NCBI GenBank assembly: GCA_003339415.1
Contig: PDHQ01000090.1
Location: forward strand, 1-64,000
From: Ophiocordyceps camponoti-saundersi (nom. inval.)
Taxonomy: Eukaryota > Ascomycota > Sordariomycetes > Hypocreales > Ophiocordycipitaceae
DNA: 64,000 nucleotides
Direction: 5' to 3'
Shown piece after piece: positions 1 through 64,000 of the stretch; the first letter of the stretch is position 1, and each line of letters begins with the position of its first letter. Position numbers and translations under genes: made by a program. A model generated the notes under the pieces. It was not told where the DNA came from. It saw only the letters and a program-made list of their open reading frames with translations, and did no database searches.

Positions 1-165
1 TTTATATATTTTATATATTTTATATATTTTATATATTTTATATATTTTATATATTTTATATATTTTATATATTTTATATATTTTATATATTTTATATATT
101 TTATATATTTTATATATTTTATATATTATATATATTTTATATATTATATATATTTTATATAAACT
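1..165. repeat. AT satellite, 9-bp unit TTTATATAT
   Basis: The unit TTTATATAT repeats without error from the first base to about 126, then decays into irregular TATATA and TTTTATATA stretches to about 165. It contains no G or C, so RIP cannot have shaped it directly. The array begins before the window, so its full length is unknown. No telomere-type repeat is present. Confidence 0.95.
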
Positions 166-223
166 TATATATAGTTAAATATAAATATTTAATTTTAAGT
201 AATAAAGTTATATAATATATATA

Positions 224-305
224 GCCCTCTTAGCGTAGTAGTTAAGCGCTTAGAGATATTAGTCTCTTATAAGCGAGGTAGTCGGTTCGAATTTAGCGGA
301 GGGTA
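224..305 (+). tRNA. RIP-decayed tRNA-like sequence
   Basis: A 7-bp acceptor stem pairs 224-230 with 298-304 (two G-T pairs). A D-arm is visible at 233-249 with GCG/CGC. A T-arm occupies 281-297 with loop TTCGAAT and lies directly against the acceptor stem. The T-stem 3' strand reads TTAGC where GTCGG would need CCGGC, the changes expected from C-to-T and G-to-A mutation. The middle (250-280) is about nine bases longer than in a class I tRNA and gives several poor anticodon-arm folds (5 bp with a 6-base loop, or 4 bp with an 8-base loop). The anticodon cannot be assigned. It may be a dead tRNA gene or the head of a tRNA-derived SINE; the structured sequence just downstream favours the second. 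Confidence 0.5.
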
Positions 306-319
306 TAGGTATTTTTTCA

Positions 320-412
320 CCCTAACTATATAAGCCGGGGTACGGTCTAACCCCGGCATAACCCTAGTAGGAGTAATAACCTTACTAGGTTTATAATAAG
401 TATAGTTAAGGG
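320..412 (+). other. Nested hairpins (predicted three-way junction)
   Basis: An outer helix pairs 320-330 with 401-412 (11 bp, one bulge). It encloses two hairpins. The first pairs GCCGGGG at 334-340 with CCCCGGC at 351-357. The second pairs 363-371 with 381-389, 9 bp with one G-T pair. The block starts 15 bases after the tRNA-like sequence. Its GC-rich arms stand out in very AT-rich surroundings. I do not see hammerhead core sequences. It may be the body of a tRNA-headed SINE or a structured RNA; the function is unknown. Confidence 0.45.
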
Positions 413-413
413 G

Positions 414-1784
414 CTATAATAATATAAGTTATTAAGGGATTAGGAACCTTTTAATAGCGATTATAAGCTACCTTAATAGCTAAAAGGCTAAGGACTAATT
501 TAATAATAAAGTATAATTATAAAATAACTTAATTATATCTATTTTTACTATAATATTTATTAATATATATATTAAAATTATTTAAAATTTAGATAAGATA
601 TATAATAAGAAGAATAAGTGCCTCTCACTTAGGACTAGCGTAACTTTAAATATTTTTTATTATTATTAAGCTTTTAAATATAATAAATTTAGCTTACTAG
701 CTAGCTAATAATATTAAGTAAGAGGTTTTCCTCTAAGCTCTCTAGTTTTTCCTCTTTATTAAATAATATATACTTAGATACTTTTATAAGTTATTAAAGT
801 AATATAATATATATAAGGTAAAATTTTTATTATTAAAAAAATAATATATATTTTTTATATAATTTAAATAAGTACTTAATATAAAACTAAACTATAATAT
901 AATATAATCTTTTTATAATTATTATTATAATATAATTAAAATATAAGTTATTATTTAGTTAAAATATTAAGAGAAATTAGGAAAAATATTAAGAAGAGGA
1001 AATATAAATTTTAAAGTATAAAAGCCGGGTTAGAAATAATATTAACTATTTTAAAATAAAAGTAAAAGAAAGAATATAAAAAATATAAAAGGTTAATTTT
1101 ATTTACTATTCTAAAGTGTATAAAGCTAGTAAAAAGTAATAAACAGTTATAAGAAATAAGAGAATAAAAATTTATAAAAGCTAAACTTTAAATATTATTA
1201 ATAAAAAAGTAACTTAATTATTTAAAATAAATATTATAAGCTATATAAAAAAGGTTATAATATATAATAAAAGTAAGTAGTTAATATATATCTTATATAA
1301 AAATCAAACTAATTATTTTCTTATAACTTAATTATTTAAGCGTAGCTTAAATCCTTTATATATATTATTACTTTAAGAAGAAAATATACTAACTTTTAAA
1401 GGGGGTATAAATTAAAATAAAATAAAAAGTCTTTTTTATACTTTTTTTTTATTTTTTTTATTCTTTATATTATCCGTCTTAAAAATATAAATTTTATTTA
1501 TCTTACGCTATTTATATATTATTATTAAGTTTTATATATTTTATAGATATTATATTTAAAGCTATAAGAATATAAACTCTTTATTTTTATATTAGAAGTA
1601 AACTCTATATCTTCCGCTACCTTATAATATTAATAAGCTATACTTAAAGTACTTTTAAAAAGAAAAATATTATTATATAAGTTAATTATAAATTAAAAAA
1701 TCTTTTACTTAAAATATAGCTTTACTATAAATTATAATAAACTAAAACTTAAAAGTTTATTATACTAATAATTTTATTAATATA
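414..1784. other. AT-rich DNA with no recognisable gene
   Basis: I see no frame, LTR or LINE motif that can be supported here. A short perfect hairpin (TAAGTG/CACTTA, 615-631) keeps an unmutated CA and lies beside GGACTAGCG. The rest is A/T runs and degraded sequence on the outer side of the solo Y LTR. Confidence 0.6.
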
Positions 1785-2565
1785 TATTAAGGAATTTTTA
1801 AATATATATATATAAATAAGAGAAAATAAAAGTAACTTAAATTATATATAATTAAAAATAGATACCCTTCCTACTTTATATAAGGAAAAGTAACTATATA
1901 GCTAGATAATATTCTACCCCTATACCCCTTTCTTTCTTCCTAAAATATCCCTTATCCCTTAACTTATATAAAGTATAACTTAAGTAATAATATATATTTT
2001 ATTAAAGACTTCCCTATATTTAAGTTATTTTTTATATATATATTATATAGTAAATATAAAGGGGTATAAAGAGATAATATTAATACTTAACTTTTTCTTT
2101 TTTATAAAAAGATATAATATAGGAAAAGTATTATATAATTAGAAAAAACTTTATTATTTAAGAAAAGTAAACGCTTTAAAGAAAAATAGTTATATAATAT
2201 TAAATTACTAATTAATTTTATTTATTATATACTTTATAATAATTTTATCGCTAAGGTTTTTAGTAATTATAATACTAAGGAAAATATATAGTTAAATAAC
2301 TTATTATAACTTTATACTAAAAATATTAAAAATTATTATAAAAAAACAGATTCTGCCGCGCCTTACTACTTTTAAAAAGGTATAAATACCTTTTTTTCTC
2401 CCTTTTTCTCTCTCTTTTTTTCTCTTCCTTTCTTCTTCCTTTTTTCTTTAAGTATAATAAAGAAGATAATAATAATAATTTAAAAAGACTTTAATAATAA
2501 TCTTAAAATTATATAATATATTTTAACTATATTTATTTTTCTTATTTAATTATTTAATATACTTT
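1785..2565 (+). mobile_element. Solo LTR of element Y
   Basis: This stretch aligns over its whole length with the left LTR of Y at 18402-19290. Shared landmarks are the start TATTAAG (TGTTAAG before RIP), the segment GATACCCTTCC, GGGGTATA followed by AGAGATAATAT, a GGTATAAA TATA-box-like site near 2378, and then a long C/T-rich tract (about 2389-2450). It is more AT-rich than the copy at 18402, so it has been mutated more heavily or for longer. No internal Y sequence adjoins it, as expected after LTR-LTR recombination. The 3' end is uncertain and no clear target duplication was found. Confidence 0.7.
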
Positions 2566-2644
2566 CTTATAAATTTTTAAATAACTTTTTATAATAATAA
2601 GATAGGACCTATTATTTAATATTCCGCTCGCTATAATATATTTA

Positions 2645-4120
2645 TTACTAAAGAGACAATAATAGCGCTCGCGGCGGCTAAGGCCGGGGCCTAAGAAATA
2701 GGCGATACTCCTATAATTATAAATAGGGGGTTACGGGGACTAAGTTAATCCTCGTAATATACCTAGTCCGGCTAGGGGTAATATAATAATAATATTAAGA
2801 TAGATAAAGTAACGGACTAAGTATAGTGCCCTAGCAATTATAATATAAAAGATATATATAGTAAGCTTATTATAATAATATTAGCCGCGGCGTTTTCCGA
2901 AATATAAGATATTATAATAGCTCTTAAGGCTAAATTTCGTAAAAAATTTATAGCTACCTTAAACTAAACTAAGACCTAACTTTTACTTAAGATTATTAAG
3001 TTAATTAAGAAAATAGTTATTAAAGCTATATAGAAAGCCCTCTTATTAATAGCTAGTCCCGATATTAATTAAGCTTACCTAATATAAAGGTTTATAGCTA
3101 CTAATAAATATATAATAATTAAACTTATCTTAAGCTACTTTAATAAAAAAGTTATTATATCTATAAAAAATATTATAATTAATATAAATATTTTATAACT
3201 AATTTTATAAAAGATTATATAAGCTACGAATATAGCTTTAAAATATAAAGCTATATTAGTAATATAATAGCTCCCTAATAGGGATATTATAATTATATTT
3301 TATTTAGAGTATAAGAGGCGAGTAGCTTTAGTTAAGTAAATCTTTATTATTTTCGGAGAGGGAGTAGTTTATAATTAGAAAACTTACTTTATTATAGCGA
3401 AAAGAGTATATACGGAGGCCGCTTATAGCGACTAAGATATACTTATATAGTAAATTAAGAAGGTTAATAAGGTTAAAATTACCTAAGTTTAAGCTCTCTA
3501 GCTTTATAATAAGGGCGCTATACGTATATACCTAATACTAGGAGTTATTAATATAATAGATATTAATAAACTTATATAAAATAAACTTATAATAAGTATA
3601 GAAATCTTTTAAGTTAAGGTTTATAATAATATAGTATAGCCCCGATAATATTATTAATATTATTAATTTAAATATATAGCGAAATATTACCGTAAATAAC
3701 TACGCTATAGCCTCTACGCGGCCGTAGCATATCCGGAAAAGGAGGGCGTATACTTAGCCTTAGCTAAAAATAAAACTAAAAGCTATATTATTTATAAGGG
3801 ATATTACGCCTTATAGTCCCGGAACTATCTTATTTTAAAAGCGTATTAGGATTAAATATATAATAACTATATTTATTAATTATATAAGTTTTAAGATTAC
3901 TTATAGCTAACTTAATCTTAATTTAATAATAGCTTTATTAAAGTTTAATCTTAAAAGCGATCTTTCCCGCCCTTATTATAATTATAAGCTATAATTTAAT
4001 TTAATATAAATAAAGACCCTAGTCTAGTACTAAAAAGAGACTATAATAAGACTAATATTACTCTTAGTACCTAAGGAGGATAGGGAGCTAATAGAGGATA
4101 AGGAGCCCCCTTATCTACCT
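2645..4120 (+). pseudogene. LINE-C ORF1 (gag-like, zinc knuckle), RIP-dead
   Basis: ORF1 proteins of LINEs bind the element RNA and help form the retrotransposition particle. Translation allowing for RIP gives an Ala/Lys-rich N-terminal part followed by a helical region. A zinc knuckle at 3649-3690 has Tyr codons at the four positions of a CX2CX4HX4C motif, as expected when TGY and CAY become TAY. A second Cys/His-like cluster lies at about 3780-3835. Stops are all TAA or TAG. No ATG start survives, so the start is an estimate from where the frame becomes open. ORF2 follows after a short gap. Confidence 0.65.
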
Positions 4121-4129
4121 TAATATAAT

Positions 4130-6484
4130 TATAAACTTTTACCTTATCTACCTCTAATAAAGATTAAAACTTTTTTTTAAAATATATAAAAATATAATTA
4201 TCTTATATATATAACGCTTTATAGCTTAGTTAGCTATAATTTTATTTATATATAAGAATTATAACGTAACTAATTTAATCGTTTATTACTTCTAAGTATC
4301 TTATTATATAAACTTATAAATTCTAATAGCTAAGTAATTTTTTATATTTATAAATAATTAAACCTTTCCCTTTAGACCCCCCTTACCGCCCCCGATATAG
4401 TATCTATTCTCTTTTATACCTCGCCCTTATTATAAATTATATTTATTTATTTACCTTTATTAGTAATTAAGTTAGGTCCCCTCTTTTAAAAGGATATTAT
4501 CTGCCCTAACCTTAGCCTAATAGCTACCCTCTTATACGGTAATTTTAACCTTTATTACCCCTCTTAGGATTATTATAAATAATCCTCTCTTAGAGTATTT
4601 AACTTTCTTAAGCTAGCGATTAGCCTCTAACTTAGCCTTTTTACGCCCCTAAGTAAAATTACCTAAGAAATATATAATAAGCGAAATAAAACTATTAACT
4701 TAGCTTAAGCTATACCTAAATACTAAGTAATATACTTAGGGAATAACTTTAACCTTATTAGCTTTAATTATATCTTATAAATTATCCTTATTAATACTAA
4801 TCTTTACCTTAATATAACTTTAACTAAAATATAGCGCTCTTTCTACCTAGATATCTTTATAGCTAAAGTATAAAACTAACTTAAACTAAACTTATACCTT
4901 ATTATAATACTTAAAGAGCTTAAAAACGTAGTTACTTTACTTTATAATTAACTAAAAATAATAATAGAAATAATAATATTAGTATATATTTAAATTTACC
5001 TTATAGCGTAAAATTAGTAAAACTAGGTAATAGCTATTATAATAGCGGTTACGGAAAAAGCCTAATATTATTAATATATTAATTTTACTAACTTTTATTC
5101 GTAAGACTATTAAAAAGTAATAAAAGTATAAAAGTTAATAATTAGCGCGGTATATTATAGCGCCTAGTATAACTTTCTTAATAATATCTTTACGAAATTA
5201 TTAACCTTTTAAATTATAAAATATTAAGCCTAGCTACGGAGCTAAGCCGCGCCTAAGCTAATATATATCCTTTTCTTTTAGAAATATTTAAAGTTAATAT
5301 TAGCGATTATTTTCTCCGATAAGGTAACCTTATTTAGCTAATAATTTTTCCTAGCTTTTACTAATTTAGCCCCTTTACTTATTTTAAATAATCCTTTCCC
5401 TTTTTTTTATATTAAGTATATTATTATTATTATTAAAGATATTTACTTTACCCTCTTCTTAATCGCTTTTTAGAAATTAGCTAGCCTTAATAAGATTCCG
5501 GTTAAGTTTCTAAAAAAATATAAACTCCCCCTTATCTAAGTTTTCTAAAAAATTTTCTAAAGCTATATTAATAATAATTATTTCTTATTATAATTTAAAA
5601 TCTCTAATATTATAATTATTTAGAAAGTAAATAAACTACTAGCTACGTATTATACCCTTAATAAATATAAGCTAATTTTACTCCTTAATATAATAAGGAA
5701 AATTTTAAAAATAATTATAGCTAGGAAAATCGCGTTAGTAATAAAAAAGGCCCGGATCCTCCCTAATAGCTAGATAAGTAATAGATTATAGCGCTTTATT
5801 AATATAGCGGTCCTTATATTTACTAAAATAATTAAAATAATCTAAAACTAAAGTAGCACCGCCTTACTCCTTTTATTAAACCTTACTAGGGCTTTTAACT
5901 ATATCTCTTATAATAAGTTAATTATTATTATAAACTATTTAAGCTTCTCTAAATAGGTTATAGCGTTTATCTAATTATATTTTATAAACTATATTTTAAG
6001 ATTTAAGTTTAATTATAAACTTAGTAATACCTTTTTAATTTAGTAAAAGGTCCCTTAAGGGTTTTTAATATTACCGGTCCTTTTCCTCTTATATATATCC
6101 TCGCTATATTAACGCTTAGACTTAATATTAAGTCTTCTTATAATAAGGTTTATAAATAATACTAATATTCTTAATATTAGATATAATAAAGCTTAGGTAT
6201 TACTTTAACTTAAGCGTATATAGTAAATTTACGAATAATAAGCTTTAGAATATAAAATAACTTTTTAGCTAACTAAAAGTAAGTTAATATATTTTATAAA
6301 AGTAAAGATAGCGGATATAACTAAGCTATAGCTTAGAGCTATAATAGTATAATTAATATAAGAGGCGCGACTCCTAAAGGTTTAGTTATATTATAAGCTA
6401 TATTAAAAATCTTACTTTTTAAAACTTACTACTAAGCTTAAGCGCTAATACTTAGCCCTTACTAAGATTATAGCGTTAATATAA
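4130..6484 (+). pseudogene. LINE-C ORF2, 5' part: endonuclease and reverse transcriptase
   Basis: This is the first part of the LINE polymerase, which nicks the target and copies RNA at the nick. An endonuclease motif at about 4538-4560 reads GNFNLYYP, from GDFNLHHP after RIP. The reverse transcriptase block VP-stop-GF at 6050-6061 matches VPQGF, followed by a Leu/Ile-rich segment. The catalytic block near 6148-6170 reads FINNTNI, matching an F-x-DD box with both Asp codons turned to Asn. The frame is cut at 6484 by LINE-A copy 1 and continues at 13833. The N-terminal boundary near 4130 is inferred from a weak IQE-type motif at about 4246-4275. Confidence 0.75.
6469..6484 (+). repeat. Left target-site duplication of LINE-A copy 1
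   Basis: The 16-bp sequence TATAGCGTTAATATAA occurs here and again, unchanged, at 13817-13832. Between them lies the whole LINE-A unit. Joining the flanks with one copy of the repeat restores an open LINE-C ORF2 frame. Confidence 0.9.
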
Positions 6485-6589
6485 TTACTTTATAATAATA
6501 GCTAGCTACGGATTAACTAGCTATATAAGGAGAACTCGACACGCGCCTAGTATAAAGCGCGATCTAAAAGGAAAAGGTAAGATATTAGT

Positions 6590-8150
6590 AGTATCGGATT
6601 CGCCGTTTAATTCGGAGTAGGGCTATGCCTAGCCGAGTTCCGGCCGGGGGTAATCGCAACCGCGGCAGAAGAGAGAGAAATTTTCGTAAAAAAACTAAGG
6701 TTATAACGCGCTCCGAATATAAGTTAGATTCGTCTATATACCGGTCTAGAAATACTAACTTTAATAGAAAATATACCGGATATAATTAGGGACTATTATA
6801 AGTTTTAGTTAATAAGAATAAGAAAGAATTATATTATTAACTATTAGGTATTATATTAGCTAATACGTTTTATATAGCTTAAGCTATAATAGTAGCTTAT
6901 AAGAAATTTAAATTAAATTAAATCCGGATTTAGATTAATTATATTACGCGCGAGGAAATTAAAAATATTATTATTATTACCTTCCGTAAATCGTTATATT
7001 TAGAGATAATAAAATAGGGAGGATACCGAATATAAATATAAGTTATATCGGCTCCGATTTTATTATATAACTTAGAAAAGAAGCTTCCTTTACGTTATAA
7101 GAAGGAAATTATTATTCGCTTAGCGGATATAATAAATAATATTATAAATAAGATAATATACGATATTATATAAGCTATTAATACTACTATTTACTCTAAC
7201 TTATACCTAGCTATACGCTGCCTTAATAGTAGGGATATTAAACTTACTTTCGATAAAAATATAGCTATTTTTACCTAGGACCTAGGCTAGGTTACGCTTA
7301 TTTTTAGCGATAAAGCGATTATTACGGATAAGATTTATAATATTATTACTAAGGGATTTCCTCTAAACCTTACTATTAAGGAACGCGATAACCTCCTTAA
7401 TAAGATAATATAAGTTAATAAAATACTTATAGCTTATTTATAAGCACTTAAGCCTTAGCTTAGATTTACTAAGATAGCGGTTATTATTAGCCTTAAATTA
7501 CTAATTAATACTAATAAACTCTATAATAATAAGCTAGCTATTAACGCTTAAATTTTTCGTATAGAGCTATTCTTAAACGCGGTCCGCCCCTAGCGATATT
7601 ATAATTATTATTATTTCGGGTATATTGCTAAAATATATAAATACTCTAAGCTTTATAGTAAATATAAAGTAACCGATTATAAAAATAAGGATAATTACCG
7701 TGCTAGAATCGGAGGATACCCGTTTTATTATATCTCTTATAGCGGGGATTACCCCGTATAGTTTAGGCTTTACCCTATCGCTATTAAGTACTAGGATCGG
7801 GCAAGAGCTTACTATAAGAAATAACTAGTTAGATTTACTAAGCCTAGCTTATAATTTATCTTATAACCGACGAAATTAGTAATAACTAAGAACGTTATTA
7901 TATATAATATATCCCTAAGCTAGTTTATTACTAAAAGGAAGTATAGATAACCTCTAGGCTCCGGAGGGGGCCGCCCCGCTACTAAAACGTAAATAATTAA
8001 GGATACCCTTAAGGTAATAAAACGCTTTATCTAACGGGCCTAGAGTGCCTCCCTCCCCTAAAATATAAATAGTATCTTACTTATATAAACTATTAACGAA
8101 CTAGCTTTATCTTTAGTTTAACTTAACCTTACTATCTAAAAGAGCGTAAA
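6590..8150 (+). pseudogene. LINE-A copy 1 ORF1 (gag-like, zinc knuckle)
   Basis: The region encodes a basic, helical RNA-binding type protein when RIP stops are read through. At 7597-7638 Tyr codons fill the four ligand positions of a CX2CX4HX4C zinc knuckle, with the usual Phe-Gly before the His position and Ile-Ala-Lys after it. Further Tyr pairs just downstream suggest a second knuckle. The same frame and knuckle are seen in copy 2. The start is not fixed because the leader differs between copies and no ATG survives. It overlaps or nearly abuts ORF2. Confidence 0.7.
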
Positions 8151-8209
8151 AATACTAATTACCTTAGCTTTAGCCTAAACTTAGATAAGATTTATAATTA
8201 GGCTATAGA

Positions 8210-11200
8210 GAAATTATAGTAAAAAAACTAATATTACTATAACTATTTTCTTATATTTATAAAAGTTTTTTCTTAGAATATAAATAAGCGTACTAAGCTA
8301 GCTAGGCTAATATTTAGTAATAAATCGGATTATAATATTATTACTTTTTAGGAAACTATTAGCTACCTTAGCGCTAAGCTTTCTCCGCCTAAGACTTCGC
8401 TTTACCGCTTTATTTATAGCGGCGGCCGTACTTTAGTCTATATCTATAAAAGATATAATATATTTACTTAGTTCCTAGAAATAGGGGAGGACTAAATAAG
8501 TATTACTTTCCGTTTTAGACTTTAGTTTATTTCTATCTATTCTCCCCTTAATACCCCCTATAGCGGTAGCTTTTTAATTTTTTAAGACTTTCCCCTAAAC
8601 CCTAACCGCGTCCTAGTTAGCGATTTTAACTTATATTACCCGCTTTAGGACCGTTATAAGAGGCTCTCCGATAACTTAGATTAGCTAATTTATAAGATAA
8701 CTAAGCTATAATTTTAACTTCTTACTTTAAAGGGAGAATATACCCGAATCTTTTATAGATATAAGGATAATATACTAAACTTAGTTTAAGCTATAGTAGA
8801 CTTATATATACGTTATATTAATCCGGACCTTAACTTTATTAAATCTAATTATATTTTTTAGTCTCTTATAGCCGGTATCCTTATACTTATAATAGCGCGT
8901 ATACCGCGCTTATAATAAAGATAAGCGGACCCGGACTTAGTTTACTATAAGTCCCTAGCTAAGATTATCCTTTTACTTTCCCCTTTTACTAACTTAATAA
9001 AGATTAATAACGCCCTTAACTAACTTTATTAAAAGCTATAATTTATTATTAACTAGATAATATTATTTATCGCCTTTTCCTATTCTTATAAGGCGGCGTA
9101 GTTTACCCTAGCTATAGCCTTAGCTACTTAAGCAGCTAAGCGGGCCCGGCGTAAATATAAGTCCCTTTTTTCGGACTCCTCTTAGTAATAGCTTTAGGAG
9201 ATAACCTTTACCTAGAAAATAGCTATAAACTTAGTAAGATATACCTATTAGTAATTTTTCTTTTATATTATCGCTAGCTTACCCTCTAAGTTTTAGTATA
9301 TTAAGCGTTAAGCTTATATTTAGAATAATCTTCTCTAGGATCTAGTCTATCTCCTTACGCTAAGGATAACTAATAAATCTTAAGCTAATAGTTATATAGC
9401 TAAAGCTAATATCTTAGCTAATTAGTTTTTTCCTTAGCTTTATAATATACCCTTAACTAATATTAGACCGCCTAAACTTAAGTTCTTTATTAATATTAAG
9501 ATTACTTAAACTAATATTTTTATAATACTTAAGTTAATAACCTCCTAAAAAGTAGCTAAAGTAAATAATATTCCTATTAAATTTCTTAAAATATATTACC
9601 TTATTTTTATTACTTAGCTAGCTATAATTTTCTAAGTATATATATAATTTAGTTATTTCCCGCCTTAGCTATAATCCGCTATTATAGTTATCTTATATAA
9701 GTTTAAAAAAAAGCTAGAAGCTTACTAAGAGGTAAGTACTTATAAGCTTATATCCTTACTATATTACTTAAGTAAAATCTTAAAAACTATAATAAGATAA
9801 TAAATTACTAAGGCTATAAAATTATACTAACTTCTTCTTAAAGGCTAGATAAGTAATAAGCAGAACCGGTTTACGAAGCTAGCTATCTTTATAATTACTA
9901 AGCTTATTTAAGCTACTTAGGCTAAGAAAAAAGTAGCGTTTTTCCTATAACTTAATATTAAGGGAGCGTTTAATATTATATATTATAATAAACTTATCGC
10001 TAAATTTAAATATCTAGGATTCCTAAACTAGATTCTAGCTTTCTTTAATAGCTACTTATAAAACCGCACCTCCTAACTTCGCTTTAATAGTAAGATTTCG
10101 GAACTATATTAGATTAAGATTAGAGTTCCTTAAAGTTCGCCGCTCTCCGCTATCTTATTTATTTTATATATAACCTTACTTTATAACTAGCTAGTATATA
10201 AGGAAGGAATATAAGTAATTAATTTTACGGATAATATAAACCTCCTTAATATTAAGCTTAACTTTAAAATAACTATAAGATAGCTTTAAGCTATATAAGT
10301 AATATATAAATAATAAGCGTATAATTATAATATAGAATTTAAGCTAAAGAAAAGTAAGCTTATATATTTTTCCTAGAAATATATTTTAAAGATAGACCTA
10401 GTCTAATTAAAAGATTACTAAGTTTACCTTATTTCTAAGGTAAGACTTCTAAGCGTTTAGATTTATCGGCGGCTATAATAGAAACCTTATCTATAAATTA
10501 TACGTACTAAGCTTCTCTACTAAAACTTTACCTTTTCCTTTTAATCCGCCTTTACTTAAAGTTACCCCCTTACTTAGGCTTATAAACTCTATATAAAGGT
10601 TATTTAGTTACTTATTATATATATTATTATTATATTTTATACTATTACCTTTATAAGCGGAAACTTACTAAGCCTAGCTAAAGCTTTAGGACTAGAATAA
10701 TTATAATATTTTAAGATAATACTTAAAGCTTATAAGGCTATGCTTATTTATTACCTTAAGGCTAAGTTTTAAGTTTCCTTACTTAATCTTTATTTAAATA
10801 AAAGGAAAACTAATACTTTTCGCTACTTAGAAGATATAACGATATTAAATAAGATCTAGACCGCTTTTAGAGATATCTTAAGGTTCCTATTATACTTCCC
10901 CCTTTATTAACTAATAAGAAGATAAAAAGCTAGGTAGCCGCTAGAGGAATATATATATTAAGTCCGAATATAGATAAGATACGATATACTACCTCTTAAT
11001 AAGAAGTTTATAACTAACTTTCTCCGCTAGGATTAGAAAATATAGTAAGAGGACTTTAAAAATTAGCTATATATAAGATATTTTAAGCTTACCTTATTTC
11101 CTTTTAACTTCCCGCCTTACCTTAATAAGGCGAAATTACTTAAAAGATACGGAGACTTACCGAAATATATTAATATTATAATTATATAACTTTATATAAG

Positions 11201-11640
11201 TAAAATTAGTTTTAAAAAGTTCCTTTTTTATAAGCGCGTGCTAGAAATAATCTTCTCTTTATATTAATACGGTATTAAATTAGAGAATACTTACTATTTA
11301 CTTCTTCGATACCCTTAACTAGTTAAATAGCGCTATAAATTACTTTAGCCTATCTCCTCTAATACTAAATTATAACTAAAGCTTAACTGCTACTTATTAG
11401 TAACTATAATTATAAAATAAATATTTTAATATACTAATTTATATTAATTTTAGCTTACTAATACTTTTTACGCTAATATTCTTAAGTTTAACTAAAGCTA
11501 AATATAGCCTTATCTTATATAAATTACCGTAACTATAATATTATTAATTTACCTACCTTATTTATAATTTACTTTATATTTTAAGGGAATCTATATTTAC
11601 TAAGTTTAAGTTATTATCTCCTCCCTTATTTAATAACTCC
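8210..11640 (+). pseudogene. LINE-A copy 1 ORF2: endonuclease, reverse transcriptase
   Basis: An APE-type endonuclease is shown by SDFNLYYP at 8619-8642 (GDFNLHHP before RIP). Reverse transcriptase is shown by VP-stop-SSPLS at 10125-10148, matching VPQ-SPLS, followed by an Ile/Leu-rich stretch, and by FTDN at 10224-10235 in the place of FADD. About 1.4 kb follow the catalytic box, enough for a thumb and an RNase H domain, though I could not confirm RNase H motifs. The frame ends near 11640, just before the end of the opposite-strand frame. Confidence 0.8.
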
Positions 11641-11699
11641 TTAACTCCTCTAGCTATCTTATTAGTAGGAGTAACTACGAACTAACGCCGGCCTTATAA

Positions 11700-13395
11700 C
11701 GTAAGTTTACTTAATATAAAGCTATTAAGACTTAGGGCGAGGCGCGTCCTACTTAGAGTTACTATTAGTATAGTAACTTATAATAAGTTTAGTATAGTAA
11801 TTAGCTATAAAGCGGTCGCTTACTATTATAATAAGCTTAGAATAATAATTAGCTTAAGTAAAATTATTTATTATTAAGATAAGCTTAGAGTAATAACTAA
11901 ATCTAGCGTAGTAGCAGGCCGCGTGCTATTAAGGGTAATTATCGTTAGCGTTAGTTTATTATCTTTATTAAGAAATAACTTATTTAACCTTAAGATTTTT
12001 AGATATTTTAGTAATAGCTTATAACCGCGGAGCCCCCCGCGCTTTCTTAATACTTCGCTAAGGTATAGCTTAAGTTTATACTTTTTTAATAACTCTAAGT
12101 TAGCGAGAGGTAAATTATATTAAAAACTAACTAACTAAAACTCCTAGCTAATATTAGCTTACTAAGTAACTTAAGGTAAGGCGATTTTAAGTATCTAAGG
12201 GATATAAAACTTAGCTAAATCTATCCTTATTATAATAATATTATAGTTTATTATAGCTATATAAATATTAGTAGTTATTATAGCGGCCGCTATTTTAACT
12301 AAGGTCTCCTTTACTATAAATAACTTAGCTACCCCCTTACTAATTAAGCTTATCTTTACTATATTTAGCGCTAGCGTAGCCTCTAACCTTAAAACTTTAT
12401 TATCGCCGAAACTAACTTAGTATAAGCTCTCTCCCTTACTCTCCCTAAAATATACCCTAGCGAGATATAAACGCTCTAAGTTAATAATAAGAATAGGTAA
12501 TAAGTTATTATTATTATTATCTATATCTAATATAATTATAGGAGTCTTAGGCGCGGCGCGAGCTTTCTTCTTAATAGGACGCGTTTAAATTATAATAGGA
12601 GATATCTATCTTTTACCTTTACTTTTTAAAAGCGCCGTAAGCGCTACCTTAGTAAGCTTTATTATTATTAGCTTACGTATCCCGCTTACTTTATAAGTTA
12701 TATCTGCCCTTACCCTAAGTAGAGCCTAGGCTAGCCCTCCTAGCTTCTTAAGTACTACCGCTACCTTTTTACCTAAGTTTAGTATATTATAAGCTATATT
12801 TATAAAGCTTAAAGTTTATTAATTAATATAGGCGTTAACTTATTTTAAGGTAGCGTAAATTAACTTAAATATAGAGATAGATATCTCCCCCCCCTCTCCC
12901 TCCGCCTCTTTTACCTCTTTTATAACTTTAATATAGATACCCCTTAAGGCGTTCCTTATCTTAACTATATTCTTATAAGTATAGCTTTAGCTTAAATTCT
13001 AAATTAAAGTAAGATCTTTCTTAGCTATAGCTTATACCCCTCCGAATTTTTATTACTTATTATAATACTTAGCTTATATAATATATAGCTTCGTAGCGTT
13101 ATCTTTAAGTTAGGGATATCTAAATATATAAGTAAAATTTATCTAAGTATAAGTAATATATACGCGCGTATTTACGGCTATTAAATATTAGCTTAATCTT
13201 ATTAATATATAGCTTAGATAGGGCGTAATTTACTTAGCTAATCTTAATAGCTAGTATATAAATAATAAATATAATCTTAAGTAAGTTTAGAAACGTAATT
13301 ATTATAAAATATAGCTTATTTATTATTAATCTTTATATTATAATTATAAGCTATTATTATTATAATAAGGGAAGTTAAGGTTAATATTATTTATA
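11700..13395 (-). pseudogene. LINE-A copy 1 opposite-strand ORF, unrecognised
   Basis: One minus-strand frame runs for about 560 codons with only TAA and TAG stops, at roughly 4-5 per cent of codons over the part I translated carefully (about 11950-12700). The product would be Lys- and Leu-rich and largely helical. It has a run of Asn residues and a Lys-Lys-Lys-Ala-Arg patch near 12560-12600 that resembles a nuclear localisation signal. I do not recognise the family. It lies tail-to-tail with ORF2 and inside the target duplications, and the same frame exists in copy 2. Near its 3' end (11780-11920) the DNA has degenerate tandem units of about 45 bp. It could be a real element protein or a captured host sequence. 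Confidence 0.55.
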
Positions 13396-13816
13396 AAAAA
13401 AGGGGGCCTTACGCTATATAAGCTATAAGATTTTATACCCTATAATAGCTTACTTACTAATTATAAGGCGCTATAGTATATATTAATATATACCTTTTTA
13501 TTTTATAGCGGTATATACCTCCTTCTTTTACTAAGGTTTTAGCTTATATTTACCCTCCCGCGGCTAAGGTTCGCGGCCGCTTCCGTCTTAGTAACCCTTA
13601 GACCCCGGCTCGTTTTACCTTAAACCCGCTACTATAACTTAGCAGACTAGCACGAGGCCCGCTATAGCACCCTCTCCTTACTTACTATTCTTACCTTACT
13701 AGCTACCGACTACTTAGTAAGGGGTTTTCCCCCGGGCCCGGCCCGGTTTTTCCCCTCTTCCTACCCTTTATATGCCTAGATACCTTATAGGTTCCTAGAG
13801 TAATATAATATATATA
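13396..13816. other. LINE-A copy 1 3' region, upstream of the opposite-strand ORF
   Basis: No frame is seen here. The block holds the palindrome GGTATATACC at 13510-13519 and a related TATATTAATATATACC just before it. A GC- and pyrimidine-rich stretch follows (13555-13760), including GGGGTTTTCCCCCGGGCCCGG. The element ends in TAATATAATATA without a plain poly(A). For the minus-strand frame this is the place where a promoter would lie; that role is inference. Confidence 0.5.
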
Positions 13817-13832
13817 TATAGCGTTAATATAA
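13817..13832 (+). repeat. Right target-site duplication of LINE-A copy 1
   Basis: This is the second copy of TATAGCGTTAATATAA, identical to 6469-6484. LINE-C sequence resumes directly after it. Confidence 0.9.
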
Positions 13833-14840
13833 AGCTATATTTTATTAAAAGTAAGGGAAGTTTATATTAAAGCTATTAAATTAGCTATTATATTTAGTAT
13901 AATTTAGTTTACTTTACTTATATAGCTAGGGGGGATATTATATAGCTTTATTATAAAAGCTTTAGCTATAAAATAATTTAAATACCCCTAAGTTATTATT
14001 AAAGCTTATAAAGCTACCTTTATTTATTATATTAAAGCTAAGGCTTTTATTTTACTTTTTAACCTTTATCTTACTTACTATATAGTTTATACTTATTACC
14101 GCTTATAATATATTAGAATAGTAAACCTTATCCGTATTATAATAAAGAAAGTAGCTAAGTAAGTATATTATAAATATAAAAAACGCTCTTATCAAAAGAG
14201 ATACTAAGTATTATAAAACTTAGAGAAATTCTATATAATATAAACTAGCCTTAAGCTAGCGGTAAGATATAAGTAATATAACTTTAATATTTAACTTTAT
14301 AATAAGTAGCTCCTTTACTAATACTTTAGGAAAGGAAAGTTAAAGAAATATAAATAGTTATATAGCTACCTTATAAATAAGCTATTATAACTTAAAGCTA
14401 GCTCTATTTTTTATATATATAAGGGACTCCTTAAGTTTATTAGTATAATATTTATATAATTTAAAATTAGATATATTAGACTTAATTTATTTCTCTAAGC
14501 TTATAAGGTGCCCGGGGTAATATTAAGGCGATACCCTTATAATAATAGTAATAAAATAATCCTTTATATTTTTATTAACTATACTCTTATTTATAAAGAT
14601 AGGCCCCTACTTAACGCTAACTAGCGTTTAATATAAGACTAATAAAACCTTATTAAAGCGCTTAATAACTTATAATCTATAGCGTAACTTATATATTAGT
14701 TCCTTTTACTAAAAAGGCTTTGTTAATTTAACCTTATATTATTACTTTATAAGGAGAGGGAGAACGGGGATACTAACCCTAGCGCGAATATATAATAGTT
14801 ACTATATAATAATATACTTATATTTTTTACTTTACTAATT
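13833..14840 (+). pseudogene. LINE-C ORF2, 3' part (thumb and C-terminal region)
   Basis: The frame interrupted at 6484 continues here as a Lys/Leu-rich segment of the type that follows the reverse transcriptase palm in LINE polymerases. The segment at 13846-13875 is close in sequence to 54910-54945 of LINE-B ORF2, which supports the assignment. About 300 codons remain, enough for a thumb plus a small C-terminal domain. Around 14500-14620 several Tyr codons in a Pro-rich context may have been a Cys/His finger. I did not find clear RNase H residues. Confidence 0.65.
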
Positions 14841-14879
14841 ACTTACTTAGCTTTAAGTTTTAATTACCTTAACTATATA

Positions 14880-15960
14880 TAAAAAATTAATTTAATTATA
14901 TAAAGCGCGGGAATATTTATAATTATTATAGCCGCGGCTATAGCTATAGCTATATTTATATCCTCGCTTATATTTATAACTTAGAGTAAAAGTTACTAGC
15001 TTTTATTATTCTTTACTAAATATAATATAATTATTAGCTAGCGTTATAAAATTTTTATTATTAAAACGCTTATTAATAAGATTATCTTAAATAAGATTAA
15101 AAATCTCCTTATAAGGAGGCGGCTTAGTAGTATTATAAGCGCTTATAGCGCTTTTAATAATAGCGAGAGGTTCTTTTATAATAAGAGTAGGAGTAATATT
15201 AAATATAATAAACTTATTAGCTTCTAATTCTAACTTAAACTTAATAAATATTAGAGCGGAAAAGGTTTTAATTATAAGCGGAGGAGTAGTAAAAATAAAA
15301 AGGCGGTTATAAGGCGAAGGAGTCTCTTATAAAGCTACCTTATTCTTAGTCGCGTAGCAGATATAGCGTAACTTATTTATTACCTAGTTATAAAAGTTAA
15401 TTAATTATACATAAAAAATATACTATTTCTAAGTTTATACTATAATAGCTATAATAAGTTAGTTAATATTAGTTAAACCCTTAGTTACTTTAATAATAAA
15501 ATTTTCGCTAAGGGCGGGAGGTAATAAGCTTTAAAGCGGTATATAGCTAGCAGTTACTTAAATAACTTAATTAGCGTAAAAGCTATTATAACGCGTAATA
15601 GCGCGAGTTTTCTTAACGCGCTAAATAGTATTTTTCTATTACCTTTATTAATATAAGATTTACTTTAAACTTATTATAATTTTAATTTTAACTTATTAAC
15701 TAAAAATTATAATTAAAGCTTAGCTTATAAGCTACCCTAATTATAGCGTAAATAGCTTTTATTATAATAAGATTAGTAATTAGCTTATACTTAATATAAT
15801 TATTTATATATTTTATATAAGATATACTAAGCTAGTTTACTCTAACTATTAGTAAGTTTAAGCGTATACTAAGGCTAAATACTTATTATATTATATTTAG
15901 TAAAGATTTCTAAAGCTTATAAGTATACTAATATAACTAGTATAAGATATATTATAAAGA
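14880..15960 (-). pseudogene. LINE-C opposite-strand ORF, unrecognised
   Basis: A minus-strand frame of about 350 codons is open except for TAA/TAG stops. The N-terminal half is Gln/Lys/Ile-rich. The middle is Thr/Pro-rich with long runs free of stops at 15080-15330. The C-terminal part (about 14905-14990) is rich in Tyr, Ser, Arg and Gly. Because RIP turns both Cys and His codons into Tyr codons, it may once have been Cys/His-rich. I do not recognise the family. As in LINE-A and LINE-B it is tail-to-tail with ORF2. The start is not fixed and may lie up to 100 bp further upstream. Confidence 0.5.
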
Positions 15961-16089
15961 TAGTCTCTTTTAATAAGTATTTTACTTCTAATATAAGTTA
16001 GCTATAAATAATATATATACTTATAAGGATTACTAATATAATTAATTTTATTAAGATTATTAATTTAATAATAGCCTGCTTATATTAGT

Positions 16090-17965
16090 AAGGGTAACCC
16101 CCCCTTTTTTATATACCCTTAGGCCTTAAGTTACTAATTTATAAAAATAACTTCTTAATTAGGAAAGCTTCCTAATTAGGAAAGCTTTATAAAAAGGTAT
16201 ATACTTAAGTATATACTATATATATAAGGGGTATATAGCTATATATTAAAAGGTTAAGAGGTATATACCGAGGCTTTAGAGGGGTATATACCGGCTTATA
16301 TAAGTAATATATACCGCTACTCTCCTTATCTTTCTTATCTTATCCTTTTTTCCTTATCTTTCCTTATATTATATAATATTACCGTAGCTAATAGCTATTT
16401 CCTTTATACGCGTCGCGTATCTTACCTAGCTCCTAGCTAGCCGCGGTTTTACCGCGCTATAGGGGGTTTTACCTCTTATAAGAAGGTTTTTCCTACCCGA
16501 TATATTATTAAGGTTCTAGTAGCTTCTATAGCTACTAGTATAATAATATAATAATAATATACTTTCTTATCTTAATAATATTATTATATATTTGCTAGGC
16601 TTTTTTTAAGTTTATATAACTTATATTTATAAAAAATAATTATTAGTTTATATAAAATATATTATTAAATATAAAAAGAAAAATACTAGCTATTATATAA
16701 TAATAAACTAATTAAAAAATAAAAAGCTAAAATATATATTATTATTATTAAAATTTACTTTAATAGCTTAATAAGTATCTAAGTATATAATATTCTAAAA
16801 GAGGAAAAACCCCTTACTTATTATTATTATAACTAATAAGCTAAGTATATTAACTATATAATAAATATTTATTAATATTTATAGTAGGAATATACTAATT
16901 TTAAGTAAAAAGTACTAATATTTTAAAATTATAATAATTTAAATCTTAGAAGAAATTCTAATATATATAGCTAATTAAGGTTATATTAATAGCTAGAAGA
17001 TTCTTATAATTATACTTTTTTACTTAATATCCTAGTATTTCTAGCCGCTAGGTAGCTTATTTTAATTTTTCTACTTATTAAAGTAACTTTTTAAAAGGTT
17101 TTTAATCTCTTAGAATACTAAACCCTCTAAGACTTTAGTAAGGTTATTACTCTTACTAAGGTTATACTAAGGTCGGACTATACCCTAGCTATATAGTTAA
17201 GGTAAAAAATACCTAAGCCTTTTATTAGATTTAAAGTAACTACCTTTTTTATAAAAAACTAATATCTCTAAGCGCTTAACTATTATACTAAGAGGGTAGC
17301 TAAAATATATATTATAGCTATATTATTATATAATATTTTTATTTATTTTAATAATATTAAAAACTTAAAGTAAATTATAATAATAATTATATAACGCTTA
17401 AGCTATTTCCTAGCTATCTTGTTAATAAGTTATAATATTATAGCTATTATTTTATATAATTTTTAAACTAGAAACCTATATTTTTTAATATATATTAAAT
17501 AAATAAAAATAAAGTATATTATTATTATTAAACTATTTTAAAAACTATATAAGCTGCTAAAACCTTAATAATAAGTTAAGTAGGAAAAACTTTTTAAGGA
17601 GGTAAAACCCCTTATAATATTATAAAACCGCGTCTAGTTTAGGGCTAGGCTAAGTGCTTTATATAAATAAAAAAAGTAGCTATTAGCTATAATAATACTA
17701 TATAATATAAGGAAAAGAATATATAAATAAGGAGATATAAGGGTATAGCAAAAATAAGAAGTAATATATATTACCTTATATATTAATATATACCCTTCTT
17801 ATATTAATATATACCCCCGTATTAAGTAAATATATACCTTTTAACTTATTAATATATAGCTATATATTAAGCTTTCCTAATTAGAAAGCTTTCTTAATTA
17901 GGAAATTATTTATATAAATTAGTAATTTAAAGCTTAAAAATATATAAAAAATAAGGAGTTATGTT
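16090..17965. mobile_element. Inverted-repeat element between LINE-C and Y
   Basis: The arm at about 16095-16330 matches the reverse complement of about 17735-17965, including two tandem copies of TAATTAGGAAAGCTT in each arm. Weaker homology extends about 150 bp outward on both sides (15940-16090 and 17966-18110). Between the arms is a plus-strand frame. It could be a DNA transposon with long inverted ends, or two LINE-C 3' ends lying head to head around a foreign segment, because the left outer homology is LINE-C sequence. No clear TA or other target duplication was seen, so the class is open. Confidence 0.5.
16560..17690 (+). pseudogene. Unrecognised ORF inside the inverted-repeat element
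   Basis: A plus-strand frame with RIP-type stops spans most of the space between the arms. Its C-terminal third (about 17290-17560) is homologous at the protein level to Y orfA at 19450-19720. Both share a segment read as NIF-YFNNI, then a Lys/Ile stretch, then RLSYFLA. I see no transposase catalytic motif that can be named. Frame and boundaries in the first half are less certain than in the shared part. Confidence 0.4.
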
Positions 17966-18314
17966 TATTAATATAACTAAAGTAATTATATATTATTAAA
18001 TTTTAACTAAATAAGTATCTTTTTAGTTTAATATTAATTTATAGCTAACTTATATTAGAAATAAAATACTTACTAAACGCGATTTTCTAAAAAACATTTC
18101 TTACTATAAGTATATTAAATCGCTAATTAGCAGAGTTAAACTTTACTAAGTATAAAGAAGTAAATTTTAAGTTTTCCTACCTTAATATATATCCTTAACT
18201 ATTAATATTAAAACTAAACTCGTTAAATATAATATATAATAAGTATATAAGTAATTATATAAAATATAAGGCGATTAAGGATCTTATTATAAGGGAGGTG
18301 TTAGATAGGTATTA
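17966..18314. other. Spacer with decayed LINE-C-like sequence
   Basis: The first 150 bp resemble the reverse complement of 15940-16090. The remainder is AT-rich and I see no gene in it. A few CA dinucleotides survive (for example near 18097 and 18130). Confidence 0.45.
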
Positions 18315-18374
18315 AAGGATAAGAGATTAAAAGATAAGGGATTAGAAGATAAGGGATTAGAGGATAAGGGATTA
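18315..18374 (+). repeat. 15-bp minisatellite, four units
   Basis: Four tandem units close to GAGGATAAGGGATTA occupy 18315-18329, 18330-18344, 18345-18359 and 18360-18374. They differ only by G/A changes. The array ends 27 bp before the left LTR of Y. Confidence 0.95.
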
Positions 18375-18401
18375 GAAAAAAAAACTTAGTATAATTATTA
18401 T

Positions 18402-19290
18402 TATTAAGTGGTCTTTACACGTACATATAGGTAAGAGAAAGCAAAGGTAACCTAAATTAAGTATAATTAGAGATAGATACCCTTCCTTTATTATACGAGG
18501 AAGAGCGGCTATATAGCTAAATAATACTCTACTTCTATACCCTCCTTCTTCTTATCTAAGCTACCTCCTACCTCCTAAATTATATAAGGCACGACTTAGG
18601 TAATAATATATATTTTATTAAAGGCTTCCCTATATCTATATTATCCTCTATATATATATTATATAATAGATATAAAGGGGTATAGAGAGATAATATCTAA
18701 TACTTAACTTTTTTCTTTTTATAAAAAGATATATTAAATAAAAAGGTATTATACGAAGAAAAAACTCCGTTTTTCTAAAAAGTAAACGTTTCTAAAGAAA
18801 AATAGTTATATAACGTTAAACGAGTATATAATCGAAAAAAAATCTTTAAAAGTAAATAACGCCTATAATATTATAATAAAAAAAAATAAAGAAAATAAGC
18901 TATTAGCCGAAAAATAAAAATCGGGTTATTATATAATCTAACCTATAATACGTTTTTATAAAGTTTTACTATAAAGGTTTCTTATAATCGTAATATTAAG
19001 AAAAATAAGTAGAAAACTAATATTTATAACCTTATATTAAAAATACTAAAAAATATTATGAAAAATAGGAATTAAAAATCGGATTTTGCCGCCTTTTACC
19101 GCCTTTAGAGGGGTATAAAAACCCCTCCTCGCTCTCTCTCTCTCTCTCTCTCTTTTTCTTCCTTTTTTCTTTCTTTCTTCTTTAAGCTAATTAATAAAGA
19201 TAATAATAACGATTAGAAAAATCTTTAATAAAAATTAATAAGTTATATAATATACTTAAGTTATTTTTTTTAATAATTATTAGTTATATA
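18402..19290 (+). repeat. Left LTR of element Y
   Basis: The repeat matches 46571-46870 over its first 300 bp and 1785-2565 over most of its length. It contains GGTATAAA near 19120, followed by a (CT)n tract (about 19129-19155) and further pyrimidines, resembling an LTR promoter and start region. Several CA and TG dinucleotides survive in the first 60 bp, fewer later. The right end is approximate: homology with the solo LTR fades around a repeated TATATAATATA. Confidence 0.65.
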
Positions 19291-19329
19291 ATATACCTCC
19301 CTATCCTAATAATATTATAGCTTATTAAC

Positions 19330-19875
19330 TTAGGTTTTATTAAATTTATATACCTTATAGTAAGGAGGATAATTAGCGCTTTATATAATAAATATCCTTA
19401 AATATAAGAAAGAAAAGTCTAGCTATTATATAATAATAATACTAATAGGAGAGTAGTAAGCGGAGATCTAACTAATAGCTATATTATTATTTAATATCTT
19501 TATCTACTTTAATAATATTTAAGATCTTAAGCGTATTAAAACTATTATTATCCGACGCCTAAGTTATTTTCTAGCGGTTTTACTTATAAGTTATAATAAG
19601 GTAATAATAAAATTATATTATATCTATATTAAAAATCTTTACTTATTTAATATATATTAGATAAGTAATAATAAGGCTTATATTACTTATATATAATAAT
19701 TTTATATAATAAGATACTTTTTCGTATAATAAGGCTAAGCGTTATAAACTCCTAGGCTAGTATTTTATACCTTAATAATTACTTCTATTAAGTTACCTAA
19801 GAGCTAGTAGCGGGGATAGGTAATAGTAATACTAGGCGGAGCGCCTCTTAACGCGGAGGAGTATATTATTATCTT
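19330..19875 (+). pseudogene. Y orfA, unrecognised
   Basis: A plus-strand frame begins soon after the left LTR. Its central part shares a protein segment (NIF-YFNNI, then RLSYFLA, then LLISYN) with the frame in the inverted-repeat element at 17290-17560. The product would be Ile/Leu/Tyr-rich and may be partly membrane-like, although Tyr content is inflated by RIP. It is followed by a purine-rich stretch. I cannot assign a function; position would suit a gag, but no zinc knuckle was seen. Confidence 0.4.
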
Positions 19876-19879
19876 AAAT

Positions 19880-20235
19880 AACGAGTAGTAGGGGGTAGGG
19901 GTAGAAAAGAAATAATAATAAGGTTAGATAATAAGGAAAAAGGAAAAGAAAAAAAATTAAAAAAAAAGAAAAAAAAAATTAGGCGTTTAGGACTTATAAT
20001 TTTGCTTTTTTTTTAAATTAGGCGTAAAAGTCAGATAATACCTGGAAAGAATTAATAATAATTTTCGTATAAAAATAATAGAAAAAAAATATAAAAATAT
20101 AAAAAAAATAGGAAGGTAAGGATAAAAGGTTAAATAAAATAAAGATATAAGAAAGAAAAAAGTATAAGTTTTATATAACTTAGGTAAGTTATTAGATAGT
20201 AGCTTTAATTTATAATTTATAAGAATTTATAAAAA
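19880..20235. other. Purine-rich spacer in Y
   Basis: A long A/G-rich run at about 19895-19980 is followed by T-rich and A-rich tracts. The segment near 20025-20050 keeps several CA and TG dinucleotides (for example GTCAG and CCTGG), so it was mutated less than its surroundings. No frame is supported here. Confidence 0.45.
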
Positions 20236-20239
20236 TAAG

Positions 20240-21272
20240 GGTTAATAAGGCTAAGTTAGGGCTATTCTTAATATAGGCGTTAGCCGGGTTATTCTTATTA
20301 TTAATCTATTATATTTTTAAAATTTCTTTATACTTATATAACTTATAAATAGCTATAATATTAATTATTAGCTATTTTTCTATTATTAAGCCGAGCCTTA
20401 TTAAGTAATTATATAATAAATATAAGTTTATATAGAGAATAAGGGGGATCGGAGGCGTGCTTAGGGATTATATAATAGCTTAAATAGTTAAGTAAAGGGC
20501 TAGGCTAATATTAACGCTATTTACTATACTATAAAGTTCGCTTATTAGGATATTTTAAATAACCTTTTTATATTTCGTAAAAGTTTAGTAAAAGATATTA
20601 CCTTATACGATAAATAAGTTAGAGGACCGGTTTTCCTTATTAAGGATAATTAAGGTGCTAAGCTATAAGGTAAAGTCCTTATTATTCGCAAATAACCTAT
20701 CCGTAAAAATAAATAGTTTCGTATAAGATAGGTTAAGCGGAATAAACTATAAATTATAAGCAGTATTATTAATTTACTATTAGATATATTTATTAAAGGC
20801 TAAAATATCTTATAAGGAAGGATCGGTTACTTAAGCGGTTACTATAAGGTTATATAACGCCTCTAGTTAATAAGTAAAAGTAATATATACTCCTTAGGCT
20901 TACTAGCTAATAAAGTCTTATAAGGTAATATTAGCAGTTAGGTTAATAACGTAGAGGCCCTTTACTTATCTTTTCTATATAAGAACGATATCGTACGATT
21001 TGCGCGTAATATAACTATTATTAAAGTTAATAGATAAGCTATTAGTAAGGAATATTTTAAGCTTCGTACGAAGCTTTGCTTATTTTAACTTATTTTCCTT
21101 AAGTTTAGAGAATATATTAGATATAAAAGAGAATATATTATCTATTTATAAGCTCGTTATTCTAAATAAGTTAGGGCCGGCTATTATAAATAAAAGATAT
21201 AAATTATATAATAAGGGCGTTATATAAAGGTTTATATAATAATAATTATAATATATCTTAAACTAATATAAT
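20240..21272 (+). pseudogene. Y orfB, 5' part of a very long unrecognised ORF
   Basis: A plus-strand frame, checked in register from about 20400 to the X2 insertion at 21272, reads as a Lys/Arg/Leu-rich helical protein with TAA/TAG stops only. Removing X2 and one copy of its 5-bp duplication joins this frame in register to 42439, where it continues for over 4 kb. I looked for reverse transcriptase, integrase, helicase and recombinase motifs and found none that I can name. The upstream start is not fixed. Confidence 0.5.
21268..21272 (+). repeat. Left target-site duplication of X2
   Basis: ATAAT here and ATAAT at 42434-42438 flank the LTRs of X2. Five bases is a usual length for LTR-element insertion. 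Confidence 0.8.
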
Positions 21273-21759
21273 TATCGGTTAGGCATCCTTCCTAAGCTAA
21301 ATAGGAGGCTAGTATTACGTTTCGCTCTTATCGTAATATATAGGTTAATAGCTATAAGGAACTTTATATATATACGTATTAACCTAATTAATAAGGTTCG
21401 GGTATTTCTACTAAATTATATAGCTAAAAAAATATTATATCTCTTATCTAATATACTCCGGCGGAAAGAGTTACGAATAATTAATTTAATAACTTTATTT
21501 ATAATTTCTTACTTAAATAAAAATACGGAAAAGATTAATATATTATATATACGTCCGGCTATACTCCCTCCTACCCTTAATTCTTATTATATTAATAACG
21601 TATATTATATTAATATTATATTAATCTCGGATCGGTATTATCTTAAGTTCGACTCCTTTTTATACGTACCTCTAACCTCCTACTTTATTTATATAAAGAT
21701 AGTAATCTTTATAATACGTATTATATTCCTAAGTAGCTAGTAATATATATATTCTAATA
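21273..21759 (-). repeat. 3' LTR of X2
   Basis: It aligns with 41947-42433 and, reversed, with the X1 LTRs. On the minus strand it begins TATTAGAAT (TGTTAGAAT before RIP) and ends CCGATA (CCGACA), the TG...CA ends of an LTR. Confidence 0.9.
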
Positions 21760-22135
21760 TTAGTAACTTTTCTTTTTTAGTTAGGAATATTTATCTTACT
21801 ATATAGGTAGTTAAGGTATAATTAGGTTTTTTTAGTAGCTATTATAAATCGAATTATTTTTCTACTTTTAAGGACTTATATAGTTTAGGGTTTTATAAAT
21901 ACCCTTTACCTTACTAATCTATTAATAAGTTCGGGTTAATATTAGGTAAATATCTAATTATTTTCTTACTAATTTTAATATTACCTCCCGGGGTAATATA
22001 TATCGAATTATTTTTCGCGTTATCTTTTCGCGTTATTAAAGGTAAATAAGGGCTATAAGGTAATAGTCGCGATATTATATATTATCGCTAAGAAAATATA
22101 ATATAATATTATAATAAAATATTTAAATTTATTAG

Positions 22136-22179
22136 CCGGTCTTATAGCTATAGTTACTTCTAAGTAGCTATAAGACCGG
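22136..22179 (-). other. Conserved hairpin in X2
   Basis: CCGGTCTTATAGCTA at 22136-22150 pairs perfectly with 22165-22179 around a 14-base loop. The aligned place in X1 (60623-60662) also forms a hairpin of 11 bp. Its stem sequence is different but paired, and the loop keeps AGTAACT. Confidence 0.75.
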
Positions 22180-22468
22180 TAATTAAATCTCCTAAATATT
22201 TAATAGACCGGCTACGAGGATATTACTAGGGCGTTTTACTTTAAAGACCCCCGATAAATACTAGTTATTACGAGGGGGAATATCCCTTATTAACTAGTAG
22301 ACCCCCGTAGCCGGTAAAGGTTATCTTCGTCCTATAATATTTCTCGTTCTTATACCGTAATATTCGTTAACTTAGTCTTATTATCTCTAGCCTTATCCTC
22401 GCTATTCGATTATTATTACTATACCCCTAGGGCGGTTTAACGCCTCTATAACGTGCGTTATTTTTCTT

Positions 22469-22536
22469 CACGTCGTGGCCCCGGGGGCATAGCAGGGGCA
22501 TAACACGTCGTGGCCCCGGGGGCATAGCAGGGGCAT
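22469..22536 (+). repeat. 35-bp tandem duplication with little RIP
   Basis: Two copies, at 22469-22503 and 22504-22536, begin CACGTCGTGGCCCCGGGGG and end in AGCAGGGGCAT. Unlike all surrounding DNA they keep several CA and TG dinucleotides. The matching place in X1 (about 60375-60405) has only a short, RIP-altered relative and no tandem copy. Confidence 0.85.
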
Positions 22537-22886
22537 TATACTCCCCTAGTAGCTTTTCTCTTCTAGTTTATAAACTAAAAAAGTAGATAGAATATATAAA
22601 ATAAAAAGAGATATACTTAGTAAGGAGGGGTCTAAGTAGTTTTCGAAAAATAAAAAGAATAAATATTAAAAAAACTAATATAAGGGGGAAAGAAAGAAAA
22701 ATTAAAGGGGGGACGGGGGCCTTTTATAGTTAAGAGGTATATACCGATTTAGATACTAACCTTAATAATAATAATACGTACTAATTTACTATATATTAAT
22801 TTACCTTAATAATAAAAGTATATACTAATACCTTAGATATTAGTTTACCTTAATAATATAAGGTAAGGGTATATACTTATTATAAA

Positions 22887-22929
22887 GGGGTAAATTAATA
22901 AGTTAGTAACCTTACTTATAAATTACCCC
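22887..22929 (-). other. Conserved inverted repeat in X2
   Basis: GGGGTAAATTAATAAG pairs with CTTATAAATTACCCC across about 12 bases. The X1 counterpart at 60026-60069 keeps the same arms, so the structure is common to the family. Confidence 0.6.
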
Positions 22930-23220
22930 GCGCCCTAGCTTTATATTCCCCTTTTTCCTTTTTTCTTTACGTTAATTATTATTATTATTATCGTCGTTAT
23001 TATTATATACTAAAAGTAAGTTTAAGTTAATTTCGAGCTAAATATAATAAAGATTTATACTAACTTTAAAGTAAGATTATATTTATATTTAAGTAATACC
23101 CTTATACTCCTATTATACTACGTAGCTATCGCGTTATTATCTTAAGCCTTAAGTTAGAAGCTAATATTAATAACGATAATACGCTATATAAAATAATATA
23201 TTAGCGTATAGAAAATATAT

Positions 23221-23234
23221 TAATCTTAACTTAA
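23221..23234 (+). repeat. Left target-site duplication of LINE-A copy 2
   Basis: TAATCTTAACTTAA is present here and at 40738-40751. X sequence flanks both, and LINE-A sequence lies between. Confidence 0.88.
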
Positions 23235-23319
23235 TAGAATATTTCTCCTTAAGGGAGTAAAAAGAACTCGACATGCGCCTAGTATAAGGCGCGATCTAAA
23301 AGGAAAAGGTAAAACGTTA

Positions 23320-24880
23320 GCGACGTTAGATTCGCTATTTAATTTAAAGTAAGGCTATGCCTAGCTAAGTTCTAGCTAGGGGTAGTCGTAACCGTAGCGG
23401 AGGAGGAAGAAATTTTCGTAGAAAAACTAAGGTTATAACGCGCTTCGAACGCGGGTTAAATTCGTCTATATACTAATTTAGAAATACTAACTTTAATAGA
23501 AAATATATTAGATATAACTAAGGATTATTATAAGTCTTAGTTAATAGGAATAAAAAAAAACTATATTATTAACTATTAAGTATTATACTAGCTAATATAT
23601 TTTATACGGCTTAGGCTATAATAATAGCTTATAAGGAACTTAAATCGGACTAAATCCGGACTTAGATTAATTATATTACGCGCGAGGAAATTAAAAATAT
23701 TATTATTATTACCTTTCGTAAATTATTATATTCGGAGATAACGAAATAAGGAGAATACCGAATATAAGTATAAGTTATATTAGCTTTAATTTTACTATAT
23801 AATTTAGAAAAGAAGCTTCCTCTATATTATAGGAAGGAAATTATTATTTACTTAGCGGATATAATAGATAATATTATAAATAAGATAGTACGCGATACTA
23901 TATAAGCTATTAATATTACTATTCGCTTTAACTTATACTTAGCTATACGCTACCTTAATAGTAAGGATATTAGACTTACCTTCGATAAAAATATAGCTAC
24001 CTTTACTTAGGACCTAGGCTAGGTTACGCTTATTTTTAGCGATAAGGCGACTATCGCAGATAGGATTTATAATATTATTACTAAAAGATTTCTTTTAAAC
24101 CTCGCTATTAAGGAACGCGATAACCTCCTTAATAAGATAGTATAAGTTAATAAAATACCCGTAGCTTATCTACGAGTACTTAAGCCTTAGCTTAGATTTA
24201 CTAAAATAGCGGTTATTATTAGCTTTAAATTATTAATTAATATTAATAAACTCTATAATAATAGGCTAGCTATTAATACTTAGATTTTTCGTATAAAGCT
24301 ATTCTCGGACGCGGTCCGCCCCTAATAATATTATAATTATTATTATTTCGGGTATATCGCTAAAATATATAAATACCCTAAGCTTTATAATAAGTATAAA
24401 GTAACTAATTATAAGAACGAGGATAACTACTATATTAGAATCGGAGGATACTTATTTTATTATATTTTTTATAATAAGAAATACCTTATATAGTCTAGGC
24501 TTTACCTTATCGCTATTAAGCACTAAGATTAGGTAAGAGCTTATTATAAGAGATAACTAGTTAGATTTACTAAGCTTAGCTTATAATCTATCTTATAACT
24601 AACGAAATTAATAATAACCGAGGATATTATTATATATAATATATCCTTAAGCTAGTTTATTACTAGAAGGAAGTATAGATAACCCCTAAGCTCCGGAGGG
24701 GGCTACCCCGCTACTAAGATATAAATAATTAAAGATACCCCTAAAGTAATAAGACGCTTTATCTAATAAGCCCGGAGTGCCTCCCTCCCCTAAGATATAG
24801 ATAGTATCTTACTTATATAAACTATTAATAAACTAGCTTTATCTTTAGTTTAACTTAACTTTACTATCTAAGAGAGCGTA
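23320..24880 (+). pseudogene. LINE-A copy 2 ORF1 (gag-like, zinc knuckle)
   Basis: This is the counterpart of 6590-8150 and aligns throughout. The zinc knuckle is at about 24324-24365, with Tyr codons in place of Cys and His before and after Phe-Gly. Stops differ in position from copy 1, showing that each copy was mutated separately. RNA binding is inferred from the knuckle and from the place before ORF2. Confidence 0.7.
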
Positions 24881-24939
24881 GAAGTACTAATTATTTTAGC
24901 CCTAGCCTAGACTTAGATAAGATTTATAACTAAGCTATA

Positions 24940-27900
24940 AAAAAATTATAGCGAAGAAACTAATATTATTATAACCGTTTTCTTATATCTATAAAAATCC
25001 TTTTTTAGAATATAAATAAGTATACTAAGCTAGCTAAGCTAGTATTTAGTAATAAATTAGATTATAATATTATTACTTTTTAGGAAACTATTAGCTATTT
25101 TAGCGCTAAGCCTCCTCCGCTTAGGACTTCGCCTTACTACCTTATTTATAGCGGCGGCTATATTTTAGTTTATATCTATAAAAGATACGATATATTTACT
25201 TAGTTCCCGGAAATAGGGGAGGACTAAATAAGTATTACTTTCTATTCCGGATTTTAGTTTATTTCTATCTACTCTCCCCTTAATACCCCTCGTAGCGGTA
25301 GCCTCTTAATTTTTTAAGACCTTCTCCCGAACCCTAACCGCGTCTTAGTTAGTAATTTTAACTTATATTACCCGCTTTAAGACTATTATAAAAGCTCTCC
25401 GATAACTTAAACTAGCTAATTTATAAAATAACTAAGCTATAATTTTAACTCCTTACCCCGAAAGGAGAATATACTTAAATCTTTTATAGATATAGGGATA
25501 GTATACTAAACTTAGTTTAAGCTATAGTAGACTTATATATATATTATACTAATCTAAACCTTAATTTTATTAGATCTAACTATATCCCTTAGTCTCTTAT
25601 AGCTAATATCCCTATACTTATAGTAGCGCGTATATTACGCTTATAATAAAGATAAGCAAACCTAAACTTAGTTTACCGTAAATCCCTAGCTAAAATTACC
25701 CTTTTATTTTCCCTTTTTACTAACTTAATAGAGATCGATAACGCCCTTAACTAATTTTACTAAGAGCTATAATTTATTATTAACCGGATAATACCGTTTA
25801 TTACCCTTTCCTATTCTCGTAAAGCGGCGTAGTTTACCCTAGCCGTAGCCTTAGCTACTTAAGTAGCTAAGCGAGCCTAGCGTAAATATAAGTCCCTCTT
25901 TTCGGATTTCTCTTAGTAATAGCTTTAAGAGATAGCTTTTACTTAAAAAATAGCCGTAAACTTAGCAAAATATACTTATTAGTAATCTTTCCTTTATATT
26001 ATTATTAGCTTACTTTTTAAGTTTTAGTATATTAAGCGTTAAGCTTATATCTAAAATAGTTTTTTTTTAGGATTTAGTTTATCTCCTTACGCTAAGGATA
26101 ACTAATAAATCTTAAGCTAATAGCTATATAGTTAAAGCTAATATCTTAGCTAATCGGTTTTTTCCTTAGCTTCGTAGCGTGCCCTTAATTAATACTAGAC
26201 CGCCTAAACTTAAGTTCTCCGTTAATATTAAGATTACTTAGACCGATATCTTTATAATACTTAAGTTAATAACCTCCTAAAAGGTAGCTAAAGTAAATAA
26301 TATTCTTACTAGATTTCTTAAGATATATTACCCTATTTTTACTATTTAGCTAGCTATAATTTTCTAAGCGTATATATAATTTAGTTACTTCCCGCCCTAG
26401 CTATAGTCCGCTATTATAATTATCTTACGTAAGTCCGGAAAAAAGCTAGAAGCTTATTAAAAAGTAGGTGCTTATAAGCTTATATTCTTACTATATTACT
26501 TAAGTAAAATTTTTAAGATTATAATAAGATAATAAATTACCGAGGCTACGGAGTTATATTAACTTCTCCTTAAAAGCTAGATAAGTAATAAGCAGAACTA
26601 ATTTACGAAGCTAGCTATCCTTATAATTACTAAGCTTATTTAAGCTACTTAAGCTAGGAAAAAAGTAGCGTTTTTCCTATAATTTAATATTAAGGAAATA
26701 TTTAATATTATATATTATAATAAACTTATTACTAAACTTAGGTATCTAGGATTCCTAGACTAAATCTTAGCACTCCTTAATAGCTACTTATAAGACCGCA
26801 CCTCCTAATTTCGCTTTAATAATAAGATTTCGGAACTATATTAGATTAAGATTAAAGTTCCTTAAAGTTCGCCGCTCTCCGCTATCTTATTTATTTTATA
26901 TATAGCCCCGCTTTATAACTAGCTAATATATAAGAAAAGAATATAAGTAATTAGTTTCGCGGATAATATAAACTTTTTTAGTATTAAGCTTAATTTTAAA
27001 ATAATTATAAAATAGCTTTAAGCTATATAAATAATATACGAATAATAAGCGCGTAATTATAGTATAGAATTTAAGCTAAAAAAGAGTAAGCTTATATATT
27101 TTTCTTAAAAATATATTTTAAAAATAAACTTAGTTTAACTAGGGGATTACTAAGTTTACCCTATTTCTAAGGTAAAACTCCTAAGCGTTTAGATTTATTA
27201 GTAGCTATAATAAAAACTTTATTTATAAATTATATATACTAAGCTCCTTTACTAAAACCTTACTTTTTCCCTCTTATCCGCTTTTACCTAAAGTTACCCC
27301 CTTACCTAAGCCCGCGAACTTTATATAAAAGTTATCTAATTACTTATCGCGTATATTATTATTATATTTTATATTATTACCCTTATAAGCGGAAACTTAC
27401 TAAGCTTAGCTAAAGCCTTAAAATTAGAATAGTTACGATATTTTAAGATAGTACTTAGAGCTTATAAAGCTATACCTATTTATTACTCTTAAGCTAAGTT
27501 TTAAATTCCTTTACTCGATTTTTATTTAAATAAAAGGAAGACTAATATTTTTCGCCGCTTAGAGGATACGATAATATTAGATAAAATCTAAACCGCTTTT
27601 AAAAATATCTTAAAATTCCTATTACGCTTTCCCCCTTATTAACTAATAAAATAATAAAAAGCTAAGTAATTATTAGAGGAATATATATATTAAGTTCGAA
27701 TATAAATAAAACGCGATATATTACCTTTTAATAAAAAGTTTATAATTAATTTTCTCCGCTAAGATTAGAAAATATAATAGGAGGATTTCGAAAACTAGCT
27801 ATATATAAAATATTTTAAGCTTACCTTATTTCCTTTTAACTTCCCGCCTTACCTTAATAAGGCGAAATTACTTAAGAGATATAAAAACTTACCGAAATAT

Positions 27901-28375
27901 ATTAATATTATAATTATATAACTTTATATAAGTAAAATTAATCTTAAAAAGTTCCTCTTTTATAAGCGCGTGCTAGAAATAGTTTTCCCTCTATATTAAT
28001 ATAGTACTAAACTAGAGAATACTTACTATTTACTTTTTCGATACTCTTAACTAGTTAAATAGCGCTACGAATTACCTTAGCTTATCTTCTCTAATATTAA
28101 ATTATAACTAAAGCTTAACCGCTACTTATTAGTAACTATAATTATAAAGTAAATACTTTAATATACTAACTTATATTAGTTCCGGCTTACTAATACTTTT
28201 TACGCTAATACTTTTAGGTTTAACTAAGGCTAGATATAGCTTTATTTTACGTAAATTATATAACTATAATATTATTAATTTACTTACCTAATCTACGATT
28301 TACTTTATATTTTAAGGGAATTTATATTTATTAAGTTTAAGTTATTATCTCCTCCCTTATTTAATAACTCCTTAA
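24940..28375 (+). pseudogene. LINE-A copy 2 ORF2: endonuclease, reverse transcriptase
   Basis: The endonuclease block at 25351-25374 reads SNFNLYYP, with the catalytic Asp turned to Asn. The reverse transcriptase block is at 26857-26880 (VP-stop-SSPLS). The catalytic box at 26956-26967 reads FADN, closer to FADD than in copy 1. The frame matches copy 1 to about 28375. It lies in the same orientation as ORF1 and tail-to-tail with the opposite-strand frame. Confidence 0.8.
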
Positions 28376-28429
28376 CTTTTTTAGCTACCTTATTAGTAAA
28401 AGTAATTACGGACTAACGCTAGCCCCGTA

Positions 28430-29942
28430 ACGTAAGTCTACTTAGTATAAAGCTACTAAGACTTAAAGCGAGGCGCGTTTTACTTAAAGTTACTATTAGC
28501 GCGGTAGCTTATAATAAGTTTAGCGTAGTAGTTAGCTACGAAACGGTCGCTTATTACTATAATAAGCTTAGAGTAATAATTAGCTTAGGTAAAGTTACTT
28601 ATTACTAAGATAAGCTTAAAGTAATAATAAGATCCGGCGTAGTAGTAGGCCGCGTGCTACTAAAGGTAATTATCGTCGGCGTTAATTTATTATCTTTATT
28701 AAGGAATAACTTATTTAACCTTAAAATCTCTAAATATTTCTATAATAGCTTATAATTACGGAGCCCCCCGCGCCTCCTTAATACTCCGCTAAGGTATAGC
28801 TTAAGTTTATACTTCTTTAGTAATTTTAAGTTAATAAGAGGTAAGTTATATTAGAGACTAACTAATTAGAATTTCTAGCTAACGCTAGCTTACTAAGTAA
28901 CTTAGAGTAGGGCGATTTTAAGTATTTAAAGGATATAAGACTTAGCTAAATCTATCCTTACTATAATAGTGCTATAGTTTATTATAGCCGCGTAAATATT
29001 AATAGCTATTATAGCGGCCGCCGCCTTAACTAAGGTCTCCTTTACTATAAGTAACTTAGCTACCCCCTTACTAGTTAGGCCTATTTTTATTATAACCGGC
29101 GCTAGCGTAGCCTCTAACTTTAGAACTTTATTATCGCCGAAACTAACTTAGTATAAGCTCCCTTTTTCGCTTTCCCTAAAGTATACCTTAGTAAGATATA
29201 AACGCTTTAAGTTAATAGTAAAAATAAGTAATAGGTTATCGTTATTATTATCTATATCTAATATAATCGTAAAAGTCTTAGGCATAGCGTAAGCTTTCTT
29301 CTTAATAGGATATATTTAGATTATAATAGGAGATATTTATCTCTTACCCTTACTTTTTAAAGGCGCTATAAGCGCCGCCTTAGTAAGCTTCGTTATCGCT
29401 AGCTTATATATCCCGCTTACCTTATAAGTTATATTTACTCTTATTTTAAGCAAAGCTTAAGCTAGCTTTCTTAGCTTCTTAAGTATTATCGTTACTTTCT
29501 TACCTAAGTTTAATATATTATAAGCTATATTTATAAAGCTTAAAGTTTATTAATTAATACGGGCGTTAACTTACTCTAAGGTAGCGTAAATTAACTTAAG
29601 TATAGAGATAAATATCTCCCCCCCTTTTTTTCCGCCTTTTTTACCTCTTTTATAACCTTAGTATAGATACCCCTTAAGGCGTTTTTTACCTTAACTATAT
29701 ACTTATAAGTATAGCTTTAGCTTAAATTTTAAATTAAGGCGAGATTTTCCTTAGCTATAGCTTATACCCCTCCGAACTTTTATTACTTATTATAATACTT
29801 AGCTTATATAGTATATAGCTTCGTAATATTATCCTTAAGCTAAAAATATATAAGTATATAAGTAAAATTTATTTAAGTATAAGTAATATATATACGCGCG
29901 TTTATAGCTACTAAATATTAGCTTAATTTTATTAATATATAG
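28430..29942 (-). pseudogene. LINE-A copy 2 opposite-strand ORF, C-terminal part
   Basis: It aligns with 11700-13213 of copy 1 and keeps the same minus-strand frame: Lys/Leu-rich, with the basic Lys-Lys-Lys-Ala patch near 29300 and the Asn run. G inserted at 29942 and separates this part from the N-terminal codons now at 40136-40320. The function is unknown. Conservation of the frame in a second, separately inserted copy argues that it belongs to the element. Confidence 0.55.
29939..29942 (+). repeat. Left target-site duplication of G
   Basis: ATAG here and at 40132-40135 flank the two LTRs. LINE-A copy 1 has the empty site, a single ATAG in the same context, at 13210-13213. Confidence 0.8.
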
Positions 29943-30139
29943 TAAAATTCCTCGATCGGTCTTAAATTATAAGATTAGATTAGATTATATAGGGTTATGC
30001 GTTAGGGCATTAGTAGTCGTGATCCCTTTTATATTAGTCTAATAGTAAGTCTAATAATAATAATAATTTCTCTCCGTTCTTCCCTTTTTCCTTCTATTCC
30101 TTATCTCCTTATGCCTTATCCTCTAACGCCTATCTAATA
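29943..30139 (-). repeat. 3' LTR of G
   Basis: It is a close match to 39935-40131. On the minus strand it begins TATTAG (TGTTAG before RIP) and ends in AATTTTA (AATTTCA). A purine-rich tract lies in the middle. The dinucleotide CA survives more often here than in the surrounding LINE. Confidence 0.92.
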
Positions 30140-30142
30140 AAG

Positions 30143-32370
30143 TGGGGGGCATCTTTATTATAGTCGCCTACGACTACCTTCTCCGTCTAAACCTCTCTAT
30201 TATAACCCTCCTCGAATAGCTTAGAAAATAGCCTAGTCCTAGATTAGGGCGGTATGCCCCTAATTTCCGTTAACTTACTTAACTTAGTAGGAGACCTTTC
30301 TTCTTATCCTTCCGATAGCTTCGCCTTTTTAACTACTTTATTACCTAACTAGGTAGCGGTAATAGGCCTCTTTAACTTAGTTATCTAGCTAGAATATTAT
30401 ATAGATAAGTCCGATATTATCTATCTATCGAACTTTTCGAAGGACGCTTCTATTACTTAGCGTAATATTAACTTAATAACTATATTTAGAGGGGTTTAGA
30501 TAATATCTTAAATTAACGTAAATTAAAAAGTATCGTATATTACTTTTTTAATAACCTCCTAGATTAATATTAACTAAAAAATATCCCGTAATACTTTCTT
30601 AATAGCCTCTTATAATTAGGTAGCGTTAGTTATATCTATTAGGGGTCTCTTTAATTAAATTAATATCTAATTAAGTATCCTTATTAATTCGTTATAAACT
30701 ATAAGGATTATCTTTTTATTCTCCTTTATAGATACTATCTATCTAATACCTCGCTCTATTTTTATCGCTAACTAAAATTCTATATATTTATAGCGGATAA
30801 TTTCTCTTATCTCGGTTATTTATTAATCTCTCTATTCGTTTATTATAATTCGTTACTTAGTTAGTTATCTAACCTTCTACTTATTTATAATAGTTATAAG
30901 CGTTTCTATCTTAGCGTTTATTATATTCGCTAGTACTTCTATCTTAGCTTATTACTTAGTTATTAATATAGTCTATATCTTTCTTTTATAAATATTCGAG
31001 TTTATAGTTACTATATAGATAATCTAGGCGGCTTAGGGCTACTCGGGTATAGGCGGGATTATCGCTACTAATATAGGGGTTTATAGAATAGCTATTTCTA
31101 TAGGAATAGATATCTATAGAGTAACTATCTTTGCTAGAGTTATTACGTTAGAGGTAGTAGCCTTAGAGGTAATAGTTATTAGAACCTAGGTAGTAAAATT
31201 AGAGGTAGGGGTCGTAACGACTTTCTTTATTAGACTAGAGGTAGGGGTCGCAACGACTTTCTTTATTAGGACCTAGGTAATAGAACTAGAAGCAGGGGTC
31301 GTTTTTATCTATCCCTATCTAACGGATTTCTATAATAGGCCTGACGGGGTCGTTTAAATCGGTTAGCTTATCGGAACAGATGTCGCCTTAGCAGAACTTA
31401 GGGTAGTTAGCTTAGCTAATTTTATTAGCGTTTTTATTAGCGTCTTCGCAGGTATATTATCTATTAATAAACGCCGTTTATCCTTATTACTAATTCTATT
31501 TATAGAGACTAAAGTATAACTATCCGATTTATCTTCTTCCTATTTATTTATTAGTTTAATTATCGGTTCTATAATAGAAATTAGCAGCATAAGCTAAGTA
31601 GCTCTCTTTTCGATTACGCGTCGTATATTCTAATTAACTTTAAACTTAGATACCTTCTTAGTATTCTAAGCTCCCGCCTTAAAGCCGGGTATAATAACTA
31701 CCTATTACTAGTTATAGCTATTTCCTTTAAGTGCTAGTTTAGATAAGGCGGCTCCTAGTATATCTATATCTTCCTAGCCCTTAAGCTTATCTTAAATTAG
31801 TTACTTAATATTAACGATTATATAATTATATAAACGCTAAGCTATTTTAAAGAAAGATCTGCTAGTAGTAAATAAGATCCGTTTCTATATATTTTTTATT
31901 ACCGTAATAATCTTTATTATTAAAGGAAATTTACTATCTTTACCCCTCTTAACTTTAGTATTAGCGAAGTTATACGCTATTTTATATAACCTTTAAAATT
32001 CGTTTAGCTTTATAGGCTAATTTTTCGGCAATATATCTATTATAATATCCTATTCTAAGACTTAGAACTTTTTAATATTTACTACGACTATTAAGAGTGC
32101 TAATTTATCCTATATAACCTTAGCGAGATACTAGGCTACCTAGTCTCCTTTAGCTACTTATTTAGCTAAGACGTAGTTATATAAAGTACTTATAATAAGG
32201 GAGATCTTTAAGTTTTTAGAAACTTTAAATTTTTAGTTTTCCCTTATTTACTTATAGAATATCTCTTAATATTATTTAAACTTTTATCGTATAATTTTAT
32301 ACTATTTATAAACGGTAAGGTTTTTCTTAAGGTTAATTTCTTCTTCCGTTAGGTAATTTATAATCTTATA
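30143..32370 (-). pseudogene. G extra ORF downstream of integrase, unrecognised
   Basis: A minus-strand frame of about 740 codons starts near 32370 and runs to the edge of the 3' LTR with RIP-type stops only. Its N-terminal part is Lys/Leu-rich and helical. The middle (30950-31400) is Thr/Pro/Ser-rich with a 12-residue tandem repeat (31201-31272). A Lys/Gln-rich helical part near 30800-30980 may form a coiled coil. I see no membrane segment that would point to an env. Gypsy elements usually end pol close to the 3' LTR, so this frame is unusual. It could be a second gag-like protein, a captured host gene or an accessory factor. Confidence 0.55.
31201..31302. repeat. 36-bp tandem repeat in the G extra ORF
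   Basis: Units at 31201-31236 and 31237-31272, plus a partial third at 31289-31302, share AGAGGTAGGGGTCG. The period keeps frame and gives a 12-residue Thr/Pro/Lys repeat on the minus strand. Confidence 0.85.
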
Positions 32371-32374
32371 TACT

Positions 32375-32935
32375 TATATAGGGACGATTATAGGAAATAG
32401 GAGACAGATAATATATAAGGGTATAATATATATAAAGATAGTAGTATATAATAAGAAAATAAGTATACGATAAGAAAAATAAGTATATAATAAGGAGAAG
32501 AAAATATAAGAAAAATAAGTGCACGATAAAAAAATAAGTGCACGATAAGGAGAAGAAAATATGCGATAATAGATCGTAGTATATAATAAAAAGAAACGAG
32601 GAAAAGGAGCGTACGATAAAAAAACGATAGCGTTAATACTTAGTAAGATAAAAAGAGAGAAAAGGGATACGAAATCGTATATACCGATAAGTTAGAAGAG
32701 GTGCATATAGGTAAGAAGAAAAGGTCGTATATAGACTAATATCCGATAAGTTAGAAGAAATATATATAGGTAAGAAGAAAAGATAAGTTAAGAGAATAGT
32801 TAAAAGAAAATAGGGTATACGAAGATATAATTATAATCGAGTATACGAAACCTGCGAAGGTATGCGAGGTTAAAGGTATACGAGGTATAGTATAAAAAAA
32901 TAGAAAATAAAAGAGTAAAATAAATATAAACGACT
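32375..32935 (+). other. Purine-rich spacer of G with short repeats
   Basis: The plus strand is almost only A and G for over 500 bp, with irregular repeats of ATAAGTATACGATAAGAAAA and AAGTGCACGATAA (32450-32560). A second set based on GATAAGTTAGAAGA lies at 32680-32790. No frame is supported. It separates the pol region from the extra frame; on the sense strand it is a C/T tract upstream of that frame, which may have held its promoter (inference). Confidence 0.6.
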
Positions 32936-33029
32936 ATTAGCAATCCTTAGCCCCTTAGCTAGCTAACAGCTATTAATAATCTACTATAGTAACTTAATAT
33001 CTACCGTAGTAAGTTATTATTCTTAGTCT

Positions 33030-36000
33030 ATTCCTACTTAACCCTACGCGTTCCCCTCTTAACTTCTTATAATAGTAAGTTCCTATAAGCGTAAGGGTCT
33101 TTACCCTAAAGCTTATCTATTTCTTCGCCTAGCTTATAGCCCTATCGGGTAGCTATATCCTATATTACCCGCCGTAGGGGTATTAAATACGCCTTACGTA
33201 GTATAAATAGTTTAAGATTATCTACGTAAAGCTTTCGCAAAACTTAACGTCTAACGACGCTACGAATTAGATACGTAATAGATAAGATAACCTTAATAAT
33301 AATAGATAGGTTATCCTATATAGTTACGAACTTCCTATACGATATATTTACCTTATCTTACCTTTCCTATATAAAGTTACTAACTTATAAGGCATATCGT
33401 AATTTAGTATTATATTTAGTCGTATTAAAGTTAGCTAAAGTATCTTAGATTATATCCTTTTCTTCTACTATAGCTAATATTAAATCGCGGACTATCTAGT
33501 TATCCTAGTTAAAATAGTTAAAGTTAGATTATTTAGCTTTAGGTATCTCTTTATTTTAGTATATAACTATAGGGTTAAATCCTAATATAGCCTTTACTAA
33601 AGTTACCCCTAAAATCTTAACTTTTCGAGAATTTAGTATATTAATAATTTAAGGTAACGCTTTATTCTACGCTTTTAGGGAGATACCGGACCGCTTAAGA
33701 CTCTATTTTCGCAGTTAGTCTTTTACTAGTTAAATATACCTCTCCGCTAATCTAATACTTTAAAAGTATAAGATTAGGCCGAACTTCTATTTAACCTTAT
33801 ATCGCTTAGCTATATCTTCTATAATAGTATTAGCGAAATAGCGTCCGTTATCCGAGTAAATAGCTTTAAGCTAGCTAAATACTAAACTCTAGTAATATTA
33901 CTATATATCTACTACCTCTAAGCTAGTCGTATTTTCGTATACTTAAGTTAATAGGAAACGCGTTATATAATTTATAATTACTAGAATATATTAATATCTA
34001 TAAGCACTAATAAGCGTAATAAGTCCTAGGAAATTAACGACTATTATTTCCTATAGCTTATATATCGTAATCTATTTATATTTTAACTTAAGTAAGCGTA
34101 GTATAGTTTGCTAGTAAATTATATAAGATATATAATAATAGGTAATATCTAATTAATAAGTTAGCTACTATAAGATTCCTCTTAAATTCGCTAAAGTCTT
34201 TTCTTTAGAAAAATAGCCTAATACGTTATAAGTATTCTATAATTTTAACTAGATATTTAACTATAAATAATACTTAGCTTACTATTTATTTAATTCGATA
34301 TAATATAGGATTTTATTCTAAACTCGATATCTAATAGCTATCCTCTAAATATAACGATATTTATCGTTTAGTAATACTTATATTCTATTAACGAGAAAGA
34401 GCACGATTTCTATATATTACGGGTCTCCTAGCTAAGGGGATATAGCCGCCTAGAGGTAAGATACCTCTCTACCTACTAGCAGTTTACCTAATAGGAGTCG
34501 AGTAGCCTTAATAGTATCTAGCGCTAGTATAATATAGCCCTTTATATCTAAAGCGTTACTTTTTAAAATATTATATAATCTAAATATACTATCCGTAATT
34601 CTAATAATCTTTATTATATTCGGGCGGTAAATATATTTAATATCTTATTTTTAAAGAATATTAATTTACCTTATAATTTTACTATATATTTCCGCTATAT
34701 TTATTATTAAGTTAATAATATTTTTATAATCTATATAAATCTTAAGGGGATACGGGGATATATCTACTATTTACTAATATTCCTTAATTACGTAAATAAT
34801 AGCTAATATTTCTTTTTTAAGTATAAAGTATTACTATTCTAAATTACTTAGCCGAAACGATATCTATATAATAATTTTTATATTTTAGAAATTAAAGTCT
34901 CTAATAAATATTCCGTTAGGATAGTTATCGAGTTAGTAAAGAACGGCCCCGGTCCTAATATCGGATATATCTATTACTAAGTAGAATTATATATTCGTCC
35001 GTGCTCTAAATATTACGTTATTCTAAATAGCCTAGTATAGGAATTATAAAGCTTCTACCGCCTTTAGCGTCTAAATAAGTTCGTTCTAATATCGTGCCTC
35101 TAATTATATAGATTACCGTCCCGATAAAGTTACCTTATTTACCTTTTTAAAGAATACTTCCTTAATAAGTCTAGCCCTATTTACTCTCCTTAGTATAAAA
35201 CGATAAAAGAATAGGGTTAGCTATAGCACTATTTAAACTTCTTCCTAAAATTAAGGGGGATATTATTAGAAGTAGTCTCCTAACTACGTAAATCTCTACC
35301 GATACTTAGTTCTTAAACGAAATCGCCTTACTTCTAGTTTAAACTTAACTAATTTAGCCGTGCTATTAAATAGCTTTATCTTCTTACCCGCGAGACTAAT
35401 TAGCGCTTATATTACTTTAGGGAAATATTAATATTAGAGGAAATCGAAATATCTATTAAAAGTTTTACTTTTAAGGTTATAATTATCGATATAAACGAAT
35501 ATTAATATTAAATACTTTATAGTAAAACTTAGTAATATTTAGTATTTAACCTTATCCGCTAATACTAATCTACTAAACGCGATATCCCCGTACCTTATAT
35601 ATATAGAGGGGGCACCTATTAGTCCTTACGGTATATTAATATATTCTTATATATTATTAGGGGCGGTAAAGCCTATCTTATATATATCCTCCGGCTATAT
35701 TAAGATTAACTAAAACCTATTAGATATATCTAACTAAGAGAAAACTATTAGTTATTTAATATATACTTAGTCTAAATCGACCTCTAAGTTATAATATAGA
35801 TATCCTAGTTTTACTATATTCCTATTAATATTACGGTAATTATAAACTATTCTCTAAGCTGCTAGGTTTAGTAAATACTTCTTAACGAATAAAGTTCTAG
35901 CTACCTATTCCGTATTATCGCCGATAGGTCGAATAATATTTACTTTTTCTATCGTTAGGAATACCTTACCCGTAAAGATCTATTTAGGCCTACTATACTT

Positions 36001-37400
36001 TATTTATTTAAATATAGCTAGCGTTACTCCCTCCTTTAATTTAATCTAATAAGTAATTAGTTATATAGGCTAAATCTCCTTAAGAGTAGAAATAAAGTAA
36101 TCCTTATAAGTAAAATATAATCTTATAACCCTCTCTCTCTATTTTTCTATCTTAACGTAATCTCCTAGTATAATAAGGCTTTATTTAAACTACGCGTTAA
36201 TTTCCTTAATCGGGGTATCTAATAAAGGATAAATAACTAAGTTTAGGATAATACCTTTATAAAATATAAGTCTTAAAGTACTTATTATTATAATACTTAC
36301 CTATCTAAGATACGATACGTAGTTAGTATTATCCTTATTACTTATTTTCTCCTAGTTTATCTAATATTAGGGATATTTTAGAAGGTTTATTATATCTAGC
36401 TTATCGTAGTTATAGACTACCTCTTCTATATTACTCTTATTCCTAGCTATCTTATTTTCTTTTAAGTTAGCTAATTCTATTTCTAGTAATTCCTCTACTC
36501 CTCTAAGCTATCTTAAACACTTAAGTAACTGTCTATTCGTTAACTTTAGTTTCTCCGCCGTCTATTTAAAACCTATTACCTTATATACTTTCTTCTATAT
36601 AAACTCGGGTAATATTATTTTTTCCTACTTACTAATAGATATTACTAGCCTTTGCTAAATCTAAGGCTATAATACTTTATCTATCTTCTTTTATATTATC
36701 TTTAGCTACCCCGCTATCTAGCTCTTACGGGAGGCAGCTTTTAGTTTTTTAGAGAGTCTTATTTTACCTAAAAGGCTAGTTATTTAGTAATAGCGGATAA
36801 AATATCCTTAACCTTTTCTAAAATAAGCCTATTATCTTCGACGAATATAATCTTATCTTTATCGTTAGCGACTATTTTTAGATATTTAGGAGCTTACGGC
36901 GTCTTCCTATCTAGCTTAAATAAATTAGGTGCTAGGAAAATCGGAATAATCTAAGTAATATTTTCTAAGCTAGTAATCTCTAGCTATTCCTTTATATAGT
37001 ATTTTACGGCCTTAATATATCTTAGCTATACGCGGCCTAATAGAATATCCTAATTATTATAGTCTCCTAGCACGTATACTTTTACGTTAGCTAAGATTCT
37101 TACTATAACTACCTAAAGGTAAGTAACCTTTTTAATAATTATAAGTTTATTATTCGCTATTCTAACTATACTTAGTTAAGGTAACTAGATTATAAAGAGG
37201 GCGTTATTAGCTATAAAGGCCTTATTAACTAAATCGACTATAAAGCCTCTATCTAATATAATAATAATATACCGATAACTTTTAACGTAGCTTTTAATAT
37301 ATCCTAATATCGATAAGATAGCTTTAGCTAGCGCTATAATATCTCTTTAGATTACCTAATTAAGCGTATTATAAGATAGAATATCCGCTAATAGGTCTTA
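33030..37400 (-). pseudogene. G pol region: protease, reverse transcriptase, RNase H, integrase
   Basis: In minus-strand order, an aspartic-protease-like segment lies at about 37050-37290, with Leu-Asp-x-Gly and a later DILLG. Reverse transcriptase shows P-stop-GLIGAPS at 35605-35630, matching PQGLIGAPS, and a catalytic box FVYIDN at about 35476-35500. RNase H is expected next but was not confirmed by motif. Integrase shows NFLG near 34030, from DFLG, and YSDNG at 33841-33858, followed by Glu-Asp a few residues on. The frame ends near 33030. The enzymes copy the RNA in the particle and insert the cDNA. Confidence 0.82.
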
Positions 37401-39880
37401 TAATTTAAATAGTTAGATAAGATTTATAATAACCTCCTTACTTTTCGGAGACTTAATTTTCTTCTAATATTATATTAGTTTATTAAGTTATATATAAATT
37501 AATAATATAACCTAGAGTAATTAAAAAATACTTAATATTACCGGGGTATTTTTTAACCTATCTCCTAGTTTAAATAGCGGAATATTATATTCTTCTATAG
37601 CTCGGATTTTCTCTAACTTATATTATTTTTTAGCTAGCTTAGGCTCTTAAGAGTAAGTTTAAACTTCTACTTCTAAGGGTAGTAACTAAGTAATTAGTTT
37701 TAGGATAAGCTTAAGAATAGTTAGAGTTAGTACGTCTCTTAGAGCCAGGCTTTCCTTAGCGTTATTATTAAGTTCTATACTTAGTATAACCGATTAGCGA
37801 CGAATTTCCTACTCTAATTTATCCCGTTATAGTTTATCTAGGTTATCTAAGTTAAATTCTACTCTAAAGCGCGGTTTAGTTACGCGGCCTTACGTAAGTT
37901 AAGAAGTTAGCACTATCTTTTCTTTCTAATAAGAGGTTTAAATATTAGGTTTCTAAGCGGTATAAATTTATCCCTATATAGAATTAATATCGGGTATAGT
38001 AAGATTTAAAGCTTTTCTATTTAGACTCTTTACTATAAGTAGTACTAATAATATCTTAGTTATATATCTTATTAGTAGTTAAATACTTATATCTAAACTA
38101 ATAACCGTTAAATTCTTTACTAATAGTCTAAGGCTAGTGCCTTAATATAGTTACTAGCGTCTTTATTCCTTTATCTCCTCCGCGTAAGTTTCCTAATAAG
38201 CTTTCCGCTACTAAAATACTTCTTTATTAAATAAAGCTATAAATAGATAATTATAGCTTATATAGCCTTATTCGCTATATTTAAAATACTATTATAAATC
38301 TAAGTTAGGAGGTTAGTATCTAAGTCCTATACTTAGTAGTTTAGGGGCTCGGGGTTATTATTATAACGTATTCGAAGAATTTTATAATAAACGTCCCTAA
38401 TTCTATACTTAAGTATTAGTTTATCTAAGTATACCTTATATACTCGAATATCCGCTAGTAAAATAGCCTCCTAAGTTCTATAAGCACTTACTTAACTTAC
38501 TTACTATTATAATATTAGATTATTCTATTAATTTAGCTATTTTAGTTATCGTCTCCTATTACTTAGCTATTACTTTTTACGGATCTATTTTTACGGCTAG
38601 CACTCCGTCGGTATCTCTCTTAATCTTTTTAAATACTATATCGCGTAAGTTATATATAGTAAGTTAAATATTAAACTATATTAAGCTTACTATCGCTATT
38701 AATAACTTTTACTTACTATTAATATAGAGATACTTAATAATAGCCCGCTTATACTATTTATCTTTCTCGGCGTTTTTAGTTATCCGATTTAAAAAGTTAG
38801 TAAGTAGAATCTATTAAGTTTCTAATTTTACTTAAGTATAAAGAGCCTCCGCTTATTTCGTATAATTAGCTAGTAATTCTCCTTTCTTATAACTAAACTT
38901 ATACGCCTCTATAATAAGGGTGCTCTCTATAACTAAGTTTACCTCCTTAAACTTATTCGTAAATAAAGTTACTAACTTAGACTAGGTACGATTTTTATTA
39001 TCTAACTTATTATACTAGTTAGTAGCCTTACTACGAAAACCCGAAGAGAAGATCTCCCTAATAATAATATTATACGTCTCTCCTTAGATACTTAATAATA
39101 CTATATTAGTATTATACTAATCGAGGTACCTTTTAGCTAAGATATTTTTCGGGTATCTAATAAATAGCTTAAGCCCTAATAGTAAAGTTAACGCTATTAT
39201 AACGTAATAGTTACCCTTACGGTTACCTTTTAGTTTAGTAATACTCCCTTATATTAGTATTAAGTATACGATTATTAGACCGGTCTAACTTACTAGGAGA
39301 AGGGGATAAAGTAAACGATATAGTAAATTTTCTAATAAACTAAGTAAACCTTATAATAAACTTATATCTATATCTAATATTATTTTCTAATCTTTTACCT
39401 TAGGGCACTCCTTAGGTATACTCTAATAACTTACCTTTACTTATAATACTTATAACTACTAAATATTTAGCGGAACCGAGTCTTCTTTTATTAGGTATAT
39501 TCGTTTCTTCGAATTAAAAAACTTCTAGCGTTAATTTATCTAGGAAGATTATACGCCCCTAATCCTTTTTACTTACTTATCCTAACGTTCTTCTTATCTT
39601 AACTATTTTTAGCGATAATAAAGAAGGGAAAAAAAGGAAGACTATCCGCACTTACGGGGTCTTCTTATATTCTCTCGTCCTCTTTCCTCCCTTATTCTCG
39701 CTTATCTAGTCCTTCCTACCTTACTTATTATAGGGCCGCTTTTCCGGTAATAATAAGTAGCTATAGCTAGACCTACTCTAAGTAGCTCCCGCTTAACCTA
39801 ATTAGAACTCGCTTCGCTTCCTAATTTAGCAATCTGCCGAAATCCTTAAATACTTAGCTATCGTTACTAGACGATATTAT
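37400..39880 (-). pseudogene. G gag region
   Basis: The minus-strand interval between the primer-binding site and the protease segment is where gag lies in Gypsy elements. The frame is open apart from RIP stops over much of it and encodes a charged helical product. I did not find a convincing zinc knuckle, although RIP hides Cys and His as Tyr. The gag-pol boundary is not resolved and the call rests mainly on position. Confidence 0.5.
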
Positions 39881-39916
39881 TATATTAATTCTATAGCTCG
39901 TATAGTAACGCGCTAA

Positions 39917-39934
39917 ATCCTAGTCTTATTACTA
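39917..39934 (-). promoter_or_regulatory. Primer-binding site of G
   Basis: Directly after the 5' LTR on the minus strand the sequence reads TAGTAATAAGACTAGGATTT, which becomes TGGTAATAAGACTAGG when RIP is reversed at the second base. TGG next to the LTR is the complement of a tRNA CCA end. Elements X1 and X2 carry almost the same sequence. Confidence 0.6.
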
Positions 39935-40131
39935 TAAAATTCCTCGATCGGTCTTAAATTATAAGATTAGATTAGATCGTATAGGGTTATATGTTAAGGT
40001 ATTAGTAGTCGTGATCCCTTTTATATTAGTCTAATAGTAAGTCTAATAATAATAATAATTTCTCTCCGTTCTTCCCTTTTTCCTTCTATTCCTTATCTCC
40101 TTATACCTTGTCCTCTAACGCCTGTCTAATA
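39935..40131 (-). repeat. 5' LTR of G
   Basis: This 197-bp copy matches 29943-30139. It is followed on the plus side by the second ATAG and by LINE-A sequence. Confidence 0.92.
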
Positions 40132-40135
40132 ATAG
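40132..40135 (+). repeat. Right target-site duplication of G
   Basis: This is the second ATAG, matching 29939-29942. LINE-A copy 2 resumes after it with the sequence found at 13214 in copy 1. Confidence 0.8.
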
Positions 40136-40737
40136 CTTAAATAAGGCGCAATTTACTTAGCTAATTTTAATAGCTAGCGTATAAATAGTAAACGCGGTCC
40201 TAAATAAGTTTAGAAATATAACTATTATAAAGCGTAGCTTATTTATTACTAATTTTTATATTATAGTTATAAGCTATTATTATTATAATAAGGGAAGTTA
40301 AGGTTAATATTATTTATAAAAAAAAGGGGCCTTACGTTATATAAGCTATAAGATTTTATACCTTACGGTAGCTTACTTACTAATTATAAGGCGCTATAGT
40401 ATATACCGGTATATACCTTTTTACTTTATAGCGGTATATACCTCTTTCTTTTACTAGGGTTCTAGCTTATATTTACCCTTCTACGGCTAAAGTTTACGGC
40501 CGCTTCCGTCTTAGCGACCCCTAAACCCCGGCTTATTTTACCCTAGACCCGCTACTATAACCTAGCGGACTAGTATAAGGCTCGCTATAATACCCTCTCC
40601 TTACTTACTATTCTTACCTTACTAGCTACTAACTACTTAGTAAGGGGTTTTCCCCTAGGCCCGGCCTAGTTTTTCCCCTCTTTCTACCCTTTATATGCCT
40701 AGCTACCTTATAGGTCCCTAGAGTAATATAATATATA
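40136..40737 (+). mobile_element. LINE-A copy 2, 3' remainder
   Basis: It aligns with 13214-13816 of copy 1. The first 190 bp hold the N-terminal codons of the opposite-strand frame (minus strand). The rest has no frame and contains two GGTATATACC palindromes (40408-40417 and 40433-40442), where copy 1 keeps one intact. It ends in TAATATAATATA. Confidence 0.85.
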
Positions 40738-40751
40738 TAATCTTAACTTAA
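40738..40751 (+). repeat. Right target-site duplication of LINE-A copy 2
   Basis: TAATCTTAACTTAA matches 23221-23234 exactly. X2 internal sequence follows. Confidence 0.88.
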
Positions 40752-40789
40752 CTTTAAGTTAGCTATAAATTAAAATTATATTAAGTATT

Positions 40790-41480
40790 AATATATTTCT
40801 AAACTTAGCTTTTTTTTAATATACGCGTTTATTACCTACTCTCTTAGTAGCCCGCGCTCTAAGCGTTATATTAGCTATTTCGTTCCGCCCGCGCGCTAAG
40901 ACGCTATCGCTTATAAATATAGTAACTCTAATTACGCCTTATCGCACGTAACTTAAGGACTATAATCTTTTCGCGTCTACGCCGCCGCCTACGTTATTAT
41001 CTTAAGCGCGGCGCGACTAGATTAAACGCGGTAATATAAAAAAGGTGCCCCTTTACTAAAATTATATTAGTTATATAAGTAAGTAAAAGCTAGCTATTAA
41101 CGCTTATTAAGAATAGGTATCTTAGCTAGCGATAGCTTATTACGCTTATACGAAAATAAGTATTTATTATAATAATATATATATAGCTTATTTTTTAAGT
41201 TTAGATATTATATAAGCTAATATTAACTTAGTAGATAATTCTTATAGTAATAGCCTTAGCTTAAGCTTTAGCTATCTTTATAAGTAATAATACGCCCTTA
41301 TATAAGAATTAGTATATTAAAGTAAGTTTAATAATAATATAATTTTTATTTAAGTTTAAGTTAATATCTAATTAATATTATTAGTATATTAATATCGCTT
41401 ACCTTATATTTTAAGCTTAGCGGGAGGCGTATCCTCCTTAATATTTACGCTAAAAGTAATATTAGGGGACTCTAATTTTA
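40790..41480 (-). pseudogene. X2 small ORF (gag-like position), unrecognised
   Basis: A minus-strand frame of about 230 codons aligns with X1 58950-59710. The product is Gln/Lys/Leu-rich and helical, with Ala/Arg-rich C-terminal sequence. It lies between the primer-binding site and the non-coding half, the place of gag in an LTR element. No zinc knuckle or catalytic motif was seen. It is GC-richer at 40830-41040 than X1, so X2 is the better copy for reading this part. Confidence 0.45.
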
Positions 41481-41923
41481 GGGTTTCTTTTTCGTTTTTA
41501 TTATTTTTATTTTTCCTTTTTATTATTTTTATCTCTTATATTTTACTAAATTAATTCCTTTATAAAAGATTTTTTTCTAATTTTTATAAAATATTATAAA
41601 ATAAAGTATACTAAGTAATTACTAAGACTAATTTAGGATTAATATAACTCTAAGTTAAAATTAAAGTAAGGTTTTATAAACCGCGGACTAGATCTAAAAA
41701 GAAAAAATAAGTAAACGATATTAACTTATAGTAAGTTATTACTAAGTACTAAGATATCCGAATTATTAAATATTAACTAGATATTAGTTAAAATATATCC
41801 GTAATTTATTAAAATAATAATTATAGTTTTTAATATATTAGTATTTTAATAATCGCTATTATTAAGATTACTTTTCTAAATCCGATTATATTTTAAATAA
41901 TAAGAGATAATTATTATAAAAAT

Positions 41924-41942
41924 AACCTAGCCTTATTACTAA
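41924..41942 (-). promoter_or_regulatory. Primer-binding site of X2
   Basis: Reading the minus strand after the LTR end, CTAAT is followed by TAGTAATAAGGCTAGG, i.e. TGGTAATAAGGCTAGG before RIP. It matches the X1 site at 58463-58478 and differs from the G site by one or two bases. It lies five bases from the LTR. Confidence 0.55.
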
Positions 41943-41946
41943 TTAG

Positions 41947-42433
41947 TATTAGTTAGGTATTTTTCCTAAGCTAAATAAGAGGCTAATATCGCGTTTCGCT
42001 TTTATTATAATATATAAGTTAATAGCTATAAGGAACTCTATATATATACGTATTAACCTAATTAATAAGGTTCGGGTATTTCTACTAGATTATATAGCTA
42101 AAAGAATATTATATCTCCCGTCTAATATATTTTAGCGGAAAAAATTATAAATAATTAATTTAATAACTTTATTTATAATTTCTTACTTAAATAAAAGTAT
42201 AGAAAAGATTAATATATTATATATATATTTAGCTATACTCCCTCCTACCCTTAATTCCTATTATATTAATAATATATATTATATTAATATTATATTAGTC
42301 TCGGATTAGTATTATCTCGAGTTTAACTTCTCTTTATACGTGCCTCTAACCTCCTACTTTATTTATATAGAGATAGTAATCTCTGCGACGCGTGTTATAT
42401 TCCTAAGTAGCTAGTAATATATATATTCTAATA
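41947..42433 (-). repeat. 5' LTR of X2
   Basis: This 487-bp copy matches 21273-21759. It keeps a few CG-rich spots (such as GCGACGCGTG near 42383) that are AT in the other copy. Confidence 0.9.
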
Positions 42434-42438
42434 ATAAT
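42434..42438 (+). repeat. Right target-site duplication of X2
   Basis: ATAAT matches 21268-21272. The long frame of Y resumes immediately after it. Confidence 0.8.
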
Positions 42439-45400
42439 CTTAATTCTGCTAGCCCGTATAGCAGCTTCTTAATATATAAAAAAGTATAAGGTAAATATTA
42501 ATCTTATAGTTTTTTAGGAAAGTACGCGTATATTATATAACTTAAAAGATTAGCAGACTACGTATACGCTTATATAATATCTTATAATTCGCTTTAGTAA
42601 TTATACGACTTTATAAGGGTAGGTTTAAAGGTAAGAAGGAGGCGCTATAATATACGTAAAATTATAGGTAATTATATAAGGATTTCCTCTTTACTATTAT
42701 TTTTATAGCCTTAAATAATTAGGCGGGACTTTTCGTATAAGCTATCGTTTAAGTTTTTTATTTCTTATATAAGATATATCTTAAAAATATATCTTATAAG
42801 GTCCGAGGAAGGATTATATCGGATAAAGGTAAAGACTTCTTATATAAAGAGGGTATTAATTTCCTTATAGTTAGAGGCCTCGAATAGTTATTCTAGAGTA
42901 GTAATAATACCTTATTATTATAATTATATAATAAATATATAGTTATCTTTTTCCTTTATAATAATAAATATAAAGGGAAAAGCTTCGTATAAGTTTTTAT
43001 TATATAAAGGTATAATCGGGATTTCGAACTATACTTTTTTCTTTATAAATATAGTAGGGAGGGAGCGGAGATAAGGTTTAACCTATATCGTACGAAATCT
43101 AGTTAGTTTTATAGGAAATTTAAGGATAATATCTTAGCTATCGAAACTAGAAATATAGAAAGGACCTTACTATTTATTCTTTTTACGCTAAATAAGAACT
43201 CTACTTTAAAAAAGAAGCGATAAGATATTATATAAGTTAGGTTCGTTTTAGGTATAAAGAGCGCGTAAAATATCCGCTTAAGCCTTAATTTATTATACTT
43301 ATTTTATAGCGCGCTAAATCGCTTAGGCTCTTATAGTAATATTAGGGGCCGGGGGTAAGTTATATAAAATATAGGGGTAAGCGCTAAAAACGAGAAATAT
43401 TAAGATAAGGCTATTTAGTTTAGCTATATTATTAATAGCTTTAATAGCTATCTAAAAAATAGTTACGTTATTAATCTTAATACTAATTTCCTATTATAAG
43501 ATATTATACGCCCGCTTAAAAAGGGCGTATATATATTCGACCTTACTAATCGCTTAATACGCTTCGATAGGTATTTTTTTATATATAATACCGAGTAGTT
43601 TCGCGTTTATACGAAACTCTAAAAAGGAAAAGTTAATCCTAATATTATAGAAAATAATATTTAGTAAACTTTAATATATATAAATCTAGCACTTATATAA
43701 GGCGTTCTAAGCGTCTACCGCTAATATATTTTATATAAAGGCGGCGGCTTAGAAAAATATAGCTTTATCGATAGCGTATAAGACTAGCTTACCGTTAAGG
43801 TAAAAAATATTAATAACTAGTAAGTAGTTAAAGTTATAATTATCTTTAAAGGAGAATTTAAATCGCTAAGGTTTTAAGTTATATAATTAGTATTAATAAT
43901 ATAAACGTTAGATTAACTTAAAGGCTATAAGGGTTATATCCGAAAAACTAGCTTTTTTTAGTAAGTTATAAAGCTATTATATATAAAGGTAGCTAAAATA
44001 TTAGTAAAGCTATTATAACTTTTATTCTATATAATATAATATAAATTCTTACTTCGAGATATTAAAAAATAGATATCCCTATTTCTTAATAATAGGAACT
44101 ATTATATTATTATATTATACGATAATATCCCTTATATTATCGTAAAAGGTATAAAAGCGGTCGGTATTTTTAAGATAGAAAAAGAATAAGGTAGAAATAT
44201 TAAGAATATAGTAAAAGACTTTACTAAGGAGGTTTCGTATAATAATAGTTCTAATTAGCTTAGTAAGTTCTAAGAAGCTAAAATAAATTATATTCTTAGT
44301 TAGGGTTTAGTTAATAATCGTACGAGAGTATTCCTAAATATAGGCTTCTACTTATAGTTTACTTATAGTTAAGATTTATATAGCTCTTATATTTTAAAGC
44401 TTATTTTAGTATATTATATAATATATATCGGAAAGGAGGAATTATTCCGCGGGAATTATTAGGGCTTTTAGTTAGTAAATATTATCGCTAGTAAGGCGGT
44501 ATATATAGGCCGCTATAATAAAAAATAAAACTATATTTTCGCCGCTAATAATTTCTTTTTTAATATTGGAGTTTTTATTATATAATTATAAAAACTAGGA
44601 ATCTTATTTATTAAAACCTTCGTATAATAGGAGGAATACGCTAAATTCTTCCTCTATAAGGGGATCTTAGCTAGTTTTTTTATAATTAGTAAGGTATTAC
44701 TTATATATACGTTAAATATTATCTATCTTATAGTTTATAAACTAATATCTTTCCTTTTTATATATAAAATACCTTTATATTATATAAGGTTAGAACTAGC
44801 GTTATTATAGGGAAAAACGTTATATAAAGGGCGATCGTTATTAGCGGGGAGTAAAAGAAAATTATCCGGGGTTTATATAATACTTATTATAATTAAGGTA
44901 GTATTATTCGATAAAGAACTAGTTAGTAGTTTTATTTATAGTAATAGTAAGAGAGGAACGGAGGCGATTAATAAATATTTTATATAATATATCTTAGAAT
45001 ATTATAGCTAATTTAAGTTCTAGAACGCCGCGATAAGCTTATATAATAATAGTAAGAAATTACTTTTCTTTTTAATAATTAGGTTTAAGGGCTTATTAAA
45101 TAAGTTAAAGTTTATTAAAAAGGGTATTAAGTAAATTTATTATAGTTTTATTAAGGTTTTCTTATTATATAATATTAAAAAAAAGAGTAGTTTAATCTAT
45201 CTAATATAACGAATAGTTTGTATAAGTATTAAAATATATATCTAAAAAATATAAATTTTATCTTATTATTTATCTAATCTAATAAAGTATAAATAATAAT
45301 CCTAAGCTTTATCTAAAAGGATATTCGGAAAAATAGCGTAAAATTAATCTTCTATTATACTAATATAAGAGTAATAGCTAATAAAAATCCTAGCCTTATC

Positions 45401-46560
45401 GATTAGTATATTATATAGCCGCCTTATATAGTTCTAATCTTTTCGCTAACTTTTAAGGAAAATAATAACTTTATCTAGGGAGATTAGTTTATTTACTACT
45501 TTTCGTATTAGTAATAATATATAAACTTATATAATACCTATTAAGGCTTAATTTATTAGTTCCGGAAAAGTCTAAGTTAAAGTTACTAAGGGTAGCTATA
45601 TATTTAAGTTATATAAAGTAATTAACTCCTACGTATAAGTTATACGAAGTAGGGGTTTAGCTAAGATACTTTATAATAGCTATATTAAGATATATCTTAA
45701 CTTAGGGGGCTATACTAAGTATAAAGCTTATATTATATAATTTAGAAAAGTTAGTTTAGAAAAAGGGGGGGTAATCTAACTATATAGAAGGGGCTTTTTA
45801 TAAGTTAGGGGGTAAAATATCTTCCAGTTTAGTTTTAAGAAGTTATATAAAGCGTTTAATTAATATATTATTTCCGATAAGCGGGATATATTATATAATT
45901 ATAATTTAAGTTAGTTTTTTTAAAAATATATAGTAGATATATTTTAGCTAGTAATAGGTTTATTCCTAAAATTCCGATTAGATTATACGAAGAAAGTTAT
46001 CTTTATAGAGGTTAAAGTAAATAATATTATATATCTACTAAGTAATAAATATTATTAATTTAACCTTATTAGGAGGTTATATAAGGTTAGGTTATATATC
46101 TTAATAAACCGGGTTCGTACTTTAAGTTTAGATATAAGGGTTAACTTCGCTTCCTTTTATTATTTCGTTATATAAAGCTAAAATCTCGTTTATTATCGTT
46201 ATTATAGTTAACGTATTTACTATTTCCTATTTAACTTCTAAAGTTATAGAAGCTATATTATTATTATTACGTTTCCGGAACGCTATTAAAGGTAATATTA
46301 TACGATTAGTAAAAAGTACTAGGCTAAATATAGCTTTTCGGTAAGGACTTTATTATTATTAGGTATTATATATTACCTTAATCTTTTAGTCTTAATAATA
46401 GTATTAGGTAAAAATAGCTCTTTAGTAAAAACTAATATTAAGAAATAAGGTAAAAATATAAGTATTAGTCGATAATAAGTATAAGGGCTCTTCGGTATCG
46501 TATAATACCTATTTTATTATTTTAGCTAATTTATAATTAACTAATAATAACTAGTATAAC
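42439..46560 (+). pseudogene. Y orfB, main part of a very long unrecognised ORF
   Basis: The frame that stopped at 21272 continues here. I checked the register at 42441, 42798, 44073 and 45474 and it is the same at all four points, so about 1370 codons lie in one frame without a net shift. Stops are TAA or TAG. The product is rich in Lys, Ile, Leu, Phe and Tyr, with several Gln-rich runs (about 44880-45150) after RIP reversal. No reverse transcriptase, RNase H, integrase, helicase or tyrosine recombinase motif could be named. It ends close to or inside the right LTR. It may be a polyprotein of a divergent LTR element or a large captured gene. Confidence 0.5.
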
Positions 46561-46570
46561 TACTAATTAG

Positions 46571-46870
46571 TATTAAGTAGTCTTTATACGTATATATAGG
46601 TAAGAGAAAGTAAAGGTAACCTAAATTAAATATAATTAAAGATAGATACTTTTCCTTTATCGTACGAGGAAGAGCGGCTATATAGCTAGATAATACTCTA
46701 CTTCTATACCCTCCTTCTTCTTATCTAAGCTACCTCCTACCTCCTAAGTTATATAAGGTATAACTTAAGTAGTGATATATATTTCGTTAGAGGCTTCCCT
46801 ATATCTATACTATCCTCTATATATATATCGTATAGTAGATATAAAGGGGTATAGAGAGATAATATCTAAT
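46571..46870 (+). repeat. Right LTR of Y, truncated
   Basis: It matches the first 300 bp of the left LTR (18402-18701) and stops at TAATATCTAAT. The next base belongs to a G-type LTR, so the rest was lost or displaced at this junction. Confidence 0.75.
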
Positions 46871-47150
46871 AATTATTATTAGTAAACTAATATAAAGAGA
46901 TTATAACTATTATTACTTTAATATATAATATTATATAATCTAATTTAATCTTATAACTTAAAACTAATTAAAGGATTTTATAATAATAAGACTAAGATTA
47001 TAATATATTACTATATAAGCTATAAAATTAAAATAATAATATTATTTAGTAATAATAGCTAAGTATTTAAAGATTTTAGTAAATTATTAAATTAGGAAGT
47101 AAAGCGAGTTTTAATTAAGTTAAGTAAAAGCTATTTAAAGTAAGTTTAGC
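46871..47150 (+). mobile_element. Fragment of a second G element: partial LTR, primer site and leader
   Basis: It matches the reverse complement of about 39770-40050: the last 130 bp or so of the LTR, the primer-binding site (AATAATAAGACTAAGATT near 47000) and the start of the internal leader. It is much more AT-rich than G, so it is older or more heavily mutated. It lacks the start of its LTR on the left and is cut on the right where LINE-B copy 1 begins. Confidence 0.8.
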
Positions 47151-47189
47151 AAGGCCTTATTAACTTTTTATAACTTTAGATAATTAGGG

Positions 47190-48820
47190 TCCTTATTCGT
47201 ACTTAATACTATAATATTATAAGAATTTAATACTTTCTACCTTTTAAAGTCTAACTCCGCTAAGAGAATAACTTTAAATATAAAGTTATAAAGTAGTCCG
47301 CCTCCTAATCCGCTATTAATACTAATAATACTTAATAGCGGGACTTAAAAGCTTAACTAATCTTAATAGTATTTATATATAAGTAAAAGTTAATTTAATA
47401 TTATTACTAACTCTAATAATCTATTTATTAATATTTTTCGAACTTTAATAAATCTTATTTTAAAATCTATATATAAAAAACTTACTAGGGTAATCTCCGC
47501 GTAAGATTTTCGCCCTATATAAAGTATTTTTAATATAGCATTTATTAAGCTTTAATAACGCTAATAAGCCTCTAAGAACTTATTTAGCTTTTCTATTATT
47601 ATTTTTTATATTATTTAAAAGTTAGTTAAGGCCGCTTTTTATAAAGTAATAAATAAAAAGTTAAACTCCGCTTTTAGAGTTTTAACTTAAGCTAGTATAA
47701 TTATAAACTCCGCCTTAAACTCCGCCCCCCTTATAGCGCCCTTTATATAGCTAGTTTTAGCGAAAATAAAAAAAGAGGTATTTATATTAGTAAAAAATAT
47801 TCTAATAGTTAATAGAGTTTTAGCGCTTACTCCTTAAAAAGTTATTTAGAAAGTTAATAAAGCTATAAGCTATTTTATAATAATTACCGCGCGCTAATTT
47901 CTTAGTAGTAATCTTATTATTATATTTAACTTAAAATATAAGAATTTTACTTTTAAAGATAAGTAAATAGCTTAAGCTTTTAAAGTAAAAGCTAAGCGTA
48001 TATACTAAACTTATATTATTATTACTAAGAGTATTTAAACTTTAATAGCTAATTATAATTATAACGCGCTACTTAGTATTATTAGGGAGGTAAATAAAGT
48101 TAATATAATTTAAGTAAAAGTATTTTAACCTTAGTATATTACTAGTAGAGAAGCCTTGCGGACTTATCTTATTATAAGTTTTAATAGCGTAAAAATTATA
48201 AATAAGCTTTATTTAAATAAAGTAATTATAAATATAAAGATAATTTATTATAAACTTTATAAAGATTTTATACGCTTTAAATAATATTATAAATATTTCT
48301 AATTTAAATATATTGCTAAGTATTATTAGAAGCCCCCTTAATATAAATATTATATAGCTACTTTATATAATAGCGGAGAAAAAAACTATATTATATAAAA
48401 GGGAGAAAAACCCCGCTATTATATTTTATATAAAAATATATACTTTATATAGTTAAAAAACTACTTAAAGTTTTAGAAATAATAAAGCTATACTAAGTTT
48501 AGCTTTTTTAATAAACCTCGCCTTTTCTAATTATTATAAGCTACTTAACTTTTAACTTTTATTTAGTAGTAACTTTATAAAAATAGCGAAAGCTTTATTA
48601 TAATTTTTTTAAAAAAGCAAGTATATTATAAATCTTTTAAAAATACGCTTTAGCGATTCTTTTATAATATACTACTTACTTAAGTCTCCTTAAAAAGCTT
48701 CTAACTTAATAATACTTATAAAAGCTATAAGCTATATAATAAACTTTATAACTTATAACTAGCCTTATAATAATCCTAAGTAAAGTTTATATTAGTAAAC
48801 TTTATATAATTAAAATAATT
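47190..48820 (+). pseudogene. LINE-B copy 1 ORF1 (gag-like, zinc knuckle)
   Basis: The frame parallels 50900-52520 of copy 2. At 48285-48326 Tyr codons occupy all four ligand positions of a CX2CX4HX4C knuckle, followed by a Pro-rich segment and more Tyr pairs, as in copy 2. Upstream the product is Ala/Lys/Val-rich. The start is an estimate. The product would package the LINE RNA. Confidence 0.65.
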
Positions 48821-48829
48821 ATAAATAAT

Positions 48830-50678
48830 TATTCTTAATACTTAGTTTTTATAAAAATTATAACTTTATTATAAAATATATAAAAAATTAACCGCTTTAT
48901 TTAGCTTACTTTATTTTATAAAAAAAGTTATAATATTATCGCTATATAAGAATTCTAACTTAATATATATAATCGCTTTTTATTTTCTAAATTTACTTTT
49001 TACTACTTTATTTAAAGTAAAGGTAAAGCTTTTTTTTTATATATAAATAATATAAAATAAATAACTAAAACCTTATTATAAAGCTTAACTTTATTAAAGT
49101 TTCTTTTTATAATAAGCTTTAAGTATTTATTATTTATTTCTTATTATTTAGAATATATACTAAACCTCTCCTATACTTACCTCCTTATCCTCCCTCCTTA
49201 TACTCCGCTTCTGTCTTTACTTTATTAGTTATTTTTAGCGATTTTAACGCTTATTACCCCTCCTAGAACCTTTATAAATATACCTCCCCTTACTCCGCGG
49301 AGCTTTTTTTTACTTTTTACTAACTTCGCCTTAAATTTCTTACCCTTTTTTATAAAATTACTTAAAAAGTATATAAATAATAAGCTAATATTATTAACTT
49401 AATTTAAAATATATTTAATTATTTCCTTATATACTTTAGCTTAGATTTTAATTTTTTTAATTTTAATTATATTTTTTATTTTATTTTAATATTATATTAG
49501 AAATATTTTAATTTTAATATTTTATAAGTAAAAATAAAAAACCGCTTTTTATTTTCTATTATTTAAATAAAGTTTTTAATAAATATTAAAAAGTTAATAT
49601 TATAACTATATAAATAATTAAATATTATAATTAACTTAATAATTTTAAAATTATTTTAATAATATAGTTTTTATTTATATTTATAATAAACTTTAAGAAT
49701 TACTTTTATAATTTTAAATATAAAATATATAAAATAATATTAATAAATATAGCTAAATTTTAATTATTAGTAAATATATTAAAATACTATAATATAATAA
49801 AAATCGTTTATTAGGAAAGTAAAAAAGAATAATTAAAAGCGATTTTTCGCTTTTATAAGTAGCGATTTTAATATTATATAGTTTATAGCTTAGTAAGTAA
49901 AACTTTATAGCTAAGCTTTTTTAAAATTTATATATATTTCTCTTTTTTAATAAGATATAAACTTTGCTTTTTAATTATTTTTTTCTAAAAAGTTAAAATT
50001 CTTAATTTATAAGTTTTTTCCCTTTTTTTAGAAAATACCTTATATTTTCCTATCTCTAACTTTTTCCCTCTAATAAATATTCCTTTTTAAGTTACTAAAA
50101 ATAAAGTTTAATTTATTATTTTTAATATTATATTATAAAAATCTGCTAAGCTTAATAATATCCTTATTAGCTTCCTAAAAAGTTATAAATAACCCTTTAT
50201 AATAATCTTAACTAAGCTTTTTTAAAAATATATTATTTATAGATATTTACTTACTTAATATTAAACTTTTAATATTATAATTTTTTAAAAAGCGGGAAAA
50301 AGCTTAGAGGTTTATTAAACTTTAAGTAACTATTATCTTATCTCCCTTTTTAATACTATAAATAAAATTTTTAAAATTATAATAGTAAAGAAAATATTTT
50401 ATATAGTAGAGTTTATAAGAATTATATTATAAAGTTAAATAAGTAATTAGCTTAATTAGTTTACTAATAACGCCTTACTTTTTTTAATAAAGTTTATTTA
50501 CATTACTTAAAGCTTTAAAAACTTTACCTTTTTTTTAATATTAAATATAATAAGCACTTTTAACTGTATTTTATACTCTAAGCTAATAGAAATCTTTAAC
50601 CTTTTTAGCTTCCTTAAATAAATTATAGCTTTTCTCTACTTTTATTTCTTTAATTATATTTCCTACTTAAAAGTTAAT
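48830..50678 (+). pseudogene. LINE-B copy 1 ORF2, endonuclease part
   Basis: An early endonuclease motif at 48932-48958 reads NIIAI-stop-EF-stop, matching DIIAIQEPW. The later SDFNAYYP at 49237-49260 matches GDFNAHHP. The frame is cut at 50678, just before the reverse transcriptase core, by the insertion of X1, and resumes at 61550. Confidence 0.78.
50674..50678 (+). repeat. Left target-site duplication of X1
   Basis: TTAAT here and at 61545-61549 flank X1. LINE-B copy 2 has a single TTAAT in the same context near 54427, the empty site. Confidence 0.8.
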
Positions 50679-50876
50679 TATTAGAATATATATATCGCTA
50701 GCTGCTTAAGAATATAATATACGTTAAATACGCGTAGCACGCGTCGTAAAGATAACTATCTTTATATAAATAAAGTAAGAGGTTAGGGATACGTATAAAA
50801 AGGAGTTAAACTTAAGATAATACTAATCCGAGACTAATATAATATTAATATAATATATAAAGTTAATATAAGAGGA
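50679..50876 (+). repeat. 5' LTR of X1, first piece
   Basis: It begins TATTAGAAT and matches the first 198 bp of the right LTR at 61037. Its last 13 bases are the left duplication of LINE-B copy 2. Confidence 0.88.
50864..50876 (+). repeat. Left target-site duplication of LINE-B copy 2
   Basis: TAATATAAGAGGA here matches TAATATAGGAGGA at 58135-58147. The single G/A difference is of the RIP type. The intact right LTR of X1 has this sequence once. Confidence 0.85.
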
Positions 50877-50899
50877 CTAACTTTTTTATAACTTTAGAT

Positions 50900-52520
50900 A
50901 ATCGGGGTCTCTATTTATTCTTAATACCGTAATATTATGAGAATTTAGTACTTTTTGCCTCTTAGAGTCTAACTCCGCTAAGGGAATAGCCCTAAACGCG
51001 GGGTCGCGGGGCGGCCCGCCTCCTAGTCCGCTATTAGTGCTAATAGTACTTAATAGCAGAACCTAGAGGCTTAACTAATCCCGATAATATCCGCGTATAA
51101 GTAAAAGTTAATATAATATAGCTACTAACTCCGATAACTTATTTATTAATATTTTTTAGACCTTAATAGATCTTATCTTAAAATCTATATATAAAAAACT
51201 TACTAAGGTAATCTCCGCGTAAAATTTTCGCCCTATATAAGGTATCCTTAATATAGCGTTTACTAAGCTTTAATAACGCTAATAAGCCTCCGAGGACTTA
51301 TTTAGCTTATCTATTACTATTTTCCGCGCTATTTAAAAGTTAGTTAAAGCTACTTTTTATAAGGTAATAGGTAAAAAATTAGACTCCGCCCTTAGAGTTT
51401 TAACTTAAGCTAGCGTAGTTACGAGCTCCGCCCTAAACTTCGCCCCCCCCGTAGCGCCCCTTATACGCCCGGTTCCGGCGAGAACGAAGAGGGAGGTACT
51501 TATATTAATAAAGGATATTTTAATAGTTAAGGGAGTTCCGGCGCCTACTCCCTAAAAAGTTATCCGGAAAGTTAATAAAGCTATAAGCTACTCTATAATA
51601 GTTATTATACGCTAACTTCTTAGCGAAAACTTTATAATTATATTTAACTTAAAATATAAGGACCTTATTTTAAGGGATAAGTAAGTAGCTTAGGCTTTTA
51701 AAATAAAAGCTAAGCGTATATACTAAACTTATACTATTATCGCTAAAAGTATTTAAACCTTAATAGCTAACCGTAATTATAATATATTACTTAATAATAT
51801 TAGGGAGGTAAATAAAGTTAATATAATCTAGGCGAAAGTACTTTAACCTTAATATACTTTTAGCGGAGATACCTTATAAACTTATCTTATTATAAGCTTA
51901 AGTAGTATAGAAAACGTAAATAAGCTTTACTTAAATAAAATAATTATAAATATAAAGATAATTTATTATAAACTTTATAAGGACTCCGCACGCCTTAAGT
52001 AATATTATAGATATTTCTAATTTAAATATATTACTAAGTATTACTAGGAGCCCCCTTAATATAAATATTATATAGCTACCTTATATAATAGTAGAGAAAA
52101 GAACTACCTTATATAGAAAAGAGAGAGACCCTACTATTATATTTTATATAAAGGTATATACTCCGTATAATCGAAAGATTACCTAGAGTTTTAGAAATAG
52201 TAAAGCCGCGCTAAGTTTAGCTTTCTTAATAAACCTCGCTTTTTTTAATTATTATAATCTACTTAACCTCTAGCCTTTACTTAGCGGTAACCTTATAAGG
52301 ATAGTAAAGGCTTTATTACTATCTCCTTAAGAAAGCGAGTATATTACGGATCTCTTAAAAATACGCTTTAGCGCCCTTTTTATAATATGCTACTTACTAA
52401 AGTCTCCCTAAAAGGCTCCTAACTTAGTAATACCTATAATAGCTATAAGCTACGTAATAAACTCTATAACTTATAACTAGCCTTATAATAATCTTAAGCG
52501 GAGTTTATATTTATAAACTT
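50900..52520 (+). pseudogene. LINE-B copy 2 ORF1 (gag-like, zinc knuckle)
   Basis: The frame is open apart from RIP stops. A GC-rich patch near 50998-51022 is read as Gly/Arg-rich sequence. At 52003-52044 Tyr codons fill the four positions of a CX2CX4HX4C knuckle. A Pro-rich linker and a second Tyr cluster (about 52045-52110) suggest another finger. The length, about 540 codons, is usual for LINE ORF1 proteins with knuckles. ORF2 follows closely. Confidence 0.7.
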
Positions 52521-52539
52521 TACGTTATCGAAATAATTA

Positions 52540-55290
52540 TAAATAACTATTCTTAATATTTAATTTTTATAAAAATTATAACTTTATTATAAAATATATA
52601 AAAGATTAATTACCTTATTTAGCTTACCTTATTTAATAAGGAAAATTACGATATTATCGCTATATAAGAATTCTAGCTTAATATATATAATCGCCCTCCG
52701 CTTTTAAAACTCGCTTCTTATTACCTTATTTAAAGTAAAGGTAAAGCTCTTTTTTATATATATAAATAATACGAAATCTATAATTAAGACCTTATAATAA
52801 GGCCTAACCTTATTAAAATATCTTTTTATAATAAACCTTAAGTATTTATAGTTTACTTTTTACTATTTAGAATATATACTAAACCTCTCTTACGCTTATT
52901 ACCCCCTCCTCCCTTTTTATACTCCGCTTTTAACTCCGCTTCGCTAATTATTCTTAGCGATTTTAACGCCTATTATCCCTCTTAGAACCTTTATAATCGC
53001 ACCTCCTCTTACTCCGCGAAGCTTCTCTCCGCCTTTTATTAACTTTACCTTAAACTCCTTACCCCTCCCTATAAGATTACTTAGAAAATATATAAGCGGA
53101 GAACTAGCACTATTAACTTAATTTAAAGTATACTTAATTATTTCCTTATATACCTTAGCCTAAACCTTAATCTCCTTAGCTTTAATTATATCCCTTAATT
53201 TATATTTTTTATAACCTCTCTTTTTTTAAATTTTATATTAATACCGTACTAGAAATATTTTAACTTTAATATTTTATAAGTAAAAATAAAAAATTAACTT
53301 TTATTTTCCGCTATTTAAGCGGAGTTTATAATAAATATTAAAGAGTTAGTAATATAGCTATATAAGTAATTAAATATTATAGCTAGCTTAATAGTTCCGA
53401 AATTACCTTAACGATATAGTTTCTATTTATACTTATAGTAAATTTTAAAAATTATCTTTATAATTTTAAATATAAAATATATTAAGTAATATTAGTAAGC
53501 GTAGCTAGATTTTAATTATTAGTAAGTATATTAAAACGCTATAATATAATAAAAATTATTTATTAAGAAAGCGAAAAAAGATAATTAAAGATAATTTCTC
53601 GCTTTTATAAGTAATAACTTTAATATTATATAATCTATAGCTTAGTAAGTAAAACTTTATAGCTAAGCTTCTCTAAAGCTTATATATATTTCTTTTTTTT
53701 AATAGGATACGGATTCCGCTTTTTAATTATCTTTCTCTAAAAAGTTAAAGCTCCTAGCTTATAAGTTCTTTCCCCGTCCCCCGGAGAATACTCCGCACCT
53801 CCCTATCCCTAACTTTTTCCCCCTAATAGATATTCCCTCCTAAGTTACCGAAGATAAGGTTTACTTTACCCTCTTTAGTATTATATTATAAAAATCCGCT
53901 AAGCTTAATAATATCCTTATTAGCTTCTTAAAAAGTTATAATTAACCCCTTATAGTAATCTTAATAAAGCTCCTCTAAGGATATATTACTTATAAATATT
54001 TCCTTACTTAATATTAAACTTTTAATATTATAGTTTTCCGGAAAGCGGGTAAAAGCTTAAAAGTTTATTAAACTTTAAGCGGCTACTATCTTATCTCCCT
54101 TTTTAATATTATAAGTAAGATCTTTAAAACTATAATTATAAAGAAAATATCTTATATAGCGGAGTCCGCGGAAGTCTTATTATAAGGTTAGATAGGTAAC
54201 TATTTTAACTAATTTACCGATAGCGCCTTACTTCTCCTAATAAAGTCTATCTATATTACTTAAAGCTTCTAAAGCTCCGCTTCCCTCTTAATATTAAATA
54301 TAATAAGCGCTTTTAATTATATTTTATATTTTAAGCTAATAAAAATCCTTAATTTTCTTAGCTTTCCTAAATAGATTATAGCTTTCCTCCGCTCTTACCT
54401 CTCTAACTATACCTTTTACCTAAAAGTTAATAGTAAATTATCGGACTTTTTCCTTATTTTTACTAGAGTCCCTTAAGGCTCCCCGCTCTCTTTAATACTA
54501 TTTATCTTATATATCTTATCTTTTTATAAATACTTAGAATAAGTAACCGGTATACTTATTATTAGATTTATAGATAATATTAATATTTTTAATATTAGGC
54601 GTATCTCCGCTTAAGTTCGCTATTAGCTTAAATAAGCTTAAGGTATTTACTAAAACTAAGTAGCGGAGTACGAAATAACCTTTTAGCTATTTAAGAGTAA
54701 GCTCCTTTACTTTATAAAAGCTTACTTCGCTAATATAACTCCGCTAATCCTTAACGAGATTATTATTTAACTTATATAAGAGGTATATATATTTAAGGTT
54801 TAGATTTACTATAAGCTTTAATAAAAACCTTACCTTCGCTATCTTATAAAGAAGCTTAATTACTAATAGCTAGCCTTAACTAAACTTATATTATTTACTT
54901 AAGGCTTTTTACTTTTTTAAGTAAGGGAAGTTTATATTAAAGTTATTAAGTTTATTATCGCTTTCGGCGCTATAATTTACTCCGCTCTAACCCCGCTAAG
55001 TAGTAAACTTAAGAGCCTTATTTTTTAATAGCTAGCTATAACCTAATTTAAATACCTTTATATTATCTTTAAAGCGTACTAAGCTACCCCTTCCTATTAT
55101 ATTAAGTTTAAGTTTTTCGTCCCCTTTATTAATATTTACCTATTTTACTATATTACCTATAGCTACTAACTCCTTTATATTAAAAAACCCGTAGCTTATA
55201 TCCGCTTTACTTTAGAGAGAATCTTTATATACCTCCGCTAATAATATAAAAGTTAGCCCCGCCTTATTTATATCCCCCTTAAATCCCTCT
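52540..55290 (+). pseudogene. LINE-B copy 2 ORF2: endonuclease and reverse transcriptase
   Basis: Endonuclease motifs are DIIAI-stop-EF-stop at 52650-52676 (DIIAIQEPW) and SDFNAYYP at 52956-52979. Reverse transcriptase shows VP-stop-GSPLS at 54468-54494 (VPQGSPLS) and FIDN at about 54566-54577 in place of FADD or FVDD. Only about 700 bp follow before the opposite-strand frame ends, enough for a thumb but probably not an RNase H domain. This differs from LINE-A, whose ORF2 is longer after the catalytic box. Confidence 0.82.
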
Positions 55291-55294
55291 AATC

Positions 55295-57110
55295 CTCCTC
55301 TATTATCTAAGTACGGACTCTAGATATCTCCTCCTAATCCCCTAAAACTCTAAAAGCCCGCCTTTACGAAAAGTAGCAGCTTTATTAAAACTTTAGGAAA
55401 GGAAAGCTCTAAAAGTATAGCTAATCTTTTAAATACCTTATTAATAAACCGCTTTAATTAAAACTTAGTAACGCCTTATAAATTTATTAAGGTTTTCTAA
55501 AATTCCTTAATAGCGCCCTAACTTAGCTTTATAATAATAAAATCGGCCTTAATAAGTTTCTTTATATTTATAATATTCTTATAGTCTTAACCCTTTACTA
55601 CCCTTATAATAGCGGGGAAAATAAAATAGTAGCTTACCTCGCTTTATAATATAAGCTTATTATTTATAAAAAAACGCTTTTACTTATACTTCCTATAAGT
55701 TTAATCTAAAACTATAAGGACTTTAATAAGGCTTTTAATTATAAGGCTATTATAAGCCCTCTCGCCTTATAATTTATTTACTTATAATACCTTTACTAGT
55801 TTAACCTCTTTTTATTATTTTATAATATTTAAATATATTAAAATACTTAAGCGTAAAGTTTAAGTATAAGGGATAGTTTTTAGTATTTTTACTATATAAC
55901 TATTATTATCTATTTACTTTATATCCTGCTTTTACCTCCGCCCCTTACTTTACTTAGCCTCGCTTAGCTTACTTAGCCTTTTTACTCCTTTTCTTACCCC
56001 GCCCTCCGCCTTATCTTTTACGCTTAATAGTACCTTTAACGCCTATAAGCTTATCTTCTAAGCTACTATTATCGCTCTCCGCTATATATTTTAACGCCGC
56101 TAACGTAAACTCCGTAAAAAAAAGCTTTAGTATTTAAATAAAATCTAGCTTAGGCTCCGGCTTTATTACTCCCCCGCCCTCCTTCTCCGTACCTCTTATT
56201 ACCTTCGCTTCGCCTACCTCCTTTTTTACTCTGCTTACCCCCTTAACTTTATCTACCTTTTTTTTATTACTTTTAACTATTACCTAATCTAACTTACTCC
56301 CTAATATTAATATAATAATAATTAGTATCTAAGCTACTACCTTATCCTCTTTTACCTCTAACTCCTCTTTTAGCTCTAGCTCCCGCTCCGCCCTTAAGCG
56401 ATTTAAGTTAAGAATATATTAAAGCTTAAAAATATTCTTTAGAATATATTTAAATTAGTTAACTTTAATATAATTTATTACCGCTTAATTAAAGTTATTT
56501 TAAACTTAATCGATATTATATATTATATTATATATAAAAAATCGGAGGTTTTATACCTCCGCTTATATTTTTAATTAAAACTCTTATAAGAATTTTATAA
56601 TATAGTCCTCCTAAGCGGTAATAATAATAATAATAATAATTATTATTATTATAAGTATTATTTCCCTTACTTTTATTATAAATTTTATTATTATTATTAT
56701 AATTATTATTAATTAAGCTAGCGCCTCCGCTACCGCGCCTTTTACTACTACCTTTACTTCCTCTTTTATATTTATTATTACCGCTTACTTTACTTATAAT
56801 TTAACTATTATATTTATTACCGCTATTATTATTATCGTTACTTTACCCCCCTCTCCGCCTCCCGCTCTACTTATACTAATAATTATTTATTTACTTAATA
56901 TTTTAAAGTAAGCTAATATTAATATATAAAACTTTTAGGGAGGAGTATTAATAATTATTATAATAGGAGTAATATTAAAAGCGGCCGCTAAAATAGCTAA
57001 CTTTACTAAAGCGCTTACTTATACCGTTATCGTTATTATATTAAGTTAAAGCTTCGATATTTTATTCCGCTTTTATATATCGCGTAAGTTAACTTAAATT
57101 TTTTCTTATT
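55295..57110 (-). pseudogene. LINE-B copy 2 opposite-strand ORF, unrecognised
   Basis: A minus-strand frame runs tail-to-tail with ORF2 for about 600 codons. The N-terminal part (56660-56870) is Gly/Asn/Ser/Arg-rich. A Glu/Lys-rich, probably coiled-coil part follows (56280-56420). Next comes a basic patch of Lys-Arg and Lys-Ala-Lys repeats (55930-56010). The C-terminal half (55295-55850) is Lys/Arg/Tyr-rich with stops only of RIP type. Around 56500-56620 the frame is weak and an intron or a shift is possible. I do not recognise the family. The frame is also present in copy 1. Confidence 0.55.
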
Positions 57111-58134
57111 ACTTACTATTAGCTATATCTGAAACTCCGCTCCGCTCCGCTCCGCCCCGCTCCGCTCCGCCCCGCTCCGTATTTACTAATAAGCTACTTA
57201 GCTATCCTCCTCTGCTAATATACCGCACTATTTTCGTTATAGTAATATATAACTCTTTTAAATATATTTATAACTTAATTAGTACTTTAAGCTTTAATTT
57301 TAGCTTAATTTTTAATATTATTTACTTTTTAATACTTATACTAAGCTTTAATATAATTATAATAACTAGCTAATTATAAGCTTATATATTTTATTAGCTT
57401 TATACGTAGCTAGCGCTATATAATATTATTTATTTTATTATTTTTAATATAAAATTTTATAATTAGCTAATTAAGCTATATATATAATATAAGGGAGGTT
57501 ATAAAGCTTATTATAGATAATCTTAGGTATATTCGTCGCTATTACTTTATTAGTATAATTATATAATCTTTTTACTTTCTTTTTATTATAAAAGTTAAAA
57601 AGAAAAGTTAAGAGAGGGGGTTAGAAATATACCTTTTTCTAAAAATAATAAAAAAAAGAAAAAGAGAAAAAGAAAAAAGAGGTAGAAGAGAAAAAGATAT
57701 AGCCCCCCCCTTTTTAATTATTAATATATAATAAAGCGGCTACCCCGCTACTTTACTTTACCCCCCCTCGGACTTTCCTTCCTCTGCCCCGCCCCGTATT
57801 ACCTCGCCTCGTACTACCCCGTACCGCCTTATACCGCCTTACGCTACGCCGCTACGCTATACCGCCCCGCTCTTTCCGCCCTATACCTTACGGACTTTCC
57901 TTTCTCCGCCCTCCCCTCCTTACCTTATTTTTTTATATTATCCGAGACTACCCTTAGGTAGTAAGCTTATTATATTATACCGCTATTAATTACTACTATA
58001 CCCTTATATAAGCGTATAGTAAGCTTTTTTTTTATAGTTAGGGGGTTTTGCCTTACTTTAGGGGATTTTTCTTACTTAATATATTATAAAAGCTTTAGAT
58101 ATTATAAAGGCCCCTAGTATATAAATAATAATAA
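57111..58134. other. LINE-B copy 2 3' region
   Basis: No frame is supported here. The block contains a CCGCT microsatellite (57135-57179), an A-rich stretch (57600-57690), a C/T- and GC-rich tract with irregular TACCGCC units (57760-57910), and the terminal ATAATAATA tail. For the minus-strand frame this is the upstream region. Confidence 0.6.
57135..57179. repeat. CCGCT/CCGCC microsatellite
   Basis: Nine 5-bp units, seven read CCGCT and two CCGCC on the plus strand. The unit lacks CA and TG, so RIP cannot erode it, which explains its survival as a GC island. Confidence 0.9.
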
Positions 58135-58147
58135 TAATATAGGAGGA
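58135..58147 (+). repeat. Right target-site duplication of LINE-B copy 2
   Basis: TAATATAGGAGGA matches 50864-50876 with one G/A change. The second piece of the X1 left LTR follows. Confidence 0.85.
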
Positions 58148-58457
58148 GGATAAGGAGGTAGTTAATAAGAGGAGGAATATATATATAATATACTTACTTT
58201 TCTATATTTTTAGAAGAAAAAATAAGTTATAAGTAAAGTTATTATTTAATCTTTTATAACTTTATTAGCTAGAATATATTATATAGTAAATATAATATTT
58301 TTATATATTATATAATCCGAATAAGTTACTTAAACCTTATTATTTAAGTAAATATAATATATATATTTTAAGTTTAACTTATTAATATTTTTACTATAAG
58401 AAGTTTATAATATAACTTTAGCTACTTATTTAGCTTAGGAAAAATACCTAACTAATA
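58148..58457 (+). repeat. 5' LTR of X1, second piece
   Basis: It matches 61235-61544 of the right LTR and ends CTAATA, the RIP form of CCGACA. With 50679-50876 it makes a complete 508-bp LTR. Confidence 0.88.
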
Positions 58458-58462
58458 TTAAT

Positions 58463-58478
58463 TAGTAATAAAGCTAAG
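58463..58478 (+). promoter_or_regulatory. Primer-binding site of X1
   Basis: TAGTAATAAAGCTAAG lies five bases after the LTR end. Reversing RIP gives TGGTAATAAGGCTAGG-like sequence, the same as in X2. Confidence 0.55.
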
Positions 58479-58949
58479 TTATATCGCGGACTTAATTACT
58501 TTTTATTATTTAAAACTTAGTTAACTAATATAAGCTAAAATACTAGCTTTATTATTATTTAACCTTAGTTTAAATTAGAAATAGAAAAGTAATTTAAATA
58601 ATAAATATTTATTAAAATACTAATTTTTAGGAAACTATAATTATTATTTCGATAATATATAAATATATTTTAACTAATATCTAATTAGTAATTCGATAAT
58701 TCGAATATTTTAATATTTAGCGATAACTTATTATAAGTTAATATTATCTATTTTTTCTTCTTTTTATTTTTAATTTAGGATTTTTAAGAACTTATTTCGA
58801 TTTTAACCTAAAGTCCTATTAATCTTAAATTAGTTTTAATAATTATTTTATAATTATTATTTACTAAGCTTTTATAAGTTTAGTATTAGAAATCTTTTAT
58901 AATTAAATTAATTTAATAATATATAAAAGATAAAAATAATAAAAGATAA

Positions 58950-59710
58950 AAATAATAAGAAAAGAAAAAGTAAAATTTTTAAAGCTAAAGTCCCTTACCC
59001 TTACTCCTAATATAGATATTTAGGAGGGCGTAATACGTAATAATTATATAAGGCTAGCTAAGTAATATTATTATATTAATAATATTAGTTAGATATTAAC
59101 TTAAATATAAATAAAGATTAGATTATTATTAAACTTATTTTAATATATTAGTTTTTATATAAAAGTATATTATCGCTTATAAATATAGTAAAAGCTTATA
59201 TAAAAATAATAATAGCTAGGATAATCTATTAAGTTAATATTAATTTATATAAAATTAAGTTTTAATAAGCTATATATATATTATTATATTAAATACTTTT
59301 TTTAATATATTAGTAATAAGCGGTTATTAGCTAAAATACCTATTTCTAATAAGCGTTAATAGCTAGCTTTTACTTACTTCTATAGCTAATATAATTCTAA
59401 TATAAGGGTACTTTTTTAATATCGCTATACTTAATATTATCGCGCTACGCTTAAAATAATAACGTAAATAGCGGCGGGGATATAAAAAGATTACGCTTAG
59501 CAGGTTATACTTAATAGGGTATAATAGGCGTCGCCGCTAATATAAGTAGTAATATTCGCAAACGCGGGCGAAAAGTAATTATAAATACCGTAAAAGGAGC
59601 TTATAAAGGGCGCGTAAAGGAGATAGGAGTAGGATATATATAATACGTATTCGAAGCTAAGTTTAAAATATATTAGAAACTAGGTTAATCTTAACTTATA
59701 GCTAATATAA
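58950..59710 (+). pseudogene. X1 small ORF (gag-like position), unrecognised
   Basis: A plus-strand frame of about 250 codons aligns with the X2 frame at 40790-41480. The first part is Leu/Ile/Gln-rich and helical; the last 90 codons are Gln/Lys/Ala/Arg-rich. Only TAA and TAG stops occur. No motif was recognised. It is the only frame in X, so the element could not have copied itself. Confidence 0.45.
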
Positions 59711-59936
59711 ATTAAAGCTAGAATTAATATACCTTTACGCTACTAGCGAATTAAAGCCTTAAAAATATTATCGTTATTAATATTATTCTTAAACTTAGGA
59801 TTCGAAATAATAATTTAATAACCGCGTAAAGTAATAAGTATATAAGGGGGCGGTCCTAATATATAATAAATCTTAAGTTAAGGTTAATAAAAGCTTACTA
59901 TAATATTAACTTAAGATTAACTTAAACTTACCTTTT

Positions 59937-59940
<4 letters not shown>

Positions 59941-59989
<49 letters not shown>
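59941..59989 (+). repeat. ATA trinucleotide tract
   Basis: About 16 uninterrupted ATA units. The X2 counterpart (about 22975-23005) is shorter and interrupted by CGTCG. Confidence 0.95.
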
Positions 59990-60025
59990 GTAAAAGGAAA
60001 AGGAAAGGAATAAGAAACTTAGGCG

Positions 60026-60069
60026 CGGGGTAATTTATAAGTAAAGTGCTAAGTTACTAATTTACCCCG
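60026..60069 (+). other. Conserved inverted repeat in X1
   Basis: CGGGGTAA at 60026-60033 pairs with TTACCCCG at 60062-60069, with partial pairing inside. The same arms occur in X2 at 22887-22929. Confidence 0.55.
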
Positions 60070-60622
60070 CTAAATAAAATATATACTTACCCCTTTTATA
60101 GGTAATATATTAGTATATACTAACCCCTCTTATAAATATAAAAGGTACGTACCTTTTAAGTATAAATACCCCCCTCCCCTTTTTAAAAATTTTTTTTTCC
60201 TTTTCCTTTTTATAACTATCTTAGTTTTTCTTATTTATTTTTTATAGATAACCCGGCAAAAGTTTACTAAATATCGCGTTTTTTATTTAATATACTATAT
60301 TATATTTATTCTTCGTTTCTCTAATTTTTAAATTAGAAAGAGAATACTACTAAGGGATTATAATACCCCTAAGGTTAAGAATTATATTACCCCAGGGGTA
60401 TTATAATATAAAAACTATAATAACTTAGTAAAATTACGAATATTATAGTATAGGAACGCTTAGTATTATAGGAAAAAAATAACTTTCGCTAGCTATAGGG
60501 GTTTACTAGTTAATAAGGGAGATTCCCCCTCGCGCGGCCGGTATTTACCGGGGGTTTCTAAAATAAAACGCCCTAGTAATATCCCCGTAGCTAGCTTATA
60601 TTATATTTAAGGGAGTTACCTA

Positions 60623-60662
60623 CTAGTCCCTTAATCTAAAAGTAACTAAGCTAAGGGACTAG
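60623..60662 (+). other. Conserved hairpin in X1
   Basis: CTAGTCCCTTA at 60623-60633 pairs perfectly with 60652-60662 around an 18-base loop holding AGTAACT. Compared with X2 (22136-22179), at least four base pairs differ on both sides of the stem and stay paired. Confidence 0.7.
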
Positions 60663-61036
60663 CTTATAATAGCGGCCGATAATATATAGCGTTAAGCTTT
60701 ATATTAGCGATAATATATAGCGTTAAGTTTACTATTTAAACCTTATTTATTATTTATAAAATATAGATAACGGGGAGACGCGATATATAGCTTAACGCGT
60801 ACTATCTTAAGAAGTTATATTAGAATTATTAAGAAATATATTAGATATCGGTATAATATTAACTTAAGTTTATCTATAAATTAGTAAAATAAGAGTATTT
60901 ACTAGTTCTAAACTATATAAGTTTTTAAAAATAAAGAAATAATTTAATTTATAAAAGCTACTAAAAGAACCTAATTATACCTAAACTACTTATTCGATAA
61001 ATATATATTCCTAACTATAAAAAAAAAAGCTATTAA

Positions 61037-61544
61037 TATTAAAATATATATATCGCTAGCTACTTAGGAATATAATACGCGTTAAATACGTATAGTACGC
61101 GTTATAAAGATAACTATCTTTATATAAATAAAGTAGGAGGTTAGGGATACGTATAAAAAGGAGTCGAACTCGAGATAATACCGATCTAAGATTAATATAA
61201 TATTAATATAATATACGAAGTTAATATAGGAGGAGGATAGGGAGGTAGTTAGTAAGAGGAGGAACGTATATATAATATATTTACTTTTTTATATTTTTAG
61301 AGAGAGAGATAAGTTATAAGTAAAGTTATTATTTAATCTTTTATAACTTTATTAGCTAGAGTATATCGTGTAGTAAATATAATATTCTTATATACTATAT
61401 AATTTAGATAAGTTACCCGAATCTTATTATCTAAGTTAATATAGTATATATATTTTAGGTTTAATTTATTAGTATCTTTACTATAAGAAGTTTATAATAC
61501 GACTTTAGCTACCTATTTAGCTTAGGAAGGATGCCTAACCGATA
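61037..61544 (+). repeat. 3' LTR of X1
   Basis: This intact 508-bp LTR starts TATTAAAAT and ends CCGATA. It served as the reference for rebuilding the split left LTR. The right TTAAT duplication follows at 61545-61549. Confidence 0.92.
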
Positions 61545-61549
61545 TTAAT
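61545..61549 (+). repeat. Right target-site duplication of X1
   Basis: TTAAT matches 50674-50678, and LINE-B copy 1 ORF2 continues directly after it. Confidence 0.8.
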
Positions 61550-62400
61550 AATAAATTTTTAAACTTTTTTTTATTTTTATTAAAGTCTTTTAAGGCTCCC
61601 CGCTCTCTTTAATATTATTTATTTTATATATCTTATCTTTTTATAAGCGCTTAGAATAAATAACTAATATACTTACTATTAGGTTTATAAATAATATTAA
61701 TATTTTTAATATTAAATATATTTTTACTTAAGTTTACCGCTAGCTTAAATAAGCTTAAAGTATTTACTATAATTATATAATAGAGTATAGAATAACTTTT
61801 TAGCTATTTAAAAGTAAGCTTTTTTATTTTACGAAAGCTTACTTTACTAATATAACTCCGCTAATCCTTAACGAAAATATTATTTAACTTATATAAAAAG
61901 TATATATATTTAAGGTTTAGATTTACTATAAACTTTAATAAAAGCTATACTTTTACTATTTTATAAAAAAGCTTACTTATTAATAATTAGCCTTAACTAA
62001 GCTTACTTTATTTACTTAAAGTTTTTTATTTCTCTAAGTAAGGGAAATTTATATTAAAGTTATTAAGTTTATAATTACTTTTAGCGCTATAATTTACTCC
62101 GCTCTAACCTTACTAAGTAAAGAACTTAAAAGCCCTATCTTTTAATAGCTAGCTATAACTTAATTTAAATACCTCCGCGTTATTTTTAAAGTATACTAAA
62201 TAACCCTATCTTATTATATTAAGTCCGAAACTTTTATTCTTTTTATTATTATTTACTTATTTTACCGCGCTATTTATAGCTATTAATTTTTTTATAATAA
62301 AAAGCTTATAGCTTATATCCGCTCTGCTTTTAAGAGAATTATTATATACCTCTACTAATATTATAAAAGTAAGCCCCGCTTTACTTATATCCCTTTTAAA
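61550..62400 (+). pseudogene. LINE-B copy 1 ORF2, reverse transcriptase part
   Basis: The frame cut at 50678 resumes. VF-stop-GSPLS at 61585-61611 corresponds to VPQGSPLS, and the box at 61684-61695 reads FINN, with both Asp codons turned to Asn. The segment aligns with 54430-55290 of copy 2. The end near 62400 is taken from that alignment. Confidence 0.78.
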
Positions 62401-62404
62401 TCTT

Positions 62405-64000
62405 TTTAATCCTTTTTTATTATATAAGTATAAACTTTAAATATTGCCTCCTAGTTCTTTATAATTTTAAAAGCTTATTTTTATAAAAAATAGTAACTTC
62501 GCTAAATTTTTAAAAAAGGAAAGCTCCGAAAATATAGCTAGTCCTTTAGATATTTTATTAATAAACCGCTTTAATTAAAACTTAGTAACGCTTTATAAAT
62601 TTATTAAAGCTTTCCGAAATTCCTAAATAGCGCCTTAACTTAGCTTTATAATATAAAAATTAGCTTTAATAAGTTTCTTTATATTTATAATATTCTTATA
62701 ATTATAACCTTTTATTACTTTTATAATAATAAGGAAGATAAGATAGTAGCTTATTTTACTTTATATTATAAACTAACCGCTTATAAAAGGACGCTTTTAT
62801 TAATATTTCTTATAAATCTAATTTAAAATTATAAGGACTTTAATAAAGCTTTTAGCTATAAAGCTATTATAAGCCTTTTTATTTTATAATTTATCCGCTT
62901 ATAACGCCTTTATTAGTTTAATTTTTTTTATTATTTTATAATATTTAAATATATTAAAATATTTAAATATAAAGATTAAGTATAAGGGATAGTTTTTAAT
63001 ATTTTCGCTAAATAATTATTATTATTTATTTACCTTATACCTTACTCCTAACTCCGCTTTTTACTTTACTTAGCTTTACTTAGTTTATTTAGCTTTCTTA
63101 CCTCTTTTCCCGCCTTATTTTTTACCTTATCTTTTACGCCTAATAATATTTTTAACTTTTATAAGCTTATCCTCTAAGCTATTATTATTACTATCCGCTA
63201 TACGCTTAAATATTACTAACGCGGACTTTATAAAAGATAATTTTAATATTTAAATAAAATTTAGCTTAAGCTTTAACTTTTCTTTTATTATTTTCCTAGC
63301 CTTTATCTTTTTTATTTCTTACTTCTCTTTACTTTTCTTTATATTACTTACCTCCTCCGCTCCGCTTACCCCCTTAACTTTAACCGCCTTTTTTTTATCT
63401 TTTCTAACTATTATCTACTCCGATCCGCTCTTTAATATTAATATAATAAAAATTAGCGTTTAGGCTACCGCTTTATTCTCCGCTTTTAGCCCCGCTTTTA
63501 GCTTTAGCTTTAGTTTTAGTAAATTTAAATTTAAAATATATTAAATTTTAATAATATTTTTTAAAATATACTTAAATTAGTTAACTTTAATATAATTTAT
63601 TACCCCTTAATTAATATTATTTTATATTTAGTTAAGATTATATATTATATTATATATAATAAATTAAAAGTTTTATATTTTTAAATATATTTTTAATTAA
63701 AACTCTTATAAGAATAATATAATAAAGTTTTTTAAGCTAATAATAATAATAATAATTATTATTATTATAAATATTTTTATTACTGCTATTATTACCTTTT
63801 TTACTTTTATTATAAACTTTATTATTATTATTATAGCTATTATTATCTAAACTAGCGCCTCCGCCCCCGCGCCCTTTATTACTACCTCCGCTTTCTCCTT
63901 TATACTTACTATTATTATTACTTTTACTTATAATCTAATTATTATATTTATTATTATTATTATTATTATTATTGCTCTGCTCTTTTCCTTACCTTTTACT
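62405..64000 (-). pseudogene. LINE-B copy 1 opposite-strand ORF, partial
   Basis: It aligns with 55295-56900 of copy 2 and continues past the window end, so the N-terminus is missing. The order of regions on the minus strand is the same: an Asn/Ser/Gly-rich part near the window end, a Glu/Lys-rich part near 63480, a basic part near 63060-63140, then a Lys/Tyr-rich C-terminal half. RIP is heavier than in copy 2. The function is unknown. Confidence 0.5.

Follow-up and report, generated by a model that had tools for sequence, protein, structure and literature searches.

Opposite-strand reading frames downstream of ORF2 in LINEs of Ophiocordyceps camponoti-saundersi

Three LINE families in a nest of retroelements

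The window, that is, the whole 64-kb stretch of DNA analysed here from a 45.7-Mb, 733-contig genome, is a nest of retroelements. A copy of LINE-A (A1) is inserted in LINE-C, a second LINE-A copy (A2) is split by an LTR element carrying 198-bp repeats, and a LINE-B copy (B1) lies inside an LTR-type element which in turn splits another LINE-B copy (B2). LINE-A, LINE-B and LINE-C each contain, inside the mobile unit, an opposite-strand frame of 0.8-1.7 kb, here called ORF3, that lies tail-to-tail with ORF2. The elements show the hallmarks of LINEs, with target duplications of variable length (16, 14 and 13 bp), 5' truncation and no LTR. A reverse transcriptase domain (PF00078) was detected above the cut-off in ORF2 of LINE-A and LINE-B, and was assigned in LINE-C through the homology of its ORF2 to that of LINE-B. 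For an APE-type endonuclease, LINE-B gave weak matches to PF14529 (E=5.7e-4) and PF03372 (E=0.0078), both below the curated cut-offs, and for LINE-A no Pfam match to such an endonuclease was obtained. We take the three families to be Tad1/I-like.

LINE-A1 is a full-length copy on the plus strand (6485-13816), flanked by an exact 16-bp target-site duplication (6469-6484 and 13817-13832) and homologous over 7.3 kb to genome copies. Its ORF2 (8250-11507, plus strand) contains the reverse transcriptase (E=5.6e-9 when the read-through frame 8250-11420 was searched) and shares 32% identity over 1109 residues with ORF2 of LINE-B. On the minus strand, ORF3-A runs from 13394 down to 11661; it is defined by a read-through protein search with at least 76 matched stretches (best 75 of 150 candidates scored) and contains a 6-bp in-frame difference between subfamilies. 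The 3' segment of LINE-A (13395-13816) is, read on the minus strand, the region upstream of ORF3-A. At 13766-13775 of its minus strand, 41-50 bp from the LINE-A 3' end, it holds a TATA-like GCATATAAAG, which is kept, with transitions, in all copies covering its site (13 of 15 LINE-A copies compared) and which, by its sequence and position, is a candidate promoter of ORF3-A. A search for a 3' stem-loop in LINE-A gave no significant result (MFE z -1.21). Over the last ~200 bp of the element (13600-13820 and the corresponding part of other copies) the GC content is 0.43 and the observed/expected ratio of CA+TG is 0.11, compared with 0.012-0.037 in the rest of LINE-A; RIP seems to spare the end of the repeat.

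LINE-A2 (23235-29942, plus strand) is 86.8% identical to A1 and continues at 40133-40737, past the 10.2-kb LTR element (29943-40132), whose 198-bp terminal repeats are 95% identical. Its 14-bp target duplication lies at 23221 and 40738. ORF3-A of this copy occupies 28392-29918 on the minus strand (63% identity over query 71-578), and its remainder, also on the minus strand, follows past the LTR element, at about 40133-40320, where 40127-40739 matches 13203-13816.

LINE-B1 occupies 50877-58134 on the plus strand and is bordered by a 13-bp target duplication whose two copies (50864-50876 and 58135-58147) differ by a single A/G mismatch. The earlier note had recognized this duplication correctly; it belongs to B1 and not, as proposed there, to the split copy formed by 47161-50678 and 61545 onward. 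ORF2 of LINE-B (52557-55897, plus strand) contains the reverse transcriptase with E=3.2e-10, and ORF3-B abuts its end on the minus strand (55906-57111). The extent of ORF3-B is given by matches (at least 78 matched stretches, best 72 of 404 candidates scored) together with the indels, the permutation test and the lightly RIPed copy described below. The minus frame as originally drawn was longer; from 55906 to 57111 it holds, while below ~55906 it is the antisense of ORF2 itself. The first part of LINE-B2 (47161-50678, plus strand) is interrupted by the LTR-type element and resumes at 61545: in LINE-B coordinates the match stops at 54431 near 50678 and resumes at 54427 at 61545. ORF3-B of this copy lies on the minus strand at 63022-64000 and continues past the window to ~64242. 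The LTR-type element (50679-61544), which splits LINE-B2 and is itself hit by LINE-B1, has terminal repeats of ~0.5 kb, one composed of 50679-50876 plus 58135-58462 and the other at 61033-61544.

The first part of LINE-C (3200-6484, plus strand, start approximate) was identified by the homology of 4145-6400 to ORF2 of LINE-B, with weak matches in the ORF1 region from ~3208. Beyond LINE-A1, the ORF2 tail follows at 13821-14876 on the plus strand, its first bases being the right copy of the A1 target duplication; a search with this tail gave at least 116 matched stretches (best 115 of 454 candidates scored). The core of ORF3-C runs on the minus strand from 15689 to 14877, with at least 114 matched stretches (best 113 of 298 candidates scored), and the frame stays open up to 15959. 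A second LINE family, termed C-type here, is 45-53% identical to ORF3-C over 271 codons (query 91-361) and 55-63% identical to the LINE-C ORF2 tail. It matches from 15689 only, and the minus frame at 15959-15689 is probably not part of ORF3-C.

Two further features of the window are its start (1-224), which consists of short tandem repeats with self-matches offset by 36-81 bp, and its sole stop-to-stop frame of at least 150 codons (21267-21740, plus strand, 157 aa). The latter lies within a repeat also present at 41938-42433 and, inverted, at 60811-61547.

Association of ORF3 with ORF2

The proposal that the minus frame moves with the LINE, made because target duplications of 16, 14 and 13 bp enclose it, is supported in all three families. 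For LINE-A we compared 20 copies fetched from the genome, which were picked via ORF3, so that an ORF2 without ORF3 could not appear among them. On the scale of the window, 13 of the 20 begin within 6518-6545 and 18 terminate within 13814-13823, while six have no match upstream of 9317-11524 and are thus 5'-truncated. The common 3' end, together with the six truncated copies, indicates that the 3' region belongs to LINE-A, and the polarity of truncation is as expected with a 3' end beyond the minus frame.

For LINE-B and LINE-C we counted from the ORF2 side, which avoids the bias of picking copies by ORF3. Among the matches listed for ORF2-B tails (best 112 of 302 candidates scored), 64 of 112 have an opposite-strand ORF3 just past their 3' end, and so do 39 of the 40 best-scoring tails. 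The corresponding count for ORF2-C, again among the matches listed, is 83 of 116. The gap between ORF2-C and ORF3-C measures -2 to 55 bp in 75 of these 83 listed pairs, and no same-strand ORF3 was found within 1 kb of an ORF2-C tail among the matches listed. An antisense ORF downstream of the reverse transcriptase gene is present in these families, its coding nature being well supported for B only. Among the listed matches, 48 of 112 ORF2-B and 33 of 116 ORF2-C tails had no ORF3 match; these could be LINEs without ORF3, LINEs with another ORF3, or search misses. Further B and C copies within the fetched loci were fragments only. A separate repeat at this position, the alternative that the earlier note had raised, was not found: ORF3 adjoins ORF2 in B and C, with the unpaired tails just described among the matches listed.

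Evidence for a possible minus-strand protein

The frames had been noticed for their openness, with stops of RIP type only. In the window the observed/expected ratio of CA/TG is 0.04, and TGA occurs 7 times on the plus and 6 times on the minus strand. Because CpA RIP is saturated, TGA is almost missing and every TAA and TAG is ambiguous. Against a window mean of 0.109, stops reach a density of 0.074 in the minus frame of A, 0.072 in that of B and 0.100 in that of C (0.074 in the C core). When stretches of equal length are taken from any frame, the share that is equally open amounts to 8% for A, 9% for B, 44% for C and 15% for the C core. In the same control the ORF2s rank at 21%, and ORF1 of LINE-A stands out at 0.5%. 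Under saturated CpA RIP, stop density is uninformative and was ruled out as coding evidence, and the observation on RIP-type stops likewise carries no information. As first noticed, the minus frames are no more than chance, and coding needs other evidence. Two other measures were also discarded: codon-usage log-odds trained on ORF2, which track strand skew and not frame, and codon-position bias among LINE-A copies, whose differences are almost all transitions. As the LINE-A copies differ almost only by transitions, they were near-identical before RIP.

Openness within the range of chance is what would be expected if the 3' part were a long non-coding 3' UTR, with the minus frame arising by chance from the composition of DNA under saturated RIP. 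We evaluated this for ORF3-B with an alignment of four natural copies: B1, B2, C210 (lightly RIPed, GC 0.54 over L053) and C712. Between B1 and C712 the indel events inside ORF3 are +6, +6, +18, +1/-4, -6, -3, -9 and +18. With +1 and -4, which are 16 bp apart, taken as one event, 8 of 8 are net in-frame; with the gaps counted singly, 7 of 9 are. Between B1 and B2 all four indels (+12, -6, -3, +15) are in frame, at sites partly common with those of the B1/C712 pair. As judged by eye, the indels lie mostly outside triplet arrays. Frame-breaking frameshifts of non-RIP origin, named in the earlier note as evidence that would speak against a gene, are not seen among the subfamily indels of ORF3-B, with the exception of a 7-bp out-of-frame tandem insertion in C210 within the last ~8 codons. 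Upstream of ORF3, C210 also has a 20-bp deletion.

A permutation test, in which transversions were shuffled among like bases and amino-acid preservation was scored, gave z values of 5.3, 5.8, 4.4 and 3.7 for the ORF3-B frame in four pairs of B copies. The mirror frame on the opposite strand, which has the same third positions, reached 1.5, 0.4, 0.5 and 1.9. Values for the two other minus-strand frames were 2.0-5.3, above that of ORF3's own frame in two of the four pairs, and 1.4-3.6 for the other plus-strand frames of the region; since these frames are raised too, the substitutions also cluster. ORF2 as a positive control (29 transversions) reached only z 1.8, with an equal value for its mirror, so that the test is weak when changes are few. 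In C210, codon position 1 of ORF3 is 75% purine, and GC is lowest at position 2.

The strength of constraint on ORF3-B is a different matter. Its transversions show no significant bias by codon position in six pairs (p 0.12-0.86), as opposed to a third-position excess in ORF2 (5/7/17 by codon position, B1/B2). Transversion density is 5.3% in ORF3 versus 2.1% in ORF2 for B1/B2 (2.6 times) and 11.5% versus 1.7% for B1/C712 (6.7 times). ORF3-B is therefore fast-evolving, either weakly constrained or under diversifying selection, and its constraint is weak at best. These two properties, like the stop density, agree with a non-coding 3' UTR, which leaves unaccounted for the eight net in-frame indel events, the preservation of amino acids in one frame of B and the fact that ORF3-C can be aligned with the second LINE family over its 271 codons. 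We regard the non-coding reading as unlikely.

The coding frame could also be the mirror, on the LINE's own strand, as a sense third ORF or a Ser/Pro/Thr-rich C-terminal extension of ORF2. The numbers of stops would allow it, with 40/577 in the mirror versus 43/578 in ORF3 for A, 19/401 versus 29/402 for B, 37/360 versus 36/361 for C and 13/410 versus 18/411 in copy C210, where the mirror frame is moreover continuous with ORF2. In A1 and B1, however, it is out of phase with ORF2, and in B it is little conserved (z 0.4-1.9). In the second C-type family, the ORF3 frame outscores the mirror at 40 of 41 loci, by a mean of +22.9 bits; these loci were picked from both frame searches, and loci present in one search only were left out. 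Percent identity to C differs little between the two frames. A coding mirror frame thus appears quite improbable.

For LINE-A the choice of strand is less clear. The comparison of the A and A' subfamilies (14 diverged A loci minus L046, L050 and L052) yielded one fixed indel in ORF3-A, of +6 bp, and fixed purine/pyrimidine differences of 7/7/13 by codon position, a pattern that the mirror frame would give as well. In the permutation test on 11 copies (the 14 diverged loci minus L044, L050 and L052) the mean z was 2.33 for ORF3, 2.11 for another minus-strand frame and 1.92 for the mirror, and the ORF3-A frame was top-scoring in 5 of the 11. The choice of strand for ORF3-A is thus weakly supported by the sequence comparison. 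Altogether, the case for protein coding on the minus strand is good in B, moderate in C and weak in A.

The selected product might instead be an antisense RNA, a dsRNA or lncRNA directed against ORF2 and the 3' UTR. As ORF2 and ORF3 abut, converging transcripts would overlap, and there are precedents: one report describes antisense lncRNAs on TEs of Blumeria and phased small RNAs that map, among others, to 13 Tad1 LINE consensus elements (PMC10648671), and antisense transcripts of TART, a Drosophila non-LTR element, are described as non-coding in another (PMC7264820). With TART the present LINEs have the non-LTR type in common; antisense transcription is described for TART and would be expected here. 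An RNA product leaves the in-frame indels and the frame-specific conservation unexplained, and we consider it very unlikely.

Properties of ORF3 and its relation to known antisense genes

The products of the minus frames had been described as basic. In part this is an effect of RIP, which turns Glu into Lys and makes the copies in the window look more basic than their ancestors: the net charge of ORF3-B is -11 in the lightly RIPed C210 and +35 in B1. A basic tail remains, as in C210 the last ~48 residues alone are strongly basic (+14). This LINE-B copy (L053:1-1351 and L055:1-2001; C210:178400-181700) is saturated for CpA RIP, yet its GC content is 0.40-0.62 per 300 bp, compared with the 0.2-0.3 typical of the other copies. 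Apparently it has gone through far fewer rounds of RIP, and it may help to date RIP.

The three LINEs had been said to share the ORF. They share its layout; in sequence no homology among ORF3-A, -B and -C was detected beyond ORF2, either by blastp in all frames or by profile comparison with hhalign (36, 4 and 1 sequences). A common origin may still hold, given the faster pace of ORF3-B compared with ORF2 and the blurring of residues by RIP. A Pfam search with the three ORF3s returned nothing but a chance-level match to MoCoBD_1 (E 0.12), and neither TRP28 (PF04195) nor an Smc-type domain was matched. Nothing usable came from searches of a plasmid collection or of the PDB, in which INO80 subunit B, matched by the basic tail, ranked first (E 0.045). 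Structure models of ORF3 reached pLDDT 34-35 and were discarded.

The usual picture of a LINE is that of an element with one or two genes, all read from the same strand. That no LINE with the present layout has been described, as the earlier note had stated, agrees with our survey of the literature, mainly of titles and abstract openings and mostly of papers outside subscription: it brought up no LINE described as having an antisense gene in its 3' part. In plant LTR retrotransposons, however, the same layout is well described. Their aORF-3R, as in Grande (gene23), RIRE2, Retand (ORF4/TRP28) and PvRetro13, are antisense to the reverse transcriptase gene, lie between pol and the 3' LTR and occur in many or most copies, and all representative Retand elements studied carry antisense aORFs, according to two papers (PMC7264820, PMC11963269). 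In the same papers, the function of the proteins is given as unknown, some being nuclear, predicted to bind DNA or equipped with an SMC domain, and many but not all aORF-3R have TRP28 or an Smc-type domain (PMC7264820, PMC11963269). ORF3 is likewise antisense to the reverse transcriptase gene and situated between it and the 3' end of the element. In contrast to aORF-3R, its host is a LINE, with 5' truncation and variable target duplications, and not an LTR retrotransposon, and it has neither TRP28 nor another Pfam domain. Its presence in copies (64/112 in B, 39/40 for the best, and 83/116 in C) refers to the matches listed, and as a candidate promoter ORF3-A has the TATA-like motif in the right place. 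By analogy, ORF3 may work like aORF-3R, yet it is not a member of this group.

Other known systems differ as well. Retroviral antisense genes include HTLV HBZ and HIV asp, whose hosts are proviruses with LTRs; asp overlaps env, whereas ORF3 abuts ORF2. Such genes are described as having their promoter where the retroelement ends on its 3' side (PMC10186651). ORF0 of primate LINE-1 is also an antisense ORF in a LINE, but with 71 aa and an antisense promoter it is located in the 5' UTR (PMC4908685), while ORF3 of A, B and C has about 270-580 codons and lies 3' of ORF2, facing it. The superfamily-I LINEs I-1_CH and I-2_CH of Cochliobolus heterostrophus are two-ORF elements of 5.7-6.6 kb whose 3' end is reported to carry short tandem repeats (PMC4112212). 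They have ORF1 followed by ORF2, as do the present LINEs; LINE-A and LINE-B are longer (~7.3 kb) and have a third, antisense frame in addition.

The layout and the association with ORF2 are found in A, B and C, and preservation of the frame and conservation at the amino-acid level in B. We consider it probable, with some confidence, that several LINE families carry a fast-evolving antisense accessory gene, ORF3, as the LINE counterpart of the plant aORFs. ORF3 would be copied along with the LINE, even in 5'-truncated copies, because target-primed reverse transcription sets out from the 3' end, which ORF3 adjoins. An antisense promoter within the last 0.3-1 kb, the LINE 3' UTR read backwards, would drive its transcription. 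Placed there, with the promoter in the terminal segment, such an antisense gene would be the best-copied part of the element. The predicted product is a fast-evolving accessory protein, which for ORF3-B would be acidic and Ala/Gly/Glu-rich and end in a strongly basic tail at the C-terminus. In the simplest case, the ORF3-B protein may regulate the cycle of its own element by binding nucleic acids or acting on chromatin, in the manner of the antisense aORFs found in Grande and Retand of plants or of retroviral antisense genes. More speculatively, and with considerable doubt, the antisense ORF3 proteins of four families or more (LINE-A, LINE-B, LINE-C and the second C-type family) could form a third class of LINE genes, with a counter-defence or regulatory role and expressed from the 3' UTR read backwards; the pace of ORF3 relative to ORF2 would fit an arms race with host silencing by RNAi, RIP or heterochromatin.

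For annotation, the results are a warning: in genomes with saturated RIP, 1-2 kb of this kind would pass for a 3' UTR, and the logic of stop codons cannot reveal ORF3. If the favoured interpretation is true, an arrangement familiar from plant LTR retrotransposons and retroviruses, with an antisense gene placed at the 3' end, has arisen in non-LTR elements too, and ORF3 would be a testable candidate for the persistence of LINEs under saturated RIP.
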